Shown: positions 1 through 64,000 of the stretch, piece after piece
Position numbering within the stretch: the first letter of the stretch is position 1
Layout of the letters: every line of letters starts with the position of its first letter
Source: Alphaproteobacteria bacterium
Lineage (GTDB): Bacteria > Pseudomonadota > Alphaproteobacteria > Micavibrionales > Micavibrionaceae
NCBI GenBank assembly: GCA_028289285.1
Contig: JANQRF010000004.1
Coordinates: forward strand, 124,001-188,000
Direction: 5' to 3'
DNA length: 64,000 nucleotides
Made by a program: the position numbers and the translations under genes
The notes under the pieces: generated by a model
Told to the model about the DNA's origin: nothing
The model's database searches: none
Seen by the model: only the letters and a program-made list of their open reading frames with translations

Positions 1-1
1 C

Positions 2-226
2 CCCGGCTTTGTTGTATCACGTATGACAGATGTGAATGATTTTCCGATGCCGTTTCTGGTGGAAACACAAAAAGCGGCGCACATTATCAAACGCGGTCTT
101 GAAAAAGATAAAAGCCGGATTTGTTTCCCGCTGCCAATTCATTTCTTTTCCTGGTTGATCGGTATTTTACCCGACCCTCTCGCACAAAGGCTTCTTGGGC
201 GCCTTCCCCAGAAAACCGGACAATAA
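2..226 (+). CDS. Short-chain dehydrogenase/reductase, C-terminal end (5' truncated by window)
   Basis: The frame is open from the first bases of the window and ends at 226, giving 74 visible residues. It begins with a Pro-Gly-Phe-Val segment followed by Met-Thr-Asp, as found after the cofactor-binding core in classical SDR oxidoreductases, and ends in the hydrophobic tail (FSWLIGILPD, LLGRLP) of membrane-associated SDRs that act on acyl or sugar-like substrates. The Rossmann GxxxGxG motif and the YxxxK active site lie outside the window, so substrate and cofactor cannot be judged. The first internal ATG (23) is not the true start because the conserved reading continues upstream of it. Confidence 0.75.
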   Translation, partial: PGFVVSRMTDVNDFPMPFLVETQKAAHIIKRGLEKDKSRICFPLPIHFFSWLIGILPDPLAQRLLGRLPQKTGQ

Positions 227-308
227 ATCCGGTTTTGCTTTTCTGAGGCCCGTTTTTGAGGTATATTGGGTCTAAGTAATAAAGAAAAAAATATATAACA
301 GGGAGTAA

Positions 309-632
309 ATGATGATGACCCAGATCTGTTCAGGGTCTTTGGAGCAGGCATCTGTCTTGCTCAAAGCCCTTTCCAATGAAAGCCGTTTATTGATTTTATG
401 TATCTTGCGTGCAAACGGGGAAAAGAATGTGACCGAGCTTGAAAAGCTGGTCGGGCTTAGCCAGTCCGCCTTGTCGCAGCATCTTGCCCGTCTTCGCCGT
501 GATGAGCTTGTGACCACGCGCCGGGATGCACAAACAATTTACTATAGCTTTCGCGTAAGCCATGCTGATGCGGTGATTGATTTGCTCTGTAATACTTACG
601 GCCCGCCGGTAAATGAAGATAAGGTTGCATAA
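309..632 (+). CDS. ArsR/SmtB-family transcriptional regulator
   Basis: A 107-residue winged-helix repressor. The opening helices (LLKALSNESRLLILCIL) and the recognition segment LVGLSQSALSQHLARLRRDELV at about residues 51-72 are typical of the ArsR/BigR/NolR group. No CxC/CxxC metal-binding motif is present beyond single cysteines, so it resembles the redox or non-metal branch more than arsenic sensors. Three ATG codons run together at the start after GGGAG at 301-305; any could be used. Its last 37 bases overlap the convergent glycosyltransferase gene. The target is unknown; such small regulators often control their own or a divergent operon. Confidence 0.85.
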   Translation: MMMTQICSGSLEQASVLLKALSNESRLLILCILRANGEKNVTELEKLVGLSQSALSQHLARLRRDELVTTRRDAQTIYYSFRVSHADAVIDLLCNTYGPPVNEDKVA

Positions 633-1528
633 ACCTCTTCAGGGGACAGGTCGTTCAGATCATTTTTTTGAATCGTTTTAACATGCGGTCCTAAAGGGGC
701 ATGGCGCACAGGGTTGCTGTCATCTGAAAACAGGACAAGTGTCTTGCATCCTGTCGGCGCGATCATATGGGCAGGGCCTGTATCATTGGTTACACATGCG
801 TCGGCCCCGCGGGCCAGATCCGGAAGATCAAATAAGGCTGTTTTACCTGTTAGGTCGAGCGATTGCGGACAAGCTTGCTTTATCTGCGCGGTAACATCTG
901 CTTCATCCTGCGTGCCGATCAGAACGGGCTGATACCCGTCACCTGTAATTTTTTGGCACAGCGCGGCGTAATGCGGCCAGCGTTTGAGCGGGCGTGACGG
1001 CGCGCTGCCCGGGACGATCAGGATGTAAGGAAGCGTCAGGCCAAAACCGGAGAGATTCCCTTTCAGCCAGTCCATCGGATCAATCTCTATATTGTTTATG
1101 CCTGCCAGTCCAAGCGTTTGGACATGGCCGTGAAAGGCAAGGCCCTTGGTGCGCTCAGAGGAAGTATTGCGGTGAGACGCGCCCTTGGCAACGCCGACCC
1201 AGTCAGGTTTTGGGGATTTTAAAAGCTTAAAATAAAAACCTGTCCGGTCATTATTCTGAAGATCGTAAATGCGGGTAAATTGTCCGTCATTTAAAAATGT
1301 CCTTAGCGCACACCATTTGGAGAGCTGATAAAATTTTGGCCGCGTGTCCAGGTGAATAGCGTTAAAGTAACCGGATTTTTCAGCTAAAGCCTGAAACGGT
1401 TTTGTTGTCAGGAGCGTGATATGCGCCTGCGGGTGATGGGTGCGGATCGCTTTCATGGGTCCGAGCGCCTGAATAAAATCACCCAGCGCGCCAAGTTTAA
1501 TGACAAGAATATGTCCGGGCGTGCTCAC
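596..1528 (-). CDS. GT9-family glycosyltransferase (heptosyltransferase-like)
   Basis: A 310-residue cytoplasmic enzyme of the ADP-heptose:LPS heptosyltransferase fold (GT-B, GT9). The N terminus carries the KLGALGDFIQ motif of this family at about residues 11-20, and the C-terminal half carries TNDTGPAHMIAP, the nucleotide-sugar-binding signature of WaaC/WaaF/WaaQ relatives. It probably adds a heptose or related sugar to the lipopolysaccharide core. The start is GTG: the preceding gene stops with TAG and shares one base with this GTG, indicating translational coupling with the GT4 gene upstream. The exact acceptor cannot be told from sequence. The 3' end overlaps the convergent arsR-type gene by 37 bases. 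Confidence 0.85.
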   Translation of the reverse strand: MSTPGHILVIKLGALGDFIQALGPMKAIRTHHPQAHITLLTTKPFQALAEKSGYFNAIHLDTRPKFYQLSKWCALRTFLNDGQFTRIYDLQNNDRTGFYFKLLKSPKPDWVGVAKGASHRNTSSERTKGLAFHGHVQTLGLAGINNIEIDPMDWLKGNLSGFGLTLPYILIVPGSAPSRPLKRWPHYAALCQKITGDGYQPVLIGTQDEADVTAQIKQACPQSLDLTGKTALFDLPDLARGADACVTNDTGPAHMIAPTGCKTLVLFSDDSNPVRHAPLGPHVKTIQKNDLNDLSPEEVYATLSSFTGGP

Positions 1529-2715
1529 TATTCTGCAGCGTCTTTAAGGGCGCCTGCGCGCGGCAGATCGCGCCCGTATTTTTCTTCGAGAAGTTCGGCA
1601 TAGACATTGAGTGTTTCATCAGCCATTTTCTCGCGGGTGAAATTCTGCGCGACATGATTCATGGCGCGGGTCGCCAGCACAGCGCGCTGTTGCGGTTTTA
1701 ACTGAAGTGCTTCGCGGATGGCTGCGCATAAGGCTGCCGGATCATTTGGCGGGACCAGCCAGCCTGTTTCTCCGCGCAAAATGGTTTCCTGTGCGCCGCC
1801 ATGGTCGGTCGCAACAATGGGGCGTCCCATGGCCTGCGCTTCCACAGGGATGCGGCCAAATCCTTCCGGGTCGGTGGAGGCGGAAACGACAATCGTGGCC
1901 AGCATATAGGCGGCGGGCATATCGTTACAGTGATCGACAATGCGCACGCGCCCTTCAAGACCTTTTTCCGTGATGGCTTTTTCAAGCTCTTCGCGGTACG
2001 CGCTGCGCCCCTGATCAGAGCCGATCATAACGCAGACAACATCTTTACGATCCAGACGGGTCATTGCATCAATCAGTACATGATGGCCTTTCCAGCGCGT
2101 AAGCCGTCCCGGCATCATGACAACAGGCGCGCCGTCCGGGATTCGCCAGTCATTGGTCAGCTGAATAAGTTGCGTGGCTTTGACGGCGGTCGGGTGGAAT
2201 TTTTCAAGGGCAATACCACGATGAATGACGCGAATATCACGCGGATCGATTTTGTAATTTTTCTTGAGATACTCCGCAACGTAATTGGAGATCGCAATCA
2301 CGCGTTTACCTTTGGCAATGGCTGAATTGTAAAACCTTTTGGCGCGCCCGGAGATATTATAGGGCGCATGGCAGGTTGTCATGAAAACGGCCTGCGTGCC
2401 TTTGCAGGCCCTTAAGGCCGACCAGGCAGGCGCGCGGGAGCGCACATGCACGATATCCACGCCGCTGTCTTCAATCACTTTGCGCAGGCGTTTGATATTC
2501 TTATACATCGTCACCGGGTTTTTGGAATGAACCGGGAGATTGATATGTTCTGCGCCTGCGCGCGCGAGCTCATGGATGCGCGTGCCTCCATTGGATGCAA
2601 CAATCGCGCGGCTGCCTGCACGGACGAGCTCTGCGGCGATATCAATACAGCCCTGCTCGGCGCCGCCGGCGCTGAGTTCAGGGATTATCTGCAAAATCAC
2701 AGGTTGTTTTGTCAT
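1528..2715 (-). CDS. GT4-family glycosyltransferase
   Basis: A 395-residue GT-B glycosyltransferase. The N-terminal domain begins with the typical IIPELSAGGAEQG glycine-rich loop, and the C-terminal domain has the retaining GT4 pattern: MMPGRLTRWKGHHVLIDA around residue 200-220 and an E-x7-E type segment (STDPEGFGRIPVEAQAMGRPIVATDHGG). It is likely part of the same two-gene LPS-core operon as the GT9 gene downstream, with a one-base overlap. Donor and acceptor are not predictable. The promoter would lie in the roughly 50 bases shared with the divergent hydrolase gene starting at 2767. Confidence 0.88.
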   Translation of the reverse strand: MTKQPVILQIIPELSAGGAEQGCIDIAAELVRAGSRAIVASNGGTRIHELARAGAEHINLPVHSKNPVTMYKNIKRLRKVIEDSGVDIVHVRSRAPAWSALRACKGTQAVFMTTCHAPYNISGRAKRFYNSAIAKGKRVIAISNYVAEYLKKNYKIDPRDIRVIHRGIALEKFHPTAVKATQLIQLTNDWRIPDGAPVVMMPGRLTRWKGHHVLIDAMTRLDRKDVVCVMIGSDQGRSAYREELEKAITEKGLEGRVRIVDHCNDMPAAYMLATIVVSASTDPEGFGRIPVEAQAMGRPIVATDHGGAQETILRGETGWLVPPNDPAALCAAIREALQLKPQQRAVLATRAMNHVAQNFTREKMADETLNVYAELLEEKYGRDLPRAGALKDAAE

Positions 2716-2766
2716 GGCCCTCTACTGTAAGCTAGGCGCGCTATTGCAGCAAAGGATTTTTCAAAG

Positions 2767-3513
2767 ATGAATGTACAAAAAACAAACGGTCCAAACGGCT
2801 ATGATCTGGCTTATATGCAGGTGGATGGCGATGCGCCGACAGTTATTTTTCTGGGCGGGTACAGGTCCGATATGGAAGGGACCAAGGCGCTGCATCTTGA
2901 AGCGCTTGCACAGGAAAAAGGGTTTGGGTTTTTACGCTTTGATTATGGCGGGCATGGTATTTCCGGCGGAGTGTTTAAAGACGGAACGATTTCAAGCTGG
3001 GCCGAAGACACGTTGCATATGATTGACCATCACACAAAGGGCGATGTGATTTTGGTGGGCTCGTCCATGGGCGGGTGGATTGCGCTTCTCTGCGCATTGA
3101 AACGTCCTGATCGTATAAAGGCGCTGGTCGGTATTGCCGCCGCGCCGGATTTTACAGGCTGGATTGAAGACAGGCTCACCGGTCAAAATAAAAAAGATTT
3201 AGAGGAACAAGGCTATTTTGAAGAGCCGAATGACTACTCCGATGAGCCTTATATGTTCACAAAAGCATTATTGGAAGATGGGCGGGCAAATAGTCTTTTA
3301 GAGGGGGACATCGCGATCGATATCCCGGTGCGGCTTTTACAAGGCATGAAAGATGAGGATGTGCCCTGGCAAACCGCGCACCGCATCAAAAACGCCATTA
3401 CAGGCGGGGATGTGGAGGTTTTGCTGTCCGAGAGCGGGGATCACCGGTTTTCAAGGGAGGAAGACCTCAAAATCCTGACCGAGACGGTTCTTGATCTGAC
3501 CGGGCGCATTTGA
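2767..3513 (+). CDS. Alpha/beta hydrolase
   Basis: A 248-residue serine hydrolase of the alpha/beta fold. The nucleophile elbow VGSSMGGW (about residue 95-102) gives Gly-x-Ser-x-Gly; FDYGGHG precedes it; the acid residue is likely in GMKDEDVP and the base in SGDHRFS near the C terminus, an order like that of small esterases and acyl-peptidase-like hydrolases. No signal peptide is visible, so it should be cytoplasmic. The start is preceded by AAAGGA at about 2752-2757. It is transcribed away from the glycosyltransferase pair and followed by a palindrome and a tRNA. The substrate is unknown. Confidence 0.85.
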   Translation: MNVQKTNGPNGYDLAYMQVDGDAPTVIFLGGYRSDMEGTKALHLEALAQEKGFGFLRFDYGGHGISGGVFKDGTISSWAEDTLHMIDHHTKGDVILVGSSMGGWIALLCALKRPDRIKALVGIAAAPDFTGWIEDRLTGQNKKDLEEQGYFEEPNDYSDEPYMFTKALLEDGRANSLLEGDIAIDIPVRLLQGMKDEDVPWQTAHRIKNAITGGDVEVLLSESGDHRFSREEDLKILTETVLDLTGRI

Positions 3514-3538
3514 TATCAAGGCCCTGTTTTTAATGCTT

Positions 3539-3566
3539 GCCCGCCGTCGCCAAGGCTATGGCGGGC
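3539..3566. repeat. REP-like palindrome between hydrolase gene and tRNA-Ser
   Basis: Arms GCCCGCC (3539-3545) and GGCGGGC (3560-3566) are perfectly complementary and enclose 14 bases containing GCCAAGGC. It may act as a weak terminator for the hydrolase gene (TTTT follows at 3572-3575), but the run of T is short and displaced. The form resembles dispersed intergenic palindromes; other copies are not in this window. Confidence 0.5.
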
Positions 3567-3612
3567 GTAATGTTTTCTAAATTTTGCTGTGCAAAATATA
3601 AGAAAACTTAAC

Positions 3613-3700
3613 GGACAGATGGCCGAGCGGCTTAAGGCGCACGCCTGGAAAGCGTGTTGGGGGCAACCCCTCGCGGGTTCGAATCCCGCTCTGTCCGCCA
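3613..3700 (+). tRNA. tRNA-Ser (anticodon GGA)
   Basis: An 88-base class II tRNA. The acceptor stem GGACAGA (3613-3619) pairs with TCTGTCC (3690-3696), followed by discriminator G and an encoded CCA (3698-3700). The anticodon stem CACGC/GCGTG (3640-3644/3652-3656) encloses CTGGAAA, giving anticodon GGA at 3647-3649, which reads UCC and UCU. A long variable arm (TTGGGGGCAACCCC) is characteristic of serine tRNAs, and the T arm is GCGGGTTCGAATCCCGC. The gene looks intact. Confidence 0.97.
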
Positions 3701-3703
3701 CTT
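3675..3703 (+). repeat. Direct repeat, copy 1 (3' end of tRNA-Ser)
   Basis: This 29-base stretch covers most of the T arm, the 3' acceptor strand, CCA and three bases beyond. It is repeated exactly at 3794-3822. tRNA 3' ends are classic attachment sites for tyrosine-recombinase elements, so this is attB/attL-like in form. Confidence 0.8.
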
Positions 3704-3769
3704 TAAAGGTTGATAACAGTAAAGGTGTACAACAGGCACGGTGAGGCGAACCCGCGGTCTTTAAATATT

Positions 3770-3791
3770 CATGCCGCGCAAGCGCGGCATG
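3770..3791. other. Perfect inverted repeat inside the duplicated-tRNA interval
   Basis: CATGCCGCGC (3770-3779) and GCGCGGCATG (3782-3791) are exact reverse complements separated by AA. It sits immediately before the second copy of the tRNA end. It could be a processing or termination hairpin, or a recombination scar; no T-run follows. Confidence 0.6.
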
Positions 3792-3793
3792 TG

Positions 3794-3822
3794 GGGTTCG
3801 AATCCCGCTCTGTCCGCCACTT
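3794..3822 (+). repeat. Direct repeat, copy 2 (orphan tRNA-Ser 3' fragment)
   Basis: Identical over 29 bases to the 3' end of the intact tRNA-Ser gene, including CCA. No acceptor 5' strand, D arm or anticodon arm precedes it within the 91-base interval, so it is not a second tRNA gene. Its last two bases overlap the stop codon of the convergent membrane-hydrolase gene. Confidence 0.85.
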
Positions 3823-4807
3823 AAAATATCACATCTTCATCCCAGATGCGGGCCCATAGCTTGGACAGGCGGGACATATCACGCTCTGAGCGCACCATAT
3901 AATTTGGAATTTCAGCGATTTGAGGGCTTTGACGCGCGCCGACAGCAAAGGAAAATACATATTGGTCCGGCTCCAGCCCCATGCGTAAGTCCCGTATAAT
4001 GACGATGCCGCCTTGTTCTTCAACACCGTAAAAGCCTTTGGAAAACCATTGCAGACGCCGGACGGCAAAACTGCCTTTGATCTGATCTAAAAGTTCTGGC
4101 GCTCTTGGATAGGTTTTAAAGGCGATGTTTTTATCTTCATCAAAGAGTGAATAATACCCGACCTTGTATTGATCTTCTTCCATGATCAAAACACGCCAAA
4201 GCAGAGAGTTAAATGGCGTGGTTTGCACAAGTATTTTTTCAGGCGGACTTTGCAGGTCTGCTTGTGTGATATTCTGAACATGATGCTGTGCGCCTAATCC
4301 CCAAAGCAGATATAGGGTTGTTATGAGAAGTGTTAGTGTATTCGTGCGGTGGGATTTGAAAATTAAAAATCCCAAAAGACCGGCTATAAGTGGAAGCGTA
4401 TAAAGCGGATCAATAATGAAAATGGACCCTGCGCCTGAAGGCGGTGCGGGCAGCGGCCAGAATATCTGTGTGCCGTAAATTGTCAGCGCATCCAGAAAAA
4501 TATGCGTAAGGAGAATTAAAAGTAGCGCCGCATGAAGCGTTTTATCTTTAAAACTTGCCCCAAACCATTTGATCTTTGAAAAGAGGAACGAAAGAAGCGG
4601 CGTTGCAAGTACGCAAAACAGGATTGAATGTGTAAAAGCACGGTGATAGGTGAAGTCAGAGACAGGATCGCCAAGCGGGACAAACACATCAAGGTCCGGA
4701 ATTGTCCCAACCACAGCGCCCATTAAGGCGGCTTTGCGCCCGTAACGGCGTCCGGCAACCGCGCTTCCAACAGCGGCGCCAAGCGCCATTTGAGTTAAGG
4801 AATCCAT
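3821..4807 (-). CDS. YdjM/DUF457-type membrane-bound metal-dependent hydrolase-like protein
   Basis: A 328-residue inner-membrane protein. The start MDSLTQMALGAAVGSAV and the segments GTIPDLDVF and YHRAFTHSILF (about residues 53-63) match the DUF457/YdjM family, whose conserved His and Asp residues suggest a metal site. About five hydrophobic helices occupy the first 180 residues (for example LLILLTHIFLDAL and LPLIAGLLGFLIF); the remainder is a soluble domain. Members are often annotated as hydrolases without proven substrates. Its stop codon lies inside the orphan tRNA-Ser repeat, so its C terminus may have been defined by that duplication event. Confidence 0.8.
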   Translation of the reverse strand: MDSLTQMALGAAVGSAVAGRRYGRKAALMGAVVGTIPDLDVFVPLGDPVSDFTYHRAFTHSILFCVLATPLLSFLFSKIKWFGASFKDKTLHAALLLILLTHIFLDALTIYGTQIFWPLPAPPSGAGSIFIIDPLYTLPLIAGLLGFLIFKSHRTNTLTLLITTLYLLWGLGAQHHVQNITQADLQSPPEKILVQTTPFNSLLWRVLIMEEDQYKVGYYSLFDEDKNIAFKTYPRAPELLDQIKGSFAVRRLQWFSKGFYGVEEQGGIVIIRDLRMGLEPDQYVFSFAVGARQSPQIAEIPNYMVRSERDMSRLSKLWARIWDEDVIF

Positions 4808-4873
4808 GTCTCTAAAAGCATATAGGCTCTTTTTAAGAGGCGTAAAGCCTTGTTATTACTTATGTGTAAAATC

Positions 4874-5758
4874 TTATTTCTGTTTATCGAAAAGCTGCAG
4901 AGAAAACAGGCTAAAAAGGATAATGGCAATGCCGATATATTGTCCCGTCGTCAAAAAGTCGCCGATCAGCATAATTCCGAAGAGTGTTGTGAAAACAGGC
5001 TCTAGCTTCATGATCATGCTGAATTTATAAGCGCCAAGATAAGCAATGCCATAAAACATCCCAAAGCTGCCGACCGTGAGAGCCAGCGCGCAAACAGCCA
5101 TCATAAGATATCCGGATTGTGTTTCAGGCAAAACAGGCATGTCCCAAAGCAACAGAAGTAAAAGCAGCATAAATGCAACGAAGAAAGTTTCTACCCCAGT
5201 CACAATCGGGTGCCTGGATTTGCTTTGTTGACCGAAAATATAAGAGCGCGCAAAAGTCGCAATCGCAGCCATAAAGGCAAGTGCAATGCCGATAAGGGGA
5301 TAAGCAATGCCGTGCTGGCCTATATTTAAAACCATTCCCAGCCCGGCAAGAGCTGCGAGCGTTGAAAGAATATTGACGGCGTTTAATGTTATCTCCCGAC
5401 GCCAGGCCGAAAATAAAAGCAGCATCAGGCTGTATGTGAACATGATGATGATGACAACGGCGCCCGGCATAAAAAATGATCCGCCTAAAATGCCGATAAT
5501 GCTAAGTGCCTGAAATATTCCGGCATAGAGGCTGGTTTTATATTCGGTAAAAGAATCAAACGGTTTTAAATTTTTGAGTAAGGCAAAAAGATATAATCCG
5601 GCAAACCGGCAAAAGGTTGTCACCAGAATAACAAAAACGATATTTCCGCCATCTTGATACACTCCTCTTGCCGCCGGAGGGTATAATCCAAAAATTACAG
5701 CCGCACCAAGACAGATCAAGATGCCTGTCAGTTCTTTGCAGTCTTTAAAAAAGGTCAT
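4874..5758 (-). CDS. EamA/DMT-superfamily transporter
   Basis: A 294-residue integral membrane protein with about ten hydrophobic helices in two five-helix halves, as in EamA-type (drug/metabolite transporter) permeases. Recognisable pieces are LICLGAAVIFGLYPP near the N terminus and the second-half GMFYGIAYLGAYKFSMIMKLEPVFTTL, where the Glu-Pro before the last helices is a family hallmark. The substrate is unknown; relatives export amino acids or nucleotide-derived metabolites. It is divergent from galE, with a short AT-rich region containing direct repeats between them. Confidence 0.85.
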   Translation of the reverse strand: MTFFKDCKELTGILICLGAAVIFGLYPPAARGVYQDGGNIVFVILVTTFCRFAGLYLFALLKNLKPFDSFTEYKTSLYAGIFQALSIIGILGGSFFMPGAVVIIIMFTYSLMLLLFSAWRREITLNAVNILSTLAALAGLGMVLNIGQHGIAYPLIGIALAFMAAIATFARSYIFGQQSKSRHPIVTGVETFFVAFMLLLLLLLWDMPVLPETQSGYLMMAVCALALTVGSFGMFYGIAYLGAYKFSMIMKLEPVFTTLFGIMLIGDFLTTGQYIGIAIILFSLFSLQLFDKQK

Positions 5759-5760
5759 AC

Positions 5761-5792
5761 TTATCTATACTATAATTATATTCTTATCTATA
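5761..5792. promoter_or_regulatory. Divergent control region with direct repeats TTATCTATA
   Basis: TTATCTATA occurs at 5761-5769 and again at 5784-5792, 23 bases apart (about two helical turns), with TATAAT between them at 5771-5776. The region separates the divergent DMT transporter (start 5758) and galE (start 5825) and could hold both promoters plus a dimer-binding operator. This is a pattern observation only. Confidence 0.4.
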
Positions 5793-5824
5793 GTAAGCCC
5801 GGTTATGAAAGATGCTCTTTTCTT

Positions 5825-6826
5825 ATGACGAAACGTAAAAACATATTGGTGACAGGCGGCGCCGGATATATCGGCAGCCATATTGTTTTAGCACTGCGCG
5901 AAAACGGCTATGTGCCGGTTATCCTGGATGATCTATCTTCCGGCCATGCGGAGCTGGCCGGGGATGAAATTTTTGTGCAGGGGGATATTGCCGATACGGC
6001 TTGCGTCAGTGAGATTTTAAAAACGCACGATATTTGCTCTGTCATTCATATGGCGGCGCTGGTCTCTGTGCCTGAATCTGTTGAATGTCCGGCGCGGTAT
6101 TTTGAAACCAATGTCCATAAGATGAAAACGTTCCTGGAAACATGCAAAGCCCGTGATGTTGAGAATGTCTTGTTTTCTTCTTCGGCGGCTGTGTACGGGC
6201 AACCGGAGATGACTATTATTGATGAAAACACACCGGAAAACCCGATTAATCCGTACGGAGAAACGAAGCTTGAAGGAGAAAAGCTGGTGCGGGAATCGGG
6301 TCTAAGACATGTGAATTTGCGTTATTTTAATGTCGCGGGCTGTGATTCCAAAGGGCGCACGGGCCAGATGAATAAGACACAATCACTTGTACGCATGATT
6401 GCGGAAACGGCGATCGGTCAACATGAAAAGTTTCAGATTTTTGGCACGGATTATGATACGCCGGACGGTACGGCAGTCAGAGATTATATTCATGTCAGCG
6501 ATCTTGCGACTGCGCATATTGCCGCACTTGAATATCTTCAAGAAGGAAAAGACTCTGTGACACTGAATTGCGGCTATGGGCGCGGTTATAGCGTGCGGGA
6601 GGTCGTTGATACGGCGCAGGAGGTTTTAGGCATTGATTTAAATGTCATTGAGGCGCCGCGCCGCGCGGGCGATCCGGCTGCATTGATAGCAAATGTCGAT
6701 CAAATGAAAGCCTATTTAAACTGGACGCCAAAGCATGATGATTTAAAGAAGATGATTATATCCAGCTATAATTGGATGAAGCGTCTTCAGAACACGCCTT
6801 TATCCGAAATGCGCCGCGCTTCCTGA
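5825..6826 (+). CDS. galE: UDP-glucose 4-epimerase
   Basis: A 333-residue extended SDR. The N terminus has the NAD-binding TGGAGYIGSH motif (about residues 10-19), DDLSSGH follows as in GalE, SSSAAVYG carries the catalytic Ser, and NPYGETKLEGEK provides the Tyr-x3-Lys pair. The NVAGCD segment and the C-terminal RRAGDPA are GalE-typical. It interconverts UDP-glucose and UDP-galactose (possibly the N-acetyl forms) in the cytoplasm, supplying the neighbouring glycosyltransferases. Its final 40 bases overlap the convergent EmrE-like gene. Confidence 0.92.
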   Translation: MTKRKNILVTGGAGYIGSHIVLALRENGYVPVILDDLSSGHAELAGDEIFVQGDIADTACVSEILKTHDICSVIHMAALVSVPESVECPARYFETNVHKMKTFLETCKARDVENVLFSSSAAVYGQPEMTIIDENTPENPINPYGETKLEGEKLVRESGLRHVNLRYFNVAGCDSKGRTGQMNKTQSLVRMIAETAIGQHEKFQIFGTDYDTPDGTAVRDYIHVSDLATAHIAALEYLQEGKDSVTLNCGYGRGYSVREVVDTAQEVLGIDLNVIEAPRRAGDPAALIANVDQMKAYLNWTPKHDDLKKMIISSYNWMKRLQNTPLSEMRRAS

Positions 6827-7143
6827 TGAATAAGGAGAATGCCGATAAAGATGAGCGTAATGCCGATCATCTGCAATGAGGCAAACGGCATATTTAATAC
6901 AAAATAATCAATAATCTGTGTCGCGATAATCAAGCTGCCTGCCGCAATGGCATAGGCTTTGGACAGTGGATTGAGTTTCATAAAAACAATCCAGACGCCA
7001 TAACTAGCCACATAAGATGCAAAACCAACATAGAAAATAAGCTCATGAAAACCGGCAAGTTTGATTTGATAAATACCATATAGGGTCAGCGTGAGATATA
7101 GACTTATCAGGGCAATATTGATGAAGGCGCGGTGTTTCAGCAT
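6787..7143 (-). CDS. Small four-helix EmrE/ArnE-like membrane protein
   Basis: A 118-residue protein with four hydrophobic helices (NIALISLYLTLTLYGIYQI; LIFYVGFASYVASYGVWIVF; AYAIAAGSLIIATQIIDYFVL; LQMIGITLIFIGILLI), the size and layout of small multidrug-resistance and ArnE/ArnF proteins. Lying directly downstream of a methyltransferase gene and close to a DPM/ArnC-type glycosyltransferase, it more likely flips a lipid-linked sugar or forms half of such a flippase than exports drugs. The first helix lacks the usual SMR membrane glutamate. Its 3' end overlaps galE convergently. Confidence 0.7.
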   Translation of the reverse strand: MLKHRAFINIALISLYLTLTLYGIYQIKLAGFHELIFYVGFASYVASYGVWIVFMKLNPLSKAYAIAAGSLIIATQIIDYFVLNMPFASLQMIGITLIFIGILLIHQEARRISDKGVF

Positions 7144-7962
7144 TTAATTTGCCGGTTTTTGTGCGACAATGCTCCAGCTATAGCCGCGCCGGTGATGAAT
7201 CTGGATGTTTTCAAAGCCTGAATTTTTAAAGAGGTCTTCTGTCTCTTCGCGTGTGTAAAAACGCACATAAGAAGGGTTAAGCTGATCGTAAATAGTCAGC
7301 TTACGTTTTTGCCAGGAGACACGGCCAAGGGTGTTCACCATATAATCTTTCATCGGCAGCGGCAGAATTTTACACAGATAGATGTAGGCGGTGAGAAAGA
7401 TGTTCAAAAAAGAGCACAGAGCAGACAGCACCGCATGCGGTAATTTTGTTGTAAAAGAGCGTAAAGCGGTGAGTAAAATGCGGTACAGGCCAATCCCCTC
7501 TTTGGAATACATCCAGACAATGACTTTGCCGCCGGGTTTTAGGGCGTTAAAGCTTGCGTCCATCACAGGTTTGGGCTCCGGAATAAAGGGAATAACACCG
7601 ATATTGGTGACAAAATCATAACTGGAATCGCCGGGAACTTTCTCCCCGCGCCCGTGAATGATATCAAACTTGCCTTCATGGGCTGCAAGATTTTCAGGGA
7701 TGGCATTTGCAGCGTCCGAAGGCTCCACGGCTGTGACATGCGCTGCACGTGCTTCAAGTAGCATTTTCACAATGCGTCCGGTGCCACTGCCGATATCTGC
7801 TATTTTTGATCCTTTAAAATCTTTGGCCTCCATGAGGGGCCCGAGCATATCCTGTAAAAGATCAACGGAAGCATAAAAGCCGTCATTGACGCTGTCATAG
7901 TTCCATTGTTCACCAAAGTCATTAATGGTTTGATCCTGAATATTCTCTGCCGGCTTGCCCAT
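7144..7962 (-). CDS. Class I SAM-dependent methyltransferase
   Basis: A 272-residue cytoplasmic protein with the SAM-binding motif IADIGSGTGRIV (about residues 54-65), acidic VEPSD at the end of beta-2, and the later FVTNIGVIPFIPEP and LKPGGKVIVWMYS segments typical of methyltransferase domain 11 proteins. The C-terminal third has hydrophobic stretches (for example LCSFLNIFLTAYIYLCKI) suggesting membrane association. It stops one base before the EmrE-like gene and starts four bases after the next methyltransferase gene, so the three are probably one transcript. The substrate is likely a sugar or lipid-linked glycan; this is inference from context. Confidence 0.82.
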   Translation of the reverse strand: MGKPAENIQDQTINDFGEQWNYDSVNDGFYASVDLLQDMLGPLMEAKDFKGSKIADIGSGTGRIVKMLLEARAAHVTAVEPSDAANAIPENLAAHEGKFDIIHGRGEKVPGDSSYDFVTNIGVIPFIPEPKPVMDASFNALKPGGKVIVWMYSKEGIGLYRILLTALRSFTTKLPHAVLSALCSFLNIFLTAYIYLCKILPLPMKDYMVNTLGRVSWQKRKLTIYDQLNPSYVRFYTREETEDLFKNSGFENIQIHHRRGYSWSIVAQKPAN

Positions 7963-7966
7963 TTTT

Positions 7967-8806
7967 TTATCCCGTTTTTTGAAATCCTATATACATCGTA
8001 TCAAAGAAATTTACCGGTATGTATAAAGTGTTGAGCGCAGAAAAGCCATGCCCTGTTTGCCTGCCAAGCACAAAATCAAAGAAATAGCGTACGATATACC
8101 CGGCCGATTGCACACGTCCGCGGCGGGCAAAGCATTTTTCTTCAAAGCCCAAAGACCGGCAGAGAGCAGATAAACGCTCATGTGAAAAGAAAGACATGTG
8201 ATATTTGTTATAGTGATGCCAGTGTTTGCCGATAGTTTTGGGCAGGAAGCTTCCTGCATCGGGCAGGGATAAAAACAAATATCCGCCGGGCTTTAAAAGC
8301 GTTTCAATGTCTTTTAGAAAATTTTGCGGATCGCCGATATGCTCTAAGACATCAAAGCAGGTAATGATATCGAAGGTTTGACCCGGGTGCTTTTCAAGAA
8401 ATTCTGTAGTTGTTGCGTGCGTAAAATAATCTTTATCTTCTTTTAGGAAATAATCATATAAATATTGTGCGGGTTCAAGACCGCTTGCTTGAATGTTTTG
8501 AGTGTTTAAAAACCGCACCCATTTGCCGCTGCCGGCGCCGATATCTAAAACTGTTTTGGATTGCGTAGGTGTAATTTTTTCCATCCAGTTCAAAAGATTT
8601 TGATGATTTTTGAGATCCGCCGGACTGTTTTCAAAATAATCAATGTAAGAGACTTCATAGCTCTCTAAAGAGTCCGGGAAATTCGCATTCTCTGCTGGTT
8701 TAGAAAATGTGAACCCGCAAGCATTGCAGGCGTAATAGGGTACTTTCTCTTTCATAAAGAGCGGCTTTTCACAAACAGTGCTGCAAAGCGGGCAGGAAGC
8801 GGACAC
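7967..8806 (-). CDS. Class I SAM-dependent methyltransferase with N-terminal zinc ribbon
   Basis: A 279-residue protein. Cys5, Cys8, Cys27 and Cys30 (CPLC ... CNAC) form a small zinc ribbon, followed by the SAM motif VLDIGAGSGKW (about residues 92-102), FDVLEHIGDP and LKPGGYLFLSLPD. This architecture is common in methyltransferases of O-antigen and other polysaccharide loci. The stop is four bases from the next methyltransferase start, indicating co-transcription. The methyl acceptor is unknown. Confidence 0.85.
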   Translation of the reverse strand: MSASCPLCSTVCEKPLFMKEKVPYYACNACGFTFSKPAENANFPDSLESYEVSYIDYFENSPADLKNHQNLLNWMEKITPTQSKTVLDIGAGSGKWVRFLNTQNIQASGLEPAQYLYDYFLKEDKDYFTHATTTEFLEKHPGQTFDIITCFDVLEHIGDPQNFLKDIETLLKPGGYLFLSLPDAGSFLPKTIGKHWHHYNKYHMSFFSHERLSALCRSLGFEEKCFARRGRVQSAGYIVRYFFDFVLGRQTGHGFSALNTLYIPVNFFDTMYIGFQKTG

Positions 8807-8869
8807 GTATAAGGCCTTTCAGGTTTTTATAATCTTTAAGGGTCTAGCAGTTTTTGCTATGGTCTTTCA

Positions 8870-9196
8870 ATGGGTCTTGGCTTTCAGATAGGAATGATTT
8901 TGGCGGTCTATGTGCTAGCCAACAGTACGGCGAATTATTTGCTGAAATGCGCGCCGAATCTATGGTCTGCGCGCTTTATGGCTGGGCTCATTTTTCAAAT
9001 TGCCGGGTTTTTATTTTTATTGATTCTCATCAAGCTGTTGCCGCTCTCTATTGCAATCCCGATCACGACAGGCTTGCTGATCATGTCCAATAGCCTAATT
9101 GGTCATTTTTCCTTGCGGGAGCATATTTCAAGGGTCAATATTTTAGGCTACGGCCTTGTGATCCTCGGTGTGTGCCTGGTCTATCTGACACTCTGA
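8870..9196 (+). CDS. Small multidrug-resistance-like (EmrE/ArnE-type) four-helix protein
   Basis: A 108-residue membrane protein with four helices and the SMR-like order: IGMILAVYVLANSTANYLLKCAP, FMAGLIFQIAGFLFLLILIKLLPLSIAIPITTG, IMSNSLIGHFSLREHISR and LGYGLVILGVCLVYL. The PITTG-LIMSNSLIGHF-LREHIS region matches the conserved GxxF/ExhS region of EmrE relatives. Pairing with the second small protein at 6787-7143 and a GtrB/ArnC-like glycosyltransferase suggests flipping of an undecaprenyl-phosphate sugar. No Shine-Dalgarno is obvious; TATGGT lies only six bases before the start. The last 54 bases overlap the convergent methyltransferase. Confidence 0.75.
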   Translation: MGLGFQIGMILAVYVLANSTANYLLKCAPNLWSARFMAGLIFQIAGFLFLLILIKLLPLSIAIPITTGLLIMSNSLIGHFSLREHISRVNILGYGLVILGVCLVYLTL

Positions 9197-9964
9197 GGTT
9201 TTTTGCCACAAGGTGAGCGTGGCCCAGGAAAATTTCCGCCCGATCCAGTTCCGCATAAAGAGCTTATCCAGCGCAAAGACAGATTTGACCATGCGCGTGC
9301 CGCCAATATTCAGCGCCGGAAACGCATCGGGGTTATAATACATGATGTAAGATAAAAGGCCGGGGTAGATTTGATCTTTAATTTCAAATCCGTTTTGTTG
9401 AAAGAAACCGTTCAGGCTTTTTAACGGAAACCCTTCTTCCGTGTCCTCATCAAAGAGATCATTCTTATTATAGATCTGTTTTCTGACATAAGCGTAAAGC
9501 GGGTTATCATGCGTGGGTTCAAAATTGATCAGATATCCGCCCGGTTTCAGCGCTTTGTTTAAAAGCTGAATAACATGCTCTGTATGGCGGTAAACATGGT
9601 GAAGTCCGCCAATCAGGATCATGATATCGTATGTATCCTGCGGGCTGTAGGTGGTGATGTCCTGGACATAGACATTCAGATCCGGGTCTTGCTGTTTGAC
9701 CTTTTCAATCAGCGTATCGCTGTAATCAAAGCCGGTATACTCACCTGTGAGGTCCAGATATTTTTCAAGAATTTTTTTGCCTTCAGCATAGCCACACATC
9801 GGTTCCAAAATTTTGAAGTCATCATTTTTTAAATATGATTTATCTTTGAAAAACTCCTGCCAGATTAAATCTTTTAACAAAAGGTGATTTTTATTCTGGC
9901 GCTGCTCAAAATAATATTCTGAAATGGATTCAAAATGCGCGCGCTGCTGTTCGACTTTATCCAT
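9143..9964 (-). CDS. Class I SAM-dependent methyltransferase
   Basis: A 273-residue protein. The SAM motif is a variant, ILEPMCGYAEGKKIL (about residues 48-62), followed by YTGFDYSD and the IMILIGGLHHVYRH and LKPGGYLINFEPTHDNP segments of methyltransferase domain 11/12 proteins. It begins two bases after the stop of the GT2 gene, so it belongs to a minus-strand unit with the GT-C-like and GT2 genes. It probably methylates a sugar or glycan intermediate; there is no direct substrate evidence. Confidence 0.82.
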   Translation of the reverse strand: MDKVEQQRAHFESISEYYFEQRQNKNHLLLKDLIWQEFFKDKSYLKNDDFKILEPMCGYAEGKKILEKYLDLTGEYTGFDYSDTLIEKVKQQDPDLNVYVQDITTYSPQDTYDIMILIGGLHHVYRHTEHVIQLLNKALKPGGYLINFEPTHDNPLYAYVRKQIYNKNDLFDEDTEEGFPLKSLNGFFQQNGFEIKDQIYPGLLSYIMYYNPDAFPALNIGGTRMVKSVFALDKLFMRNWIGRKFSWATLTLWQKTSECQIDQAHTEDHKAVA

Positions 9965-9966
9965 AT

Positions 9967-10929
9967 TTACTCCAGCTCCGTTTGTTTGATATAGCGCGGC
10001 CGGTTTTTAGCTTCCATGTAAATACGGGCAATATATTCACCGAGAATGCCAATACAAATAATCTGTATACCACCCAGAAAGTAAATTGGTAAAACAGTTG
10101 AGGCCCAGCCGGGTGCAATATTTTCAGTTAAAATCGCGGATGCAAACACATAAAAGCCCATGCCTGCGCTAAAGAGAAATATCAAAAAGCCGGTAATGGT
10201 GACAAAGCGCAAAGGCGCCGTACTAAAGGCCGTAATACCCTTGAACGCAAAGGAAAACATGGAATACCAGCAATATTTGGAATCGCCTGCAAATCTGTCT
10301 TTGACAGTGAAATGTACTTCGGCGGTCTTAAAGCCAAGATCGGCAAACAGGCCACGTAAAAATAAATTCACTTCCGGATAATCTAAAAAGGCCTTGAGCG
10401 CTTTTGCCGAGGTCAGGCGGTAATCTGCATGGTTTTTTATGATTTTTACGCCCATGACATGCATCAGGTTATAAAAGAAAAGGGCTGTGAATTTTTTCAA
10501 AAAAGAGTCTGTGTTTCGGCTGTCGCGCACGCCAAAGACGATATCCGCGCCGCTCTGATATTTTTTGACAAACTCAGGCAGCGCGGTTTCATCATGCTGC
10601 AAATCCGCATCCATGGTGATAAAAATATCCGCTTTATCCTGTAGCTCTGATAGGCCTGCATAAAGTGCGTTTTGATGCCCAAAATTGCGGGATAGCTTCA
10701 AGCCTTTTACATGAGAGTGATCTTTATGGAATGATTGAATCTGATCCCAGGTGCCGTCCTTGCTGCCGTCATCGACAAAATAAATAAAGCTGGACGAATC
10801 GATCAGATCATCCCGGATCATATCTGCACGCACGGCACTTAAACGTTTGACCGTTTCGGATAAAACGTCGGCCTCGTTAAAACAAGGCAGGATAAGGGCC
10901 AGAACGGGTTTAGAAGGTCTTTCGCTCAT
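9967..10929 (-). CDS. DPM/ArnC/GtrB-type GT2 glycosyltransferase
   Basis: A 320-residue membrane-anchored GT2. The catalytic domain shows ILPCFNEADVLSETV at the N terminus, FVDDGSKDGTW, the MDADLQHD metal-binding segment and HADYRL. The C-terminal region carries two long membrane helices (FVTITGFLIFLFSAGMGFYVF and YFLGGIQIICIGILGEYIARIY) ending in the ExxNRPRY motif typical of GtrB and ArnC. Such enzymes transfer a sugar from a nucleotide donor to undecaprenyl or dolichyl phosphate on the cytoplasmic face. It is co-oriented and seven bases from the upstream GT-C-like gene, the expected partner that would use the lipid-linked sugar. Confidence 0.9.
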   Translation of the reverse strand: MSERPSKPVLALILPCFNEADVLSETVKRLSAVRADMIRDDLIDSSSFIYFVDDGSKDGTWDQIQSFHKDHSHVKGLKLSRNFGHQNALYAGLSELQDKADIFITMDADLQHDETALPEFVKKYQSGADIVFGVRDSRNTDSFLKKFTALFFYNLMHVMGVKIIKNHADYRLTSAKALKAFLDYPEVNLFLRGLFADLGFKTAEVHFTVKDRFAGDSKYCWYSMFSFAFKGITAFSTAPLRFVTITGFLIFLFSAGMGFYVFASAILTENIAPGWASTVLPIYFLGGIQIICIGILGEYIARIYMEAKNRPRYIKQTELE

Positions 10930-10936
10930 AACGCGG

Positions 10937-12388
10937 CTAATATAGCTCTCTCATATCTATTTTAAAACTTCTATTTGAAGGGGTTTGACCGGCCGGAAAG
11001 CGGCCTTGTTCAATTGTGTATTCTGTTTCATCCTGGCCAAGTGTCCGCAAAGCCACCTGGGTCATCTGTACACCCCTGTCAGTCATGCTGACCATACTGC
11101 CAAATTCGCTGTAATAAACTGTTTTGCGGGCAATCAAATCCTGGTCGGGCAGGATAACAAAGATCCTGTTTTGCTTTGTTTCGACAGCTTCAGCGGTTTT
11201 GGCGAGGACAAGATCCCATTCCGCTTTACGCTGATCGACGATCCATGTCTTGGTGTTGTAGATGCATACGGCCAGAAAAATAACTGTTAAGCCAATGAGT
11301 GCTTTTTGCGCATATTGCGTCCAGCTTGTGAGAGCGAAGTATAAAAGAACAAGAGTGCAGGAAAACAGCGCATATTGCGTGCGGTACGGGGTAAACAGCA
11401 TATCGATGACGATGTTTGGCAAGTAACTTAAAATTAAAATGCCGAATATAAAACCAGCAGTGATAATTTTGTGAAGCGCTGTAAAATTTTTATAATATCT
11501 GTTCAGCCCCAAAAGAATAAAAAGCCCAACGGCAAGAGCGCTTATATAATAGGGGATAAAGCTCCAGTAATTTTCAGCCGAGAGAAGCGGGCCGTAATGT
11601 GAGAGCATGAATAAATTCAGGCAATCGCGCAGCGGGCGCAGGATAAAGTAGGCGAGATTATAAAGGGGATTGTCCGTCAGGCCAGTACGCTCTGCGATGT
11701 CATACTCAAGCAGGGCCGGCAAAAGAATACCTGCAAAGCTGTAATAGAAAATAAGTCCGGCGCCAAAGATCAGGCCATATTGAAACAGTCTTTTAAATTG
11801 GTCCTGCGGTGATTTTTTTTGCTGTAAAAGCTCTGCCAATACAAGCGCCCAAAAGATAAACGGGTAAATCTGGTATATACAAAGGCCTGCGATTAAAATT
11901 ATCCAGCAGCCGATGAGAGAAAAAACTCTTTGTTTGGGGGCTTCAATAAAATGCCGGGCAAGTAGGAAAGCGATTACGCCCGCAATACCGCCAAGGGGGA
12001 AAAACCCGACAATTGAAAATCCTGCCACGACTTGAATGGAGGGCGATAAGGCTACAATCAGGCTGATGCAAAAGGCGGGGATACGCAGGATATCAATTTT
12101 TTGCAGGGCATAGAAAAAGAAGCAGCAAAAAAGGGCCAGCATCAAAAGATGTAAAAGTCTTATAGCCCAAAAATATTCAAAAGAAGCATTTGTGAGGATA
12201 TATCCCACTTCAGCCTGAAGCCCCCCGAGCGGGCGCATAGAACCGAGCCAGACCGGTATTTGTGTGTGTTTTTCCCAGTACAGGGTCAGAAGATCGAAAT
12301 CATCTGCCATGCCAAAGCTGTTGATCAGGATCGGCAGATAGCCAAGACATAAAAGTCCAAAGAAAAACAACGGGGCGCGCCACAACAT
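10937..12388 (-). CDS. Multi-spanning GT-C-like (GtrII-type) membrane glycosyltransferase
   Basis: A 483-residue protein with about ten or eleven hydrophobic helices and a soluble C-terminal tail of about 90 residues. Directly after the first helix comes an acidic pair (GMADDFDLL, about residues 26-34), the position of the catalytic DD/DE motif in periplasmic GT-C enzymes such as GtrII and PMT relatives. Placement before the DPM-like GT2 gene gives the gtrB-gtrII arrangement, so it likely moves a sugar from an undecaprenyl carrier onto the glycan in the periplasm. Sequence signals for the family are weak; a polymerase or other membrane protein remains possible. Confidence 0.65.
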   Translation of the reverse strand: MLWRAPLFFFGLLCLGYLPILINSFGMADDFDLLTLYWEKHTQIPVWLGSMRPLGGLQAEVGYILTNASFEYFWAIRLLHLLMLALFCCFFFYALQKIDILRIPAFCISLIVALSPSIQVVAGFSIVGFFPLGGIAGVIAFLLARHFIEAPKQRVFSLIGCWIILIAGLCIYQIYPFIFWALVLAELLQQKKSPQDQFKRLFQYGLIFGAGLIFYYSFAGILLPALLEYDIAERTGLTDNPLYNLAYFILRPLRDCLNLFMLSHYGPLLSAENYWSFIPYYISALAVGLFILLGLNRYYKNFTALHKIITAGFIFGILILSYLPNIVIDMLFTPYRTQYALFSCTLVLLYFALTSWTQYAQKALIGLTVIFLAVCIYNTKTWIVDQRKAEWDLVLAKTAEAVETKQNRIFVILPDQDLIARKTVYYSEFGSMVSMTDRGVQMTQVALRTLGQDETEYTIEQGRFPAGQTPSNRSFKIDMRELY

Positions 12389-12461
12389 TCTTGTGTTTTA
12401 CAAATAATTGATGTTCATGGAAACAGAAAAGAATTTATAGGTCTCACAGACACTTAAAAGA

Positions 12462-13565
12462 ATGATGCAGCATAAAAGCCGTCCAAAAGTCCTTTTTGTT
12501 TTACCGTCTTTGGTCGCGGGTGGTGCTGAGCGCATGTTACTGACATATGCCGGCGGCATTGATCATACGCGTTATGAAAGTGTTTTCCTAAGTATTTCCG
12601 GGGACGGGCCGCTCAAAAGCATGATAACGAAAAATGTGCAGTATGAACGCCTGAACCGTCCGTCTGTCTTGTGGTCGCTATGGCCGCTTTACCAAAAGAT
12701 AAAGGGGGTTAAGCCGGATATCATTGTCTCTACTTTGCCGCATATGAATTTCGCGGTTTTATTTCTTTCTTTTTTTCTGCCAAAGGCAAAATATATTGTC
12801 CGCGAAGCAATTACCCCATCTTATCTTCTGGATAAGTACGGCGTGGCCGGAGTCCTTATCAAATTTTTATATTGTACACTTTTTCCCCGCGCGGATATTG
12901 TGCTGAGCCCAAGTCAGATTATTTTAGACGAGCTATCACAATTTTTAAAACAGACATCAAAGTTTAAAGTCCTTCATAACCCTGTTGATGTTGCCTCTCT
13001 TCAGTCTGATATAGAACAAGCAGCTTTTGAGAAGGCGGATACGGGTATTGTGAATTTTCTGGCGTGCGGCCGGCTTGTTCATCAAAAAGGATTTGACCGG
13101 CTCATAAAAGCCTGTGCAGATCTCAATATATCCTCTGACTGGCATCTTACAATTTTAGGCGAAGGTCCTGATCGCGATACTCTTGAAGAACTTATTAAAG
13201 AGCTAGGGCTTGAAAAAAAGATTGAGCTTTTCGGCAGGGTGGATAAGGCGGCACCCTACTATGAATGTGCAGATTGTTTCTTGTTGCCGTCACGCTATGA
13301 GGGATTACCGAATGTCGTTTTGGAAAGCCTTGCCTGTGGCACACCTGTTATTGCTACCCGCGAATCCGGCGGAATTCATGAAATTGAGGCATATACACAG
13401 GGTGGGGATTTAAGAATCGTGAATGATATGAGTGCCTTTTTAAAAGAAATGGAGCGTGTCATTCCATATACAGGCGATCGGCCTAAAAAAACTTTATTGC
13501 CGGATCATTTTAAAAAAGAACGTATTTTAAAAGAGTTTAATGCGCTTTTAGATGCGCTTAGATGA
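12462..13565 (+). CDS. GT4-family glycosyltransferase
   Basis: A 367-residue retaining GT-B enzyme. The N-terminal loop is FVLPSLVAGGAERM (about residues 11-24); the C-terminal domain has CGRLVHQKGFDRLIKA, LGEGPDRDTLEELI and the donor-binding E-x7-E segment PSRYEGLPNVVLESLACGTPVIA. These are hallmarks of GT4 enzymes of O-antigen loci. It stands alone between minus-strand genes on both sides and overlaps the next GT4 gene convergently by 18 bases. Two ATG codons occur at the start (12462 and 12465). Confidence 0.9.
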   Translation: MMQHKSRPKVLFVLPSLVAGGAERMLLTYAGGIDHTRYESVFLSISGDGPLKSMITKNVQYERLNRPSVLWSLWPLYQKIKGVKPDIIVSTLPHMNFAVLFLSFFLPKAKYIVREAITPSYLLDKYGVAGVLIKFLYCTLFPRADIVLSPSQIILDELSQFLKQTSKFKVLHNPVDVASLQSDIEQAAFEKADTGIVNFLACGRLVHQKGFDRLIKACADLNISSDWHLTILGEGPDRDTLEELIKELGLEKKIELFGRVDKAAPYYECADCFLLPSRYEGLPNVVLESLACGTPVIATRESGGIHEIEAYTQGGDLRIVNDMSAFLKEMERVIPYTGDRPKKTLLPDHFKKERILKEFNALLDALR

Positions 13566-14663
13566 GAGTTTTTCAATTTCTTCATCCCATTGCCTGCATA
13601 TCTTTTCAGGATCAAGAATGCCCTTCACTTTCTTTGCTTGCTCGCCCAGGGCTTGTGCCTGTTCTCGATCAGTCAAAAGCGCGCGCATTTTTTCCACCAG
13701 ATGATCACTGGACCCTGTTTCAAATAAAAGAGCGTTTTCACCATCCCGGATAAAATCCAGCGCGCCCGCTGCGCCATGAGAGGCGATGACCGGCAGGCCG
13801 CATATCATGGCTTCACAAAGAGCGTTGGGAAAGCCTTCAAAATAAGACGGCATCACATAAAGATCTGCACGCTGCGCAATTGAAAAAGGATGTTTATGTT
13901 CGCCGATCAGGTGTACACGCTCTTTTAAATTTCTCCTGTGAATATGATTTTTAAGAAGTGCTTTATCTTCTCCATCACCAATAAGGACAAGGTGATGATC
14001 GGGGAACTCTTCGCTTATATCTGCAAAAGCCTTTATCAAAAGATCTTTACCTTTTTCCGCTCCCAGGCGGCCAAGCGCTACAATAAATTTTTCAGGCGGT
14101 GCCCAGTTTTCAGGGATAGCCTCTAAAGACGGCGGCGAAACAGGGTTGGGCAGGGCAATGGCATGTTTGTGCCATGTGAAAAAGGCGGCGGCCCGCGGTG
14201 TCTGGCAAATAACAGCGTCGGCAAAAGGATAGGCGATACGGCGTAAAAGACGCCATATTTTCTGTTTTGGGATAATACGCGGTTCTGAACGCTCTGAGAC
14301 GAAAACCGGAAGATCATTCATAAAGCGCGTTGACAGAAGACCTAAAATATTTCCTTCCGGCATAAAAGCGATCAGCATATCCGGCGCGATGTCTTTATAA
14401 ACACGGCGCAGAGTGCGAATGCGCTTTATATTGGCCGGAATGGTTTTCCAGATATTATTGCTGCCGCCTGATAGATCCAGGTTCTTAAGTGTCACGTCTG
14501 GGGGAAGTGGATAAAAAGAGTGCCCATTTTCCGGTGCAAAAGTAAGAAGTGTGACTTTATGTCCTTGTTTTGCCCAATGGGTGCAAAGAATTGACGCTAC
14601 GCGCTGCGCACCGCCGGCAGCCATATCTGAGATTAAGAAAGCGATATGCCTTTTTTGTTTCAT
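13548..14663 (-). CDS. GT4-family glycosyltransferase
   Basis: A 371-residue retaining glycosyltransferase: FLISDMAAGGAQRVASIL at the N terminus, VALGRLGAEKGKDLL and IGDGEDKALL in the C-terminal domain, and PSYFEGFPNALCEAMICGLPVIAS as the E-x7-E donor site. I place the start at 14663 because its ATG overlaps the TGA of the upstream LIC12162-type gene as ATGA; the frame extends to an ATG at 14699 but that N-terminal extension is not family-like. Translational coupling implies the two act on the same glycan. Donor sugar unknown. Confidence 0.88.
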   Translation of the reverse strand: MKQKRHIAFLISDMAAGGAQRVASILCTHWAKQGHKVTLLTFAPENGHSFYPLPPDVTLKNLDLSGGSNNIWKTIPANIKRIRTLRRVYKDIAPDMLIAFMPEGNILGLLSTRFMNDLPVFVSERSEPRIIPKQKIWRLLRRIAYPFADAVICQTPRAAAFFTWHKHAIALPNPVSPPSLEAIPENWAPPEKFIVALGRLGAEKGKDLLIKAFADISEEFPDHHLVLIGDGEDKALLKNHIHRRNLKERVHLIGEHKHPFSIAQRADLYVMPSYFEGFPNALCEAMICGLPVIASHGAAGALDFIRDGENALLFETGSSDHLVEKMRALLTDREQAQALGEQAKKVKGILDPEKICRQWDEEIEKLSSKRI

Positions 14664-16423
14664 AAGCGTGAAATCACTTTCATCCACTCCCATATCCAAA
14701 ATCCATTTGTCCTTGCATTTTCATGGCACCAGATTTCCCGGGCGCTTTGCGTTTTAGGTGCGTTCCACCAATCATCTAAATTATCCCAGACAGAGTTAAT
14801 ATGATTTGCGGCCTCTTTGGCCGTATTAAAAAAGATATTTTGTTCTCTGAGCAGGTTAAATATACGGTCGGCTTTTTCTGTCATTGGCGGAAAATCTGTC
14901 CAGTAGCATATAGTTGGAATATTGGCTGCCAAAGCCAGATGGAGTGTTGTTCCATAATGATTGGAGACATATAATTTACACCCCAGCAAAGCTTCATCCA
15001 TGCTGTTTGAGTCCAGTATGCGGATATCATTGAAATATTTTTTTATAAAGCCGCGCTCATCGATGCCGGTGTGATGAATATGCGGCCTATATAATGTTTG
15101 TTTATAGGGGCCATCATGTAAGGTTTCTAAAAATATCTTTTTCTCATAACGGCGTCTTAAAGTATCCGTCGGCATGGGCTGGCCTGCCATACGGGCCGAG
15201 CGCAGATTAACAAGATTGTCAACAAACAGAAGGTCTTCTGAACGCGCAGCTTTTCGCCTGTTTGCTTTAAAGCGTGTCGGCATTGGTGAAGGAAGAGCTT
15301 TGTATCGGCCTTTTAAGGAATGGTCGCTCCAACCCCAGGAAAAGAAGGCGTATTGGGCATATTCTGTTGCGTGTGAGAAATCAATACAGCTCACGGTTCC
15401 GTACCAGCTTCCATGCTGGGACATGATAATTTTCTCTCCTGCTTCATGGGCAAGTGCGTGTTCAAGTTTTTTCACTTCATTAAAAACATCAGGAAGTGCA
15501 ATGCGGATTTTATTTTTTTTATAAGTCTTTTTTTGTGCTGTTTTTAAATTCTCAGCAAAAACGGAAACTGATTTAAAACATTCCGGTTCTGTTTTTCCGG
15601 CAAGAAAATCCAGGCACTCTATATATTCTTCTTGAAAAAAAGAGAGATCAATTTGTTCTTTTAAAACCTTTCTAGCTTCTGTGCCTGTCTTATGAGGGCG
15701 TGCCGGGAGAAAAGATAGAAAGGCATTTAGAAAAATCTGGGACCGCCAGCATGTTCCATGAATATGCTCAAAGCGGCCTTTTTCAATCCATTTAAGAACA
15801 GCCTCTCTGATTTTGCATTTAAGGGCAGGATTATCATTATGCTGCACAGTATGTGTTTCGATCTCTGGCGGCGGCTCGGCCTTAAAATTTTCATCGTCAA
15901 TCAGAGTCCAGTGCGGCGGTGCAATTTTACGAAGCAAAACAGAAGACAGCCAGTAATCAAAATCTCTGCGGGATGATAAATGTGAAAGAGAATGGCTGAC
16001 GGGCAAAACCCAATCGGTATTTTCCGGCGCAAGTCTAACTTCGATTGTGTCCTCTTTATATTTTTCAACAAAAAGACGGATATGTTCAAAGCGTATATAA
16101 GACACCTGAATAAGGTGTAGATACCACCCGATCAGAATATGCCGCCAGGCAAAATCGCTTAAGGCAAGTGCATGTTTTTGATTGTAGTGCTCTGCTAGAT
16201 CCTGAACGCGGTTTTCATATAGTGCTAGTGCCTGGGTAGAGGCATAGGTTAAATCGCCCGGGGAGGAGAACGGGTTCAGAAAATCCACCCGGTCCCATTC
16301 CGGATATATATGTTCAGCATCCTGAAAGCACCATGGCCCGATGCAGATATCTGTATCCGGATTAAAATCATCTGCAATCACATCTAAAATCAGACGTTTT
16401 GGCATAAAAAGCAGGCTTTCCAA
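14660..16423 (-). CDS. LIC12162-family putative surface-glycan transferase
   Basis: A 587-residue soluble protein. Its N terminus (GPWCFQD near residue 28) and the C-terminal segment with YVSNHYGTTLHLALAANIP, CYWTDFPPMTEKA and a following AANHINSVWDN-LDDWW stretch match the LIC12162 family of O-antigen-locus transferases as I know it. The C-terminal half resembles a GT-B/capsule-synthesis fold (SQHGSWYG, HHTGID). Family function is not established; members occur in loci for aminated or nonulosonic sugars, consistent with this neighbourhood. It is the first gene of a minus-strand pair with the GT4 gene, divergent from the ABC flippase. Confidence 0.72.
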   Translation of the reverse strand: MESLLFMPKRLILDVIADDFNPDTDICIGPWCFQDAEHIYPEWDRVDFLNPFSSPGDLTYASTQALALYENRVQDLAEHYNQKHALALSDFAWRHILIGWYLHLIQVSYIRFEHIRLFVEKYKEDTIEVRLAPENTDWVLPVSHSLSHLSSRRDFDYWLSSVLLRKIAPPHWTLIDDENFKAEPPPEIETHTVQHNDNPALKCKIREAVLKWIEKGRFEHIHGTCWRSQIFLNAFLSFLPARPHKTGTEARKVLKEQIDLSFFQEEYIECLDFLAGKTEPECFKSVSVFAENLKTAQKKTYKKNKIRIALPDVFNEVKKLEHALAHEAGEKIIMSQHGSWYGTVSCIDFSHATEYAQYAFFSWGWSDHSLKGRYKALPSPMPTRFKANRRKAARSEDLLFVDNLVNLRSARMAGQPMPTDTLRRRYEKKIFLETLHDGPYKQTLYRPHIHHTGIDERGFIKKYFNDIRILDSNSMDEALLGCKLYVSNHYGTTLHLALAANIPTICYWTDFPPMTEKADRIFNLLREQNIFFNTAKEAANHINSVWDNLDDWWNAPKTQSAREIWCHENARTNGFWIWEWMKVISRL

Positions 16424-16525
16424 GGGGTTTGTAAGGGTTTGTGCGTCTGCCTGGAGTTGTAAAACAGGCCTAATACTGCTAAAACCCCCGTAAATTCAAG
16501 CATTCAGGCACAGTAAAAAAACTTT

Positions 16526-18331
16526 ATGACAGAGGCAATACAAAACACCGATGATCAAAATACGCCTGCACAGGGGAAAACACCCTCTGTGTCGTCAGCG
16601 CTCAATAAGGTACGTATTCTGTTAAATGTCTCAGATAAGCGTACGCTTGCTCTCATTGGCTGTTTCGCGCTTGCTGTGTCTGTTTTAGAAGTTGCCACAG
16701 CATCTACAGTGGTTTTGTTCGGGCAGGCCTTAAATGATCCGGAGGCCGGACGAGATATTTTGGCTAAGATTGGTCTTGGGCAGGACATGGATGCGGATAA
16801 AATTCTGGTCTTTACGGCGCTCTTGGTTGGAGGTGTTTATCTTATAAAAAGCGTTATCACAGCGGCCGAAGCTTTTTTCCAAAATTTTTCCATTCAAAAT
16901 ATGAGCTATAATTTTAAAAACAGATTGCTCGAAAAATATGCCTTTGCAGATTACGCATCCTATTTAATGCGTAATTCATCCTATAATTCACGTGTGGTCG
17001 GCGGAGACGCAGACCAGGTTTTTTCAGTCGCAATGTTATCTATTGCGACCCTTATCTCGGAATCGATTGTCTTTATCTGTCTTGTCGGGTTGATCATTTA
17101 TATCAATCCATCTTTAGCTCTTGCCATTTTTTGCGTTGGAGGCCTTCTGGCATTTGGAGTGAGTAAATTTTTACTGCCGCATTTTTACAGATGGGGCATG
17201 GGCGCCCGTGATGCATCGCTCATGAGCTGGCAAAATCTGCTCCAGTTTTTTCATGGATTTAAAGACATTGTTTTATTTGGAAAGCGTACAGCATTTATCG
17301 ATCAGTATAGATCATACGCGCGTCGTCATGCTCGGCTTTCCGCCATTCAGGCCAGTGCCAAAGCAATGCCGCGGATTGTCATCGAAATTTTATTTGTCGG
17401 GATGTTTGTCGGCGTTATTTGTTTTCTGGCCTATACCGGGCAGCCTTTAACATCCATGGTGGGAACGCTTGGTGCTTATCTGTATGCAGGTTTCCGTCTC
17501 ATGCCGGGCCTTAACCGGATTATTACGCATCTTAATACATTCAAGTCGACAATTCCATCCATTGAACGGGTTTATGAAGAATATGTATCCGTCAGTACGC
17601 CTGAAAATTATCAGGATGTAAAAGAGTTTGAGTTTAAATCTGATATTAAGCTTACTGATATTCATTTCCAGTATAAGGGCACTGAACTGCAGGCGCTAAA
17701 AAATATTAATCTAGAGATTCAAAAAGGGGAGCGGATCGGCATTGCCGGGCAAACCGGATCAGGAAAATCAACTTTAGTTGATCTGATTTTAGGGCTTTTA
17801 AAACCCCAAAGCGGACAAATTTTGGTGGATGGAAAATATCCCGTATGTTCAAGGCAGTGGCATGCGCAGATCGGTTATGTGGCCCAAAGCCTGTATCTGA
17901 CGGATGACACAATTGAGGCCAATATTGCTTTTGGAGAAAGGCCGGAGCAGGTTGATCGACGCCGCCTTGAAAAAGCCGTCGAAGATGCGCAGTTATCGGA
18001 TCTTATTCAAAAACTCCCGGAAGGTTTGAAAACCATTGCAGGCGAGCGCGGCGTGCGGCTGTCCGGCGGAGAGCGTCAGCGGGTCGCGATTGCACGCGCT
18101 TTATACCGGGGGCCGGAAGTTTTGATTTTTGATGAGGCAACATCTGCGCTGGACCACGAAACGGAAAAGCGTTTGATGGAGACAATTGACCGGGTAAGCC
18201 GGAACCATACGGTGATTATGATTGCGCACCGTCTTTCGACCTTAAGAAATTGTGACCGGGTCGTAAAGATGAAGGACGGATCTATTGAGTCGATAGAACA
18301 GCAAGTAGAAAATCAAAAACAGGCTGGTTGA
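16526..18331 (+). CDS. ABC transporter, fused permease and ATPase (PglK/MsbA-like flippase)
   Basis: A 601-residue half transporter. Residues about 40-330 contain six hydrophobic helices; residues 370-590 are the ATPase, with Walker A GQTGSGKST (408-416), LSGGERQRVAIARAL signature (from about 512), Walker B VLIFDEATSALD and the H-loop IAHRLST. The permease segment resembles PglK-type flippases of lipid-linked oligosaccharides more than peptide exporters. It heads the long plus-strand sugar operon, one base before the cytidylyltransferase, so it likely flips the finished lipid-linked glycan. No Wzx/Wzy pair is seen in the window. Confidence 0.88.
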   Translation: MTEAIQNTDDQNTPAQGKTPSVSSALNKVRILLNVSDKRTLALIGCFALAVSVLEVATASTVVLFGQALNDPEAGRDILAKIGLGQDMDADKILVFTALLVGGVYLIKSVITAAEAFFQNFSIQNMSYNFKNRLLEKYAFADYASYLMRNSSYNSRVVGGDADQVFSVAMLSIATLISESIVFICLVGLIIYINPSLALAIFCVGGLLAFGVSKFLLPHFYRWGMGARDASLMSWQNLLQFFHGFKDIVLFGKRTAFIDQYRSYARRHARLSAIQASAKAMPRIVIEILFVGMFVGVICFLAYTGQPLTSMVGTLGAYLYAGFRLMPGLNRIITHLNTFKSTIPSIERVYEEYVSVSTPENYQDVKEFEFKSDIKLTDIHFQYKGTELQALKNINLEIQKGERIGIAGQTGSGKSTLVDLILGLLKPQSGQILVDGKYPVCSRQWHAQIGYVAQSLYLTDDTIEANIAFGERPEQVDRRRLEKAVEDAQLSDLIQKLPEGLKTIAGERGVRLSGGERQRVAIARALYRGPEVLIFDEATSALDHETEKRLMETIDRVSRNHTVIMIAHRLSTLRNCDRVVKMKDGSIESIEQQVENQKQAG

Positions 18332-18332
18332 T

Positions 18333-18989
18333 ATGATCAATATTTTTATTCAGGCCCGCATGAGCTCAAAAAGATTTCCGGGTAAAATGCTGGCCGATTT
18401 TAAAGGGAAGCCATTGATTGATCATGTTGTTGAAAGATGCGCCGCGGCTTCCGGTGTAGACCAGGTTGTTGTTTTGACGAGCGCGGAAAGCTCGGATGAT
18501 CTACTGGCTATGCATGTTGAAAAAGAAGGTCACAGGGTCTTTCGCGGTGATCTAGACAATGTGTTCTTACGGTTTCAAAAAGCGGCGCAGGAATATCCAT
18601 GTGACGCTTTTGTACGTATTAATGGGGACAGCCCTTTAATCGCCCCTGAGCTGATTACGCATATGATAAAGACGGCAAATGAAAATGGGTGCGATTTTTT
18701 ATCAAATGTGAAAGAAAAAACCTTTCCCAAGGGGCAGAGTATTGAGCTTATCAAAACGGATATATTTCAATCCGTTGATGCATCGTCTTTGACGCCGGAG
18801 CAGGCAGAACATGTGATGCCGTATTTTTATGAGCATACAGCAGATTATGTATGTTGTTTTCCGGCTTTAAAAAACAGTATGCGCCATCTCAATATGTGTG
18901 TTGATGTGCCCGAAGATATCAAAAGACTGTCTTCGGAGGAAATTGAATATAGGTTTAAAGCAGAGGATATATGCCAAGATCAGCTTTAA
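18333..18989 (+). CDS. SpsF/NeuA-type cytidylyltransferase
   Basis: A 218-residue nucleotidyltransferase. The N-terminal signature IFIQARMSSKRFPGKMLADF gives the Arg-Lys nucleotide-binding loop of the CMP-acylneuraminate/SpsF group, and VRINGDSPLIAPELI carries the metal-binding Asp. It likely activates a 3-deoxy-nonulosonic or related acid with CTP. It overlaps the downstream oxidoreductase start by 19 bases. The family is broad; KDO-like or spore-coat-type acids are alternatives to sialic-type ones. Confidence 0.85.
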   Translation: MINIFIQARMSSKRFPGKMLADFKGKPLIDHVVERCAAASGVDQVVVLTSAESSDDLLAMHVEKEGHRVFRGDLDNVFLRFQKAAQEYPCDAFVRINGDSPLIAPELITHMIKTANENGCDFLSNVKEKTFPKGQSIELIKTDIFQSVDASSLTPEQAEHVMPYFYEHTADYVCCFPALKNSMRHLNMCVDVPEDIKRLSSEEIEYRFKAEDICQDQL

Positions 18990-19984
18990 AATCTGCTGTT
19001 ATCGGCCTCGGCGTTGGAGAGCAGCATGCACTTGCACTCCTGCGGGATCCGCGCTGTGAGCTTGCCTATGTGTCTGACTTGGATGAAGTGCGCGCACAGA
19101 ATTTTATTCAAGCGCAGGGCGGGCAGAAAATCGAATTGCGGTCTTTTCCGAAGATTGTAAGCGATGAGTCCACACAGCTTGTCTCAATTGCTTCTTATGA
19201 TGAAGATCATTTCGCGCAGGTTTCCGAGCTTTTAAAAACAGGTAAACATGTCTTTGTTGAAAAGCCGCTTTGCCAGACGCGCGCAGAGCTGGAAGATTTA
19301 TTTCAGCTTTGGACGCGGCATCCAAAAGCGCTTGGGTCAAATCTGGTTTTACGCAAAGCGCCGCTTTATCTGAAGCTCAAAGAGATGATTGATACGGGCG
19401 ATCTCGGTGAGATTTATGCCTTTGACGGGGATTATCTCTATGGGCGGCTGCATAAAATTACTGAAGGCTGGCGCGCCAAAACAGATAACTATTCCGTGAT
19501 GGAAGGCGGCGGTATTCATATCATCGATCTGATGCTGTGGCTCACCGGGCAAAAACCGTCCCGTGTCAGTACGCTTGGTAATAAGATCGCCAGCCGGGAG
19601 ACAGATTTTCAATATAATGATTATATGTGCAGCCAGTTTGAGTTTGAGAGCGGCCTGATCGGGCGGATTACAGCTAATTTCGGATGCGTCCACCGGCATC
19701 ATCATGTGATCCGGATTTTTGGCACCAAGGGTACCTTTATCTATGATGATCAGGGTCCGCGCATTCACTGGAGCCGGGAAGAAGACAGCGCAGCCGAATC
19801 CTTAAATGATAATCCGCTGCCCGAACATAAGGGCGTTCTGCTCCCTGAATTTATTGATAAATTGCTCGAAAATGATATAAAAGACGCCGCTTACAGAGAA
19901 TTTAACCTGATGAGCGTGGTGTTAAGTGCCAGTGAAGCACTTGGGGCCGACGCTCCGATACATATAGAGTATGTCACATGCTAA
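18971..19984 (+). CDS. Gfo/Idh/MocA-family sugar oxidoreductase
   Basis: A 337-residue NAD(P)-dependent dehydrogenase. The N-terminal Rossmann domain has AVIGLGVGEQHALAL; the EKPLCQTRAEL segment (about residues 97-107) carries the conserved Glu-Lys-Pro; the C-terminal alpha/beta domain includes GGGIHIIDLMLWLTG, where the His/Asp residues form the active site. GAGGATAT precedes the ATG. In nonulosonic-type loci such enzymes oxidise or isomerise a nucleotide-linked or free amino sugar; the substrate here is unresolved. Confidence 0.88.
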   Translation: MPRSALKSAVIGLGVGEQHALALLRDPRCELAYVSDLDEVRAQNFIQAQGGQKIELRSFPKIVSDESTQLVSIASYDEDHFAQVSELLKTGKHVFVEKPLCQTRAELEDLFQLWTRHPKALGSNLVLRKAPLYLKLKEMIDTGDLGEIYAFDGDYLYGRLHKITEGWRAKTDNYSVMEGGGIHIIDLMLWLTGQKPSRVSTLGNKIASRETDFQYNDYMCSQFEFESGLIGRITANFGCVHRHHHVIRIFGTKGTFIYDDQGPRIHWSREEDSAAESLNDNPLPEHKGVLLPEFIDKLLENDIKDAAYREFNLMSVVLSASEALGADAPIHIEYVTC

Positions 19985-21171
19985 ATGCGAAACCTGCTGA
20001 AGAGCAAAACCAAATAGCTGAAAATCAAAAAGAAATTCCTTTTGGCCGGCCATGGATTGAGGACGCCGAGCGCGCGGCCGTGATGAAGGTGCTGGAGGGG
20101 CATATCCTGACCCACGGGCCTTTATGCCATCAGTTTGAAGATGATTTTGCAGCCTATGTCGGCGGCGGTAAAGCGGTCACGACAAGCTCGTGCATGGCGG
20201 CGCTGCATTTAAGCGTGCTGCATTTCGGTCTTGGGCCGGGTGATGAAGTGCTTGTCCCGGCTCAAACCCATGTTGCGACCGTGCATGCGGTTGAGATTGT
20301 CGGCGCGACGCCTGTTTTTGTCGATTGCGAGCTTGAGACCGGCAATATGGATCTGGATATTTTGGAATCCAAAATCACGCCTAAAACAAAAGCGATTGTG
20401 CTTGTACATTATGTCGGCATTCCGATGCAAATGGACCGTGTGTGTGATTTGGCACAAAAGCATAATCTGCATGTGATTGAAGATTGCGCGCTGGCCGTTG
20501 GCAGTTTTTATAAAGGCAAACATGTCGGCCTTTGGGGGAATACCGGGTGTTTTTCGTTTTACCCGGTCAAACATATTACAACCGCTGAAGGCGGGATGCT
20601 GATTTCCAAAGATGAAAAAACAGCAACAGCCATTCAGAATTTCAGGGCCTTTAATTACGACCGCTCTTTTACCGAGCGGAAAATTCCAGGCGTCTATGAT
20701 GTGATTGGGGTGGGCCTGAATTACCGGATGAGTGAGCTGCAGGCTGCGCTGGGCGTAACGCAGGTTGCCAAGCTTGACCGCATTCAGGCCAAGCGCGCTG
20801 AAAATTTTAAAGCGCTGAAAGCCTCACTGGAAAAGGTAAAAGGCGTACGGCATGTTCTGGACAGCAATCACCCGGAGGGGCAAAGCAGCTATTACTGTGT
20901 GATTGCTATTTTGGAAGAAGAGATTGCGCAAAAGCGAAACGATATCGTTTTGGCGCTTACTGCAGATAAAGTCGGTTGCAGTATTTATTATCCGCAGCCC
21001 GTGCCGCGCATGAAATATTATGCAGGCAAGTATGATACGGATGCAGGGGATTATAAAAATGCCGCCGTGATTAGTGATGCATCTATCGCGCTGCCGGTTG
21101 GACCGCATTTAGATACCGAAGATATGGCGGTTATTGCAGAGAATTTAAAACAGAAAATAGAAAGCATTTAA
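19978..21171 (+). CDS. DegT/DnrJ/EryC1/StrS-family sugar aminotransferase
   Basis: A 397-residue PLP enzyme. The Schiff-base lysine sits in FSFYPVKHITTAEGGML (about residues 194-210), the PLP-binding Asp in VIEDCALAVGS, and the N terminus has VTTSSCMAALHLS. It transfers an amino group from glutamate to a keto sugar, probably the 4-amino step of a nucleotide-linked amino-deoxy sugar feeding the acid synthase downstream (PseC/LegC/SpsC role). It overlaps the oxidoreductase by seven bases and precedes the SDR by one base. Confidence 0.92.
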   Translation: MLNAKPAEEQNQIAENQKEIPFGRPWIEDAERAAVMKVLEGHILTHGPLCHQFEDDFAAYVGGGKAVTTSSCMAALHLSVLHFGLGPGDEVLVPAQTHVATVHAVEIVGATPVFVDCELETGNMDLDILESKITPKTKAIVLVHYVGIPMQMDRVCDLAQKHNLHVIEDCALAVGSFYKGKHVGLWGNTGCFSFYPVKHITTAEGGMLISKDEKTATAIQNFRAFNYDRSFTERKIPGVYDVIGVGLNYRMSELQAALGVTQVAKLDRIQAKRAENFKALKASLEKVKGVRHVLDSNHPEGQSSYYCVIAILEEEIAQKRNDIVLALTADKVGCSIYYPQPVPRMKYYAGKYDTDAGDYKNAAVISDASIALPVGPHLDTEDMAVIAENLKQKIESI

Positions 21172-21172
21172 A

Positions 21173-22207
21173 ATGACGCAAATGACACGAGTTAAAAATA
21201 TGCGCATTGCGCTTGTCGGCGGGGCCGGCTTCATCGGTCATAATTTGGCGCTGGCGCTGAATAAAATGGGCGCGCATGTCGATATTATTGACAGTCTTCA
21301 GGTCAATAACATGTATTCCCTGTCGCAAAATTTTAAAGATCCGGACGATCAAAGGTTTTATATGGATATTTTAAATGAGCGTATGGACCTTTTACGCATT
21401 GCCGGGATCCAAACCCACATGCAGGACGCGCGCGATTATCACGCACTGAGCCGTATTCTCACAGATATTAAGCCGGATGTGGTTGTACAGCTCGCGGCGG
21501 TCTCGCATGCCAACCGGTCCAATAAAGACCCGTACAGCACGTTCGATCACAGTTTGCGCACACTTGAAAATGCGCTTGATGCATGCCGTGATGATATTAA
21601 ACAATTTATCTTTTTCTCTTCGAGTATGGTATACGGCCATTTCCCGGAAGAGGCGGTAACAGAAGATACCGAATGTAATCCGCTGGGCATTTACGGTGCA
21701 CTGAAATTTGCAGGTGAAAAAATCGTGATTGCCTATAACCAGGTTTTCGATATGCCCTATACGATTATCCGCCCGTCTGCCCTGTATGGGGAGCGCTGCA
21801 TTAGCCGGCGTGTCGGCCAGATTTTTCTTGAAAATGCTTTGCGTGGAAAGAATGTGACTATTCATGGGGATGGAACGGACAAGCTTGATTTCACTTATAT
21901 TCAGGATTTGATTCAAGGTGTTGTGAAATCGATTGAACATCCGGGCGGAAAAAACCAGATCTTTAATATTACAACCGGGCAGGGCCGGGAAATTAAAGAG
22001 ATGGCAGAGCTTGTTCAAAAAAGCTTCCCGGGCATTGAGGTAGAATATCAGGCCAAAGATAACCTCACGCCTGATCGCGGGACGCTGTCGATTGAAAAGG
22101 CGCGTAAGCTGATTGGCTATGAGCCGGAGTTCTATCTTGAAAAAGGCTATCAGCGCTATATTGACTGGTATAAAGATTTCGGAGACCGTCAGCGTGCAGC
22201 TGCATAA
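21173..22207 (+). CDS. Extended SDR (NAD-dependent epimerase/dehydratase)
   Basis: A 344-residue extended SDR: ALVGGAGFIGHNLALAL at the N terminus, SSSMVYGHFPE with the catalytic Ser, and GIYGALKFAGEK with the Tyr-x3-Lys pair. DFTYIQDLIQG matches the nucleotide-sugar-binding part. It may be the dehydratase or epimerase that creates the keto or epimeric substrate for the adjacent aminotransferase. Two downstream ATGs (21182 and 21200) are possible alternative starts; MRIALVGG at 21200 would give the most family-like N terminus. Confidence 0.88.
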   Translation: MTQMTRVKNMRIALVGGAGFIGHNLALALNKMGAHVDIIDSLQVNNMYSLSQNFKDPDDQRFYMDILNERMDLLRIAGIQTHMQDARDYHALSRILTDIKPDVVVQLAAVSHANRSNKDPYSTFDHSLRTLENALDACRDDIKQFIFFSSSMVYGHFPEEAVTEDTECNPLGIYGALKFAGEKIVIAYNQVFDMPYTIIRPSALYGERCISRRVGQIFLENALRGKNVTIHGDGTDKLDFTYIQDLIQGVVKSIEHPGGKNQIFNITTGQGREIKEMAELVQKSFPGIEVEYQAKDNLTPDRGTLSIEKARKLIGYEPEFYLEKGYQRYIDWYKDFGDRQRAAA

Positions 22208-22862
22208 GGATGACTGGCTGTCTCAGTTTTTTGAGCATGGTGCCTATACTCTAAAACCACCTTTATCTTGTGAAGATATAGACCTGCCTAATGCTTTTGT
22301 GAGTGCAAAAGTTCAAAGCGAAGATGAAAATATTCTTGATCATTTACAGCAAAAAGGTTTTCAGCACATAGAAACGCTAAATACCTACGCACAAAAAGAA
22401 CTGGTACAAAAACAAAGTGGTAAGGTGTTTGATATCAGGTTTGCCCGCGCGGCGGATGAGGAACAAGTCAGGCAGATCGCAGGCGCGGCCTTTACCTCCT
22501 CTCGTTTTTATACAGATCCACACATTGCGAATGAGGTTGCATCAAAAATCAAATCGGACTGGGCCGGGAATTTTTTTAAAGGGATGCGTGGAGACAAGAT
22601 GATTATCACCGAACAAGATGGTGAGCTGACAGGCTTCCTGCTTCTCATCGGTAATGTGATTGATTTGATTGCGGTCTCTGAGCAGCATCTGCAAAAGGGA
22701 AAAGCACGTGCGCTGATCGGATTTGCAAATGATGACGTTGGTCTTTTGAAAGCAGGTACACAGGCAAAAAATGGGGCCTCTTTGGCGCTATATAAAGCCT
22801 GTGGGTTTGAGCTTGAGAATATACAATATGTTCTGCATAAATATTACAACGAGGATATATAA
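22194..22862 (+). CDS. GNAT-family N-acetyltransferase (WecD/SpsD-like)
   Basis: A 222-residue protein whose C-terminal half has the GNAT acetyl-CoA fold: FDIRFARAADEEQVRQIA, GELTGFLLLIG, then a C-terminal KNGASLALYKACGFELEN segment like that in WecD. I choose GTG at 22194 because GGAG (22181-22184) lies nine bases upstream; an ATG-started extension back to 22113 would run deep inside the SDR gene. It probably acetylates the amino group installed by the upstream aminotransferase. The canonical Q/RxxGxG/A loop is poorly preserved (HLQKGKARALI). It shares the base of its TAA with the ATG of the NeuB gene (TAATG). Confidence 0.8.
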   Translation: MQLHKDDWLSQFFEHGAYTLKPPLSCEDIDLPNAFVSAKVQSEDENILDHLQQKGFQHIETLNTYAQKELVQKQSGKVFDIRFARAADEEQVRQIAGAAFTSSRFYTDPHIANEVASKIKSDWAGNFFKGMRGDKMIITEQDGELTGFLLLIGNVIDLIAVSEQHLQKGKARALIGFANDDVGLLKAGTQAKNGASLALYKACGFELENIQYVLHKYYNEDI

Positions 22863-23890
22863 TGAACCTGTTTGGAAAAGATCTGACAAAAGATATTGCA
22901 ATTATCGCCGAGATTGGTGTCAACCATGAGGGGGATTATGCGCAGGCTGAAAAAATGCTGCGCATGGCAGCGCAGGCAGGCGCTGATGCGGTTAAGTTTC
23001 AATCCTATACCTCTATGCGTTTTGTTGGATCGCGTGATCCCGACAGATTGGCGCAGGTTGAAGGGCGCGCTTTGAGTCTGGAACAATTTCAGTCTTTGGC
23101 AAAACTGGCAGATGAGCTCGGCGTGTCTTTTATTTCAACACCTGTCACAGAAGATTGGATAGAAAAGCTAAATCCGTTTGTGCCGGCCTTCAAAATTGCA
23201 AGTGGAGATATTACATTTGAACCTGTTATTCGCGCAGCGGCAAAAACCGGAAAGCCTGTGATTATTTCGACGGGGTCAGCAACACTGGAAGAGGTGGATC
23301 AGGCTGTTTCCTGGATGAAGGATGAGGTTGGAGAAAATAATCTTAAGGATCGCCTTATCATCATGCAATGTATCTGTGCCTATCCGACACCTGTTGAGCA
23401 GGCCAATGTACGGACCGTTCCATTCTTTAAAGAGCGTTACGGATTATTTACGGGATATTCCAATCATATTATCGGCATGAACGCTGCGTTAGCTGCAGTT
23501 GCCGTTGGCGCAGATGTGATTGAGGTGCATTTCACAGATCAAAAAGAGGGACGCGACTTCAGGGATCATAGCTTATCTTTTGATGAAAAAGATCTCGGTG
23601 AATTTGTTGCGTGCGCACGGGATATACGCAGCGCGCTTGGATCTCAGGAAAAAACGATACAACCTTGCGAACTGGACCCTGCACTTGTGCGTAAAGGCAT
23701 TATCGCAGCTCATGATCTTGAAGCCGGAAGCGTGCTCACCGAGGCTGATTTGATGTTTGCCCGCCCGGCCGATGAAATTCCGTCCGGGGAAATCAGCAGC
23801 TTGATTGGAAAGACCTTGAATGCCTCTTACAAAAAAGGCGAGCAGATTAAGCGCGGTGACGTGCAAGGTCTCACTGCAAAAGCTGCTTAA
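22862..23890 (+). CDS. NeuB-family nonulosonic acid synthase with SAF domain
   Basis: A 342-residue enzyme with an N-terminal TIM barrel and a C-terminal antifreeze-like SAF domain (from about residue 278). Family motifs: IAEIGVNHEGD, VKFQSYT, FISTPV, FKIASGDI, IISTGSAT and CAYPTP. It would condense phosphoenolpyruvate with an N-acetyl amino sugar to form a nine-carbon (or similar) 3-deoxy acid. The usual E-K/R-H-F and PDH-type segment is altered here to EVHFTD and FRDHSLS, so substrate specificity may differ from NeuB, PseI and LegI. It begins inside the preceding stop codon. Confidence 0.9.
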   Translation: MNLFGKDLTKDIAIIAEIGVNHEGDYAQAEKMLRMAAQAGADAVKFQSYTSMRFVGSRDPDRLAQVEGRALSLEQFQSLAKLADELGVSFISTPVTEDWIEKLNPFVPAFKIASGDITFEPVIRAAAKTGKPVIISTGSATLEEVDQAVSWMKDEVGENNLKDRLIIMQCICAYPTPVEQANVRTVPFFKERYGLFTGYSNHIIGMNAALAAVAVGADVIEVHFTDQKEGRDFRDHSLSFDEKDLGEFVACARDIRSALGSQEKTIQPCELDPALVRKGIIAAHDLEAGSVLTEADLMFARPADEIPSGEISSLIGKTLNASYKKGEQIKRGDVQGLTAKAA

Positions 23891-23928
23891 GTCTCTGATT
23901 TCTCTTTAAAAATATTCATATTCCGGGC

Positions 23929-23956
23929 TTGCAATTAAGGCGCGCAGCCGTACTAT
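23929..23956 (+). promoter_or_regulatory. Possible leaderless promoter of asnB
   Basis: TTGCAA (23929-23934) and TACTAT (23951-23956) are separated by 16 bases. The ATG at 23964 is only eight bases from the end of the -10-like hexamer, so transcription would start at or next to the start codon. No Shine-Dalgarno is visible. Pattern match only. Confidence 0.35.
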
Positions 23957-23963
23957 GGCCGCT

Positions 23964-25796
23964 ATGTGCGGCATTGCTGGATATTTTGGCCCGAAAAAAA
24001 TCGAACAGGGGCGGATTGACCGGGCGCTGGGGCTGATGGCCCGGCGTGGCCCGGATGGCCAAAATGCGCGCCAGATTGATCTGGATCAGGAGAAAAACTG
24101 CGCGCTTTTGCATTCACGCCTCAGCATCATTGATCTGGAGGCGCGTTCCGATCAGCCTTTTGCCTATAAAAATCTTATTCTGAGCTATAACGGCGAAATT
24201 TATAATTATCTTGAAGTGCGTACAGAGCTCCAAAAGCTTGGGCATGTGTTTGAAACGGAATCAGATACGGAAGTTCTTATTCATGCGCTTGAAGAATGGG
24301 GCAAAGAGGCGCTGAATAAAGTTGAAGGTATGTTCGCATTTGCCTTGTTGGATACGCGGACGGGCAAGCTGCTTTTGGCGCGTGATCCGTTTGGCGAGAA
24401 ACCGCTTTTTATCTATCAACCTGCACCCGGTGAAATATATTTCGGCTCTGAAGTGAAATTGCTTGCTGCATTATCGGAGAAAAAATTCACACCAAATATC
24501 AACCATATCAGCCGTTTTCTCGTGAACGGCTATAAGGCGCTTTATAAAACGCCGGAACGGTTTTTTGTTGAGGTTAAAGATGTGCCTGCCGGGTCCTGTC
24601 TGGAAATAGATACGCGTGGAAATTTTGTTCAGCAACGTTACTGGCATCCGAATATGGATGTTGATCAGGATATGTCCTTTGAGCAGGCAACAGCACGTAC
24701 CCGTGAGCTTTTCATCCGGTCCATGGAACTTAGATTGCGCGCGGATGTCCCGCTGGCCTTTTGTTTGAGCGGAGGCATTGACTCCAACTCTCTGATTAGT
24801 ATCGCGCGCAGAGAGCTGGATTATGACGTGCATGGCTTTACGATCCTCAATAAAGACAGCCGCTATGAGGAACAGGATATGATTGATGTTGCGGTAAATG
24901 AGCTTGGTGTGAAACATCACGGTGAACCGATTTCAACAGATAACTTTCTTGGAAACCTAAAAGAACTTGTCCGGTATCAGGATGCACCGGTTGCAACGAT
25001 TTCCTTTTATCTCAACTGGTTGCTTCAGGAAAAAATCGCTGCGCATAAATACCGGATATCTGTCAGCGGCACGGCGGCCGATGAAATTTTTTCAGGCTAT
25101 TTTGATCACCAGCTTTTTTATATGCATGATATCAAAGATGATCCGGAGCATCTGAAATTAAGCATCGAAAACTGGAAGCGGGATGTCGGGCCGATTGTCC
25201 GTAATCCATTGTTGCAGGACCCGTACGCCTTTATTGAGCGCCCGTTTGAGCGCGGCCATGCCTATTTGGGCTGCGAAAAATATAGCAGCTATCTGGTTCA
25301 ACCCTGGTCGGAACCCTTTGAAGAAATTTATTACCGCGACGGGCTTTTGCAAAACCGGATGATGAATGAAATTTTCCATGAAGTGACTCCGGTTGTAATG
25401 CATCAGGAAGATTTGAACGCGATGTATCATTCGATTGAAAATCGATCGCCGTTTTTAGATCGTGATTTGTTTGAATTCGCCCATTCCATTCCGGCAAAAC
25501 ATCTTGTGAAAGACGGCAAAGCCAAAATGGTTTTACGTGAAGCGATGCGTGGGATTGTGCCTGACCCAATTCTCGATAATAAACGTAAAGTCGGATTTAA
25601 CGCGCCGATCCATGATTTGCTGGATGTTGATAATCAAGAGGTGCGGGAAGAAGTTTTAAAGGACAGTCCGATCTGGGATGTGGTGCGCAAAGAGCCGATT
25701 AAAGAGATGATTGAAAATAAAGACTCGCCTAATAGTGACAGTAAATTTATTTTTTCATTCTTGGGCTGTAAGATATTTTTGGAAGACTATGCATGA
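23964..25796 (+). CDS. asnB: Asparagine synthase (glutamine-hydrolysing), glycan-locus type
   Basis: A 610-residue class II glutamine amidotransferase. The start at 23964 places Cys at position 2 (MCGIAGYFG), the N-terminal nucleophile required after Met removal; an ATG at 23955 would bury it. The synthetase domain has the PP-loop SGGIDSNSL near residue 270. The reading resembles AsnB paralogues of surface-glycan loci that probably amidate a sugar acid rather than free aspartate. It overlaps the downstream PseA/WbpG-type gene by four bases, hinting at a joint amidation or amidination step. Confidence 0.88.
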   Translation: MCGIAGYFGPKKIEQGRIDRALGLMARRGPDGQNARQIDLDQEKNCALLHSRLSIIDLEARSDQPFAYKNLILSYNGEIYNYLEVRTELQKLGHVFETESDTEVLIHALEEWGKEALNKVEGMFAFALLDTRTGKLLLARDPFGEKPLFIYQPAPGEIYFGSEVKLLAALSEKKFTPNINHISRFLVNGYKALYKTPERFFVEVKDVPAGSCLEIDTRGNFVQQRYWHPNMDVDQDMSFEQATARTRELFIRSMELRLRADVPLAFCLSGGIDSNSLISIARRELDYDVHGFTILNKDSRYEEQDMIDVAVNELGVKHHGEPISTDNFLGNLKELVRYQDAPVATISFYLNWLLQEKIAAHKYRISVSGTAADEIFSGYFDHQLFYMHDIKDDPEHLKLSIENWKRDVGPIVRNPLLQDPYAFIERPFERGHAYLGCEKYSSYLVQPWSEPFEEIYYRDGLLQNRMMNEIFHEVTPVVMHQEDLNAMYHSIENRSPFLDRDLFEFAHSIPAKHLVKDGKAKMVLREAMRGIVPDPILDNKRKVGFNAPIHDLLDVDNQEVREEVLKDSPIWDVVRKEPIKEMIENKDSPNSDSKFIFSFLGCKIFLEDYA

Positions 25797-26920
25797 TTAA
25801 ATATTGTAAAAATTGTGTGCTGCCTGACAGCCGCCCCAATTTAGAAATTGGCGCTGATGGTATTTGTAATGCGTGTCATTCCTGGTCTGACAAAAAAGAA
25901 ATAATTGACTGGGAGGCACGGCTTAAAGATTTCGAGAAGCTTGTTGAACATACAAAATCAAAAGCGGTGTCCTGGGATTGCGTGATCCCGGTATCTGGTG
26001 GTAAGGACAGCACCTGGCAGGTGATCAAAGCATTAGAGTTTGGGTTAAAGCCGCTTTGCGTCACCTGGCGCACACCGGCACGCAGCGCGCTTGGCCAGCG
26101 CAATCTGGATAATCTGATTGGCCTTGGCGTGGATCATATTGATGTGACGATTAATCCGGATGTTGAAAAACGTTTTACGATTGAAACATTCAAGAAAGCC
26201 GGAAGTCTTGCTATTCCCATGCATATGGCGATTTTCGCGATTCCGCTTCAAATGGCGATTAAATTTAAAATTCCGCTTGTGCTTTGGGGCGAAAATTCAG
26301 CTATGGAGTATGGCGGTAAGGGTGAAAATACGCTCGGCTTTAAAATGACGCGGGACTGGCTGAAAACGTACGGCGTGACGCAAGGGACGCTGGCACAGGA
26401 CTGGGTATCAGATGATTTAAGTGAAAAAGACTTATCGGCTTATTACTGGCCGGACGATCATGAGCTGGAGGAGGCTGGTGTCACGGCCGCGTTTTTAGGA
26501 TGGTATCTGCCGTGGGACCCGGAAGAGACATTTCGTGCCGCGAAAGAGCATGGGTTTGAAGCGCTTTCAGATAAACCGCTTACCGGTTATTACACATATG
26601 CAGATGTTGATGATGAATTTATTATTACGCTGCATCACTGGATGAAATGGTATAAGTTCGGCTTCACGCGGCTGTGGGATAACTTGTCTCTTGAGATCCG
26701 AAGCGGACGTATGAGCCGTGCGCAGGCGATTGAAATCATCAAAGAAAAAGGGGACGAGTATCCGAAAGAAGAAATTGATAAATTTTGTGTATGGGCCGGC
26801 ATGAGTGAAAAGGAATTTTTAGAAATTGCGCAGACATTCAGGAATAAGGACATATGGTCAGAAAAATCAGGCAGTTGGGTAATTGATAGTTTTTTAATAG
26901 ATGAGTGGAACTGGTCATGA
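25793..26920 (+). CDS. N-acetyl sugar amidotransferase (PseA/WbpG-like)
   Basis: A 375-residue enzyme with an N-terminal zinc site (Cys5, Cys8, Cys25, Cys28) and a PP-loop ATP-binding motif SGGKDST (68-74). LVLWGENSAMEYGGKGEN and YPKEEIDKF match the PseA/WbpG/TIGR03573 family, which converts an N-acetyl into an acetamidino group on pseudaminic-type or ManNAc(3NAc)A sugars. WbpG-type enzymes usually work with HisH/HisF-like ammonia partners; none is present, and the adjoining AsnB glutaminase domain is a plausible ammonia source (inference). Confidence 0.9.
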   Translation: MIKYCKNCVLPDSRPNLEIGADGICNACHSWSDKKEIIDWEARLKDFEKLVEHTKSKAVSWDCVIPVSGGKDSTWQVIKALEFGLKPLCVTWRTPARSALGQRNLDNLIGLGVDHIDVTINPDVEKRFTIETFKKAGSLAIPMHMAIFAIPLQMAIKFKIPLVLWGENSAMEYGGKGENTLGFKMTRDWLKTYGVTQGTLAQDWVSDDLSEKDLSAYYWPDDHELEEAGVTAAFLGWYLPWDPEETFRAAKEHGFEALSDKPLTGYYTYADVDDEFIITLHHWMKWYKFGFTRLWDNLSLEIRSGRMSRAQAIEIIKEKGDEYPKEEIDKFCVWAGMSEKEFLEIAQTFRNKDIWSEKSGSWVIDSFLIDEWNWS

Positions 26921-28110
26921 AGCTGAATATTAAAGAGACTCCACGCAGCTTTAAAGTTGGGATGGATGGATCCATTACGCTGCATGATATGGGCTCGATT
27001 GATCTTGCACCCGATGAACAGGTGACATTCGTCAATGAAAACGGTCAGGAATATGATGTTTGCCGCAAGGCGTGGGGGTATTACGCTACACCATCCATTA
27101 ATGACCGGCTGCGGCGGTTTGGCTATAAGACGGCGCTTGTGAAGAATGCCAAAGGCCAGGGTTTTATTATGCTGGTGGAAGACGGCAAAGAAGAGCTGTT
27201 TTTTGAATATCTCAAAGAAGAAGATAACATTCTTGTCTCCTGGCTGGATGAAGAGTTTGAACTTGGCCGCAGTGAGATAGAGGTTGCCAAAGGGAAGGTT
27301 TGTCCGGTTTGTAAATCAAGCGCCGTAGAAGAAGTTGCCGTCTTTGATAAAAAGCCGGATGATGAGAATGATTTTGCAATTGATCCTTATCACCGCAGTT
27401 TAAAGTGCTGTCAGTCCTGCGGGCATCTTTTTAATATTCATGACTATGATGTTGAAAGTTTTTACAGCGGACATTACGCGCAATCTGTTTATAGCGATGA
27501 GATGCAGGCAAAATTTGAGAAGATCATCAATTTGCCTGAAGACAAATCTGATAATAAAGCACGGGTACAGCGTGTGCAGGCGCTTCTTACAGATAGTGGT
27601 ATCCAAAGAGACAATGAAGAGACTAAGGTTCTGGATATCGGGTCCGGACTATGTGTTTTCCTCCATGAGCTTAGCCGGCAAACGAGCTGGCAGTGCACGG
27701 CACTGGATCCGGATAAAAACCAGGCGGCGCATGCGCGTGACGTTTGCAAGGTAGAAGCTGTCACAACGGATGTCATGGAATATGCGCCGCAGAAACGATA
27801 TGATTTTGTAAGTCTTAATAAGGTGCTGGAGCATTTTGAATACCCGGAGAAGCTTCTTGAGAAAATGCGTTCTTTCCTGCCAAAAGATGAGCCCGGATAT
27901 GTATATATTGAAGTGCCGGACGGGGAATATGCTGCGCGCGAGTCATATGAACGGGAAGAATTTTTCATTGAGCATTTTCATGCTTTCAGCTTCAAATCGC
28001 TGTTTATGATTATGATGAAATCCGGCTATGAACCGCTTCAGCTTTCGCGTATAAGAGAGCCAAGCGGAAAATATACGCTCTATTGTTTTGCCGCGGCTAA
28101 AGGACTTTAA
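26917..28110 (+). CDS. Two-domain protein: unknown N-terminal domain plus zinc-ribbon SAM methyltransferase
   Basis: A 397-residue protein; start at 26917 overlaps the upstream TGA as ATGA. Residues 1-115 form an unrecognised beta-rich domain (DEQVTFVNENG, KGQGFIMLVEDG). Next are CPVC and CQSCGHLF cysteine pairs, a zinc ribbon, then a SAM methyltransferase with VLDIGSGLCVFLHEL, NKVLEHFEYPEKLLEKM and YIEVPDGEYAA. Coupling to the amidotransferase suggests the N-terminal domain and the methyltransferase act on the same modified sugar acid. I do not recognise the N-terminal domain. Confidence 0.78.
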   Translation: MKLNIKETPRSFKVGMDGSITLHDMGSIDLAPDEQVTFVNENGQEYDVCRKAWGYYATPSINDRLRRFGYKTALVKNAKGQGFIMLVEDGKEELFFEYLKEEDNILVSWLDEEFELGRSEIEVAKGKVCPVCKSSAVEEVAVFDKKPDDENDFAIDPYHRSLKCCQSCGHLFNIHDYDVESFYSGHYAQSVYSDEMQAKFEKIINLPEDKSDNKARVQRVQALLTDSGIQRDNEETKVLDIGSGLCVFLHELSRQTSWQCTALDPDKNQAAHARDVCKVEAVTTDVMEYAPQKRYDFVSLNKVLEHFEYPEKLLEKMRSFLPKDEPGYVYIEVPDGEYAARESYEREEFFIEHFHAFSFKSLFMIMMKSGYEPLQLSRIREPSGKYTLYCFAAAKGL

Positions 28111-28113
28111 AAA

Positions 28114-28809
28114 ATGGCGCATCAGAATAAGCAGATAGACACATATATAAATCAGCAAAGTGCATTGAAATATCATCAGCAGCGTACGCTTGAAAAGGTA
28201 CAGCAATTTGATTTGCCTCAAGGGCCGATCCTGGAAATAGGCTGCGCAAGTGGGCTGATGACGGGCGCTCTGGCAGATGCTTTTCCGGACCGACAAATTG
28301 AAGGCATCGATATTTCAGCAGAATTGATTGATATCGCACAGAAAAATAATGCTGATAAAGATAATGCACGCTTTATGCAGGCTGATCTTCTGGAGTTTGA
28401 GCCAGATAAAAAATATGCCTGCGTTGTTGCAGAAGGTGTTCATTCGATTTTTGAAGATCCAATTGAGATGATTTTAAAATGGCTATCCTTTGTAGATGAA
28501 AACGGCGCCTTAATGGTTTTTGGCCTCTTTTCCCCCGGACAAATGGATTTCAAGTTTCATTACCGCAGTTTGTATAATGATTATGGATGGGAAAGCGGAT
28601 TTAACGGAATGTCGGTTGAAACCGTCTCAAAGGCCCTTGAAAAAGAAAATGTTAATTTTCGTTTTTATCCGTTTGAGATCGATTTTACCTTGGATAAAAC
28701 ACAAGATCCTATTAAAACCTATACGCAAGAAATTGACGGGCAAACCAGAGTTGTGCTGGCAGACGTTATGATTGTGAATATGTATCATTTGGTCATTGAG
28801 AGGAAATAA
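28114..28809 (+). CDS. Class I SAM-dependent methyltransferase
   Basis: A 231-residue cytoplasmic protein with the SAM motif ILEIGCASGLMTGAL (about residues 40-54), acidic IEGIDIS, FMQADLLEFEPDKK and VVAEGVHSIFEDP, as in methyltransferase domain 11/25 proteins. It is separated from its upstream neighbour by three bases. The substrate is unknown; with three other methyltransferases in this block a multiply methylated glycan is likely. Confidence 0.82.
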   Translation: MAHQNKQIDTYINQQSALKYHQQRTLEKVQQFDLPQGPILEIGCASGLMTGALADAFPDRQIEGIDISAELIDIAQKNNADKDNARFMQADLLEFEPDKKYACVVAEGVHSIFEDPIEMILKWLSFVDENGALMVFGLFSPGQMDFKFHYRSLYNDYGWESGFNGMSVETVSKALEKENVNFRFYPFEIDFTLDKTQDPIKTYTQEIDGQTRVVLADVMIVNMYHLVIERK

Positions 28810-28810
28810 A

Positions 28811-29875
28811 ATGACAGCCTTAGCAGCAAATAAAGAAGACCTTCACGAAGATGTCTATGGCGAGAGCTTTGCGCTCTATAGCAAGCAGGATATGCTTGAG
28901 TTTATCGCACCGCTTGAAATTCGCTATGAGCGTAACAAGATTGATGCAAAAGCAGCTTTCGCCGGGAAGAAGTGCCTGGATGCAGGATGCGGAAACGGCC
29001 GGGGAAGTATTTTCATGTCTTCAAACGGCGCGACCAGCGTCGATTGCATTGATATCAGCCCGATGAATATTGAGAGCACGGAAAAGAATGCGAAGCTTTT
29101 TGGCTTTGAAGACCGGATCAGTTGTCACAATGCGAGCCTGGAAGAGATTCCGTTTGACGATGAAACATTTGATTTTGTCTGGTGTAACGGCGTGATTATG
29201 CACACGCATAACCCGGATAAATGTTTAAGCGAACTCTCCCGTGTTTTGAAAAAAGGCGGGCAGGCCTGGATTTATGTGTATGGTTCCGGCGGTGTGTACT
29301 GGCAAAGCGTCTATCGCGCGCGCGCAATTTTGGAGCCTTACAGCGAAAAAGACTGCGTCGATGTTTTAAAACATCTTCTGACGCCGAACGGGTTCTTAGC
29401 CGAATATATTGATGACTGGAAAGCGCCTTACCTGCGCAGCTATATCAAGGCTGATTTCAATACACGTCTTGCCGCACTTGGCTTTGAAACCCCCGCTCCG
29501 CTTGCGCTTGGCACGGATTATGATACCTCTCACCGTATTTCAAGCTATGCAGGCGATGTTGATTATCTGGGCGAGGGGGATCTCAGATATTTCATTACAA
29601 AGGCCGGTGATCCGAATTACGGCGAAAGCGGAATCAGCGATAGCATTTATGGGTCCGATTATACCTATCCGGATTTGTATAAGACACCACTCGATGAAAA
29701 ATTCGATCAGTTAGAAAATGCGCTGAAAGATCAAAGCCTGATTGTCAAAATTTCTGCGTTGGCGCACATCCAACGTTATTTGCGGGATCAGATTTTTGCA
29801 AAAGCGCAGCCATTTGATTTCAATGCGTATTTAAACGTCTTTGAGGATGTTCAGGATATTTTAAAACGGGCTTAA
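28811..29875 (+). CDS. Class I SAM-dependent methyltransferase
   Basis: A 354-residue protein, larger than its neighbours. The SAM motif CLDAGCGNGRGSIFM is followed by CIDISPMNIES, ISCHNASLEEIPFDDETFDFV and VMHTHNPDKCLSELSRVLKKGG, strong matches to methyltransferase domain 11. A C-terminal extension of about 150 residues has no recognised domain. The ATG at 28811 follows GAGGAAATAA; a TTG at 28796 is in frame but less suitable. It ends directly before the TTG-started next gene. Confidence 0.82.
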   Translation: MTALAANKEDLHEDVYGESFALYSKQDMLEFIAPLEIRYERNKIDAKAAFAGKKCLDAGCGNGRGSIFMSSNGATSVDCIDISPMNIESTEKNAKLFGFEDRISCHNASLEEIPFDDETFDFVWCNGVIMHTHNPDKCLSELSRVLKKGGQAWIYVYGSGGVYWQSVYRARAILEPYSEKDCVDVLKHLLTPNGFLAEYIDDWKAPYLRSYIKADFNTRLAALGFETPAPLALGTDYDTSHRISSYAGDVDYLGEGDLRYFITKAGDPNYGESGISDSIYGSDYTYPDLYKTPLDEKFDQLENALKDQSLIVKISALAHIQRYLRDQIFAKAQPFDFNAYLNVFEDVQDILKRA

Positions 29876-30286
29876 TTGACTATTTCAGAACGCACAGCAG
29901 GACTTATTCTCGACGGGATAGGCATCTATCCGGGAGATACGCTGGGCGGGCTTGAAAATTGTCCAGACAGTTTTCAAAAAGCCTGTGAAAGGCGCGGTAT
30001 TATTGGCGCTTCAGCCGATACGGCAAAGCGCTCTATTCGTGTTTTGGAAGAAAGCCCGTCATGGATAGAATCCATTCGGCTTTATCTTTCACCGGAAAAG
30101 CAGGTTTATAAAATCGGTCTTGATGAAAGCGGATCGGTAAAGACTTTTTCATCTTACGGGCCTGTTCAAACATTTATTCATACATATCAGGACTCTGCTG
30201 CGCTTTTTCCAATCGCAGTTTTGGCGGCGCTTAAAAATGCACTTAAGCCCTATCCTTTTTATTCCATGATCGTGGTGACGTCATGA
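29876..30286 (+). CDS. Unrecognised protein, 136 residues
   Basis: Not recognised. The reading starts with TTG immediately after the upstream TAA, continues without stop for 136 codons and ends with an ATGA overlap onto the kinase gene, which supports its being real despite the rare start and weak ribosome site. It begins GLILDGIGIYPGD and contains alternating hydrophobic and acidic stretches (ESIRLYLSPEKQVYKIGLDE); no membrane helix or signal peptide is evident. It could be a small partner or an N-terminal domain separated from the kinase by gene fission. Confidence 0.6.
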   Translation: MTISERTAGLILDGIGIYPGDTLGGLENCPDSFQKACERRGIIGASADTAKRSIRVLEESPSWIESIRLYLSPEKQVYKIGLDESGSVKTFSSYGPVQTFIHTYQDSAALFPIAVLAALKNALKPYPFYSMIVVTS

Positions 30287-31038
30287 TCCGGCTTTTGCGC
30301 AGTTCAAGTCATGGGAATGCAATTAGTGTCTTTGAAGATTCTGGTAGAGGTCTGATTTCTAAATGCAGTGAAAGCCCGTCAGGTATTGAACGTCTTCAAA
30401 AAGAAAAGGCAGGTTGGGACTGGTATAGAAAAGATGTTTTGGCCTATGAGTATTTTTCAAACACATATGCACGGTTAGATCTAAATAAAATCGCAGGCCA
30501 GAAAATTTTATATACAAAACCGTTTTTAAAAACGGCGCCTGTCCTCGAGCGCTGTTTGGCGCATTATATTGAGCGCTGGCCGAAAGAACAGAATGTACCG
30601 GTGCATGGTGATCTGACGCTCGATAATGTGATTATAGATGATGAAGATGCTCACTTCATTGACTGGGAGCATTTTTCGATGGAGTTGCACCCGTGGGGCT
30701 TTGATGCGCTGTATCTGTTGCTCTCTGCGCTTTTGCTGCCATTAAAAAAAGACCAGTTGCCAAGTAAAGAAGACTATACAAAATTTATGGAGCTTTTATT
30801 TACGCTCTTTGATCATGGTCTGTCAGCAGAGCTTGCAGAATATCCTTTGAGTAAATACAGAGAGATTTTTCAGACACGTTCGTGCTGGGCGGATATTATA
30901 AAATGCAGTCCAAACAAGCTTTTCCCGACGCAATATGATGAGCTGTATGTTGATATTGTGGATGACCAGATCACGCGCCGCATTCGTCATAAGCGCTATG
31001 ATGAGTATAAAAAGACCGTTCAAAAGAAAGCGGCGTGA
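30283..31038 (+). CDS. Aminoglycoside-phosphotransferase-like (choline-kinase fold) protein
   Basis: A 251-residue kinase-like protein. The catalytic Brenner loop VHGDLTLDNVI (about residues 107-117) and the Mg-binding FIDWEHFS (about 126-133) are those of the APH/choline-kinase superfamily. The N-terminal lobe is short and its ATP-binding Lys is not obvious. In glycan loci such proteins may phosphorylate a sugar or an aminoalcohol; antibiotic resistance is improbable in this setting. It overlaps both neighbours (ATGA before, TGATG after). Confidence 0.75.
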   Translation: MIRLLRSSSHGNAISVFEDSGRGLISKCSESPSGIERLQKEKAGWDWYRKDVLAYEYFSNTYARLDLNKIAGQKILYTKPFLKTAPVLERCLAHYIERWPKEQNVPVHGDLTLDNVIIDDEDAHFIDWEHFSMELHPWGFDALYLLLSALLLPLKKDQLPSKEDYTKFMELLFTLFDHGLSAELAEYPLSKYREIFQTRSCWADIIKCSPNKLFPTQYDELYVDIVDDQITRRIRHKRYDEYKKTVQKKAA

Positions 31039-31883
31039 TGCTTTATAAAATTTTATACTGGATCAATAAGTTTCTTTTGTCTTTTGGATTTGAAATTCGA
31101 AAGACGAGCGCCTTTCCACATTATTATATGCAGTCTTTTAAGACGCCAGATTATACGAATGATAACGGCGTTTATACTATTTCTATTGAAAATATGATCT
31201 CGCCGCATTTCTTTTCTTACGGACAGGAGAGCTGGCATTATTATACGGCGTGTCTCAAAGAATATCTGGGTAATCCTGGTATCTCTTATGATCGATCTGT
31301 TTTAAAAAAATATTATGATGCGTTTCAGCCAAAGAGCGTGGCCGATATTTTATTTTTTGATGATGTGGATTCTGCGCCGGATATTCTTAAAAAAATTCCG
31401 GCGCTTTTGATACGGGATTTTTGGCGTTTAGATGGATCTTTAGAAGAACTGAAACGCAGCCTGATTGACGAAGAAACGCAGCTCTACGGCCCGATTTCCG
31501 GGATGTATGGTGAGGAACAATTTATTCGCTGTGTGAATGCGCACCGGCTGATCAATAAGCATGGCTATATCCCGGAGCGCTTTGAAGACGGGTATATTGG
31601 CGGATATTTTTTCAAAAAAGGACAGGATTATAAATTCCTGGCAATGGCCGGAAAGCATCGCCTGGCAGCGTTAAGCGTACTCGGATTTCAGGATATCAAA
31701 GTGACCTGCCCCTATAACCTCAAGATACTTGATGCCGATAAGTTGGAGAGCTGGCCGATTATCCGCAGCGGGCTTTTTACAGAGCAGGAAATGGGGCTAA
31801 TCATTGATAAATGTTTTGGTCAGTCTGGTCAGAATTTTGCGCAGTATTATCATTTAAATATTTCGGATGCAGGCCATGCTTAA
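31038..31883 (+). CDS. Unrecognised protein with ParB-like motif, 281 residues
   Basis: Function unknown. Residues about 200-225 read DYKFLAMAGKHRLAALSVLGF, a pattern reminiscent of the ParB/Srx fold (GxHRxxA), which also occurs in non-partitioning proteins of polysaccharide loci. The first 25 residues include a mildly hydrophobic stretch (ILYWINKFLLSFGFEI). The ATG at 31038 shares a base with the upstream TGA; a GTG three bases earlier is possible. It overlaps the downstream methyltransferase by up to 17 bases. Confidence 0.6.
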   Translation: MLYKILYWINKFLLSFGFEIRKTSAFPHYYMQSFKTPDYTNDNGVYTISIENMISPHFFSYGQESWHYYTACLKEYLGNPGISYDRSVLKKYYDAFQPKSVADILFFDDVDSAPDILKKIPALLIRDFWRLDGSLEELKRSLIDEETQLYGPISGMYGEEQFIRCVNAHRLINKHGYIPERFEDGYIGGYFFKKGQDYKFLAMAGKHRLAALSVLGFQDIKVTCPYNLKILDADKLESWPIIRSGLFTEQEMGLIIDKCFGQSGQNFAQYYHLNISDAGHA

Positions 31884-32640
31884 AATTCCATTTTATCAAC
31901 TAACTTGGAACGGTGTTGATTTAAAAGCGCTCGCGCAAGACATTAATCACCCGACCAATCAGGTGCCGACACCCGCTTTTTATGATGCGTATTACGCAAA
32001 AGTGAATGCAAGCCCGGATTTGATCGGGCAGGACTGGAAAGAGCGCAAACAAAAAAACCAAAGTCACTGGCTCAAAACACAGCTTGATGCATACGCAGGA
32101 AAATCTGCAAAGTCGATTTCTATCGGCGCCGGCTTTGGTTTAATCGAATTGCCTTTGATTGAAGACGGGTATCAGATTGAGCTGTATGATTTCCAATCGA
32201 GCTCTTTTGATCATTTATGCATGCAGGACAAAACAACATGTCATTCCGGTTCCTGGGATGATCTGCCAGATAGTACCTATGATATTTGTTTTACCATGGC
32301 CACGACCTATGCTTTTGACGAGCCGACCTTTAAAGACTTTGCAGCGATGGCGCAGCGCATTTTAAAACCCGGCGGAGTTTGCATGATTATGGATACTTCG
32401 ATCGGCTGGCAGGAGATTTACGGGCAGTTGCGCAATTTTAAAAATTATGAAAAGAATTACATGTTATGGGGCTATAAGCGCAGTTTGGCCCGCTGGGCCT
32501 CGTCTTTTAAGAGGTTTGAGGTTTTAGAGCAACGCTATTACGCGCGCGGCATGAATGAAATTAACGTTAGAACATTTCTGGGCGTTCCCTATAATACGGT
32601 GCCTCACAGGCAATACATGGCGCTGAAGAAAAAAGGATAG
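31867..32640 (+). CDS. Class I SAM-dependent methyltransferase
   Basis: A 257-residue protein. The SAM-binding motif appears as SISIGAGFGLIELPL (about residues 79-93), with YDICFTMATTYAFDEP and LKPGGVCMIMDTS further on. It resembles methyltransferase domain proteins of O-antigen loci but the loop is divergent. Starts at 31867 or 31876 are both possible; AGG lies close before the second ATG. It ends three bases before rfbF, linking this block to the CDP-sugar genes. Confidence 0.75.
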   Translation: MQAMLKIPFYQLTWNGVDLKALAQDINHPTNQVPTPAFYDAYYAKVNASPDLIGQDWKERKQKNQSHWLKTQLDAYAGKSAKSISIGAGFGLIELPLIEDGYQIELYDFQSSSFDHLCMQDKTTCHSGSWDDLPDSTYDICFTMATTYAFDEPTFKDFAAMAQRILKPGGVCMIMDTSIGWQEIYGQLRNFKNYEKNYMLWGYKRSLARWASSFKRFEVLEQRYYARGMNEINVRTFLGVPYNTVPHRQYMALKKKG

Positions 32641-32643
32641 GCA

Positions 32644-33426
32644 ATGAAAACGGTTATTTTGGCAGGCGGATATGGCACGCGGATTCGGGATGTCTCTGAA
32701 AGCATCCCAAAGCCGATGATTCCTGTCGGTCACCGTCCGATCCTGTGGCACATAATGAAGGGTTATGCGCATCATGATTTAAAGGATTTTATTATTTGTC
32801 TTGGCTACAAAAGCGAAGAGATTAAAAATTATTTCCTGAATTATAAAATGTATCAAAGCGATCTCACGCTGGATATGAGTAGTGGACAGGTTAAGTATCA
32901 TAATGAAGAGTCTCTGGATGACTGGAAAGTGACATTTGTACAAACGGGCCTTGATTCTGGTACCGGCACACGCCTGCAACGGATTCAAAAGTATATTGAG
33001 GGGGAAGAGTATTTTTGCCTGACTTATGGGGACGGCGTTGGCGATATTGATATTAAAAAGCTGATCGACTTTCACAAATCCCACGGAAAGATTGTCACAG
33101 TAACGGGCGTGCATCCACCTGGGCGGTTTGGTGATCTGGATATAGATGGGAACCAGGTTGTCGGGTTTAATGAAAAGCCCCAAACCCATGAAGGGCATAT
33201 TTCAGCCGGCTATTTTGTGTGCAGTAAAAAGTTTTTTGACTATTTGCCGGAAGGTGATCCCTCTTTGATGTTTGAGAATGACCCCTTTAAAGAACTGGCC
33301 AGCGACGGTCAGATGATGGTCTATAAGCATGACGGTTTCTGGATGCCGATGGATACATCCCGCGATTACAATTATCTCAATACATTGTGGAAACAGGGTA
33401 GTGCGCCCTGGAAGGTTTGGTCATGA
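32644..33426 (+). CDS. rfbF: Glucose-1-phosphate cytidylyltransferase
   Basis: A 260-residue nucleotidyltransferase. The N terminus VILAGGYGTRIRDVSESIPKP is the nucleotide-binding signature; PMIPVGHRPILWHIMKGYAHH, YGDGVGDID and HPPGRFGDL are specific to RfbF. It makes CDP-glucose from glucose-1-phosphate and CTP, the first step of CDP-deoxyhexose synthesis. ATGA overlap with the 4,6-dehydratase shows coupling. Confidence 0.94.
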   Translation: MKTVILAGGYGTRIRDVSESIPKPMIPVGHRPILWHIMKGYAHHDLKDFIICLGYKSEEIKNYFLNYKMYQSDLTLDMSSGQVKYHNEESLDDWKVTFVQTGLDSGTGTRLQRIQKYIEGEEYFCLTYGDGVGDIDIKKLIDFHKSHGKIVTVTGVHPPGRFGDLDIDGNQVVGFNEKPQTHEGHISAGYFVCSKKFFDYLPEGDPSLMFENDPFKELASDGQMMVYKHDGFWMPMDTSRDYNYLNTLWKQGSAPWKVWS

Positions 33427-34493
33427 GCGCGGTCTTTGACCTGTTTCAAGGCAAGTCGGTTTTCATCACAGGGCATACAGGGTTTAAAGGCTCCTGGCTT
33501 GCTTTCTGGATGAAACAGCTCGGCGCCAATGTAACAGGATATGCACTTGCGCCCGATCATGAAAATGCGCTCTTTGATGCGCTTCAGCTGGAAGGCGACA
33601 TTAATCATATCGTTGCCGATATTCGCGATGCGCAGCGCCTGGAAGAAGAAATGCAAAAAGCGAAGCCGGATTTTGTCTTTCATTTGGCGGCGCAGGCGCT
33701 TATTCGAAAATCTTATGCAGAACCTCTTTTGACGTTTGATACAAATGTGATGGGCTCGGCCAATCTTTTAAATGCGATCCGCACCTGTCCGTCTGCGCGC
33801 GCGCTTGTCTATATCACGTCCGATAAATGTTATTTTAATAAAGAGCTCAACCGCGGCTATCATGAAGATGATTTATTGGGGGGTTCTGATCCGTATAGCG
33901 GGTCAAAGGCGTGCGCAGAACTTGTCTTTCAAAGTTATTATTTGTCTTATTTTAAAGACCGTGAAAATTTTGGATGTGCCTCCACGCGGGCCGGCAATGT
34001 GATTGGCGGTGGAGACCGCTCTCACGACCGGATTGTACCCGATATTATCCGCGCGGCTGAAAGAGGAGAAGCTGTCACATTGCGTCATCCTGATGCCACG
34101 CGCCCCTGGCAGCATGTACTTGATCCGCTCTACGGGTATATGGTTTTGGCGGCGCGTTTATATGACGGCCCTGATGAGATAAACGGGCAGGGCTGGAATT
34201 TTGGGCCACCTGATAGTTCTATGCGTACGGTTTTAGATTTGACGCAGGGCCTGACAAAAATGTGGGAGAGCGTAGAGATTAATATCGACCGGCCTGAAGA
34301 TGCACCGCATGAAGCAACGCTGCTGCATTTATCGATTGAAAAAGCAAAAGGCGCGCTTGGCTGGAGTCCCCATTACGAGTTTGATCAGGCTGTTGAAAAG
34401 ACAGGCGCGTGGTATAAAGCTGTTATGGATGGAAAAGCACCAAAAGATATGACGGCCGCGCAGATCCAAGACTATATGGACGGTGTCTCATGA
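33423..34493 (+). CDS. rfbG: CDP-glucose 4,6-dehydratase
   Basis: A 356-residue extended SDR. FITGHTGFKGSWLAFWM (from about residue 14) is the distinctive RfbG NAD-binding segment; YITSDKCYFN holds the catalytic Thr-Asp/Lys region and GSDPYSGSKACAE the Tyr-x3-Lys pair. It converts CDP-glucose to CDP-4-keto-6-deoxyglucose. The start at 33423 overlaps the rfbF stop as ATGA. The following aminotransferase overlaps its end by four bases. Confidence 0.94.
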   Translation: MSAVFDLFQGKSVFITGHTGFKGSWLAFWMKQLGANVTGYALAPDHENALFDALQLEGDINHIVADIRDAQRLEEEMQKAKPDFVFHLAAQALIRKSYAEPLLTFDTNVMGSANLLNAIRTCPSARALVYITSDKCYFNKELNRGYHEDDLLGGSDPYSGSKACAELVFQSYYLSYFKDRENFGCASTRAGNVIGGGDRSHDRIVPDIIRAAERGEAVTLRHPDATRPWQHVLDPLYGYMVLAARLYDGPDEINGQGWNFGPPDSSMRTVLDLTQGLTKMWESVEINIDRPEDAPHEATLLHLSIEKAKGALGWSPHYEFDQAVEKTGAWYKAVMDGKAPKDMTAAQIQDYMDGVS

Positions 34494-35629
34494 GTAATAT
34501 TCCGGTCTTTTTACCCTATTTTACCGATGAAGAAATGGATATTGCCCGCGAGGCGCTGGAACTGCGATGGCTTGGGCCCGGCAGCTATGTGAAAGAGTTT
34601 GAACAAAAGCTTGCAGATTTTATCGGCATCGCGCCGTGGCAGGTCGTAGCTGTGAATACAGGTACATCTGCGGTGCATTTGGGTCTGGAGCTTTGTAGTG
34701 TCGGCGCAGGCGATGAGGTCATCACACCGTCTTTTAATAATATCTCCGATATTCAGATGATCCGCGCGCTCGGGGCCCAGCCTGTCTTTTGCGATGTCAA
34801 AGAAGATACGCTGACCATTGATCCGGATAAATTTGAAGACCTCATCACCGAAAAAACAAAAGCGATTATCTGTATTGATTATGGCTGCGCCTTAAGTGAT
34901 TTTGATGCGGTTAAGAAAATAGCTGATCGACATAGTGTGCCAGTTTTATATGATGCGGCGCATAGTTTTGGGTCATCTTATGACGGCAAAAAGATCGGGT
35001 CTTTTGGCGATGTTGTCACCTTTAGTTTTGATCCGGTGAAAAACATTACCTGTATTGATGGTGGCGCCGTGATTGTACGTGATGAAGATCAGGGACAGCG
35101 GCTGCGGCATATGCGGCTTTTAGGGCAGGAACAAAATCAGGCGGTGCTCGATCAAAATCAACGCGGCTGGCGCTATGATGTGACAGGCCCGGGCTATCGC
35201 TATCATCTCGCCAATCTGCACGGCGCGATCGGTATTCAGCAGATGAACAAGATCGATGATATCTATGCAAACCGGCAGCGTATGTTTGATACTTATGACC
35301 GGGCGCTTGAAGGTATAGACGGCATCGTAAAACCGGTTAAGAATGCAGCGGATATCATGCCCTTTATTTATGTGATCCGTGTTTTGGGCGGGCAGAGGGA
35401 AGCTTTTATGGCCTATCTGGCCGAAAACGGCGTGGATACAGGCATTCACTGGCAGCCTAATCACGGATTTACGCTATTCAAGGATTGTCGTCGTGGCGAT
35501 TTAAGCGTCACGGATATGATCGGCGATCAGATTGTGACACTGCCGTCCTACCCAGAACTTCAGGATGACCAGGTTGAATTTATTGCGCAAGTCATCAAGA
35601 ATTTTTTCAAACAAAAAGCGGCGGCCTAG
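34490..35629 (+). CDS. DegT/DnrJ/EryC1-family sugar aminotransferase
   Basis: A 379-residue PLP enzyme. The Schiff-base lysine lies in TFSFDPVKNITCIDGGAV, and YDAAHSFGS contains the PLP-contacting Asp. A lysine rather than the histidine of RfbH (the 3-dehydratase) indicates amination, so the product after rfbFG is likely a CDP-linked 3- or 4-amino-6-deoxyhexose. It is coupled to rfbG by ATGA and followed without gap by an RmlC-like epimerase. Confidence 0.92.
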   Translation: MSNIPVFLPYFTDEEMDIAREALELRWLGPGSYVKEFEQKLADFIGIAPWQVVAVNTGTSAVHLGLELCSVGAGDEVITPSFNNISDIQMIRALGAQPVFCDVKEDTLTIDPDKFEDLITEKTKAIICIDYGCALSDFDAVKKIADRHSVPVLYDAAHSFGSSYDGKKIGSFGDVVTFSFDPVKNITCIDGGAVIVRDEDQGQRLRHMRLLGQEQNQAVLDQNQRGWRYDVTGPGYRYHLANLHGAIGIQQMNKIDDIYANRQRMFDTYDRALEGIDGIVKPVKNAADIMPFIYVIRVLGGQREAFMAYLAENGVDTGIHWQPNHGFTLFKDCRRGDLSVTDMIGDQIVTLPSYPELQDDQVEFIAQVIKNFFKQKAAA

Positions 35630-36064
35630 ATGATAGAGGGCGTACATCATATTCCGCTCAAGCGCATAGAAAATCCGCAAGGCGATATCCTGCATATGCT
35701 GCGCGCGACCGACCCGCATTTTGATGCATTCGGCGAAATTTATTTTTCATGGATTAAACCGGGTGTAATTAAACCTTGGCGTAAGCATAGGTCCCAAATT
35801 TCAAATATCGCCGTGCCGGTCGGCAACGTGCGTTGCGTGATTTATGATGACCGCGAAGGCAGTAATACATCCGGACAGTTTCAAAGCTTTGATCTTGGAG
35901 AGAGTAATTATGCGCTTTTAAAAATTGAACCGGGCCTGTGGCATGCATTTACGGGTTTGGCTGAAGCGCCGGCGCTCATTGCCAATTGTACCTCTGCGCC
36001 GCATGATCCAGATGAGAGTGAGAAATGCGATCTCGATGCTATTGCGTATGAGTGGGGGGTGTAA
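35630..36064 (+). CDS. RmlC-like sugar 3,5-epimerase/cupin protein
   Basis: A 144-residue single cupin domain. MLRATDPHFDAFGEIYFSWI, the KPWRKHRSQ segment and GLWHAFTGL match short relatives of dTDP-4-dehydrorhamnose 3,5-epimerase, although the catalytic His/Tyr arrangement of full-length RmlC is only partly visible. In this place it probably epimerises the CDP-4-keto-6-deoxyhexose made by rfbFG. It starts immediately after the aminotransferase stop and shares a base with the GT2 start. Confidence 0.8.
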   Translation: MIEGVHHIPLKRIENPQGDILHMLRATDPHFDAFGEIYFSWIKPGVIKPWRKHRSQISNIAVPVGNVRCVIYDDREGSNTSGQFQSFDLGESNYALLKIEPGLWHAFTGLAEAPALIANCTSAPHDPDESEKCDLDAIAYEWGV

Positions 36065-36879
36065 TGTCATCTGCGCCCCTTGTTTCCGTTATCGTTCCGA
36101 CTTATAAGCGTCCAGATTTTCTCAAAAAGACCATTCAGTCTATTCTGGATCAGAGCTATCGCAATATAGAGCTGATCGTGATTTCAAACGGCGTGAACCC
36201 GGACAATGAATCTGTTGTAAAAGAGTTTAACGATTCACGCCTGACTTATGCAGACCAAGAAAATACAGGCGGGCCGTCCGCGCCGCGTAATCACGGTATT
36301 CGGTTGGCAAAAGGCGCATATATTGCGGTTTGTGACGATGATGATCTTTGGCTGCCTGATAAGCTGGAAAAACAAATCCAGGCTTTAGAATCTGATAATG
36401 ATGCAGGCTTATGTTACACGAATGTGATTTCTTTTGATGATAGCGGGCGTGAATGGTCGGATGAACGCTATCTCACAAATTTTGATGTGATGCGTTTAAA
36501 AAATGCCGTGCCGATTTCGTCTGTGCTTGTACGCACAAATCTTATTCAAGCTGTCGGTGGGTTTGAAGAATCTAAAATTGTCGGAGATTCCGAAGATTAC
36601 GAATTTGTCCTACGCTGCGCCGCCAATGCAAATTTTTCGTATGTTGATGAAAAGCTTGTAAAATATTGGGCGGGTACGAACCGGACAACGTCAACGGATG
36701 AAGAACGCACAATTGCCGATGCATGGGCGCATTTCACGGATGTAATGGGATGTCACTGGTGTGTGATTAAGAAAACAGATGTGAGCCCGTTTAAATTTAT
36801 CCTGCCGGCTTTTTATCATTTTGGGATTTTCGCAAAGACAGCGGTCTATTTGATCTGCAAAAAGGTTGGGTTGAAATAG
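36064..36879 (+). CDS. GT2-family glycosyltransferase
   Basis: A 271-residue GT-A enzyme: VSVIVPTYKRPDFLKKTI at the N terminus, VISNGVNPDN, CDDDDLWLPDKLEKQI as the metal-binding DxD-type acidic motif, and GDSEDYEFVLRC near the acceptor site. The ATG at 36064 overlaps the upstream TAA (TAATG) after a GGGGGG run. It likely adds the CDP-derived sugar or an adjacent residue to the growing chain. It ends the plus-strand operon, two bases from the convergent asnB gene. Confidence 0.9.
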   Translation: MSSAPLVSVIVPTYKRPDFLKKTIQSILDQSYRNIELIVISNGVNPDNESVVKEFNDSRLTYADQENTGGPSAPRNHGIRLAKGAYIAVCDDDDLWLPDKLEKQIQALESDNDAGLCYTNVISFDDSGREWSDERYLTNFDVMRLKNAVPISSVLVRTNLIQAVGGFEESKIVGDSEDYEFVLRCAANANFSYVDEKLVKYWAGTNRTTSTDEERTIADAWAHFTDVMGCHWCVIKKTDVSPFKFILPAFYHFGIFAKTAVYLICKKVGLK

Positions 36880-36881
36880 CC

Positions 36882-38852
36882 TTACATCCAACGCTGCGCC
36901 CAGCTTTGGGCGATAAGAATATCCCAGAGATAATAATTCCAGTCGCGCTTGCCGGAGATATGTTCGTCCCACAGGTTACGGATGGGCGCGGGGTGGAAGA
37001 GGTCCTGTTTTTCAAGCTCACTTTCAGAAAGCAAATCTTCGGCCCAGCCTTTTAACGGACCGCGCAGCCAGCCTGCCATCGGCACGCCAAAACCTTGTTT
37101 GGGTCTGTCGGTAATCTCTTGAGGCACATAACGGTTTAAAAGATGTTTAAGAATGCGCTTTTGATTGCCGTTTTCGTATTTAAATGCGGTCGGCAGGCGC
37201 CAGGCAAATTCAACCACATTTTTATCAAGAAGCGGCGCGCGGGCTTCAAGCGCATGATCCATGCTGGCGCGGTCGACTTTGACTAGAATGTCATCGGGTA
37301 GGTAGGCAATCGTATCAAAATATTGTGCGCGGGCGATGATATCCCGCATATCAATATCATTGGCCGGATCCGTTACAGGGCTGAGCGGTTCATGCCCGCC
37401 TTTAACGATGCTGCCCGGGTCTTTCCAGTGCGAAATAATCTGCATGAACAGATCATCAAAGTCTTTGGCCTGAATATAAGAGGCGGCGATATGAAGACGG
37501 TGGCCGGTGAGCTCACGCCCCAAGGCTTTTTTGAGCGGGTGATACACCGGAGACATGAGGACATCCCAGGTGCGCGCCGGGAAAAGCCGGATTAGAGCCG
37601 CTGCTGGCAGGCGCATCAAGGCCGGGTATCTAAGAATATTTGCACATAGGCGCTGCGCCCATTTATAACGGTCATAACCTGCAAAGCTTTCATCCCCGCC
37701 GTCTCCGCTTAAAGCAACGGTGACTTCCTGCCGGGCCAGGCGGGAGACATGCCAGGTCGGAATTTGAGACATATCGGCAAAAGGTTCATCATAAATATCG
37801 GCAAGGCGCGGGATGACCTCACGGGTTTCTTCGGAGGTCACAAAAAAAGTTTTATGATCTGTGCCTAAATGCACAGCGACGGCTTCGGCATGATCGCTTT
37901 CATTAAAGGCCGCTTCTTCAAACCCGATGGAATAGGTTTTTACTTTTTGATCCGACAGCGATTGCATGAGCGCAACGATAAGAGAGGAATCAATTCCGCC
38001 GGAGAGAAATGCGCCAAGCGGCACATCTGAAATCATGCGTAGTTTCGTGGCGTGTTTTAAAAGGTCTTCAAGCTCACCTGCGGCCTGTTCAAAAGAGCCT
38101 GTAAATGGCTGTGACTGGCCGTTTTGAACGGTCTCTTTCATCGACCAGAAAGATTTCATTCCCTCTAAAAGAGCGGTGCCTTTTGGCATTGGTTTTGTGA
38201 GATCATAGGTGACAAAGCTGCCTGGATTTAATTTATAAATACCCTCGTAAATGGAATACGGGGCTGGCACGTAATTATGGCGCAGGAATAAACTTAAGGC
38301 GCCGCGATTGAGATTTGTTTCAAAACCGGGTAGGCAAACAAGGGCTTTGAGTTCAGAGGCGAAAGCTAAATGTTTACCTGCATGACCAAAATAAAGTGGC
38401 TTCTTACCCAGATGATCGCGGGCAAGAGTAAGTGTTTTTTCTTTGCGGTCATATAGGGCAATCGCAAACATGCCGTAAATCGCTTTAAGCGTTTTTTCAA
38501 TTCCATGATGCTGGATATGGGCCAGCATAACTTCGCTATCTGAATGGCCGCGGAAAATATGGCCGCGTTCTTCAAGCGGTTTGCGCAGTTCTAAGAAATT
38601 ATAAATCTCACCGTTAAAAGTGATGACATAGCGCTCATCAGCGGAGATCATCGGCTGATGACCCTCGGGCGAAAGATCGATAATGGCCAGCCGCCGCTGG
38701 CTCAAAACAAGGCCTGTTTCCGGGTCCGCCCAGTGGCCCTGATCATCCGGCCCGCGATGGGCAATAGAATCGCTCATACGAGTGCTAAGCGCTTCTAATT
38801 CCTGCGTATTTAAATCTTTCTCCAGCCGGATGAGCCCGTTAATGCCGCACAT
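36882..38852 (-). CDS. asnB: Asparagine synthase (glutamine-hydrolysing), second paralogue
   Basis: A 656-residue class II amidotransferase with Cys2 (MCGINGLIR) as nucleophile, glutaminase motifs RLAIIDLSPEGHQPM and ITFNGEIYNFLELR, and PP-loop SGGIDSSLIVAL near residue 273. This length and the DKPL-type DHLGKKPLYF segment match exopolysaccharide-locus asparagine synthases. It likely amidates a uronic or nonulosonic acid, or supplies asparagine; the first asnB at 23964 is clearly different in sequence. It lies opposite the two plus-strand blocks. Confidence 0.9.
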   Translation of the reverse strand: MCGINGLIRLEKDLNTQELEALSTRMSDSIAHRGPDDQGHWADPETGLVLSQRRLAIIDLSPEGHQPMISADERYVITFNGEIYNFLELRKPLEERGHIFRGHSDSEVMLAHIQHHGIEKTLKAIYGMFAIALYDRKEKTLTLARDHLGKKPLYFGHAGKHLAFASELKALVCLPGFETNLNRGALSLFLRHNYVPAPYSIYEGIYKLNPGSFVTYDLTKPMPKGTALLEGMKSFWSMKETVQNGQSQPFTGSFEQAAGELEDLLKHATKLRMISDVPLGAFLSGGIDSSLIVALMQSLSDQKVKTYSIGFEEAAFNESDHAEAVAVHLGTDHKTFFVTSEETREVIPRLADIYDEPFADMSQIPTWHVSRLARQEVTVALSGDGGDESFAGYDRYKWAQRLCANILRYPALMRLPAAALIRLFPARTWDVLMSPVYHPLKKALGRELTGHRLHIAASYIQAKDFDDLFMQIISHWKDPGSIVKGGHEPLSPVTDPANDIDMRDIIARAQYFDTIAYLPDDILVKVDRASMDHALEARAPLLDKNVVEFAWRLPTAFKYENGNQKRILKHLLNRYVPQEITDRPKQGFGVPMAGWLRGPLKGWAEDLLSESELEKQDLFHPAPIRNLWDEHISGKRDWNYYLWDILIAQSWAQRWM

Positions 38853-38960
38853 ATCGTTATCCTTTTATCCGCGCTCATACTACACGGGCCCGGCAGGCTT
38901 GCAAGGCGCGAAAAACCCGCGTATCAGTAGGGGCTGAAAAATACAGAGAAACGAAGGCAA

Positions 38961-40238
38961 ATGTCTGAAAAAATTGCAGTAATCGGGCTTGGATATGTGG
39001 GATTGCCGCTCGCGCTCGCGCTTGCGGACGCGTTCGATTCTGTGCACGGATTTGATATTAATGAGGGCCGCATTTCGGCACTCCAAAAAGGCGAGGATGA
39101 AACGCATGAAGCCGATCCGGCAAAATTAAAAGAAACATCCCTGGTTTTGACGGCAGACATACAGGATTTAAAAGACTGTACGTTTTTTATTGTCTCCGTC
39201 CCGACGCCGATTGATGTGAATAAACAACCTGATTTATCGCCGATGCTGGGCGCTTCCAGGACGATTGCGCAGGTGCTAAAAAAAGACGATGTGGTGGTCT
39301 ATGAATCGACCGTCTATCCGGGTGTAACGGAAGATGTGTGCGGGCCGGTCATTGCAGCGGAAAGCGGTTTAACACAAAGTGAAGATTTCAAGCTTGGTTA
39401 TTCGCCGGAAAGAATTAATCCGGGCGATAAAGAGCACACGATTGAAAAAATCGTCAAAGTGGTTTCCGGGGAAGATGCAGAGACCCTGGAGCGCGTTTCA
39501 AAAGTGTATGAAGCCATTATCACTGCAGGTATTCATAAAGCGCCGTCTATCAAAGTCGCTGAAAGTGCAAAGGTGATTGAGAATATTCAGCGGGACTTGA
39601 ATATCGCGCTGATGAACGAGCTTTCCATTATTTTTGACCAGCTGGATATCCGTACCAAAGATGTTCTGGAAGCGGCCGGAACCAAATGGAATTTCCTGCC
39701 TTTTACGCCGGGGCTTGTCGGCGGGCATTGCATCGGGGTGGATCCGTATTATTTGACGACGTGCGCAGCCAATGCAGGATACCATGCGGAAGTGATTCTG
39801 GCCGGACGGCGGATTAATGACGGGATGGGCGCCTTTATCGCCGGGAAAGTCATGCGCATGCTGGCGCGGCGGGAGATTGTGCCCTCCAAGGCAAAGATTG
39901 GTATTCTCGGCCTGACCTTTAAAGAGAATGTGCCGGACCTGCGCAATTCCAAAGTGCCTGATATTATCCATGAGCTTTCGAAATATCACGCGCAGCCAAT
40001 CATCCATGATGCGTATGCAAATCCAGATGAGGCAAATGAGGAATATAATCTGTCTTTATCCTCCCTGGATGATTTTAAAGATCTGGATGTTTTGATTCTG
40101 GCTGTACCGCATCAAGCCTATCTTGAAAAAAACGGCGGTACGTTGCATTCTTACCTGCGAAAAGACGGCATTCTTATTGATATCAAATCAGCATTAAATC
40201 CAGATGATTTTAAAAACTATCGGTATTGGAGCCTGTAA
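38961..40238 (+). CDS. tviB: UDP-N-acetyl-hexosamine 6-dehydrogenase (TviB/WbpA type)
   Basis: A 425-residue UDP-sugar dehydrogenase. NAD-binding GLGYVGLPLALAL starts at about residue 9; VYESTVYPGVTE, GYSPERINPGDKEHTI and the catalytic Cys257 in GGHCIGVDPYYL are all present, as in TviB/WbpO/Cap5L enzymes that oxidise UDP-GlcNAc or UDP-GalNAc to the uronic acid. Oxidation of UDP-glucose is less likely given GYSPERINPGD. It pairs with the epimerase gene, sharing one base (TAATG). Confidence 0.9.
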   Translation: MSEKIAVIGLGYVGLPLALALADAFDSVHGFDINEGRISALQKGEDETHEADPAKLKETSLVLTADIQDLKDCTFFIVSVPTPIDVNKQPDLSPMLGASRTIAQVLKKDDVVVYESTVYPGVTEDVCGPVIAAESGLTQSEDFKLGYSPERINPGDKEHTIEKIVKVVSGEDAETLERVSKVYEAIITAGIHKAPSIKVAESAKVIENIQRDLNIALMNELSIIFDQLDIRTKDVLEAAGTKWNFLPFTPGLVGGHCIGVDPYYLTTCAANAGYHAEVILAGRRINDGMGAFIAGKVMRMLARREIVPSKAKIGILGLTFKENVPDLRNSKVPDIIHELSKYHAQPIIHDAYANPDEANEEYNLSLSSLDDFKDLDVLILAVPHQAYLEKNGGTLHSYLRKDGILIDIKSALNPDDFKNYRYWSL

Positions 40239-41257
40239 TGGGTAAAAAAATTCTTGTTACTGGCACAGCAGGCTTTATCGGCTTTCATATGGCTCGCGCT
40301 TTGTGTGCGGAAGGGCACATTGTCCGCGGCTATGACAACGTCAATGATTATTACGATGTGACTTTAAAAGAAGCGCGTCTCAAAGAACTTGAAAAGCTCG
40401 ATAATTATAATTTCACTTTTACGCGCGCCGACCTGGAAGACCAGGCAGCCGTTGAAAAAACCTTTGAAGAATTTGAACCCGAAGTCGTCATAAATCTTGC
40501 CGCGCAGGCTGGCGTGCGTTATTCGCTAAGCCATCCGCGGGCTTATATGCGTTCTAATATAGATGGTTTTCTCAATATTCTTGAATGCTGCAGGCATGCA
40601 AAAATATCCAATCTGATCTATGCCTCTTCGTCTTCTGTCTATGGTGCGAACGGCAAAATGCCTTTTGCTGTTGAGGATAATGTTGACCATCCGGTCAGCC
40701 TGTATGCCGCAACGAAAAAATCAAATGAATTAATGGCCCATACCTATGCGCATTTGTACGGTGTGCCGTGTACGGGCCTGCGCTTTTTTACGGTATACGG
40801 GCCGTGGGGCCGTCCCGATATGGCAATGTATATTTTTACCAAAGCAATTATCGAAGGCCAGCCGATTGATGTTTATAATGACGGAAATATGATGCGTGAT
40901 TTCACCTATATTGATGACATCATTGCCGGGATGATGCCGCTGATTGATCTTCCGGCGAAGGCTAATGACAACTGGGATAAAATGAGCCCGGACCCGTCTT
41001 CGTCGAATGTACCCTACGCGCTTTACAATATTGGTAATAACAAGCCTGTGAATTTGCTGGATATGATTGACATTTTAGAAGATGCGGTTGGACAAAAAGC
41101 TGAAAAACGGTTCCTGCCGCTCCAACCCGGCGATGTTGAGGAAACCTATGCCAATATTGATGCGCTACATAAGCTGACCGGCTTTACGCCTGAAACCTCT
41201 TTGGAAGAAGGCATTCAGAAATTTGTTGATTGGTATAAGGAATACCATCAGACTTAA
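40238..41257 (+). CDS. UDP-glucuronate-type epimerase (CapI/LspL-like)
   Basis: A 339-residue extended SDR starting at the ATG that overlaps the TAA of the dehydrogenase. VTGTAGFIGFHMARAL, the NVNDYYDVTLKEARL insertion characteristic of UDP-glucuronate 4-epimerases, ASSSSVYG, and YAATKKSNELMAHTYAHLYG with Tyr-x3-Lys are visible. Next to a UDP-HexNAc dehydrogenase it may epimerise UDP-GlcNAcA to UDP-GalNAcA (TviC-like role), but the sequence resembles the glucuronate group more. Confidence 0.88.
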   Translation: MGKKILVTGTAGFIGFHMARALCAEGHIVRGYDNVNDYYDVTLKEARLKELEKLDNYNFTFTRADLEDQAAVEKTFEEFEPEVVINLAAQAGVRYSLSHPRAYMRSNIDGFLNILECCRHAKISNLIYASSSSVYGANGKMPFAVEDNVDHPVSLYAATKKSNELMAHTYAHLYGVPCTGLRFFTVYGPWGRPDMAMYIFTKAIIEGQPIDVYNDGNMMRDFTYIDDIIAGMMPLIDLPAKANDNWDKMSPDPSSSNVPYALYNIGNNKPVNLLDMIDILEDAVGQKAEKRFLPLQPGDVEETYANIDALHKLTGFTPETSLEEGIQKFVDWYKEYHQT

Positions 41258-41261
41258 ACCT

Positions 41262-41900
41262 ATGCACTTTTTAATGACAGCTTTGCTTTGCCTGTGTGTT
41301 TGCATGCAGGCAAAGGCGCGCCCCGTTTCTTATCAGGGCGGGTGGACGGCAATGTTCATGAATGACGCCGATAAACATTCTGCGCATATTCATTATTCCC
41401 CGACAGTGAACACATCCCTTGGGTACAAACTTGAATATTGGCGGGATGGAGATTTCACGGTCAATGCCATTCAGATGAATAATCTTCTCAAACGCTGGAA
41501 TAAAAAAGGCTCGCAAGCCAATATCTATCTGAAATCCGGTCTGGGCGTGGCTTACAGTGATGCGGGCGATTTTGACGGGGAGACAGATCCGGCAGGGTTT
41601 GTCGGGCTGGCGGCAGACTGGGAGAACAGGCGGTTTTTCGTTTCTTACGAAAACCGCTATACCGAAGCCGGGGATATTGCCGATTTTTATACGCAAAGTG
41701 CGCGGGTGGGTATCACGCCTTATATAGGAGAGTTTGGCGATTTGCATACATGGATCATGCTTCAGGCTGATCATAAGCCGGAAAGTGATAATACGCTGAC
41801 CTTTACACCGCTTATACGCATGTTCAAAGGTGTCCATCTTGGTGAAGCCGGTATCAGCGATGAAGGTGATATCTTATTCAATTATGTGATACGGTATTAA
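41262..41900 (+). CDS. Secreted protein of unknown function
   Basis: A 212-residue protein. The ATG at 41262 gives a clear signal peptide (MTALLCLCVCMQAKA, cleavage likely after AKA) and is preferred over an upstream frame extension into the epimerase gene. The mature part is rich in aromatic and alternating residues (SYQGGWTAMFMND, FVSYENRYTEAG, HTWIMLQADHK), consistent with a beta-barrel or an outer-membrane-associated fold, and ends in NYVIRY with a terminal aromatic. It is followed one base later by a heavy-metal-binding protein, suggesting a metal-related pair; otherwise unknown. Confidence 0.68.
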   Translation: MHFLMTALLCLCVCMQAKARPVSYQGGWTAMFMNDADKHSAHIHYSPTVNTSLGYKLEYWRDGDFTVNAIQMNNLLKRWNKKGSQANIYLKSGLGVAYSDAGDFDGETDPAGFVGLAADWENRRFFVSYENRYTEAGDIADFYTQSARVGITPYIGEFGDLHTWIMLQADHKPESDNTLTFTPLIRMFKGVHLGEAGISDEGDILFNYVIRY

Positions 41901-41901
41901 T

Positions 41902-42189
41902 ATGAAGCATATTTTTCTGACGTTGTTTTTGATCTTTTGTATAAGCCCGGCTTTTGCAGCTGAAAAAGATGTCGTGATTAAAGTGAATGGCATGGTCTGC
42001 GATTTTTGTGCGCAGTCCGTGCTGAAAATTTTTAGCAAAGAAGAGGGCGTCACAGATATTGATGTCAGCCTGGATGAAAGCACAGTGTCTTTAAATCTTG
42101 AGGACGGCGCGACGATCACAGATGAAAAGATCGCCGAAATTATCAATTTCTCCGGCTACGACCTGGTTGAGATTATATGCATACAATAA
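41902..42189 (+). CDS. Periplasmic heavy-metal-associated (HMA/MerP-like) protein
   Basis: A 95-residue protein with signal peptide (cleavage likely after AFA, residue 19) and one HMA domain. GMVCDFCAQSV contains the GMxCxxC metal-binding motif. Related proteins bind Cu(I) or Hg(II); alone, without a P-type ATPase or reductase nearby, a copper-scavenging or delivery role is more likely. The preceding secreted protein is probably co-transcribed. The gene ends three bases before typA on the other strand. Confidence 0.88.
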   Translation: MKHIFLTLFLIFCISPAFAAEKDVVIKVNGMVCDFCAQSVLKIFSKEEGVTDIDVSLDESTVSLNLEDGATITDEKIAEIINFSGYDLVEIICIQ

Positions 42190-42192
42190 GGT

Positions 42193-44013
42193 TTAGGCCG
42201 CTCGGCTTGCTTTTTTACGCTCATGCGGGCACAGGAATTTTTTGCGCAGGCGAAGATTTTCCGGTGTCACTTCCAAAAGCTCATCTTCATTGATATAGGC
42301 CATCATTTCTTCCAGGCTCATTTGCCGCGGCGGGGTGAGTGTTACGGCATCATCGGTGCCGCTGGCGCGTACGTTGGTGAGCTTTTTACCTTTGAGGACA
42401 TTCACTTCCAGATCGTTATCCCGGCTATGCTCCCCGACAATCATACCCTGATAGACAGGGGTCTGATGACCGATAAACATCACCCCGCGATCCTGCAGGT
42501 TAAAAATCGCATAGGCAACGGCGGTTCCGGTTTCGGTTGAAATCAGCGCCCCGTTACGGCGCTGGGGCACATCGCCTTTATAAGGTGCATAAGAATGATA
42601 GAGGCGGTTCATCACGCCTGTACCGCGCGTTTGGGTCAAAAACCGGCTTTGATATCCAATCAGCCCGCGGGACGGCGCATGAAAAATAATCCGTGTTTTG
42701 CCGGCGCCTGAAGAGCGCATATCCACCATTTCAGCTTTGCGTTTATTCATCGCATCGACAACGCTTGAGGAGAATTCTTCATCGACATCAATGATGACTT
42801 CTTCAATCGGTTCCAGCCTTTGTCCGTCTTCTTCTTTGAATAAAACTTTCGGGCGAGAGACGGTGAGCTCAAATCCTTCCCGGCGCATAGTTTCGATCAG
42901 AACGCCAAGTTGCAATTCCCCGCGTCCGCCGATTTCAAAGGAGTCTTTCTCCGCGCTTTCTTTAAAGGTAATGGCAACATTGGTTTCAGCTTCGGCCAAA
43001 AGCCGTTCCCGGATCATGGTCGAGGTCACTTTCTTACCTTCGCGCCCGGCAAACGGGGAATCGTTCACGCTGATGGTGACAGCCATAGTCGGCGGATCGA
43101 TGGGGGTTGAGGCAATCGGTGTGCTTTCCGCCGGGTCGCAAATCGTATCTGCAACCGAAGCTTTGGTCAGACCGGCAATGCAGATAATGTCGCCTGCATG
43201 CACTTCCTCGACCGGCACGCGCTCCGTGCCTTCAAACATCAATAGTTTGGTCAGACGGCCGGTTTCAACTGCATCACCGTTTAGATTAATCGCCTTCACC
43301 GCGTCATTGACTTTTGCTGATCCGTGTACGACACGCCCTGTAAGGCAGCGCCCTAAAAACGGGTCAGAATCAAGAAGCGTGGCGAGCATCGCAAACGGCT
43401 TGCCTTCCTGCACGTTGGGGGCAGGGACATGATCAAGGATCAGATCAAGGAGCGGGTGCAGGTTTTCTTTCGGGTCATTATCCAGATCGCGTACGCACCA
43501 CCCGTCCCGCCCTGAGGCATAGAGAATCGGGAAATCAAGCTGCGCATCATTTGCATCCAAGGATACAAACAGATCAAAGACTTCATCAACCACCTCTTCC
43601 GGGCGTCCATCCGGGCGGTCGATTTTGTTGATAATCACAATCGGGCGCAGGCCTTGCTTTAAGGCTTTGCCCAAAACGAACTTGGTTTGCGGCATCGGGC
43701 CTTCGGCGGCATCGGTCAGCAAAATCACCCCGTCCGCCATATGCAGCACGCGCTCCACTTCGCCGCCGAAATCGGCATGGCCCGGCGTATCGATAATATT
43801 GATGCGCGTGCCTTCCCACTGAATGGAGGTCGGCTTGGCCAGGATGGTGATGCCGCGTTCTTTTTCAAGATCGCCTGAATCCATCAGCCGCTCATCGACT
43901 TTCTGATTGTCGCGAAACATGCCGCTTTGTTTCATCAGGCTGTCAATCAGGGTTGTTTTGCCGTGATCCACATGGGCGATAATCGCGATATTGCGCAGAT
44001 TTATATGTGTCAT
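42193..44013 (-). CDS. typA: Ribosome-associated GTPase TypA/BipA
   Basis: A 606-residue translational GTPase. I start it at 44013 ([12 protein letters not shown]) because the P-loop [10 protein letters not shown] then sits at its usual place; the frame extends to 44118 but that part is not conserved. [15 protein letters not shown] (G3), NKIDRP (G4) and LYASGRDG (G5-like) follow, and the C-terminal [10 protein letters not shown] and [13 protein letters not shown] are BipA-specific. It aids ribosome assembly and stress adaptation. Confidence 0.96.
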
Positions 44014-44155
44014 GGGCCCTTGGATAGAGGGTTTGGGTCCAAAAAGAAAGAGAATAATCCATGCCCGCGTCCGAAAACGCTTTTGCGCGATGTAAAACTC
44101 ATCTAAAATCGGTTTCATCCCGTAAGAAAGTTAAACATTCTGTGAGGTCCGTATC

Positions 44156-44989
44156 ATGCTTTCCCGTCTATCTTGCTCTGCTGCCATTGTTGGTTTTTGT
44201 CTTGCCTTTGCGCCCGCCCTGGATGCGCAGGCCCAAAATTATAAAACTGCGCCGCATGTGCATGTGAAAACAGAAGACAAACCCGGCGACTGGGATGTGA
44301 CGGTTGGTGCGGGCGCGCTGTTTGCACCTGAATATGAAGGCAGCGATGAGTATGAAGTACGCGCGCTGCCCTTCGTGGATGTCGAATATAAAGACCGTGT
44401 GCGTTTTAATGTCGTTGACGGGCTCCAGGTCAGTGCCTTTAAAACGGATAATATTGATCTGGGCGTCGGCCTGTCTGCCGATTTCGGCCGTGATGATAGT
44501 GACGGGGACCGCTTAAACGGGATCGGTGATATTGATCCGGCCATCGAAGCGCATCTCTTTGCTAAGGTAAAACATGAACGCGTAGATGCCAGCATTACAA
44601 TTGCGCAGGACACAGGCCTGACCGATGACGGGCATGACGGCACAACGATTGATCTGCAGGCAGGCTATGCAATTCCTGTCTCGCAAAAACTTTTTGTCCG
44701 CCCATCGTTAAGTACGACCTGGGCAAGTGACCGATACATGGAAAGCTATTTCGGTATATCCAATGCGCAAGCGGCAAACTCACGCGCCGGGTTGCGCCAA
44801 TTCAGCACTGAATCCGGTTTTAAAGATATAACGGGCAATGTGCTTGGTGTTTACAGGCTGAATGAAAACTGGTCTGTTAACGGACTTGGCCGGGTCACCC
44901 AGTTACTTGGAGATGCCGCCGACAGCCCGATTGTCGAAGATGAAACCCAGCTCATGCTCGGCAGTTTTGTCACCTATACGTTTGATTAA
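44156..44989 (+). CDS. MipA/OmpV-family outer-membrane protein
   Basis: A 277-residue protein with an N-terminal signal peptide (cleavage after AQAQ, about residue 27). VTVGAGALFAPEYEGSDEYEVRALPFVDVEYKDR and the repeated alternating strands match the MipA/OmpV family, 12-stranded beta-barrels thought to scaffold murein-processing enzymes or serve as porins. The C-terminal residue pattern (MLGSFVTYTFD) is compatible with barrel closure. It is divergent from typA. Confidence 0.9.
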   Translation: MLSRLSCSAAIVGFCLAFAPALDAQAQNYKTAPHVHVKTEDKPGDWDVTVGAGALFAPEYEGSDEYEVRALPFVDVEYKDRVRFNVVDGLQVSAFKTDNIDLGVGLSADFGRDDSDGDRLNGIGDIDPAIEAHLFAKVKHERVDASITIAQDTGLTDDGHDGTTIDLQAGYAIPVSQKLFVRPSLSTTWASDRYMESYFGISNAQAANSRAGLRQFSTESGFKDITGNVLGVYRLNENWSVNGLGRVTQLLGDAADSPIVEDETQLMLGSFVTYTFD

Positions 44990-45010
44990 TCTGCCTGCTT
45001 CCCCTAGGTT
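44982..45010 (+). promoter_or_regulatory. Possible leaderless promoter before membrane protein gene
   Basis: TTGATT (44982-44987) and TAGGTT (45005-45010) are spaced by 17 bases; the ATG at 45016 begins five bases later, so transcription would start at the initiation codon. No Shine-Dalgarno is present. TTGATT overlaps the mipA stop region. Pattern match only. Confidence 0.4.
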
Positions 45011-45015
45011 GGGGC

Positions 45016-45633
45016 ATGGCTTATGACATTCCTCTTATTCTGGGTATCACCGCAACTGCGGTTGCTTTTGTTAGTTACGCGCCTTATCTGTGGCAAACCT
45101 TTCAGGGCAGCATCCGCCCGCATATTTTTTCCTGGTTTTTATGGGGTATTTTAACGCTTATCGGCTTTGCGGCGCAGGTTTACGGCGAAGGCGGCATGAG
45201 CGCGGCCACGTGGACCTTGGGAGCCTCCGGTCTTATATCATTTTTCATTGCCGGGCTTGCCCTTTATAAAGGCGGCAAGCGCGATATTTCAAAAAGCGAC
45301 TGGTATATTTTCTTTGCGGTTTTGTCTGCGATTCCGCTTTGGGTTATCACAGAAAGCCCGTTCTGGTCGGTCATATTAATTACCGTGATTGATGCGGCAG
45401 CGTTTGTTCCGACCTTTCGTAAAGGCTGGCAAAAACCGTTTGATGATGCGTTATATGTTTTTATCTTGAGTGCATTAAAATATGTGATCGCGCTTTTTGC
45501 ACTATCAAATTACACGGTTGTGACAGTTTTGTTCCCGGCGTCACTTGTGGTGACAAACGGCATAATGATCGGGATTTTATTGATCCGCCGCAAAATGGTT
45601 GCAATGCCGCGTGCCCCAGAGATGGGCGAGTAG
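45016..45633 (+). CDS. Integral membrane protein, PQ-loop-like
   Basis: A 205-residue protein with about six or seven hydrophobic helices. The segment SYAPYLWQTFQGSIRPHIFSWFLWGI (from residue 21) is reminiscent of PQ-loop/SWEET-type repeats, and a similar unit may recur at AAAFVPTFRKGWQKPF. Function unknown; a small-molecule carrier is possible. It overlaps the MATE gene convergently by 57 bases, a region in which both must encode protein. Confidence 0.65.
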   Translation: MAYDIPLILGITATAVAFVSYAPYLWQTFQGSIRPHIFSWFLWGILTLIGFAAQVYGEGGMSAATWTLGASGLISFFIAGLALYKGGKRDISKSDWYIFFAVLSAIPLWVITESPFWSVILITVIDAAAFVPTFRKGWQKPFDDALYVFILSALKYVIALFALSNYTVVTVLFPASLVVTNGIMIGILLIRRKMVAMPRAPEMGE

Positions 45634-46956
45634 GCCTGCAAGCACATTCACCCCGGCCATCGCAAAGAAGAGGCCGAGAATGCCGCCAAGCGTATAGCCA
45701 ATCCAGACGGCAGGGAGCATAAGAAGTAAAAGCTCTGTCACGATCATCACAAAAGAGATTTGTGGTTTGCCCATCGCGTTGAAAGCGCTGGCCCAGCCGC
45801 GCAGGAGATTTGAAAAGGCATAGGAAAACGGCACAATCATAAAAAACAGCGTGGCTGTTTCAATGACGACGGGATCATCGGAAAACAGGCCTGCAATGAA
45901 TTTTCCGGTGAGTAGTAAAAATCCTGCAATGGAAATTGACCAGAGCACGCTAAAGCGAATGGCGATATGCAGCGTTTCACGCACGCGCTCATAATTTTGC
46001 GCTCCGTAATTCTGACCGATAATCGGGCCCATCCCAACCGCGACACCCATGAGAATGACAAAGGCAAAAGCTTCCACGCGGCTGACAATGCCAAAGGCGG
46101 CAACGGCTTCGGCGCCGCTTGTGGCAAGAAGCGCGATAATCACCGCATTGACCAAAGGCTGGATCGCGTTGGTGAGGCCTGCGGGCAGCGCGATAAAAAG
46201 AAGGCGCTTTGAGGAATCCCAAAACAGATCAAGGCGGAGCTTGCTGTACGGGCAAATCAGTTTTTTCTTCGCATAGATAATATAAAGTCCAGCCATCGCC
46301 GCAATGGCATTGGCCAGAACGGTGGCGATCGCGGCGCCTTCCAGTTCAAGGCGTGGAAAGCCCAACAGGCCAAAAATGAGAATTGGATCGAGGATCACAT
46401 TCACAACGGCGACAATCGTCATGATAATGGCCGGCGTGACGGCATCGCCCGTGGCGCGGATGGCCGCATTTCCAACAAGCGGCATGGTAATCGCCACCGC
46501 GCCTGCAAACCAGATCGACATATACTGGGTGATGAGCGGGATCATATCTTCCGGCGCGCCCATGACCTGAAAGAACGGCACCATCGTAATATAGCCGATG
46601 ATGGACAGGATAATACCGATCATAAAAACAAGCAGCAGGCCGTGCGTGGCCACGCGGCGCACGAGGTCCTGATCGCCTGCGCCAATGAGCCGGGAGACAA
46701 CAGAAGACATCGCAATCCCAAAGCCCATAATCACGGAGAAAATCGCAAAAGTGATCGGGAAGGTGAAAGTAAGCGCTGCCAATGCTTGTGTGCCCAGCAT
46801 TGCCACATAAAACGTATCCACGAGCTGGAAAGAGATAATCATCAAAATGCCCCAGGTCATGGGGCCGGCCAGGCGGATAAGATGCCCGCCCAAAGGGCCT
46901 TCGGTGAGTTTTCCTTTATTGGCGTGGGGAAGGGCGGTGTCGGATCTATCGGTCAC
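45577..46956 (-). CDS. MATE-family efflux transporter
   Basis: A 459-residue integral membrane protein with 12 helices in two halves. SFQLVDTFYVAMLGTQALAALTF, MGFGIAMSSVVSRLIGAGD and GMGPIIGQNYGAQNYERV match the MATE family (NorM/DinF-like). It likely exports cationic drugs or metabolites using Na+ or H+. The start follows within 75 bases of the divergent rsmC-like gene. The C-terminal 19 codons overlap the convergent membrane protein. Confidence 0.93.
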   Translation of the reverse strand: MTDRSDTALPHANKGKLTEGPLGGHLIRLAGPMTWGILMIISFQLVDTFYVAMLGTQALAALTFTFPITFAIFSVIMGFGIAMSSVVSRLIGAGDQDLVRRVATHGLLLVFMIGIILSIIGYITMVPFFQVMGAPEDMIPLITQYMSIWFAGAVAITMPLVGNAAIRATGDAVTPAIIMTIVAVVNVILDPILIFGLLGFPRLELEGAAIATVLANAIAAMAGLYIIYAKKKLICPYSKLRLDLFWDSSKRLLFIALPAGLTNAIQPLVNAVIIALLATSGAEAVAAFGIVSRVEAFAFVILMGVAVGMGPIIGQNYGAQNYERVRETLHIAIRFSVLWSISIAGFLLLTGKFIAGLFSDDPVVIETATLFFMIVPFSYAFSNLLRGWASAFNAMGKPQISFVMIVTELLLLMLPAVWIGYTLGGILGLFFAMAGVNVLAGLLAHLWGTRHCNHFAADQ

Positions 46957-47027
46957 GAGTTGTTATCCCGTGCTTTGCAGGCAAATTCAACCTTCAATTT
47001 TGACGCTGCGCGCGTTATGCATAGTCT

Positions 47028-48026
47028 ATGACAGATCAGGCCCTTAAGACCCTTTTCCTGCCCTTTGAAACCGGCGCCCTGACGGCGAAGGATCGCGCCG
47101 TCTTTTTTGGCGCGCAAGATCATCCGGCGCTAAAAGCATTTCAGGGTGTGGATGCCATCCAGCACTGGGCCGGGCCTGCGGACATCTTGAAGGCCAAAGG
47201 CTATGAAGTTTATACAGACCTTCCGGCCGGGCAGGTTTATGGGATGGTGTTATGCCTTCCCCCTAAACAAAAAGAGGCCGCGAAAGGTATGCTTGGCCGC
47301 GCCGCGTTGGCGCTGGAAGAAGATGGTGTGTTGGTGGCCGCCGCGGCGAATGATGCAGGCGGTAATCGTTTGGAGAAATGGTTTAAAGAGCTTGGGTTTG
47401 ATCCGCACAGCCTGTCAAAGAATAAAGCGCGTGTGGTCTGGGCGTCCGGTTATTTTAATAAGGAGAAAGCTCAAAGCTGGAGTGATGGTGCCGCGCCGCG
47501 TAACATAGAGCTGGATGGACAAACTTGGTGGACGCGCCCAGGCATTTTCGGCTGGGATAAAATCGATACTGGTTCAGAATTATTAACTCACTATATTCCG
47601 GATGATCTGAAAGGTGATGTTGCCGATTTCGGCTGCGGATATGGGTATCTGAGCCGGTTTATTCTTGAAATATGTCCGAATATAAAATCTCTCACTGCCA
47701 TTGATGCGGATGCACATGCATTAGAGATGTGCCGTAAAAATGTGCCGCAGGCAAAATGTGTGCATATAGATTTAACCTCTGAAAACCAGTTGCAGACATT
47801 TGATGTGATCATCATGAACCCGCCTTTTCATGACAGGAAAAAAGCAGAAAGTGATTTAGGCCTGTTTTTTATTGAAACGGCGCATGCGCATCTGAAACCG
47901 AAAGGTGCTCTCTATATGGTGGCGAATGCGCATTTGCCCTATGAAAAAACGCTTCAGGGCATGTTTGCCAGCGTTGAAAAACTGAATGAATCCAAAGGCT
48001 TTAAAACTTTCAAAGCAATGAAATAA
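47028..48026 (+). CDS. rsmC: RsmC-like rRNA (guanine-N2) methyltransferase
   Basis: A 332-residue duplicated Rossmann-fold methyltransferase. The C-terminal catalytic domain has DFGCGYGYLSRFILE (SAM motif I) and MNPPFHDRKK (the NPPF catalytic motif of m2G methyltransferases); the N-terminal domain is a degenerate relative, as in RsmC/RlmG. It probably modifies a guanine in 16S rRNA (G1207 equivalent). No Shine-Dalgarno is obvious before the start. Confidence 0.85.
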   Translation: MTDQALKTLFLPFETGALTAKDRAVFFGAQDHPALKAFQGVDAIQHWAGPADILKAKGYEVYTDLPAGQVYGMVLCLPPKQKEAAKGMLGRAALALEEDGVLVAAAANDAGGNRLEKWFKELGFDPHSLSKNKARVVWASGYFNKEKAQSWSDGAAPRNIELDGQTWWTRPGIFGWDKIDTGSELLTHYIPDDLKGDVADFGCGYGYLSRFILEICPNIKSLTAIDADAHALEMCRKNVPQAKCVHIDLTSENQLQTFDVIIMNPPFHDRKKAESDLGLFFIETAHAHLKPKGALYMVANAHLPYEKTLQGMFASVEKLNESKGFKTFKAMK

Positions 48027-48072
48027 TTTCGCCATATTTCAGGCGCACAACATCATCATGGAGGATACGCCC

Positions 48073-48801
48073 ATGAAATCTGCAGAAGGTCCGTTTCTGG
48101 TTTTATCTTTATTATTGCTCGCACTTGGGATCGGCTTTGCCGGTATGCAGGTCAATGAGGGCTTACGCGATTTTAAAAGCTATGATCAATATGTCACTGT
48201 GAAAGGCCTTGCAACGCGCGATGTGAAATCCAATCTTGCCGTCTGGTCGCTTGCCTATACGGAGACAGGGAATAACCTGCCTGAACTGCAGGCCGTGATG
48301 GAAAATAAAGGCCGTCAGGTTGAAAATTTTCTGAAAAGATACGATGTCAGTGACGGTGAGATCACGAAAGCGCAATTTAATGTGCAGGATTTACTGGCGC
48401 AGTCTTACCGTCAAAATAATGCCAATCAAAGCCGCTATATCCTGACCCAGACCTATATGGTGCGCACGGAGAATGTCGATGCACTAAGCAAGGCCGCGCA
48501 GGATATTGGGGATCTGATCAAGCAGGGCGTTGTTCTCTCTCAAGGTGGGCAGGGTCCAACTTACCTGTTCACGAAGCTCAATGATGTGAAACCGGACATG
48601 ATTGCTGAAGCAACCAAAAACGCCCGCGAAGCAGCGGACCAGTTTGCGGCAGATTCAGGCGCCGAAGTCGGCGGCATCCGCCGGGCTTATCAGGGTGTGT
48701 TTCAGATCCTGCCGCGTGATAATAGTTATGCTGTGCCTGCCGCGCAGCAGATCAATAAAACCGTGCGCGTGGTCTCTACACTTGATTTTTACCTGGAATA
48801 A
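48073..48801 (+). CDS. SIMPL-domain (DUF541) periplasmic protein
   Basis: A 242-residue protein. The ATG at 48073 follows GGAGG (48060-48064) at suitable spacing; an in-frame ATG at 48058 precedes this site. It has an N-terminal signal anchor (FLVLSLLLLALGIGFAGMQV) and a SIMPL domain: VKGLATRDVKSNLAVWSLAYT, GRQVENFLKRYDVSDGEI and AREAADQFAADSGAEVGGIRRAYQGVF. Function of the family is poorly defined; it is associated with envelope stress and oligomeric ring formation. It is convergent with the AAA+ gene. Confidence 0.85.
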   Translation: MKSAEGPFLVLSLLLLALGIGFAGMQVNEGLRDFKSYDQYVTVKGLATRDVKSNLAVWSLAYTETGNNLPELQAVMENKGRQVENFLKRYDVSDGEITKAQFNVQDLLAQSYRQNNANQSRYILTQTYMVRTENVDALSKAAQDIGDLIKQGVVLSQGGQGPTYLFTKLNDVKPDMIAEATKNAREAADQFAADSGAEVGGIRRAYQGVFQILPRDNSYAVPAAQQINKTVRVVSTLDFYLE

Positions 48802-49878
48802 TTATTCCGCAGCGTCTTTGGGTTCTTCTTTGATAATTGTTTTGCCGATTGCGCCTTGGAAGCCTTTTGCGCCTGCCTGTTCTTCCTGTGATTTACCGTA
48901 GCTGTTCACAGCTTTTTCATCGGAAAAATCTTTCATACCGACATCAATTTTTGCGGCCTTGGACGGATCATAAACTTCATGCTGCAAGCCTGCATCAGAT
49001 AAGGCGCCCGGGTGCAGCCCTGTTTCTTTGGCAACCATCATGTGGATCGCATCCATAGAGAGCGTGCGGTCTTCACCGCGGAACATATTATGCCAGGCGC
49101 ATGCCGCATCCATGGTGATGATCGATTTATCGGGCTGGGTCCGTTTACGCATATGTTCTTCGGTCATCTTGACGACTTCGCGCAAATGCTCGTCTGTAAT
49201 TTCAAGTTTGTGATGGCGTTCATAGTTGGGTTTAATGCCCTGCAGGATTTTAAAAGTCTCTTCGGCATTTGGCATTTTCAAATGCACTTTTTGAAACCGC
49301 CGGTCGAGCGCCATATCGGTTTGAACATAAAGGCGATATTCTTCGGATGTCGTCGCGCCGAGAATGTGTAAATCCCCAACCGTCATATAAGGCTTCATCA
49401 CCTCCGATAAGCCCGCATAGGCCGAGCCCGTCACGGTCGGCATGATAGTGTGAATTTCATCAATGAACATGATATAGCGCGGAAATTCCGGGTGGTGATA
49501 GCGCTCGGCCAGGCCGCGGCAGATCGGAATAAAACGGCCCTGAAATTCGGCCGGGGACGATGTTCCGGCAGACAGCGCCGGCATATCAATTTCAATCACT
49601 TGTGCATCTTTAAGATATGGCGGGACACGTCCGGCCACGACAGCCTGCGCAACGCCAACAACAAGCGCAGTTTTACCGACCCCGGCAGGGGCGAGCATAC
49701 AGGCATTTTTCCGGTTCCGCTGGAGCAGTATCAACAGGACGTTATCAATTTCCTCATCGCGCCCGACAATCGGGTCGAACCGGCCTTCGCGCGCCAGGGT
49801 CGTATAGTTCCGGCAATAGCGGTGCAAGAGCTCATCAAGCTCATCCTGCGGGACGGTGAAATTGTATTTTTTAGCCAT
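48802..49878 (-). CDS. Stand-alone ClpA/ClpB D1-like AAA+ ATPase
   Basis: A 358-residue protein consisting of one AAA+ module. It lacks the Clp N domain and the second ATPase domain. LAREGRFDPIVGRDEEIDNVL opens the module as in ClpA/B D1; Walker A is APAGVGKTAL (63-72, with Ala in place of the first Gly), Walker B FIDEIHTIM, sensor LGATTSEEYRLY, and an arginine finger in ALDRRFQKV. The C-terminal about 60 residues are charged and unstructured-looking. With no ClpP loop visible it is unlikely to feed a protease; a remodelling role is inferred. Confidence 0.85.
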   Translation of the reverse strand: MAKKYNFTVPQDELDELLHRYCRNYTTLAREGRFDPIVGRDEEIDNVLLILLQRNRKNACMLAPAGVGKTALVVGVAQAVVAGRVPPYLKDAQVIEIDMPALSAGTSSPAEFQGRFIPICRGLAERYHHPEFPRYIMFIDEIHTIMPTVTGSAYAGLSEVMKPYMTVGDLHILGATTSEEYRLYVQTDMALDRRFQKVHLKMPNAEETFKILQGIKPNYERHHKLEITDEHLREVVKMTEEHMRKRTQPDKSIITMDAACAWHNMFRGEDRTLSMDAIHMMVAKETGLHPGALSDAGLQHEVYDPSKAAKIDVGMKDFSDEKAVNSYGKSQEEQAGAKGFQGAIGKTIIKEEPKDAAE

Positions 49879-49956
49879 GTGCGCCTTGTAAAAAAGATTA
49901 ATATTTCAACCTTTTATAGTGTACCTGAAATGGTTAATAAATGCGAAACAGAATTA

Positions 49957-49962
49957 TTGACA
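49957..49962 (+). promoter_or_regulatory. Consensus -35 hexamer TTGACA before small gene
   Basis: A perfect TTGACA lies in an AT-rich 160-base gap, about 80 bases before the start at 50042. The matching -10 (TTAGTT, 17 bases on) is poor. Promoter identity is therefore tentative. Confidence 0.25.
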
Positions 49963-50041
49963 TAATAAAAAAGAATGTGTTAGTTTTTTTTGACTTAAAG
50001 CATTTTGTTAAATGTAAGAAACGTGATTAAGGAGTGTGCTT

Positions 50042-50410
50042 ATGCCCCAACTTATAAAAGATGTTCCTTTGAAAGCTAATTCTGACATAAAGCTCTCGGT
50101 CGGATTTGGGGAGATAGCAGATTCAAATTATGATGTTGTCATGATTACACTTTCTACTCCTAAAAACTTTAGAGAAGCTGGCCAAGAAGAAATATATTCT
50201 GCAGTTCTTTTTGCCCGAACTAAAATAGAAAACTTAAGACCTCCGGGAACGAACTCTGTAAGTGATCCTGAATGTGCCGATCCGCAAAAAATGCGCTTTG
50301 GATTGCATTTTAGGTCAGCACACGATTTCTGGAATAGACTGCAAGAATCAGGGATTTCTGAAATTTCACCAGATAACAAAGCAAAAGCGTATAAAGCTCT
50401 AGGCTTGTAA
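50042..50410 (+). CDS. Unrecognised protein, 122 residues
   Basis: Not recognised. The ATG at 50042 follows GGAG (50031-50034). The protein (PLKANSDIKLSVGFGE, SDPECADPQKMRFGL) has no signal peptide, helix or known motif. Codon and base use is more AT-rich than the flanking clp-like and ser genes, suggesting a later arrival. It overlaps serB convergently by 12 bases. Confidence 0.6.
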   Translation: MPQLIKDVPLKANSDIKLSVGFGEIADSNYDVVMITLSTPKNFREAGQEEIYSAVLFARTKIENLRPPGTNSVSDPECADPQKMRFGLHFRSAHDFWNRLQESGISEISPDNKAKAYKALGL

Positions 50411-51292
50411 AAACTCTGCTTTTTCAAAACCCTGCGCATAGAGTAGCGCAGAAAGATCACTGTAGAACAAACAATTATTCATACTGTCCCTTAAAACGGG
50501 GCGGGGGCGGTAGGCGACGCCAAGGCCTGCAGCCTGCAACATCGGCAGATCGTTGGCACCATCACCGATCGCTATCGTGTCCCTTAAATCAATGCCCTGT
50601 TTCTGGGTATAGCTGTGCAGGAACTCCAGCTTGGCATCCTTGCCCAGGATCGGTTCATGTACGCGTCCGGTGAGTTTGTCATTGGCAATGCTGAGAATAT
50701 TGCCGTGATTGTGATGAAAGCCTGCGCGGGCGGCGATTTTCTCGGTGAAAAAGGTAAAGCCGCCGGAGACAAGGACGCAGGTGGCCCCGTTCGAAGCCAT
50801 GGTTTTAACAAATGCCTCCGCGCCCGGGGAAATTTGGGTGGCGGCATAGGTTTCTTCCAGCGTTTCGGCTGGCAGCCCTTCAAGCAGGGCCACCCGCTCT
50901 TTCAGCGCGCTTTCAAAATCAAGCTCCCCATTCATGGCACGGGCGGTAATGCCGGCGACTTTTTCGCCAACACCTGCATGGACGGCGAGCTCATCCAGTG
51001 TCTCTGTTGTGACAATGGTCGAATCCATATCGGCCAAGAGCAGTTTTTTACGCCTGTGCGCCGTACGCGTACAGAGAATATCAATTTTATCTGCAGCCAG
51101 CGCATCCCAGAGCATCTCCATCTGGTCATGGCGCAAACAGTCAGAAACCGGCAGATCGGCTGCTTTATGCTCCGCCAGCCAGACCGGATCACCGATGGTG
51201 AGACCTTGCGAATCCAGATAGCGCTGAACCCCGGCAAAATGGCCGGGCGTCAGGGGCTTGTCTGAAGACATCAGCGTAAGGACAAAATCCAT
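50399..51292 (-). CDS. serB: Phosphoserine phosphatase
   Basis: A 297-residue HAD-family phosphatase. LLADMDSTIVTTETLDELA (from about residue 106) is the DxDST nucleophile motif; LVSGGFTFFTEKIAARAGF holds the Ser and K/GG region, and IAIGDGANDLPMLQAAGLGVAY the second acidic motif. It performs the final step of serine synthesis. The N-terminal about 90 residues form an ACT-like regulatory portion. It is directly followed upstream by pdxJ, abutting it. Confidence 0.95.
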   Translation of the reverse strand: MDFVLTLMSSDKPLTPGHFAGVQRYLDSQGLTIGDPVWLAEHKAADLPVSDCLRHDQMEMLWDALAADKIDILCTRTAHRRKKLLLADMDSTIVTTETLDELAVHAGVGEKVAGITARAMNGELDFESALKERVALLEGLPAETLEETYAATQISPGAEAFVKTMASNGATCVLVSGGFTFFTEKIAARAGFHHNHGNILSIANDKLTGRVHEPILGKDAKLEFLHSYTQKQGIDLRDTIAIGDGANDLPMLQAAGLGVAYRPRPVLRDSMNNCLFYSDLSALLYAQGFEKAEFLQA

Positions 51293-52045
51293 TTAGGCGG
51301 CTTTCCCGTTCTCGGCTTCTTTCAATCCGTATTCTATCGCACTTAAGTAAGCTGCAACAGCCCCCGCCCAGCCGTAAATCAGGGCATCGGAGGTGATGGC
51401 ATGGCCAATCGAGACTTCCGCTGTGTCCGGGATGGCGGCAATAAACCGCCCGAGATTATCAAGGTTCAGATCATGTCCGGCATTGATCTCCAACCCGGCT
51501 TCCAGAACGGACTCCGCCGTCTGTACGTATGCTTTTAAAGGTATATCATCAAACGCGTACGGGCCTGTGTAGAGCTCAACCCGGTCTGCGCCGACCTGCG
51601 CTGCCAGTTTTGGCAAAGCTGGGTCCGGGTCCAAAAACAAGGATACCCGCCGCCCGGCATTTTTGAGCTTTTCAATGGCTTCTGTCAGCATAACTTCATG
51701 CCGGGCAATATCCCAACCATGATCGGAAGTGCGCTGGCCCGGATCATCGGGCACCAGCGTGACCTGATCGCAGTCATTTTCAAGGACAAGCGCCAGGAAA
51801 TCATCGGACGGATAGCCTTCAATATTAAATTCAATCTCTTCTTTGCCATAGGTTTTAAGAAAGGCGGCCAAATCGCGTACATCCTGCCGGCGGATATGGC
51901 GTTCATCGGGGCGCGGATGCACGGTAATGCCATGCGCGCCTGCATTCAAAACAATGCGCGCAGACTCCGTCACGGACGGATAGCCGATATCGCGCTGGTT
52001 ACGCAGCAGGGCAACTTTATTCAGATTGACCGATAACTTTGTCAT
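51293..52045 (-). CDS. pdxJ: Pyridoxine 5'-phosphate synthase
   Basis: A 250-residue TIM-barrel enzyme. The start at 52045 (MTKLSVNLNKVALLRNQR) matches family length; ten in-frame codons upstream are not conserved. GITVHPRPDERHIRRQDV, FNIEGYP, VTLVPDDPGQRTSDHGWD and GHDLNLDNL are PdxJ signatures. It builds vitamin B6 from 1-deoxyxylulose-5-phosphate and an aminoacetone phosphate derived from the serine branch, so its place beside serB, serC and serA is functionally sensible. Confidence 0.96.
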   Translation of the reverse strand: MTKLSVNLNKVALLRNQRDIGYPSVTESARIVLNAGAHGITVHPRPDERHIRRQDVRDLAAFLKTYGKEEIEFNIEGYPSDDFLALVLENDCDQVTLVPDDPGQRTSDHGWDIARHEVMLTEAIEKLKNAGRRVSLFLDPDPALPKLAAQVGADRVELYTGPYAFDDIPLKAYVQTAESVLEAGLEINAGHDLNLDNLGRFIAAIPDTAEVSIGHAITSDALIYGWAGAVAAYLSAIEYGLKEAENGKAA

Positions 52046-52132
52046 GGCTTCATAGTTGTATAAAGCGCTGGACACTTTGACCAGAATTTTTTAAGCCTTG
52101 AGCGAATATCTTTCTTATGTATGAGGGTCTTT

Positions 52133-53302
52133 ATGAATAAACCATCCACCAAACCGAATAATCCGTGTTTTTCGTCCGGTCCGTGCGCCAAGCGCCCGGG
52201 ATGGAACGCTGCTGCATTAGAAAGTGCCTGGCTTGGGCGTTCTCACCGGGCAGGCGGTGGAAAAGCCAAGCTGAAAGACGTCATTGACCGGCATGTTGAA
52301 TTACTTGGTATTCCGCAAGGATATCGCTGCGCGATTGTGCCTGCTTCCGATACCGGCGCGGTCGAGATGGCAATGTGGAATCTCCTCGGTGCGCGCGGGG
52401 TGGATATGCTTGGCTGGGAGAGCTTCGGCCTTGACTGGTGTAAAGATGTCGAAAGCCAACTAAAACTGGAAGATGTGCGGATCATCAAAGCACCTTACGG
52501 CCAGTTGCCGGATCTCTCCGAAGTTGATACAGACCGCGATGTTGTCTTTACCTGGAACGGCACGACGTCGGGCGTACGCGTGCCGAACGCGGACTGGATT
52601 AAAGATGACAGGCAGGGCCTGACAATCTGCGATGCGACTTCCGCTGTCTTTGCCTATGATTTGCCGTGGGAGAAACTGGATGTCGTGACCTGGAGCTGGC
52701 AAAAAGTTTTGGGGTCAGAAGCCGCGCACGGGATGCTCGTACTTTCCCCGCGCGCTGTTGAAAGACTGGAAACATTTACGCCGGATCGCGCCTTGCCGAA
52801 AATTTTCCGCCTGACAAAAGGCGGCAAACTGATTGAAGGGGCGTTCCAGGGGGCAACACTCAACACACCTTCCATGCTGGCAACGGAAGATTGCATTGAT
52901 GCCTTAAAATGGGTGGAATCGATTGGGGGCCTCAAAGAAACGATTGCCCGCAGTGAGCGCAGCTATCAGGCGATTAAAAACTGGGTCGACAAAACAGACT
53001 GGATTGATTTTCTGGCCGAAGACCCGGCAACGCATTCCTTTACATCGATTTGCTTAAAAATCGTTGACGCAGATTTTGCAGCCAAAAGCGAAGAAGACCA
53101 AAGCGCGTTTGTGAAATCCATGGTCAAGATGATTGAAGCCGAGGGCGCAGGCTATGACATTAACGGCTACCGCGCCGCGCCGCCGGGTCTTCGTATCTGG
53201 GGCGGGGCAACGGTTGAGCCTTCTAATGTCGAATTACTTTTACCATGGCTGGACTGGGCCTATGAAGCTGCTAAAGACGCTGAAACACAACAAGCGGCTT
53301 AA
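52133..53302 (+). CDS. serC: Phosphoserine aminotransferase (alphaproteobacterial type)
   Basis: A 389-residue PLP enzyme. [14 protein letters not shown] and [20 protein letters not shown] are hallmarks of the alphaproteobacterial SerC form. [18 protein letters not shown] holds the PLP lysine. The ATG at 52133 follows GAGGG (52124-52128); an ATG at 52121 is possible. It forms 3-phosphoserine from 3-phosphohydroxypyruvate and also serves vitamin B6 synthesis. Its end overlaps a small membrane-protein frame. Confidence 0.95.
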
Positions 53303-53399
53303 TCTCAAACATGCCGGAATTGGCGTGATTTTGTTCTTTGCGATTAAGGGCACGATCGTCACCCTGCTTGCACTGGGTGCGATCTGGATTGCGTTTTAG
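53262..53399 (+). CDS. Small single-helix membrane protein, 45 residues
   Basis: A short frame starting with ATG at 53262, within the last 41 bases of serC but in another frame. It encodes a basic N terminus ([19 protein letters not shown]) and one strong hydrophobic helix ([24 protein letters not shown]). Basic-then-hydrophobic composition argues that it is real; alphaproteobacterial genomes have similar tiny proteins next to serC as far as I recall. The ribosome site is weak. It ends four bases into the convergent DNA methylase gene. Confidence 0.5.
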
Positions 53400-54040
53400 G
53401 TATTTTTAAAAATCATACAGGTCGTGCTTGGATAATCGGGCTTTGCGTTTTTCCAGCGCACCATTGTTTCTCCGCAGGGCTGAAAGTTTTTTGAAACGCA
53501 AGCGAGTAAATCATGCAACAGCGGCGTGTAAATCTTGCCATGCGTGAGATTATCCGCCTGTACAATCACTAACGCATTTCTCTTCATTAGCTTTTTTAAA
53601 TTTGAAAAGATATATGCCATGCGTTTGAGATAAACATCATAGCCTGCTTTTTTAGGATCACCGCTGTAAAGCGGGTTCCATTTGTGATGACGTGGCATAT
53701 AGGGCGGACCCGTGATGCAAAAATCCATTTTTGGAAAACTAAAGTCCAAAAGTTTTGCGCTATCGCCATGCTTAAGGTTATTCCAGTGTTCAAGCTGGCC
53801 TGCGACCCACTCAAAACGTTCACGGTTTGCTTCCAAGCCGTAGGGAATACGGCCCATTTCTTCAGATGTAAAAAGGGTCGTGCCTAACCCTGCAAAAGGA
53901 TCAAAAATTTTATCCCCTTTTTTTGTGTATTTTTTAAGGAAATGGCGCACGAGCGCTTCGGGGTATTTGACTTCATTGTCCAAGGGCTTGGTGTCTCGCT
54001 CCAGGGCCCAGGGGATTTCTATAAAAAGGTCATGTTCCAT
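53396..54040 (-). CDS. Orphan DNA methyltransferase (N4-cytosine/N6-adenine type)
   Basis: A 214-residue protein. The SAM motif DPFAGLGTTLFTSEEMGR and the catalytic TGPPYMPRHHK (S/DPPY type, here TGPPY) are those of beta-class amino-methyltransferases. The order is permuted: FxGxG-type motif precedes PPY, and no restriction endonuclease or specificity domain adjoins. It is short for a DNA modifier; it could act on a fixed DNA site or on RNA. It is divergent from serA. Confidence 0.75.
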   Translation of the reverse strand: MEHDLFIEIPWALERDTKPLDNEVKYPEALVRHFLKKYTKKGDKIFDPFAGLGTTLFTSEEMGRIPYGLEANRERFEWVAGQLEHWNNLKHGDSAKLLDFSFPKMDFCITGPPYMPRHHKWNPLYSGDPKKAGYDVYLKRMAYIFSNLKKLMKRNALVIVQADNLTHGKIYTPLLHDLLACVSKNFQPCGETMVRWKNAKPDYPSTTCMIFKNT

Positions 54041-54057
54041 GTCCTAAAAATATCCCT

Positions 54058-54077
54058 CTTGCATTGTTTTGTGCAAG
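54058..54077. promoter_or_regulatory. Inverted repeat upstream of serA
   Basis: CTTGCA (54058-54063) and TGCAAG (54072-54077) flank an eight-base spacer, in the 155-base region between the divergent DNA methylase and serA. It could be an operator or part of a promoter. Further on, TCCGCC and GGCGGA form another loose pair near 54110-54160. Confidence 0.35.
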
Positions 54078-54194
54078 TGTTATCAAGTAGGCCTGTTTGC
54101 CTGAATCCGCCTTCGCCTTTTTGGTGTCGCGTGGACGGGTCCAAACCGGAGAATAGGCTTCGGCGGACGCGCAAGACAAAATCAGGAGGTCATT

Positions 54195-55778
54195 ATGAGC
54201 AAACCCAAGGTTCTTATCTCCGATAAGATGAATCCGCTGGCGGCGGAAATTTTTACCAAAAAAGGCTGTGATGTTGACGAAAAGCCGGGCATGAGCCCTG
54301 AAGAGCTGGCTGCGTGCATCGGCGATTATGACGGGCTGGCGATTCGCTCGTCCACGACGGTCACGCCGGACATTTTAGCCGCAGCGAAAAGCTTAAAAGT
54401 AATCGGCCGGGCCGGAATCGGGGTTGATAATATTGATGTCAAAGAAGCTACCAATCAGGGCGTGATTGTCATGAACACGCCGTTTGGCAATTCCATTACA
54501 ACGGCGGAACATGCGATTTCCATGATGTGCGCGCTGGCGCGGCAAATCCCGCAGGCCAATGCCTCCACGCATGAAGGCAAATGGGAAAAGAAAAAATTCA
54601 TGGGCGCGGAGCTCTATAATAAAACGCTTGGCGTGATCGGGTGCGGGAATATTGGCGGGATTGTCGCCGACCGGGCGCAGGGCCTGAAAATGCATGTGAT
54701 TGCCTTTGACCCGTTCCTCACCGAAGAGCGCGCAGTTGAGCTTGGCGTGGAAAAAGTTGAGCTGGGAGATTTATTTAAACAGGCTGATTTTATCACAATC
54801 CATGTGCCGAAAAATGAAAAAACAAAAGGCCTGATTAATAAAGATTCGATTGCCACGATGAAAGACGGCGTGCGGATTGTTAATTGCGCGCGCGGCGGGA
54901 TTATCATTGAAGAAGACCTAAAAGAAGCGCTGGATAGCGGCAAGGTTGCCGGCGCGGCTCTGGATGTGTTTGAAGTGGAGCCTGCCAAAGAAAATGTTTT
55001 GTTCGGCCATCCGAACCTGATCTGTACGCCGCATTTAGGCGCGGCAACGACAGAAGCGCAAGTGAATGTCGCGATCCAGGTTGCAGAACAAATGGCGGAT
55101 TTTTTAACGACGGGCGCGGTAACCAATGCGCTGAATATGCCCTCCATTTCTGCTGAAGATGCGCCGCGTTTAAAACCCTATCTAAAACTGGCTGAACAGC
55201 TGGGCGCGTTTGCAGGGCAGATCACGGAACATGCGATTAAGTCCGTAAATATTTTCTATGAAGGCACGGTCACGGAAGTAAATACAGGTCCACTGACGCA
55301 AACATTGGTGGCGCATTTGCTCAAAAGCCAGCTTGATACGGTCAATATGGTCAATGCCATGAGCGCAGCTGAAGCACGCGGGATTGATGTCTCTGAAACC
55401 AAAAGCGGATCTTCTAAAGATTTTCGCTCTCAAGTGACGGTTACGGTGACAACCGAAGAACGGGTCCGTGATGTATCCGGTACGCTGTTCCGGGGTAAAG
55501 AGCCGCGCATTGTGAATGTGGAAGGCGTGCCTGTAGAAGCGGCGCTAGCTGAACATATGCTGTTCATCCGCAATGATGACAGTCCAGGATTAATTGGATC
55601 CGTTGGTACATTGCTTGGAAATGGCGGGCAGAATATTGCCGATTTCCGTCTTGGGCGGAATGAAAAAGGCGGTCAGGCTGTGTGCCTGATTTCCCTGGAT
55701 GGTGAATTACCGGATGATTTATTCGGCGAAGTGGCGAACCTGCCGCAAATCAAGACGGTTAAAAAGCTCCGGTTTTAG
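54195..55778 (+). CDS. serA: D-3-phosphoglycerate dehydrogenase
   Basis: A 527-residue enzyme. AIRSSTTVTPDIL and the NAD-binding GVIGCGNIGGIVADRA (about residue 145-160), the catalytic Arg in NCARGGII, Glu in EVEP and His in CTPHLGAAT are all visible. The long form continues with an intervening substrate-binding domain and a C-terminal ACT domain (FIRNDDSPGLIGSVGTLL), suggesting allosteric control by serine. AGGAGG at 54184-54189 gives a strong ribosome site. It commits 3-phosphoglycerate to serine. Confidence 0.97.
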   Translation: MSKPKVLISDKMNPLAAEIFTKKGCDVDEKPGMSPEELAACIGDYDGLAIRSSTTVTPDILAAAKSLKVIGRAGIGVDNIDVKEATNQGVIVMNTPFGNSITTAEHAISMMCALARQIPQANASTHEGKWEKKKFMGAELYNKTLGVIGCGNIGGIVADRAQGLKMHVIAFDPFLTEERAVELGVEKVELGDLFKQADFITIHVPKNEKTKGLINKDSIATMKDGVRIVNCARGGIIIEEDLKEALDSGKVAGAALDVFEVEPAKENVLFGHPNLICTPHLGAATTEAQVNVAIQVAEQMADFLTTGAVTNALNMPSISAEDAPRLKPYLKLAEQLGAFAGQITEHAIKSVNIFYEGTVTEVNTGPLTQTLVAHLLKSQLDTVNMVNAMSAAEARGIDVSETKSGSSKDFRSQVTVTVTTEERVRDVSGTLFRGKEPRIVNVEGVPVEAALAEHMLFIRNDDSPGLIGSVGTLLGNGGQNIADFRLGRNEKGGQAVCLISLDGELPDDLFGEVANLPQIKTVKKLRF

Positions 55779-56275
55779 GCAGGCTTTCTTTTCGCGTAAT
55801 AGCGCCCGCAGGCATCTTTTAATTCTTTGACAAGAACCTGGCCGTTTTGTCCGCCGCTGCCCTTCATTTGTTTAACCACAATAAGGGTCAGCGTTTTATG
55901 ATGGGCATCCACGATATCAATCGCATCTTTATCCAGATCATCGATTGATTCCAAAAAGCCCATCATGATCCCGGCCAGCATGCCGATCAGGTCATATTTA
56001 AAAATCGATGCGTTGGCTTTGAGTTCCATCACAGGCGCCGTGATAACATGTTTACGTTCTTCCATGGGAAGATCTGCATTGGCCGCTTCTTTGACGGCAC
56101 CTTCCAGTTTTTTGAGAATTTCCATGCCAAGCGATGTGAAGTCGACATCATTGTTGTCGATCACATTCTGGCATTTTTCGACTACTTTTTGATCCAGGGG
56201 GCCTTTCCCGGCTTTGTCCTGAAGATCTGTACTGGCTTTAAAAACCTGTGCTTTCCCTTTTTTCTCGTCTGACAT
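55775..56275 (-). CDS. Unrecognised protein next to response regulator, 166 residues
   Basis: Not recognised. Acidic and helical (KVVEKCQNVIDNNDVDFTSLGMEILKKLEGAVKEAA; DAHHKTLTLIVVKQMKG), without membrane segments. It starts two bases after the response regulator stop, so both are one transcript; a phosphotransfer or output-partner role is conceivable. HHKT could be a phosphorylatable His region, but that is speculation. It overlaps serA by four bases convergently. Confidence 0.72.
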   Translation of the reverse strand: MSDEKKGKAQVFKASTDLQDKAGKGPLDQKVVEKCQNVIDNNDVDFTSLGMEILKKLEGAVKEAANADLPMEERKHVITAPVMELKANASIFKYDLIGMLAGIMMGFLESIDDLDKDAIDIVDAHHKTLTLIVVKQMKGSGGQNGQVLVKELKDACGRYYAKRKPA

Positions 56276-56277
56276 GT

Positions 56278-56790
56278 CTAGATAGCTGCTTCGTCTTGTT
56301 GTTCGTCTGTGCTGCGGCGGAACGGGCCGCGGTAATTAAAATCTTTTTTGCGGCGCCGATCGGGACCGAAATAGGCATCACAGCGGATAAAATCGCGCGG
56401 CTTGGTGATGACATGGGCGATTCGCTTGGCCAGATCGGCTGCGCGGAACGGTTTGACCAGATATTCGGTTGCGCCTGCATCACGGGCCTCTTCCACCTTG
56501 GACCAGGAGCTATAGCCGGTGATGAGAATAATCGGTACCATCCGGTTGGGCGATTTGCGCCCTTTTCGGACTTCATTGGTCAGCTGGATGCCGTCCATTG
56601 GTTCCATATGCCAGTCGGAAATGATGATATCGTGATTTTTTTCCTTAAACAGAGCCAGCCCTTCTTCCGCCGTGCCGACCGAATCGATCCTGCCGAAGCC
56701 AAGAGTATGCAGGACCGAATCGAGAAGCTGACGCATCGGCGCCGTATCCTCGATCATCAAAACGCTCATTTTACTGAAATCAAATCCCAT
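56278..56790 (-). CDS. CheY-like response regulator with basic C-terminal tail
   Basis: A 170-residue receiver protein. Acidic pair Glu14-Asp15 (MIEDTAPMRQLL), phospho-acceptor Asp59 in IIISDWHMEPMDGIQL, the Thr in LITGYSS and Lys in YLVKPF are complete. Residues 135-170 add a basic tail (YFGPDRRRKKDF, YRGPFRRS) instead of a DNA-binding domain, a pattern known from alphaproteobacterial regulators. No sensor kinase is adjacent; the following unknown gene is its likely partner. Confidence 0.9.
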   Translation of the reverse strand: MGFDFSKMSVLMIEDTAPMRQLLDSVLHTLGFGRIDSVGTAEEGLALFKEKNHDIIISDWHMEPMDGIQLTNEVRKGRKSPNRMVPIILITGYSSWSKVEEARDAGATEYLVKPFRAADLAKRIAHVITKPRDFIRCDAYFGPDRRRKKDFNYRGPFRRSTDEQQDEAAI

Positions 56791-56855
56791 AGAACACTCT
56801 GTCTAGAATCACTTTATGTGCTTTTAAGTCTACGAAGATAAAGGAAAAAAACCAT

Positions 56856-56917
56856 AAAAAAAACCCTGATGCCATTGTTTTCGCATGTCCGGAGACAATA
56901 TGAAAACGGCATCAGGG
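56856..56917 (-). terminator. Rho-independent terminator, minus strand
   Basis: CCCTGATGCC (56864-56873) pairs with GGCATCAGGG (56908-56917); an inner GTTTTC/GAAAAC pair lengthens the stem. On the minus strand it is followed by eight T residues (56856-56863 are A on the plus strand). The plus strand has no comparable T-run after the stem, so it acts on minus-strand transcription from 57 kb. Confidence 0.85.
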
Positions 56918-57279
56918 CCTTTGTCTGGGAAGCATGCTCCTGCAACGTTCTTACCAAGGTAAGCATGCAGGGGTCATTGCTGTCATTCGGACCTTTGACA
57001 GGGCGCATCATGTACACGAAAGCTCTGCCAATGTCCCGCAAGGGAACCCGCCCTTGCACTTCTTTATCGTGGCTAATGAAACCACTCGCTGTACCCATCG
57101 CGATCTTTTTCACCGGGCATTCAGCCTTTTGGAACGGGCTTTAAAATACATCCTGCCGTTTTCCGGTAGACCCTTGTTCATGTTTTTACGTGCACAACCA
57201 CGGGCCCTTGGGCAAACCGGTCGTTCAGGATACTCACTGCCTTTATCCCCTCTTGGAAGGAGGCGTCCCTTGAGCACAT
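56856..57279 (-). ncRNA. Candidate unidentified structured RNA ending in intrinsic terminator
   Basis: About 425 bases on the minus strand with four perfect local stems before a terminator: 57038-57044/57051-57057 (7 bp), 56980-56985/56996-57001 (6 bp), and a nested pair 56939-56944/56966-56971 around 56950-56955/56958-56963. It does not carry the usual RNase P, SRP or tmRNA core motifs. Short minus-strand frames exist (from 57279, 57181 and 57113, linked by ATGA and GTGA overlaps), but the last runs through the terminator. A decayed gene is the alternative. The 5' end is a guess. Confidence 0.45.
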
Positions 57280-57325
57280 AACTCAAAATAAAATTCGAAA
57301 ACCCTATTTGTTTTGTTATGACCCA

Positions 57326-57404
57326 GAAATAGCGACCAAACTATTTCTCTCTTCTTAGACCGTCTCATCGACGCTTGGGTTTTTACATCCAAAGAATGTC
57401 TAAG
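57326..57404. other. Paired stem-loops upstream of the RNA-like element
   Basis: GAAATAG/CTATTTC (57326-57332/57341-57347, 8-base loop) and CTTAGAC/GTCTAAG (57354-57360/57398-57404) are perfect 7-bp stems; ACATCCAAAGAATGT (57385-57399) is a competing small hairpin. They could be an extension of the RNA-like element or a separate leader. Strand unknown. Confidence 0.4.
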
Positions 57405-57784
57405 CGATGATTGGAGAGTGCCTCAAATTTTTTTTCCTGTCCAGACCCCCAAACAATTTTTTTTCATGTAACCCATTGATATAAAATAATTTTATTAAGG
57501 ACTAGAGTCTTCAGATTCAAATCTGAATCGAAATCAGGCACATTTTTATCCACAGAGTTATTCTCTGAAATTAGCAAGATTATAACAGTTTTTTGAAAGA
57601 AAATATTCGATTCTGAGGCCTGTTTTTGATCTTTCAGGCGCTTTTGCGACGCACAATACGGATTTCTTGGCGCGATTCAAGCCCTAATTTTACTTTTTTG
57701 GCGATTCTTTTCTTAACGCTGTTTGGAACTTCTTCTAAGCTGGCTTTAATTCCATGTCATTTGATGAAAAAGGTAGAGACAATC
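57405..57784. other. AT-rich intergenic region upstream of gabD
   Basis: About 380 bases without a convincing gene. It includes a palindrome TTCAGATT-CA-AATCTGAA (57510-57527), a TTATCCACA (57546-57554, DnaA-box consensus), CAGAG/CTCTG arms around 57553-57567 and several GATTC/GAATC (GANTC) sites. One 40-codon basic minus-strand frame (57634-57753) lacks a usual start codon. It probably holds the gabD promoter. Confidence 0.5.
57510..57527. promoter_or_regulatory. Operator-like palindrome upstream of gabD
   Basis: TTCAGATT (57510-57517) and AATCTGAA (57520-57527) are exact inverted arms with a CA spacer, a form typical of dimeric repressor sites. Contains overlapping GANTC methylation motifs. 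It could regulate gabD, 258 bases downstream. Confidence 0.4.
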
Positions 57785-59242
57785 ATGGCAAATAGTTGGC
57801 AAGACTTGATTAAATCACAGGCTTATATAAGGGGCGCCTGGAGTGATTCTAAAAATAAAAAAACATTTGAGGTTCATAATCCTGCAAACGGTGATATTGT
57901 TGCGACGATTGCGGATTGCCGCGGAGAAGATACGCAGAGCGCGATTGATGCGGCAAGCGATGCCTTTCATTCCTGGAAAAAACTGACGGGAAAAGAACGG
58001 TCCAAAATTATTTATAGTTGGTATGAGGCAATTACATCGCGCATCGATGATCTTGCAATGATTTTATCGCTGGAGCAGGGCAAGCCTTTGGCAGAAGCGA
58101 AGGGTGAAGTTCTTGGCGGCGCGGTGTTTGTTGAGTGGTTCGCTGAAGAAGCCAAACGCGCTTACGGTGATTTTATCCCGCCCCATAAAGACGATGCACG
58201 GATTATTGTCTCCCGCGAACCTGTCGGCGTCGTTGGGGCGATTACACCCTGGAACTTTCCATCCTCTATGATTACGCGCAAAGTGGCACCCGCTTTGGCA
58301 GCCGGGTGCAGCGTTGTTTTAAAGCCAGCAGAAGACACACCGCTTTCTGCCTTAGCGCTGGCGGCGCTTGCCCAAGAAGCCGGCCTGCCGAAAGGCATTT
58401 TGAATGTTGTGCCGTCTTCTGAAGCAAAAGAGGTTGGCAAGGTTTTGACAAGTGATGAGCGCGTCAAAAAGATTTCTTTTACAGGCTCCACACAGGTCGG
58501 ACGGATTTTAATGCAGCAATGCGCGCCACAGATTAAAAAGCTGTCTCTGGAACTTGGCGGCAATGCTCCTTTTATTGTGACGGGCCATGCCGATCTGGAC
58601 AAAGCAGTGGCAGGCGCGATGGCCTGTAAATTCAGAAATGCCGGCCAGACCTGTATTTCAGCGAACCGGATATATGTACACGAATCGGTTTTTGAGGCTT
58701 TTTCGACCGCTTTTGTTGAAAAGGTTCAGGCGCTTAAGCTTGGGGCCGGAGACCAGGAGGGATCAGAAATCGGCCCCCTTATTAATAAGGCAGGTTTTGA
58801 GAAGGTGGCCGGGTTTGTAGAAGACGCAAAAAGCAAGGGAGCGGATATTCTGTGCGGCGGCGAAAAAGCAGGCGAATCAGGCGCGCTTTTCTATCAGCCG
58901 ACGGTTTTGACCAATATTTCGCAGGATATGGATTTATCCTGCCAGGAGATTTTCGGGCCTGTGGCTGCGCTTTACCCCTATAAAGACATGGAAGAGGTCA
59001 TTGAAAAGGCCAATGATACGGAATATGGGCTCGCCTCTTATATATATAGTGACGATTATAAAGAGATCTGGGCCCTGTCTGAGGCGCTGGAATATGGCAT
59101 GGTCGCTGTGAATGAGCCTATGCTGGCCACGGAACTCGCCCCTTTTGGCGGGGTGAAGCAGTCAGGCATCGGGCGGGAAGGCTCCAAATACGGGCTTGAA
59201 GAGTTTACGGAAATCAAATATAGGTTGCTCGGAGGCCTGTAA
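57785..59242 (+). CDS. gabD: NAD(P)-dependent aldehyde dehydrogenase (succinate-semialdehyde type)
   Basis: A 485-residue ALDH. The ATG at 57785 gives MANSWQDLIKSQAYIRGAW; a longer frame to 57626 adds a non-conserved stretch. TPWNFPSSMITRKVAPALAAG and KPAEDTPLSALALA, LELGGNAPFIV with the general-base Glu, catalytic Cys in FRNAGQTCISANR and EIFGPVA are present, as in GabD. It oxidises succinate semialdehyde to succinate, or a similar aldehyde. It stands alone after the RNA-like region. Confidence 0.9.
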   Translation: MANSWQDLIKSQAYIRGAWSDSKNKKTFEVHNPANGDIVATIADCRGEDTQSAIDAASDAFHSWKKLTGKERSKIIYSWYEAITSRIDDLAMILSLEQGKPLAEAKGEVLGGAVFVEWFAEEAKRAYGDFIPPHKDDARIIVSREPVGVVGAITPWNFPSSMITRKVAPALAAGCSVVLKPAEDTPLSALALAALAQEAGLPKGILNVVPSSEAKEVGKVLTSDERVKKISFTGSTQVGRILMQQCAPQIKKLSLELGGNAPFIVTGHADLDKAVAGAMACKFRNAGQTCISANRIYVHESVFEAFSTAFVEKVQALKLGAGDQEGSEIGPLINKAGFEKVAGFVEDAKSKGADILCGGEKAGESGALFYQPTVLTNISQDMDLSCQEIFGPVAALYPYKDMEEVIEKANDTEYGLASYIYSDDYKEIWALSEALEYGMVAVNEPMLATELAPFGGVKQSGIGREGSKYGLEEFTEIKYRLLGGL

Positions 59243-59250
59243 ATCAGGCC
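59234..59250. other. Short hairpin at the end of gabD
   Basis: GGCCTG (59234-59239) and CAGGCC (59245-59250) form a 6-bp stem with a five-base loop that spans the stop codon. No T-run follows, so termination is uncertain. Confidence 0.35.
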
Positions 59251-59302
59251 CGAGATGGGGGAAATACGAAAGATTATTGCGCAGCAAGTTTTAACATAAA
59301 AC

Positions 59303-59331
59303 TTGACTTTATCCTTAAATTTGCGTTAAAA
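59303..59331 (+). promoter_or_regulatory. Possible promoter of the giant adhesin gene
   Basis: TTGACT (59303-59308) and TTAAAA (59326-59331) are separated by 17 bases, 86 bases upstream of the start. The -10 match is weak. AAGAGGAG (59401-59408) is a strong ribosome-binding site for the ATG at 59417. Confidence 0.3.
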
Positions 59332-59416
59332 GACTCCCACTCGTTAATATTTTGTTTACTTTTGCGGAGAAAATGTGTGTGTGCACAGTCCGCATGCGAA
59401 AAGAGGAGTTTCGCTT

Positions 59417-62400
59417 ATGTCACAAGCTAATTATACAATCTATGCCGCCCCCCAAGCTGCAACGACAGTTGAATATGATCTGCCCCAAGACGGTTCTGTT
59501 CGTGTCAATTTTTCATCTTCTGACATTGACGGTCTGCGTATCAATGAAAATGGCGCGCTTGAAATCAGCCTTGTCGATGGCGGTGAAGTGACGTTTACAA
59601 ATTTCCAATCTTACGTTGATGGCGGTAATACACTTTTCCTCAAAGACAATATCATGGTCGACCCGGCGCTCCTCCAAAGCGGTCTGGCTTCTGATATGCT
59701 TGCGGATGCTGCCAATGAAAATCGCATTGAAATTGGTATTCCCGGTGAAGGTGTCACGCGTGAAATTACACTCGAAGATGGAAAAGATTACGTTTTCATG
59801 TTCGACATTAATGCCCCTGTTGGTGTTAAGACCGAAGACGGTCAGTTTGTTATGGACTTTGCCAATAACAGCAAAATCGTTCTGACCAACTATGAAGAAG
59901 CAATGGCTTCTGACAATCCGTGTACGATTACCATTGATGGCAGGTTCTGCCCGGTCGAAAATCAGGAACTGATTACAACAATCGCACAGCTTGCTAATGA
60001 AGGCGTGCCTGAAGAAATTGTTGAAGAAGAGATTGTTCAAAGTGAGTTGCGCGAAGCAGCTCCGGAACCGGAAGTTGCCGCGATTGAACCTGCGGCAGGA
60101 GAAGATCAGCAAGTCCCACGCGCGCCTGAACCTGAGCCGGAAGTTGTTGCAGACATTGAGCCTGCTGCTGGTGAAGATGTACAGGTCGCACAGATTGAAC
60201 CTGCTGCCGGCGATACGCCGGGCAATACAGGATTTGGTTTTGGAAGTTCGCCAGACAGTGCGGGTCTAAATGGTGTCGGTGCAACCGGTCCTTTGGCGGC
60301 AACAGCGCTTGCTTACAATGCACCTGGTTTGCCGAATCCAGATCCAATTCCACAAACACGGACGACAGTGACGAATCCTGTGCCGATCGTGACCAGCCCG
60401 CCGATCAATTCTCTGGATGAAAGTAATCTTGATAGCGGTAATCTTGTTGGCCAGGGTCAAATAATTGTTGATTTTGGCAATGACGGTCCGGCCGCGACAG
60501 ATCCGATTCGTCCAAATGGAATGCCTACAGTTGATTGCTCTGTTGCAGGCGGTCAGCTTTCTCATGGCGGTGTACCTGTTGTTATCACGCAAACCGCAAC
60601 CGGTTGGGAAGGTTCTGCGGGTGGAACACTGATCTTTACGTTCGTGCTTGATACGACCACAGGCGATTATACATTCACACAGTTTGAGCAAATCGATCAT
60701 GCAGACGGCAATGATCCGGACGATGAAATCTGTTTCAGATTCCCAATTATTGTTGAGGATTCTGATGGGGATACAACCACAACACAAGTGATTGTGAATG
60801 TTGCTGATGATGCGCCTCTGGCAATTAATGATTCCAACACTGCTGTTGAGAGTCAGACAGTCACCGGCGCGGTTTTACCGAATGACTTCCCAAGCGAAGA
60901 CGAGCCGACCATCATTACGAATATCAGTTTCCAGGGTACGGATTATCCTGTGACGCAAGGCGGTTCAGCGATTGTTATTACCGGAACTTATGGTGTACTG
61001 ACATTTAATCCGGATGGTACTTACAGCTATACAGCCAATAGTAACAATCCGGATGGGACCGATGTATTCACCTATACAATTCGTGATTTTGATGGGGATG
61101 AATCGCAAGCAGACCTGACCATTTTGGTTACACCGATTGACGATGTGCCGATACTTGTTGACCCACCGAATGAGGTTGTTGATGAAACCAATCTGGGACC
61201 GATCGTTGAAACGGGCACAATTACTGCGAATTTCTTCACTGACGGCCCCGGGACGTTTGCAGGGACAGGGACATTTGATTCTAGCGGATCACGCTTGAAT
61301 AATGCGCTGACCCATAAAGGGACACCTGTCACAGTTTCATATGACAGCAACACGCAAACCTATACAGGAACCGCGGGCGGCACGACTGTGTTCACCATGG
61401 TTATTGAGACAGATGGCGACTACACTTTCACACTTCTTGAAACACTTGATCATGCCGATGGTAATGATCCAAATGATGTCATCAACCTGACATTCGGCAT
61501 TGTTGCGCAAGATTCTGATGATGACACAGATACAGGCACAATCACTGTTGAAGTTCTGGATGATGCGCCTGAAATCGGAAGTGCTCAAGAAACAGTTGAT
61601 GAAACTGATCTTGGTCCGGTTGTTGTGAATGGCACTTTTGGCGGTGATTTTGGCGAAGATGATGCCGGCTCCGTTGGGGCAACAGGTAATTTCACCTCCA
61701 GCGGGTCTCAGTTGAACAATATGCTATCGCATAACGGCTTCCCGATTACGGTCACCTACGATTCGAACAATATGCAATATACAGGTGTTGCAGATGACGG
61801 ATCTTTGAACGGTATCACTGTTTTCACAATGAATATCAATGCAAACGGGGATTATACATTCACGCTTCTCGAAACGCTAGATCATGCCGACCCGAACGAT
61901 CCGAACGATATTATCAATCTTGATTTTGGCGTTGAGATTATTGATTACGACGGTGATTCCGATGAAGGGACCATCCGCGTTCGCGTCAAGGACGATGTGC
62001 CGACGATCGGTGATAGCCTCGGGGATGTAGATGAATCCAACTTTGATATTCAAGATCCTCTGGTCTGGCAGGATATTATTGATACGAATTTCGGTCAGGA
62101 GCTGGGCTCTATCGCGCCGGGCGGAGGTACATTTGAAGCGAAGGCAAACGGCAATCCGATTGCCCTGATGTCAAATGGTCAGCCTGTAACTGTTAATACA
62201 ACAGCAAATGGATATGAAGGTGTTGTTGGCAGTACGGTTATTTTCACCCTGACCATTGATCCGCTAACAGGTGCTTATACGTATCAGCAGTTTGAAACAC
62301 TGGATCACCCGGATGTAAATGACCCGGATGATTTGATTCACTTGTGCTTCCCTGTTCAGGTGACATCTATTGATAACGACCAGGATACAGGAATCATCGA

Positions 62401-64000
62401 AATCCGTGTGGCTGATGACGGTCCTCAGGCGATTGATGATATTAACGGCGCGGAAGAAGGTCAAACCATTACAGGTGATGTGTCGGCCAACGATCTGTTT
62501 AGTGAAGATCAGACGAACACCGTCACAAATGTTCTGTTTAACGGCACGAACTACCCTGTTTCCCCGGGTAATCCGGCTGTGATTACCGGTATGTACGGAA
62601 CGTTAACACTGAATGTTGACGGTACATATACCTATGTGACCAATAATAATGACCCGGACGGTACGGATGTCTTTACATACACGTTGACAGACGGGGATGG
62701 CGATACGGATACGGCAACACTGTCTATCCGCGTCACACCAGACGGTCAGCCTGTTGCAGTCGATGAGCAGCTTGCCGTGGATGAAACAAATCTCACGCCC
62801 GGCCCGATGATCTTTAACGGGACGTTGAATGTTGACTTTGGACTGGATGGCGCGGGTACAGTAACGCCAAACGGACAGTTTGCTGCCAGCGGTTCGCTTC
62901 TGGGCGGTACGCTGACATCCAATAATGACCCGGTTTTTGTAACTTTCGATACAAATACAAGCACCTACACAGGTACGGTCAACGGTAACCCTGTTTTCAC
63001 GCTGACAATTCAAAATAATGGTGATTACAGCTTCCAGCTGTTCGATCATATCGATCATGCAGATGCAACTGATCCGAATGATATCATCACGCTCTATTTT
63101 GGTGTCACAGCAGAAGATGTTGATGGTGACCAGACGGACGGTACAATTCGTATCGACATTCATGACGATGCGCCCGTGGCCTATGATGATGGGGAGACTC
63201 CACTTCAGGAAAGCCAGTCCGTCACAGGCAATGTCACGACGAATGACGAGTTCAGTGAAGATGAGCCGAACAATGTTGTTCAGGTGATCTTTAACGGCAC
63301 AGCATTTAATGTCCCGAGTGTCGGAAACGCAACGATTGTCGGTCAATATGGGACGTTGCTGATCGCGCAAAACGGTGCCTATACCTACACGGCCAATGCA
63401 AATAATCCGGATGGTATAGACACATTTACGTATGTGCTTGAAGATTTTGAAGGGGATCAGGATACGGCCGAGCTTAGCTTCAAGGTTAGCCCAATCGATG
63501 ACGTCCCGATTTTGGTCCAGCCGGAAGTCATTAATACGGATGAAACCAATCTTGGTCCGATTGTGATTAATGACCAGCTTGAGGCGAATTTCTTTAGCGA
63601 CGGTCCGGGCACATTTGAAGGCACAAACAGTTTCAGCTTCAGTGGTTCCGTCGGTCAAAATCTGACAAGCTGCGGCCAGCCGGTAACTGTAATATTTGAT
63701 CAAAATACAGGCACTTATACTGGTACAGCAAACGGTCAGACGATCTTCACGCTTGTGATCCAGAGTAACGGTGCGTACACCTTCACTCAAACAGGTGCGA
63801 TTGACCATCTCGATGGAAATGATCCGAACGATGTGATTTCTCTGCAATTCGGTGTTCAGGCCCGTGATGCAGACGGTGATACGGACCAGGGTACGATTAC
63901 AGTGAATGTAGCTGATGACGGGCCAAGCATTGTCGATCGCTTTACAGTTATTGATGAAACGGCTCTAAATGGTCAGTCATCAATTTCTGTGACCGATGGA
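59417..64000 (+). CDS. Giant type I-secreted adhesin with DUF5801 and Ig-like repeats (3' end outside window)
   Basis: Open from ATG 59417 to the window edge (1528 codons, no stop). Residues 1-200 are a unique head; a linker repeats IEPAAGED three times. Then two repeat types alternate. The DUF5801-like unit contains DETNLGP, FTLLETLDHADGNDPNDVI and ends DSDGD (units begin near 60413, 61180, 61595, 62025, 62778, 63540, 63953). The Ig-like unit contains NPDGTDVFTYTxRDFDGD (near 60805, 62410, 63160). Acidic, Asp-rich composition fits Ca-binding secreted adhesins. The C-terminal secretion signal and T1SS genes lie beyond the window. No signal peptide. Confidence 0.92.
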   Translation, partial: MSQANYTIYAAPQAATTVEYDLPQDGSVRVNFSSSDIDGLRINENGALEISLVDGGEVTFTNFQSYVDGGNTLFLKDNIMVDPALLQSGLASDMLADAANENRIEIGIPGEGVTREITLEDGKDYVFMFDINAPVGVKTEDGQFVMDFANNSKIVLTNYEEAMASDNPCTITIDGRFCPVENQELITTIAQLANEGVPEEIVEEEIVQSELREAAPEPEVAAIEPAAGEDQQVPRAPEPEPEVVADIEPAAGEDVQVAQIEPAAGDTPGNTGFGFGSSPDSAGLNGVGATGPLAATALAYNAPGLPNPDPIPQTRTTVTNPVPIVTSPPINSLDESNLDSGNLVGQGQIIVDFGNDGPAATDPIRPNGMPTVDCSVAGGQLSHGGVPVVITQTATGWEGSAGGTLIFTFVLDTTTGDYTFTQFEQIDHADGNDPDDEICFRFPIIVEDSDGDTTTTQVIVNVADDAPLAINDSNTAVESQTVTGAVLPNDFPSEDEPTIITNISFQGTDYPVTQGGSAIVITGTYGVLTFNPDGTYSYTANSNNPDGTDVFTYTIRDFDGDESQADLTILVTPIDDVPILVDPPNEVVDETNLGPIVETGTITANFFTDGPGTFAGTGTFDSSGSRLNNALTHKGTPVTVSYDSNTQTYTGTAGGTTVFTMVIETDGDYTFTLLETLDHADGNDPNDVINLTFGIVAQDSDDDTDTGTITVEVLDDAPEIGSAQETVDETDLGPVVVNGTFGGDFGEDDAGSVGATGNFTSSGSQLNNMLSHNGFPITVTYDSNNMQYTGVADDGSLNGITVFTMNINANGDYTFTLLETLDHADPNDPNDIINLDFGVEIIDYDGDSDEGTIRVRVKDDVPTIGDSLGDVDESNFDIQDPLVWQDIIDTNFGQELGSIAPGGGTFEAKANGNPIALMSNGQPVTVNTTANGYEGVVGSTVIFTLTIDPLTGAYTYQQFETLDHPDVNDPDDLIHLCFPVQVTSIDNDQDTGIIEIRVADDGPQAIDDINGAEEGQTITGDVSANDLFSEDQTNTVTNVLFNGTNYPVSPGNPAVITGMYGTLTLNVDGTYTYVTNNNDPDGTDVFTYTLTDGDGDTDTATLSIRVTPDGQPVAVDEQLAVDETNLTPGPMIFNGTLNVDFGLDGAGTVTPNGQFAASGSLLGGTLTSNNDPVFVTFDTNTSTYTGTVNGNPVFTLTIQNNGDYSFQLFDHIDHADATDPNDIITLYFGVTAEDVDGDQTDGTIRIDIHDDAPVAYDDGETPLQESQSVTGNVTTNDEFSEDEPNNVVQVIFNGTAFNVPSVGNATIVGQYGTLLIAQNGAYTYTANANNPDGIDTFTYVLEDFEGDQDTAELSFKVSPIDDVPILVQPEVINTDETNLGPIVINDQLEANFFSDGPGTFEGTNSFSFSGSVGQNLTSCGQPVTVIFDQNTGTYTGTANGQTIFTLVIQSNGAYTFTQTGAIDHLDGNDPNDVISLQFGVQARDADGDTDQGTITVNVADDGPSIVDRFTVIDETALNGQSSISVTDG

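Follow-up and report, generated by a model that had tools for sequence, protein, structure and literature searches.

The closest described systems to the locus analysed here are the legionaminic acid (LegB-C-H-G-I-F) and pseudaminic acid (PseB-C-H-G-I-F) pathways, which share with it a PseC-like aminotransferase, a GNAT acyltransferase, a NeuB-family synthase and a CTP-transferase encoded in one operon. To our knowledge, every textbook route includes a sugar dehydratase and a nucleotide-releasing hydrolase, and all known bacterial sialic, legionaminic and pseudaminic acid routes that proceed via nucleotide sugars need the latter; annotators use the type of hydrolase to predict the product. The sps operon of Bacillus subtilis (SpsC-D-E-F-G) has an aminotransferase, GNAT, NeuB and SpsF-type CTP-transferase in common with the locus. 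It also encodes a PseG-like protein, SpsG, while we know of no Gfo/Idh/MocA (Gfo) oxidoreductase or AsnB/WbuX proteins in that operon; the reverse is true of the locus described here. In the Kdo8N route, the ulosonate itself is oxidized by the KdnB dehydrogenase, transaminated by the DegT-family enzyme KdnA and activated by a KdsB-like enzyme, but this oxidase belongs to a family other than Gfo and the 8-carbon acid is made by KdsA rather than NeuB. Oxidation by a Gfo enzyme followed by transamination without dehydration occurs in aminoglycoside and amino-sugar synthesis (GenD2/GenS2, NtdC/NtdA and WbpB/WbpE).

The locus lies at positions 18333-26920 of a 64,000-nucleotide stretch of DNA (the window) from an alphaproteobacterium of the order Micavibrionales. 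Its eight open reading frames are all present on one strand (+), with overlaps or gaps of 1-73 bases. The first gene (18333..18989) encodes an SpsF/KdsB-like cytidylyltransferase (PF02348, 97 bits; best NCBIfam model PRK13368 (KdsB), 76 bits, below its cut-off), which is presumed to activate an ulosonic acid with CMP; a CTP_transf_3 gene of this kind is kept in nearly all of the cassettes compared. It is followed by genes encoding a Gfo oxidoreductase (18971..19984; GFO_IDH_MocA), a DegT/DnrJ/EryC1 aminotransferase (19978..21171), an extended SDR of the Epimerase type (21173..22207), a WecD-like GNAT N-acyltransferase (22194..22862), a NeuB-family synthase with NeuB and SAF domains (22862..23890), an AsnB-type glutamine amidotransferase (23964..25796) and a WbuX-type N-acetyl sugar amidotransferase (25793..26920). 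Based on alignment with relatives, the GNAT gene probably starts at the GTG at 22194 rather than the TTG at 22113. The aminotransferase is of the C4-aminating, PseC/ArnB-like type: its best model is PseC (289 bits against a cut-off of 423) and its top PDB match is ArnB, with KdnA (5k8b) a weaker match. It is thus nearer to the C4 type than the aminotransferases of the Gfo-dependent pairs named above and, unlike them, is linked to NeuB.

Directly upstream of the cassette is a gene for a PglK/MsbA-like ABC exporter (16526..18331, +), an arrangement repeated in genome G079. Directly downstream is a gene for a methyltransferase with an extra N-terminal domain (26905..28110, +), whose position next to the cassette is conserved in relatives (as two open reading frames in Azospirillum). 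These genes belong to a large polysaccharide region with further sugar genes. At 32644-36064 of the window, CDP-glucose genes (a cytidylyltransferase and a CDP-glucose 4,6-dehydratase scoring above cut-off) precede a DegT aminotransferase gene and a gene for a small unassigned protein; together they account for another sugar of the locus, one of an ordinary kind. The window also contains a second AsnB-type amidotransferase gene at 36882-38852 on the minus strand.

An earlier note, made from the sequence alone, had found no NeuC, PseG or LegG homologue at the locus and had named a genome search as the check. That search agrees with it. In the source genome (G000; 2.08 Mb, 8 contigs, estimated completeness 100%), which encodes a single NeuB, profile searches identified no PF02350 protein (the NeuC/LegG/WecB family) and no PseG, even at E ≤ 1, while the same profiles gave matches in control genomes. 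A hydrolase elsewhere in this genome was rejected on these grounds. The search used two profiles, which an enzyme of another or very divergent family would escape; as the PseG profile also missed the MurG of this genome, it is not exhaustive and a very divergent enzyme could remain. Of nine cassette genomes searched, most of them draft MAGs, five (G000, G079, G085, G142 and G143) gave no PF02350 or PseG match and one (G148) gave only a weak PseG-like match of 22 bits. The other three (G145, G146 and G147) do encode enzymes of the PseG or NeuC type, but in each case the gene lies away from the cassette, at a locus that has a NeuB of its own. A hydrolase gene was present within approximately 10 kb of NeuB at none of the 11 loci of the NeuB clade described below, as compared to 25 of the 31 neighbourhoods of other NeuBs in the order (Fisher p 3e-6, a descriptive value only because the 11 loci are related by descent).

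AGE or NanE was considered as a general source of a nucleotide-free aldose and rejected. One AGE-type epimerase gene (PF07221) is found in the source genome, unlinked to the cassette; the other eight genomes gave weak matches only, in G143 and G148, and NanE was not over cut-off in any genome searched. An N-acylglucosamine 2-epimerase, as expected for an AGE-type ManNAc route, does not accompany the pathway. Two additional observations concern genomes in which neither hydrolase type was detected. G143 carries a PseB-DegT locus that includes two more NeuBs (L130 10780-16867, G143:C109), with no PseG or NeuC/LegG detected in the genome, a hint that limited sensitivity or MAG gaps may leave such enzymes undetected. 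G085 encodes a 757-aa fusion (L147 7132-9405, G085:C6) that, as read from its sequence, joins a CBS pair, a NeuB domain and a xylose-isomerase-like TIM barrel; comparable long NeuB open reading frames (525-760 aa) occur elsewhere in the order. This fusion may represent another hydrolase-free design.

The usual first step is also missing, a gap that the earlier note did not mention. Sugar 4,6-dehydratases carry the motif T-D/S-E-VYG. In the cassette SDR and its relatives the corresponding motif is SSS-M/T-VYG (nine of nine homologues), so that the dehydratase Glu is absent; all nine keep the YxxxK Tyr and Lys. The closest folds to the SDR model (pLDDT 80) are UDP-sugar 4-epimerases. Judged by its motifs, the SDR is epimerase-like and not a 4,6-dehydratase. 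No true PseB was found in G000, G079, G085 or G142, the PseB profile giving weak matches only in G000. The module is therefore without two standard steps, the dehydratase and the hydrolase. Of the enzymes expected for legionaminic or pseudaminic acid synthesis, the C4 aminotransferase and N-acetyltransferase are represented at the family level only (DegT resembling PseC/ArnB and GNAT resembling WecD), LegB/PseB and PseG or LegG/NeuC were not found, and a conserved Gfo is present in addition. A search for the SDR in phages gave no match.

Could the cassette still encode an ordinary route of the legionaminic or pseudaminic type, with non-orthologous or divergent replacements such as a hidden hydrolase and a borrowed 4,6-dehydratase? 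DegT and GNAT are nearest to PseC and WecD, a CDP-glucose 4,6-dehydratase (33417-34493, 459 bits) is encoded 10 kb downstream, and enzymes of unfamiliar families escape profile searches. However, this dehydratase is an above-cut-off CDP-glucose enzyme encoded beside its own cytidylyltransferase and aminotransferase, PseB is absent from four cassette genomes, the NeuB clade is separate, and Gfo and the epimerase-like SDR are conserved although they would be unneeded in such a route. We consider this explanation rather unlikely.

The NeuB protein scores below cut-off as both N-acetylneuraminate synthase (TIGR03569, 262 bits against 400) and PseI (TIGR03586, 206 bits against 340), and with its position in a separate clade it is assigned to neither. 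In a tree of 51 proteins that includes solved sialic and pseudaminic acid synthases but not LegI and SpsE references, the 11 cassette NeuBs form one group (support 100/99) apart from those synthases and from every NeuB of the tree that was found beside NeuC or PseG. In line with the reading of the earlier note, which had proposed a different sugar acid, this NeuB lies outside the sialic and pseudaminic clades sampled. The residues expected of a PEP-condensing synthase are kept (K53, Q55, K129, S213, H215, H236 and R314, NmNeuB numbering), and Glu134 is replaced by Asp. One extra residue, an Arg or a His ahead of Asp247, is present in the F[RH]DH loop of all 11 clade members and was not seen in the other aligned NeuBs; 10 of the 11 share the motifs SNH and VHFTDxK.

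When 84,980 species genomes were scanned with this NeuB, eight loci were obtained, all of them alphaproteobacterial (48-61% identity). One of these, L038, is the record of G079, which was reached independently by a search of the order; G085 is the only other genome of the order above 50%. Together with G085, an Azospirillum brasilense plasmid and the window, these make up the 11 loci of the NeuB group. A module of Gfo, ArnB/PseC-like aminotransferase, SDR, GNAT, NeuB and CTP-transferase recurs in ten alphaproteobacterial loci, including those of Pacificispira and the Azospirillum plasmid, with no hydrolase inside or beside it. As the hydrolase-less module recurs in relatives, the absence does not reflect a loss peculiar to the source genome. 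In 10 of the 11 loci, NeuB is accompanied, at the locus or at another place in the genome, by DegT, SDR and GNAT-type genes, and in nine of those ten also by Gfo; the contig of G148 ends near DegT before Gfo is reached, and GNAT is not reached at the end of L045. The exception is L041 (G144), where no SDR was detected; it has a clade NeuB, CTP-transferase, formyltransferase and deacetylase, and G144 encodes PseG with a different NeuB on the same contig. In the Azospirillum brasilense MTCC4039 plasmid p5 cassette (L148 6675-8981), Gfo and DegT appear to be frameshifted through sequencing error or decay.

In four Rhodospirillales genomes, the module is split between different operons or contigs. 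One half contains NeuB, AsnB, WbuX, a formyltransferase and, in three cases, GNAT, and it adjoins Maf-type flagellin glycosyltransferase genes, a feature shared with legionaminic and pseudaminic acid loci. The other half contains DegT, SDR and the CTP-transferase, with Gfo located directly behind flgK in the three genomes where it is reached. The proximity of Maf and FlgK genes to the two halves points to flagellin glycosylation as the function of the module in Rhodospirillales. In Pacificispira, both halves lie within approximately 20 kb. This arrangement bears on the possibility that two separate sugars are made, one acid by NeuB and the CTP-transferase and an unrelated amino sugar of the same glycan by Gfo, DegT, SDR and GNAT. 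The polysaccharide locus that holds these genes is indeed large and contains other sugar genes, and the L041 NeuB has no Gfo, DegT or SDR nearby. We nevertheless consider two sugars unlikely, as the halves co-occur in the four Rhodospirillales genomes despite the split, the CTP-transferase is grouped with the Gfo half and GNAT with the NeuB half, and SDR is present in 9 of 10 checked genomes carrying a clade NeuB.

Other genes of these loci were considered as the missing step. A formyltransferase and polysaccharide-deacetylase pair lies between GNAT or SDR and NeuB in L038 (8355-9984), L033 (8247-9891) and L039 (8319-9971), resembling the formyl protect-and-remove logic of ArnA/ArnD. Because the pair is absent from the window locus, the G143 cassette and Azospirillum, it is not the missing step. 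Genes found between Gfo and DegT in Rhodospirillales were rejected as a hidden hydrolase since they are not conserved.

The earlier note had also singled out the oxidoreductase as non-standard for such pathways, and the comparison of loci confirms Gfo as a conserved part of the module. The EKP lysine (K98) and GGGxH histidine (H183) are invariant in eight relatives. Inositol and sugar dehydrogenases lead the fold matches to the Gfo model (pLDDT 84), with GenD2, KanD2 and the sialic acid oxidoreductase RgNanOx (6z3c) ranked lower. Based on the intact Lys98 and His183 and these fold matches, Gfo is probably a working dehydrogenase. Two uses would fit such an enzyme: oxidation ahead of transamination by DegT, or redox cleavage of a nucleotide sugar. 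The second has precedents in this fold or its chemistry: Gfo-family redox cleavage of sugars is described for the levoglucosan route (PMC7676230) and the Gfo-family enzymes NanOx/YjhC are described as acting on dehydrated sialic acids (PMC7315737, PMC7535918). In this scheme, Gfo would replace LegG/NeuC by oxidizing C3 of the nucleotide sugar, eliminating UDP, adding water and reducing the product, thereby releasing the sugar and possibly re-epimerizing C2. Gfo accompanies the cassette while hydrolases are absent, and the RgNanOx fold match is in keeping with these precedents. However, the lysine and histidine of ordinary dehydrogenases are intact and the top fold matches are to inositol and sugar dehydrogenases, not glycosidases, so that replacement of LegG/NeuC by Gfo appears distinctly unlikely.

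Acetamidino-forming systems of the WbuX/WbpG type, such as LpNASAT (8wex; PMC10607449) and that of a Sphingomonas EPS (PMC11340318), operate with HisH and HisF2, and the WbuX family is characterized by a tetracysteine motif and an SGGXDS PP-loop (PMC10607449). The window WbuX matches this family in score (TIGR03573, 343 bits against a cut-off of 203) and in its tetracysteine and SGGKDS motifs, and 8wex is a homologue. In contrast to these systems, the window has no HisH or HisF2 and instead, or in addition, encodes AsnB (TIGR01536, 395 bits against a cut-off of 267), with an SGGIDS PP-loop and, if translation starts at Met4, an MCGIAG N-terminus. The source genome has no WbuZ/HisF2 or second HisH; its one HisF and HisA pair sits together as in histidine synthesis.

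The ATGA coupling of the AsnB and WbuX genes reported in the earlier note is real (at 25793), but its proposal that AsnB stands in for HisH/HisF has lost ground. Donation of ammonia from AsnB to WbuX in place of HisH/HisF would be consistent with this overlap, with the adjacency of AsnB and WbuX in most cassettes and with the lack of a WbuZ over cut-off in any cassette genome. In G143, though, a single operon encodes NeuB, AsnB, HisH, HisF2 and WbuX, in G085 NeuB is followed by AsnB on a contig that lacks WbuX, and some other WbuX genes of the order have no AsnB nearby. The first two cases indicate that AsnB tracks NeuB and is not a substitute for HisH/HisF. From these gene arrangements, it is somewhat unlikely that ammonia donation to WbuX is the sole role of AsnB; it probably acts on its own, forming an amide, and does not merely feed WbuX.

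Because two standard enzymes are missing, the module probably follows a chemically different route. We predict, with a probability of about 50%, that its product is a nonulosonate-type acid, CMP-activated, N-acylated and in most cases amidinated, which is made without a 4,6-dehydratase, hydrolysing 2-epimerase or PseG-type hydrolase. The genes present, those absent across whole genomes, the separate NeuB clade, the motifs and the recurrence of the set suggest the following course: Gfo would oxidize a sugar hydroxyl, DegT would transaminate the resulting ketone, GNAT would acylate the new amine and the epimerase-like SDR would set one centre. The clade NeuB would then condense the aldose with PEP, the SpsF/KdsB-like enzyme would activate the product with CTP, and WbuX would convert acetamido to acetamidino. 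A free aldose could be available in two ways: the substrate of amination may be a sugar that carries no nucleotide, or already the ulosonate, as in the Kdo8N route; alternatively, Gfo may cleave the nucleotide by redox elimination and hydration. Without a dehydratase in the route, the terminal hydroxyl that legionaminic and pseudaminic acids lack should be retained in this product. The proposed route would be consistent with the co-occurrence of the two Rhodospirillales halves and, by analogy, with the known Gfo and aminotransferase pairs, in which a sugar hydroxyl is replaced by an amine with no dehydration step. Evidence against it comes from L041/G144, with a clade NeuB, PseG and no detected SDR; from the unlinked AGE-type gene (PF07221) of the source genome; and from G143, where no hydrolase was detected despite a separate PseB locus that includes two NeuBs, given draft MAGs and a search by two profiles. 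A bolder and more doubtful proposal is that the module defines a new nonulosonic acid class, in which Gfo takes over nucleotide release by NAD-dependent redox elimination or makes release unnecessary, and in which the product is a 9-hydroxy diamino acid so far unobserved in nature.

No description of this module was identified among the papers searched; EpaA/EpaB (PMC12053666) and sfmABCDE (PMC3765264) were considered and rejected as different systems. We conclude that the module is real and recurs, and that it represents a variant of nonulosonate-type biosynthesis that has apparently not been described before. Its recurrence without a hydrolase makes it unsafe to predict a product from NeuB alone. 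The module suggests that the sugars of flagella and surface polysaccharides include new chemistry, which can be tested directly in the cultured hosts Pacificispira spongiicola KN72 and Azospirillum brasilense MTCC4039.
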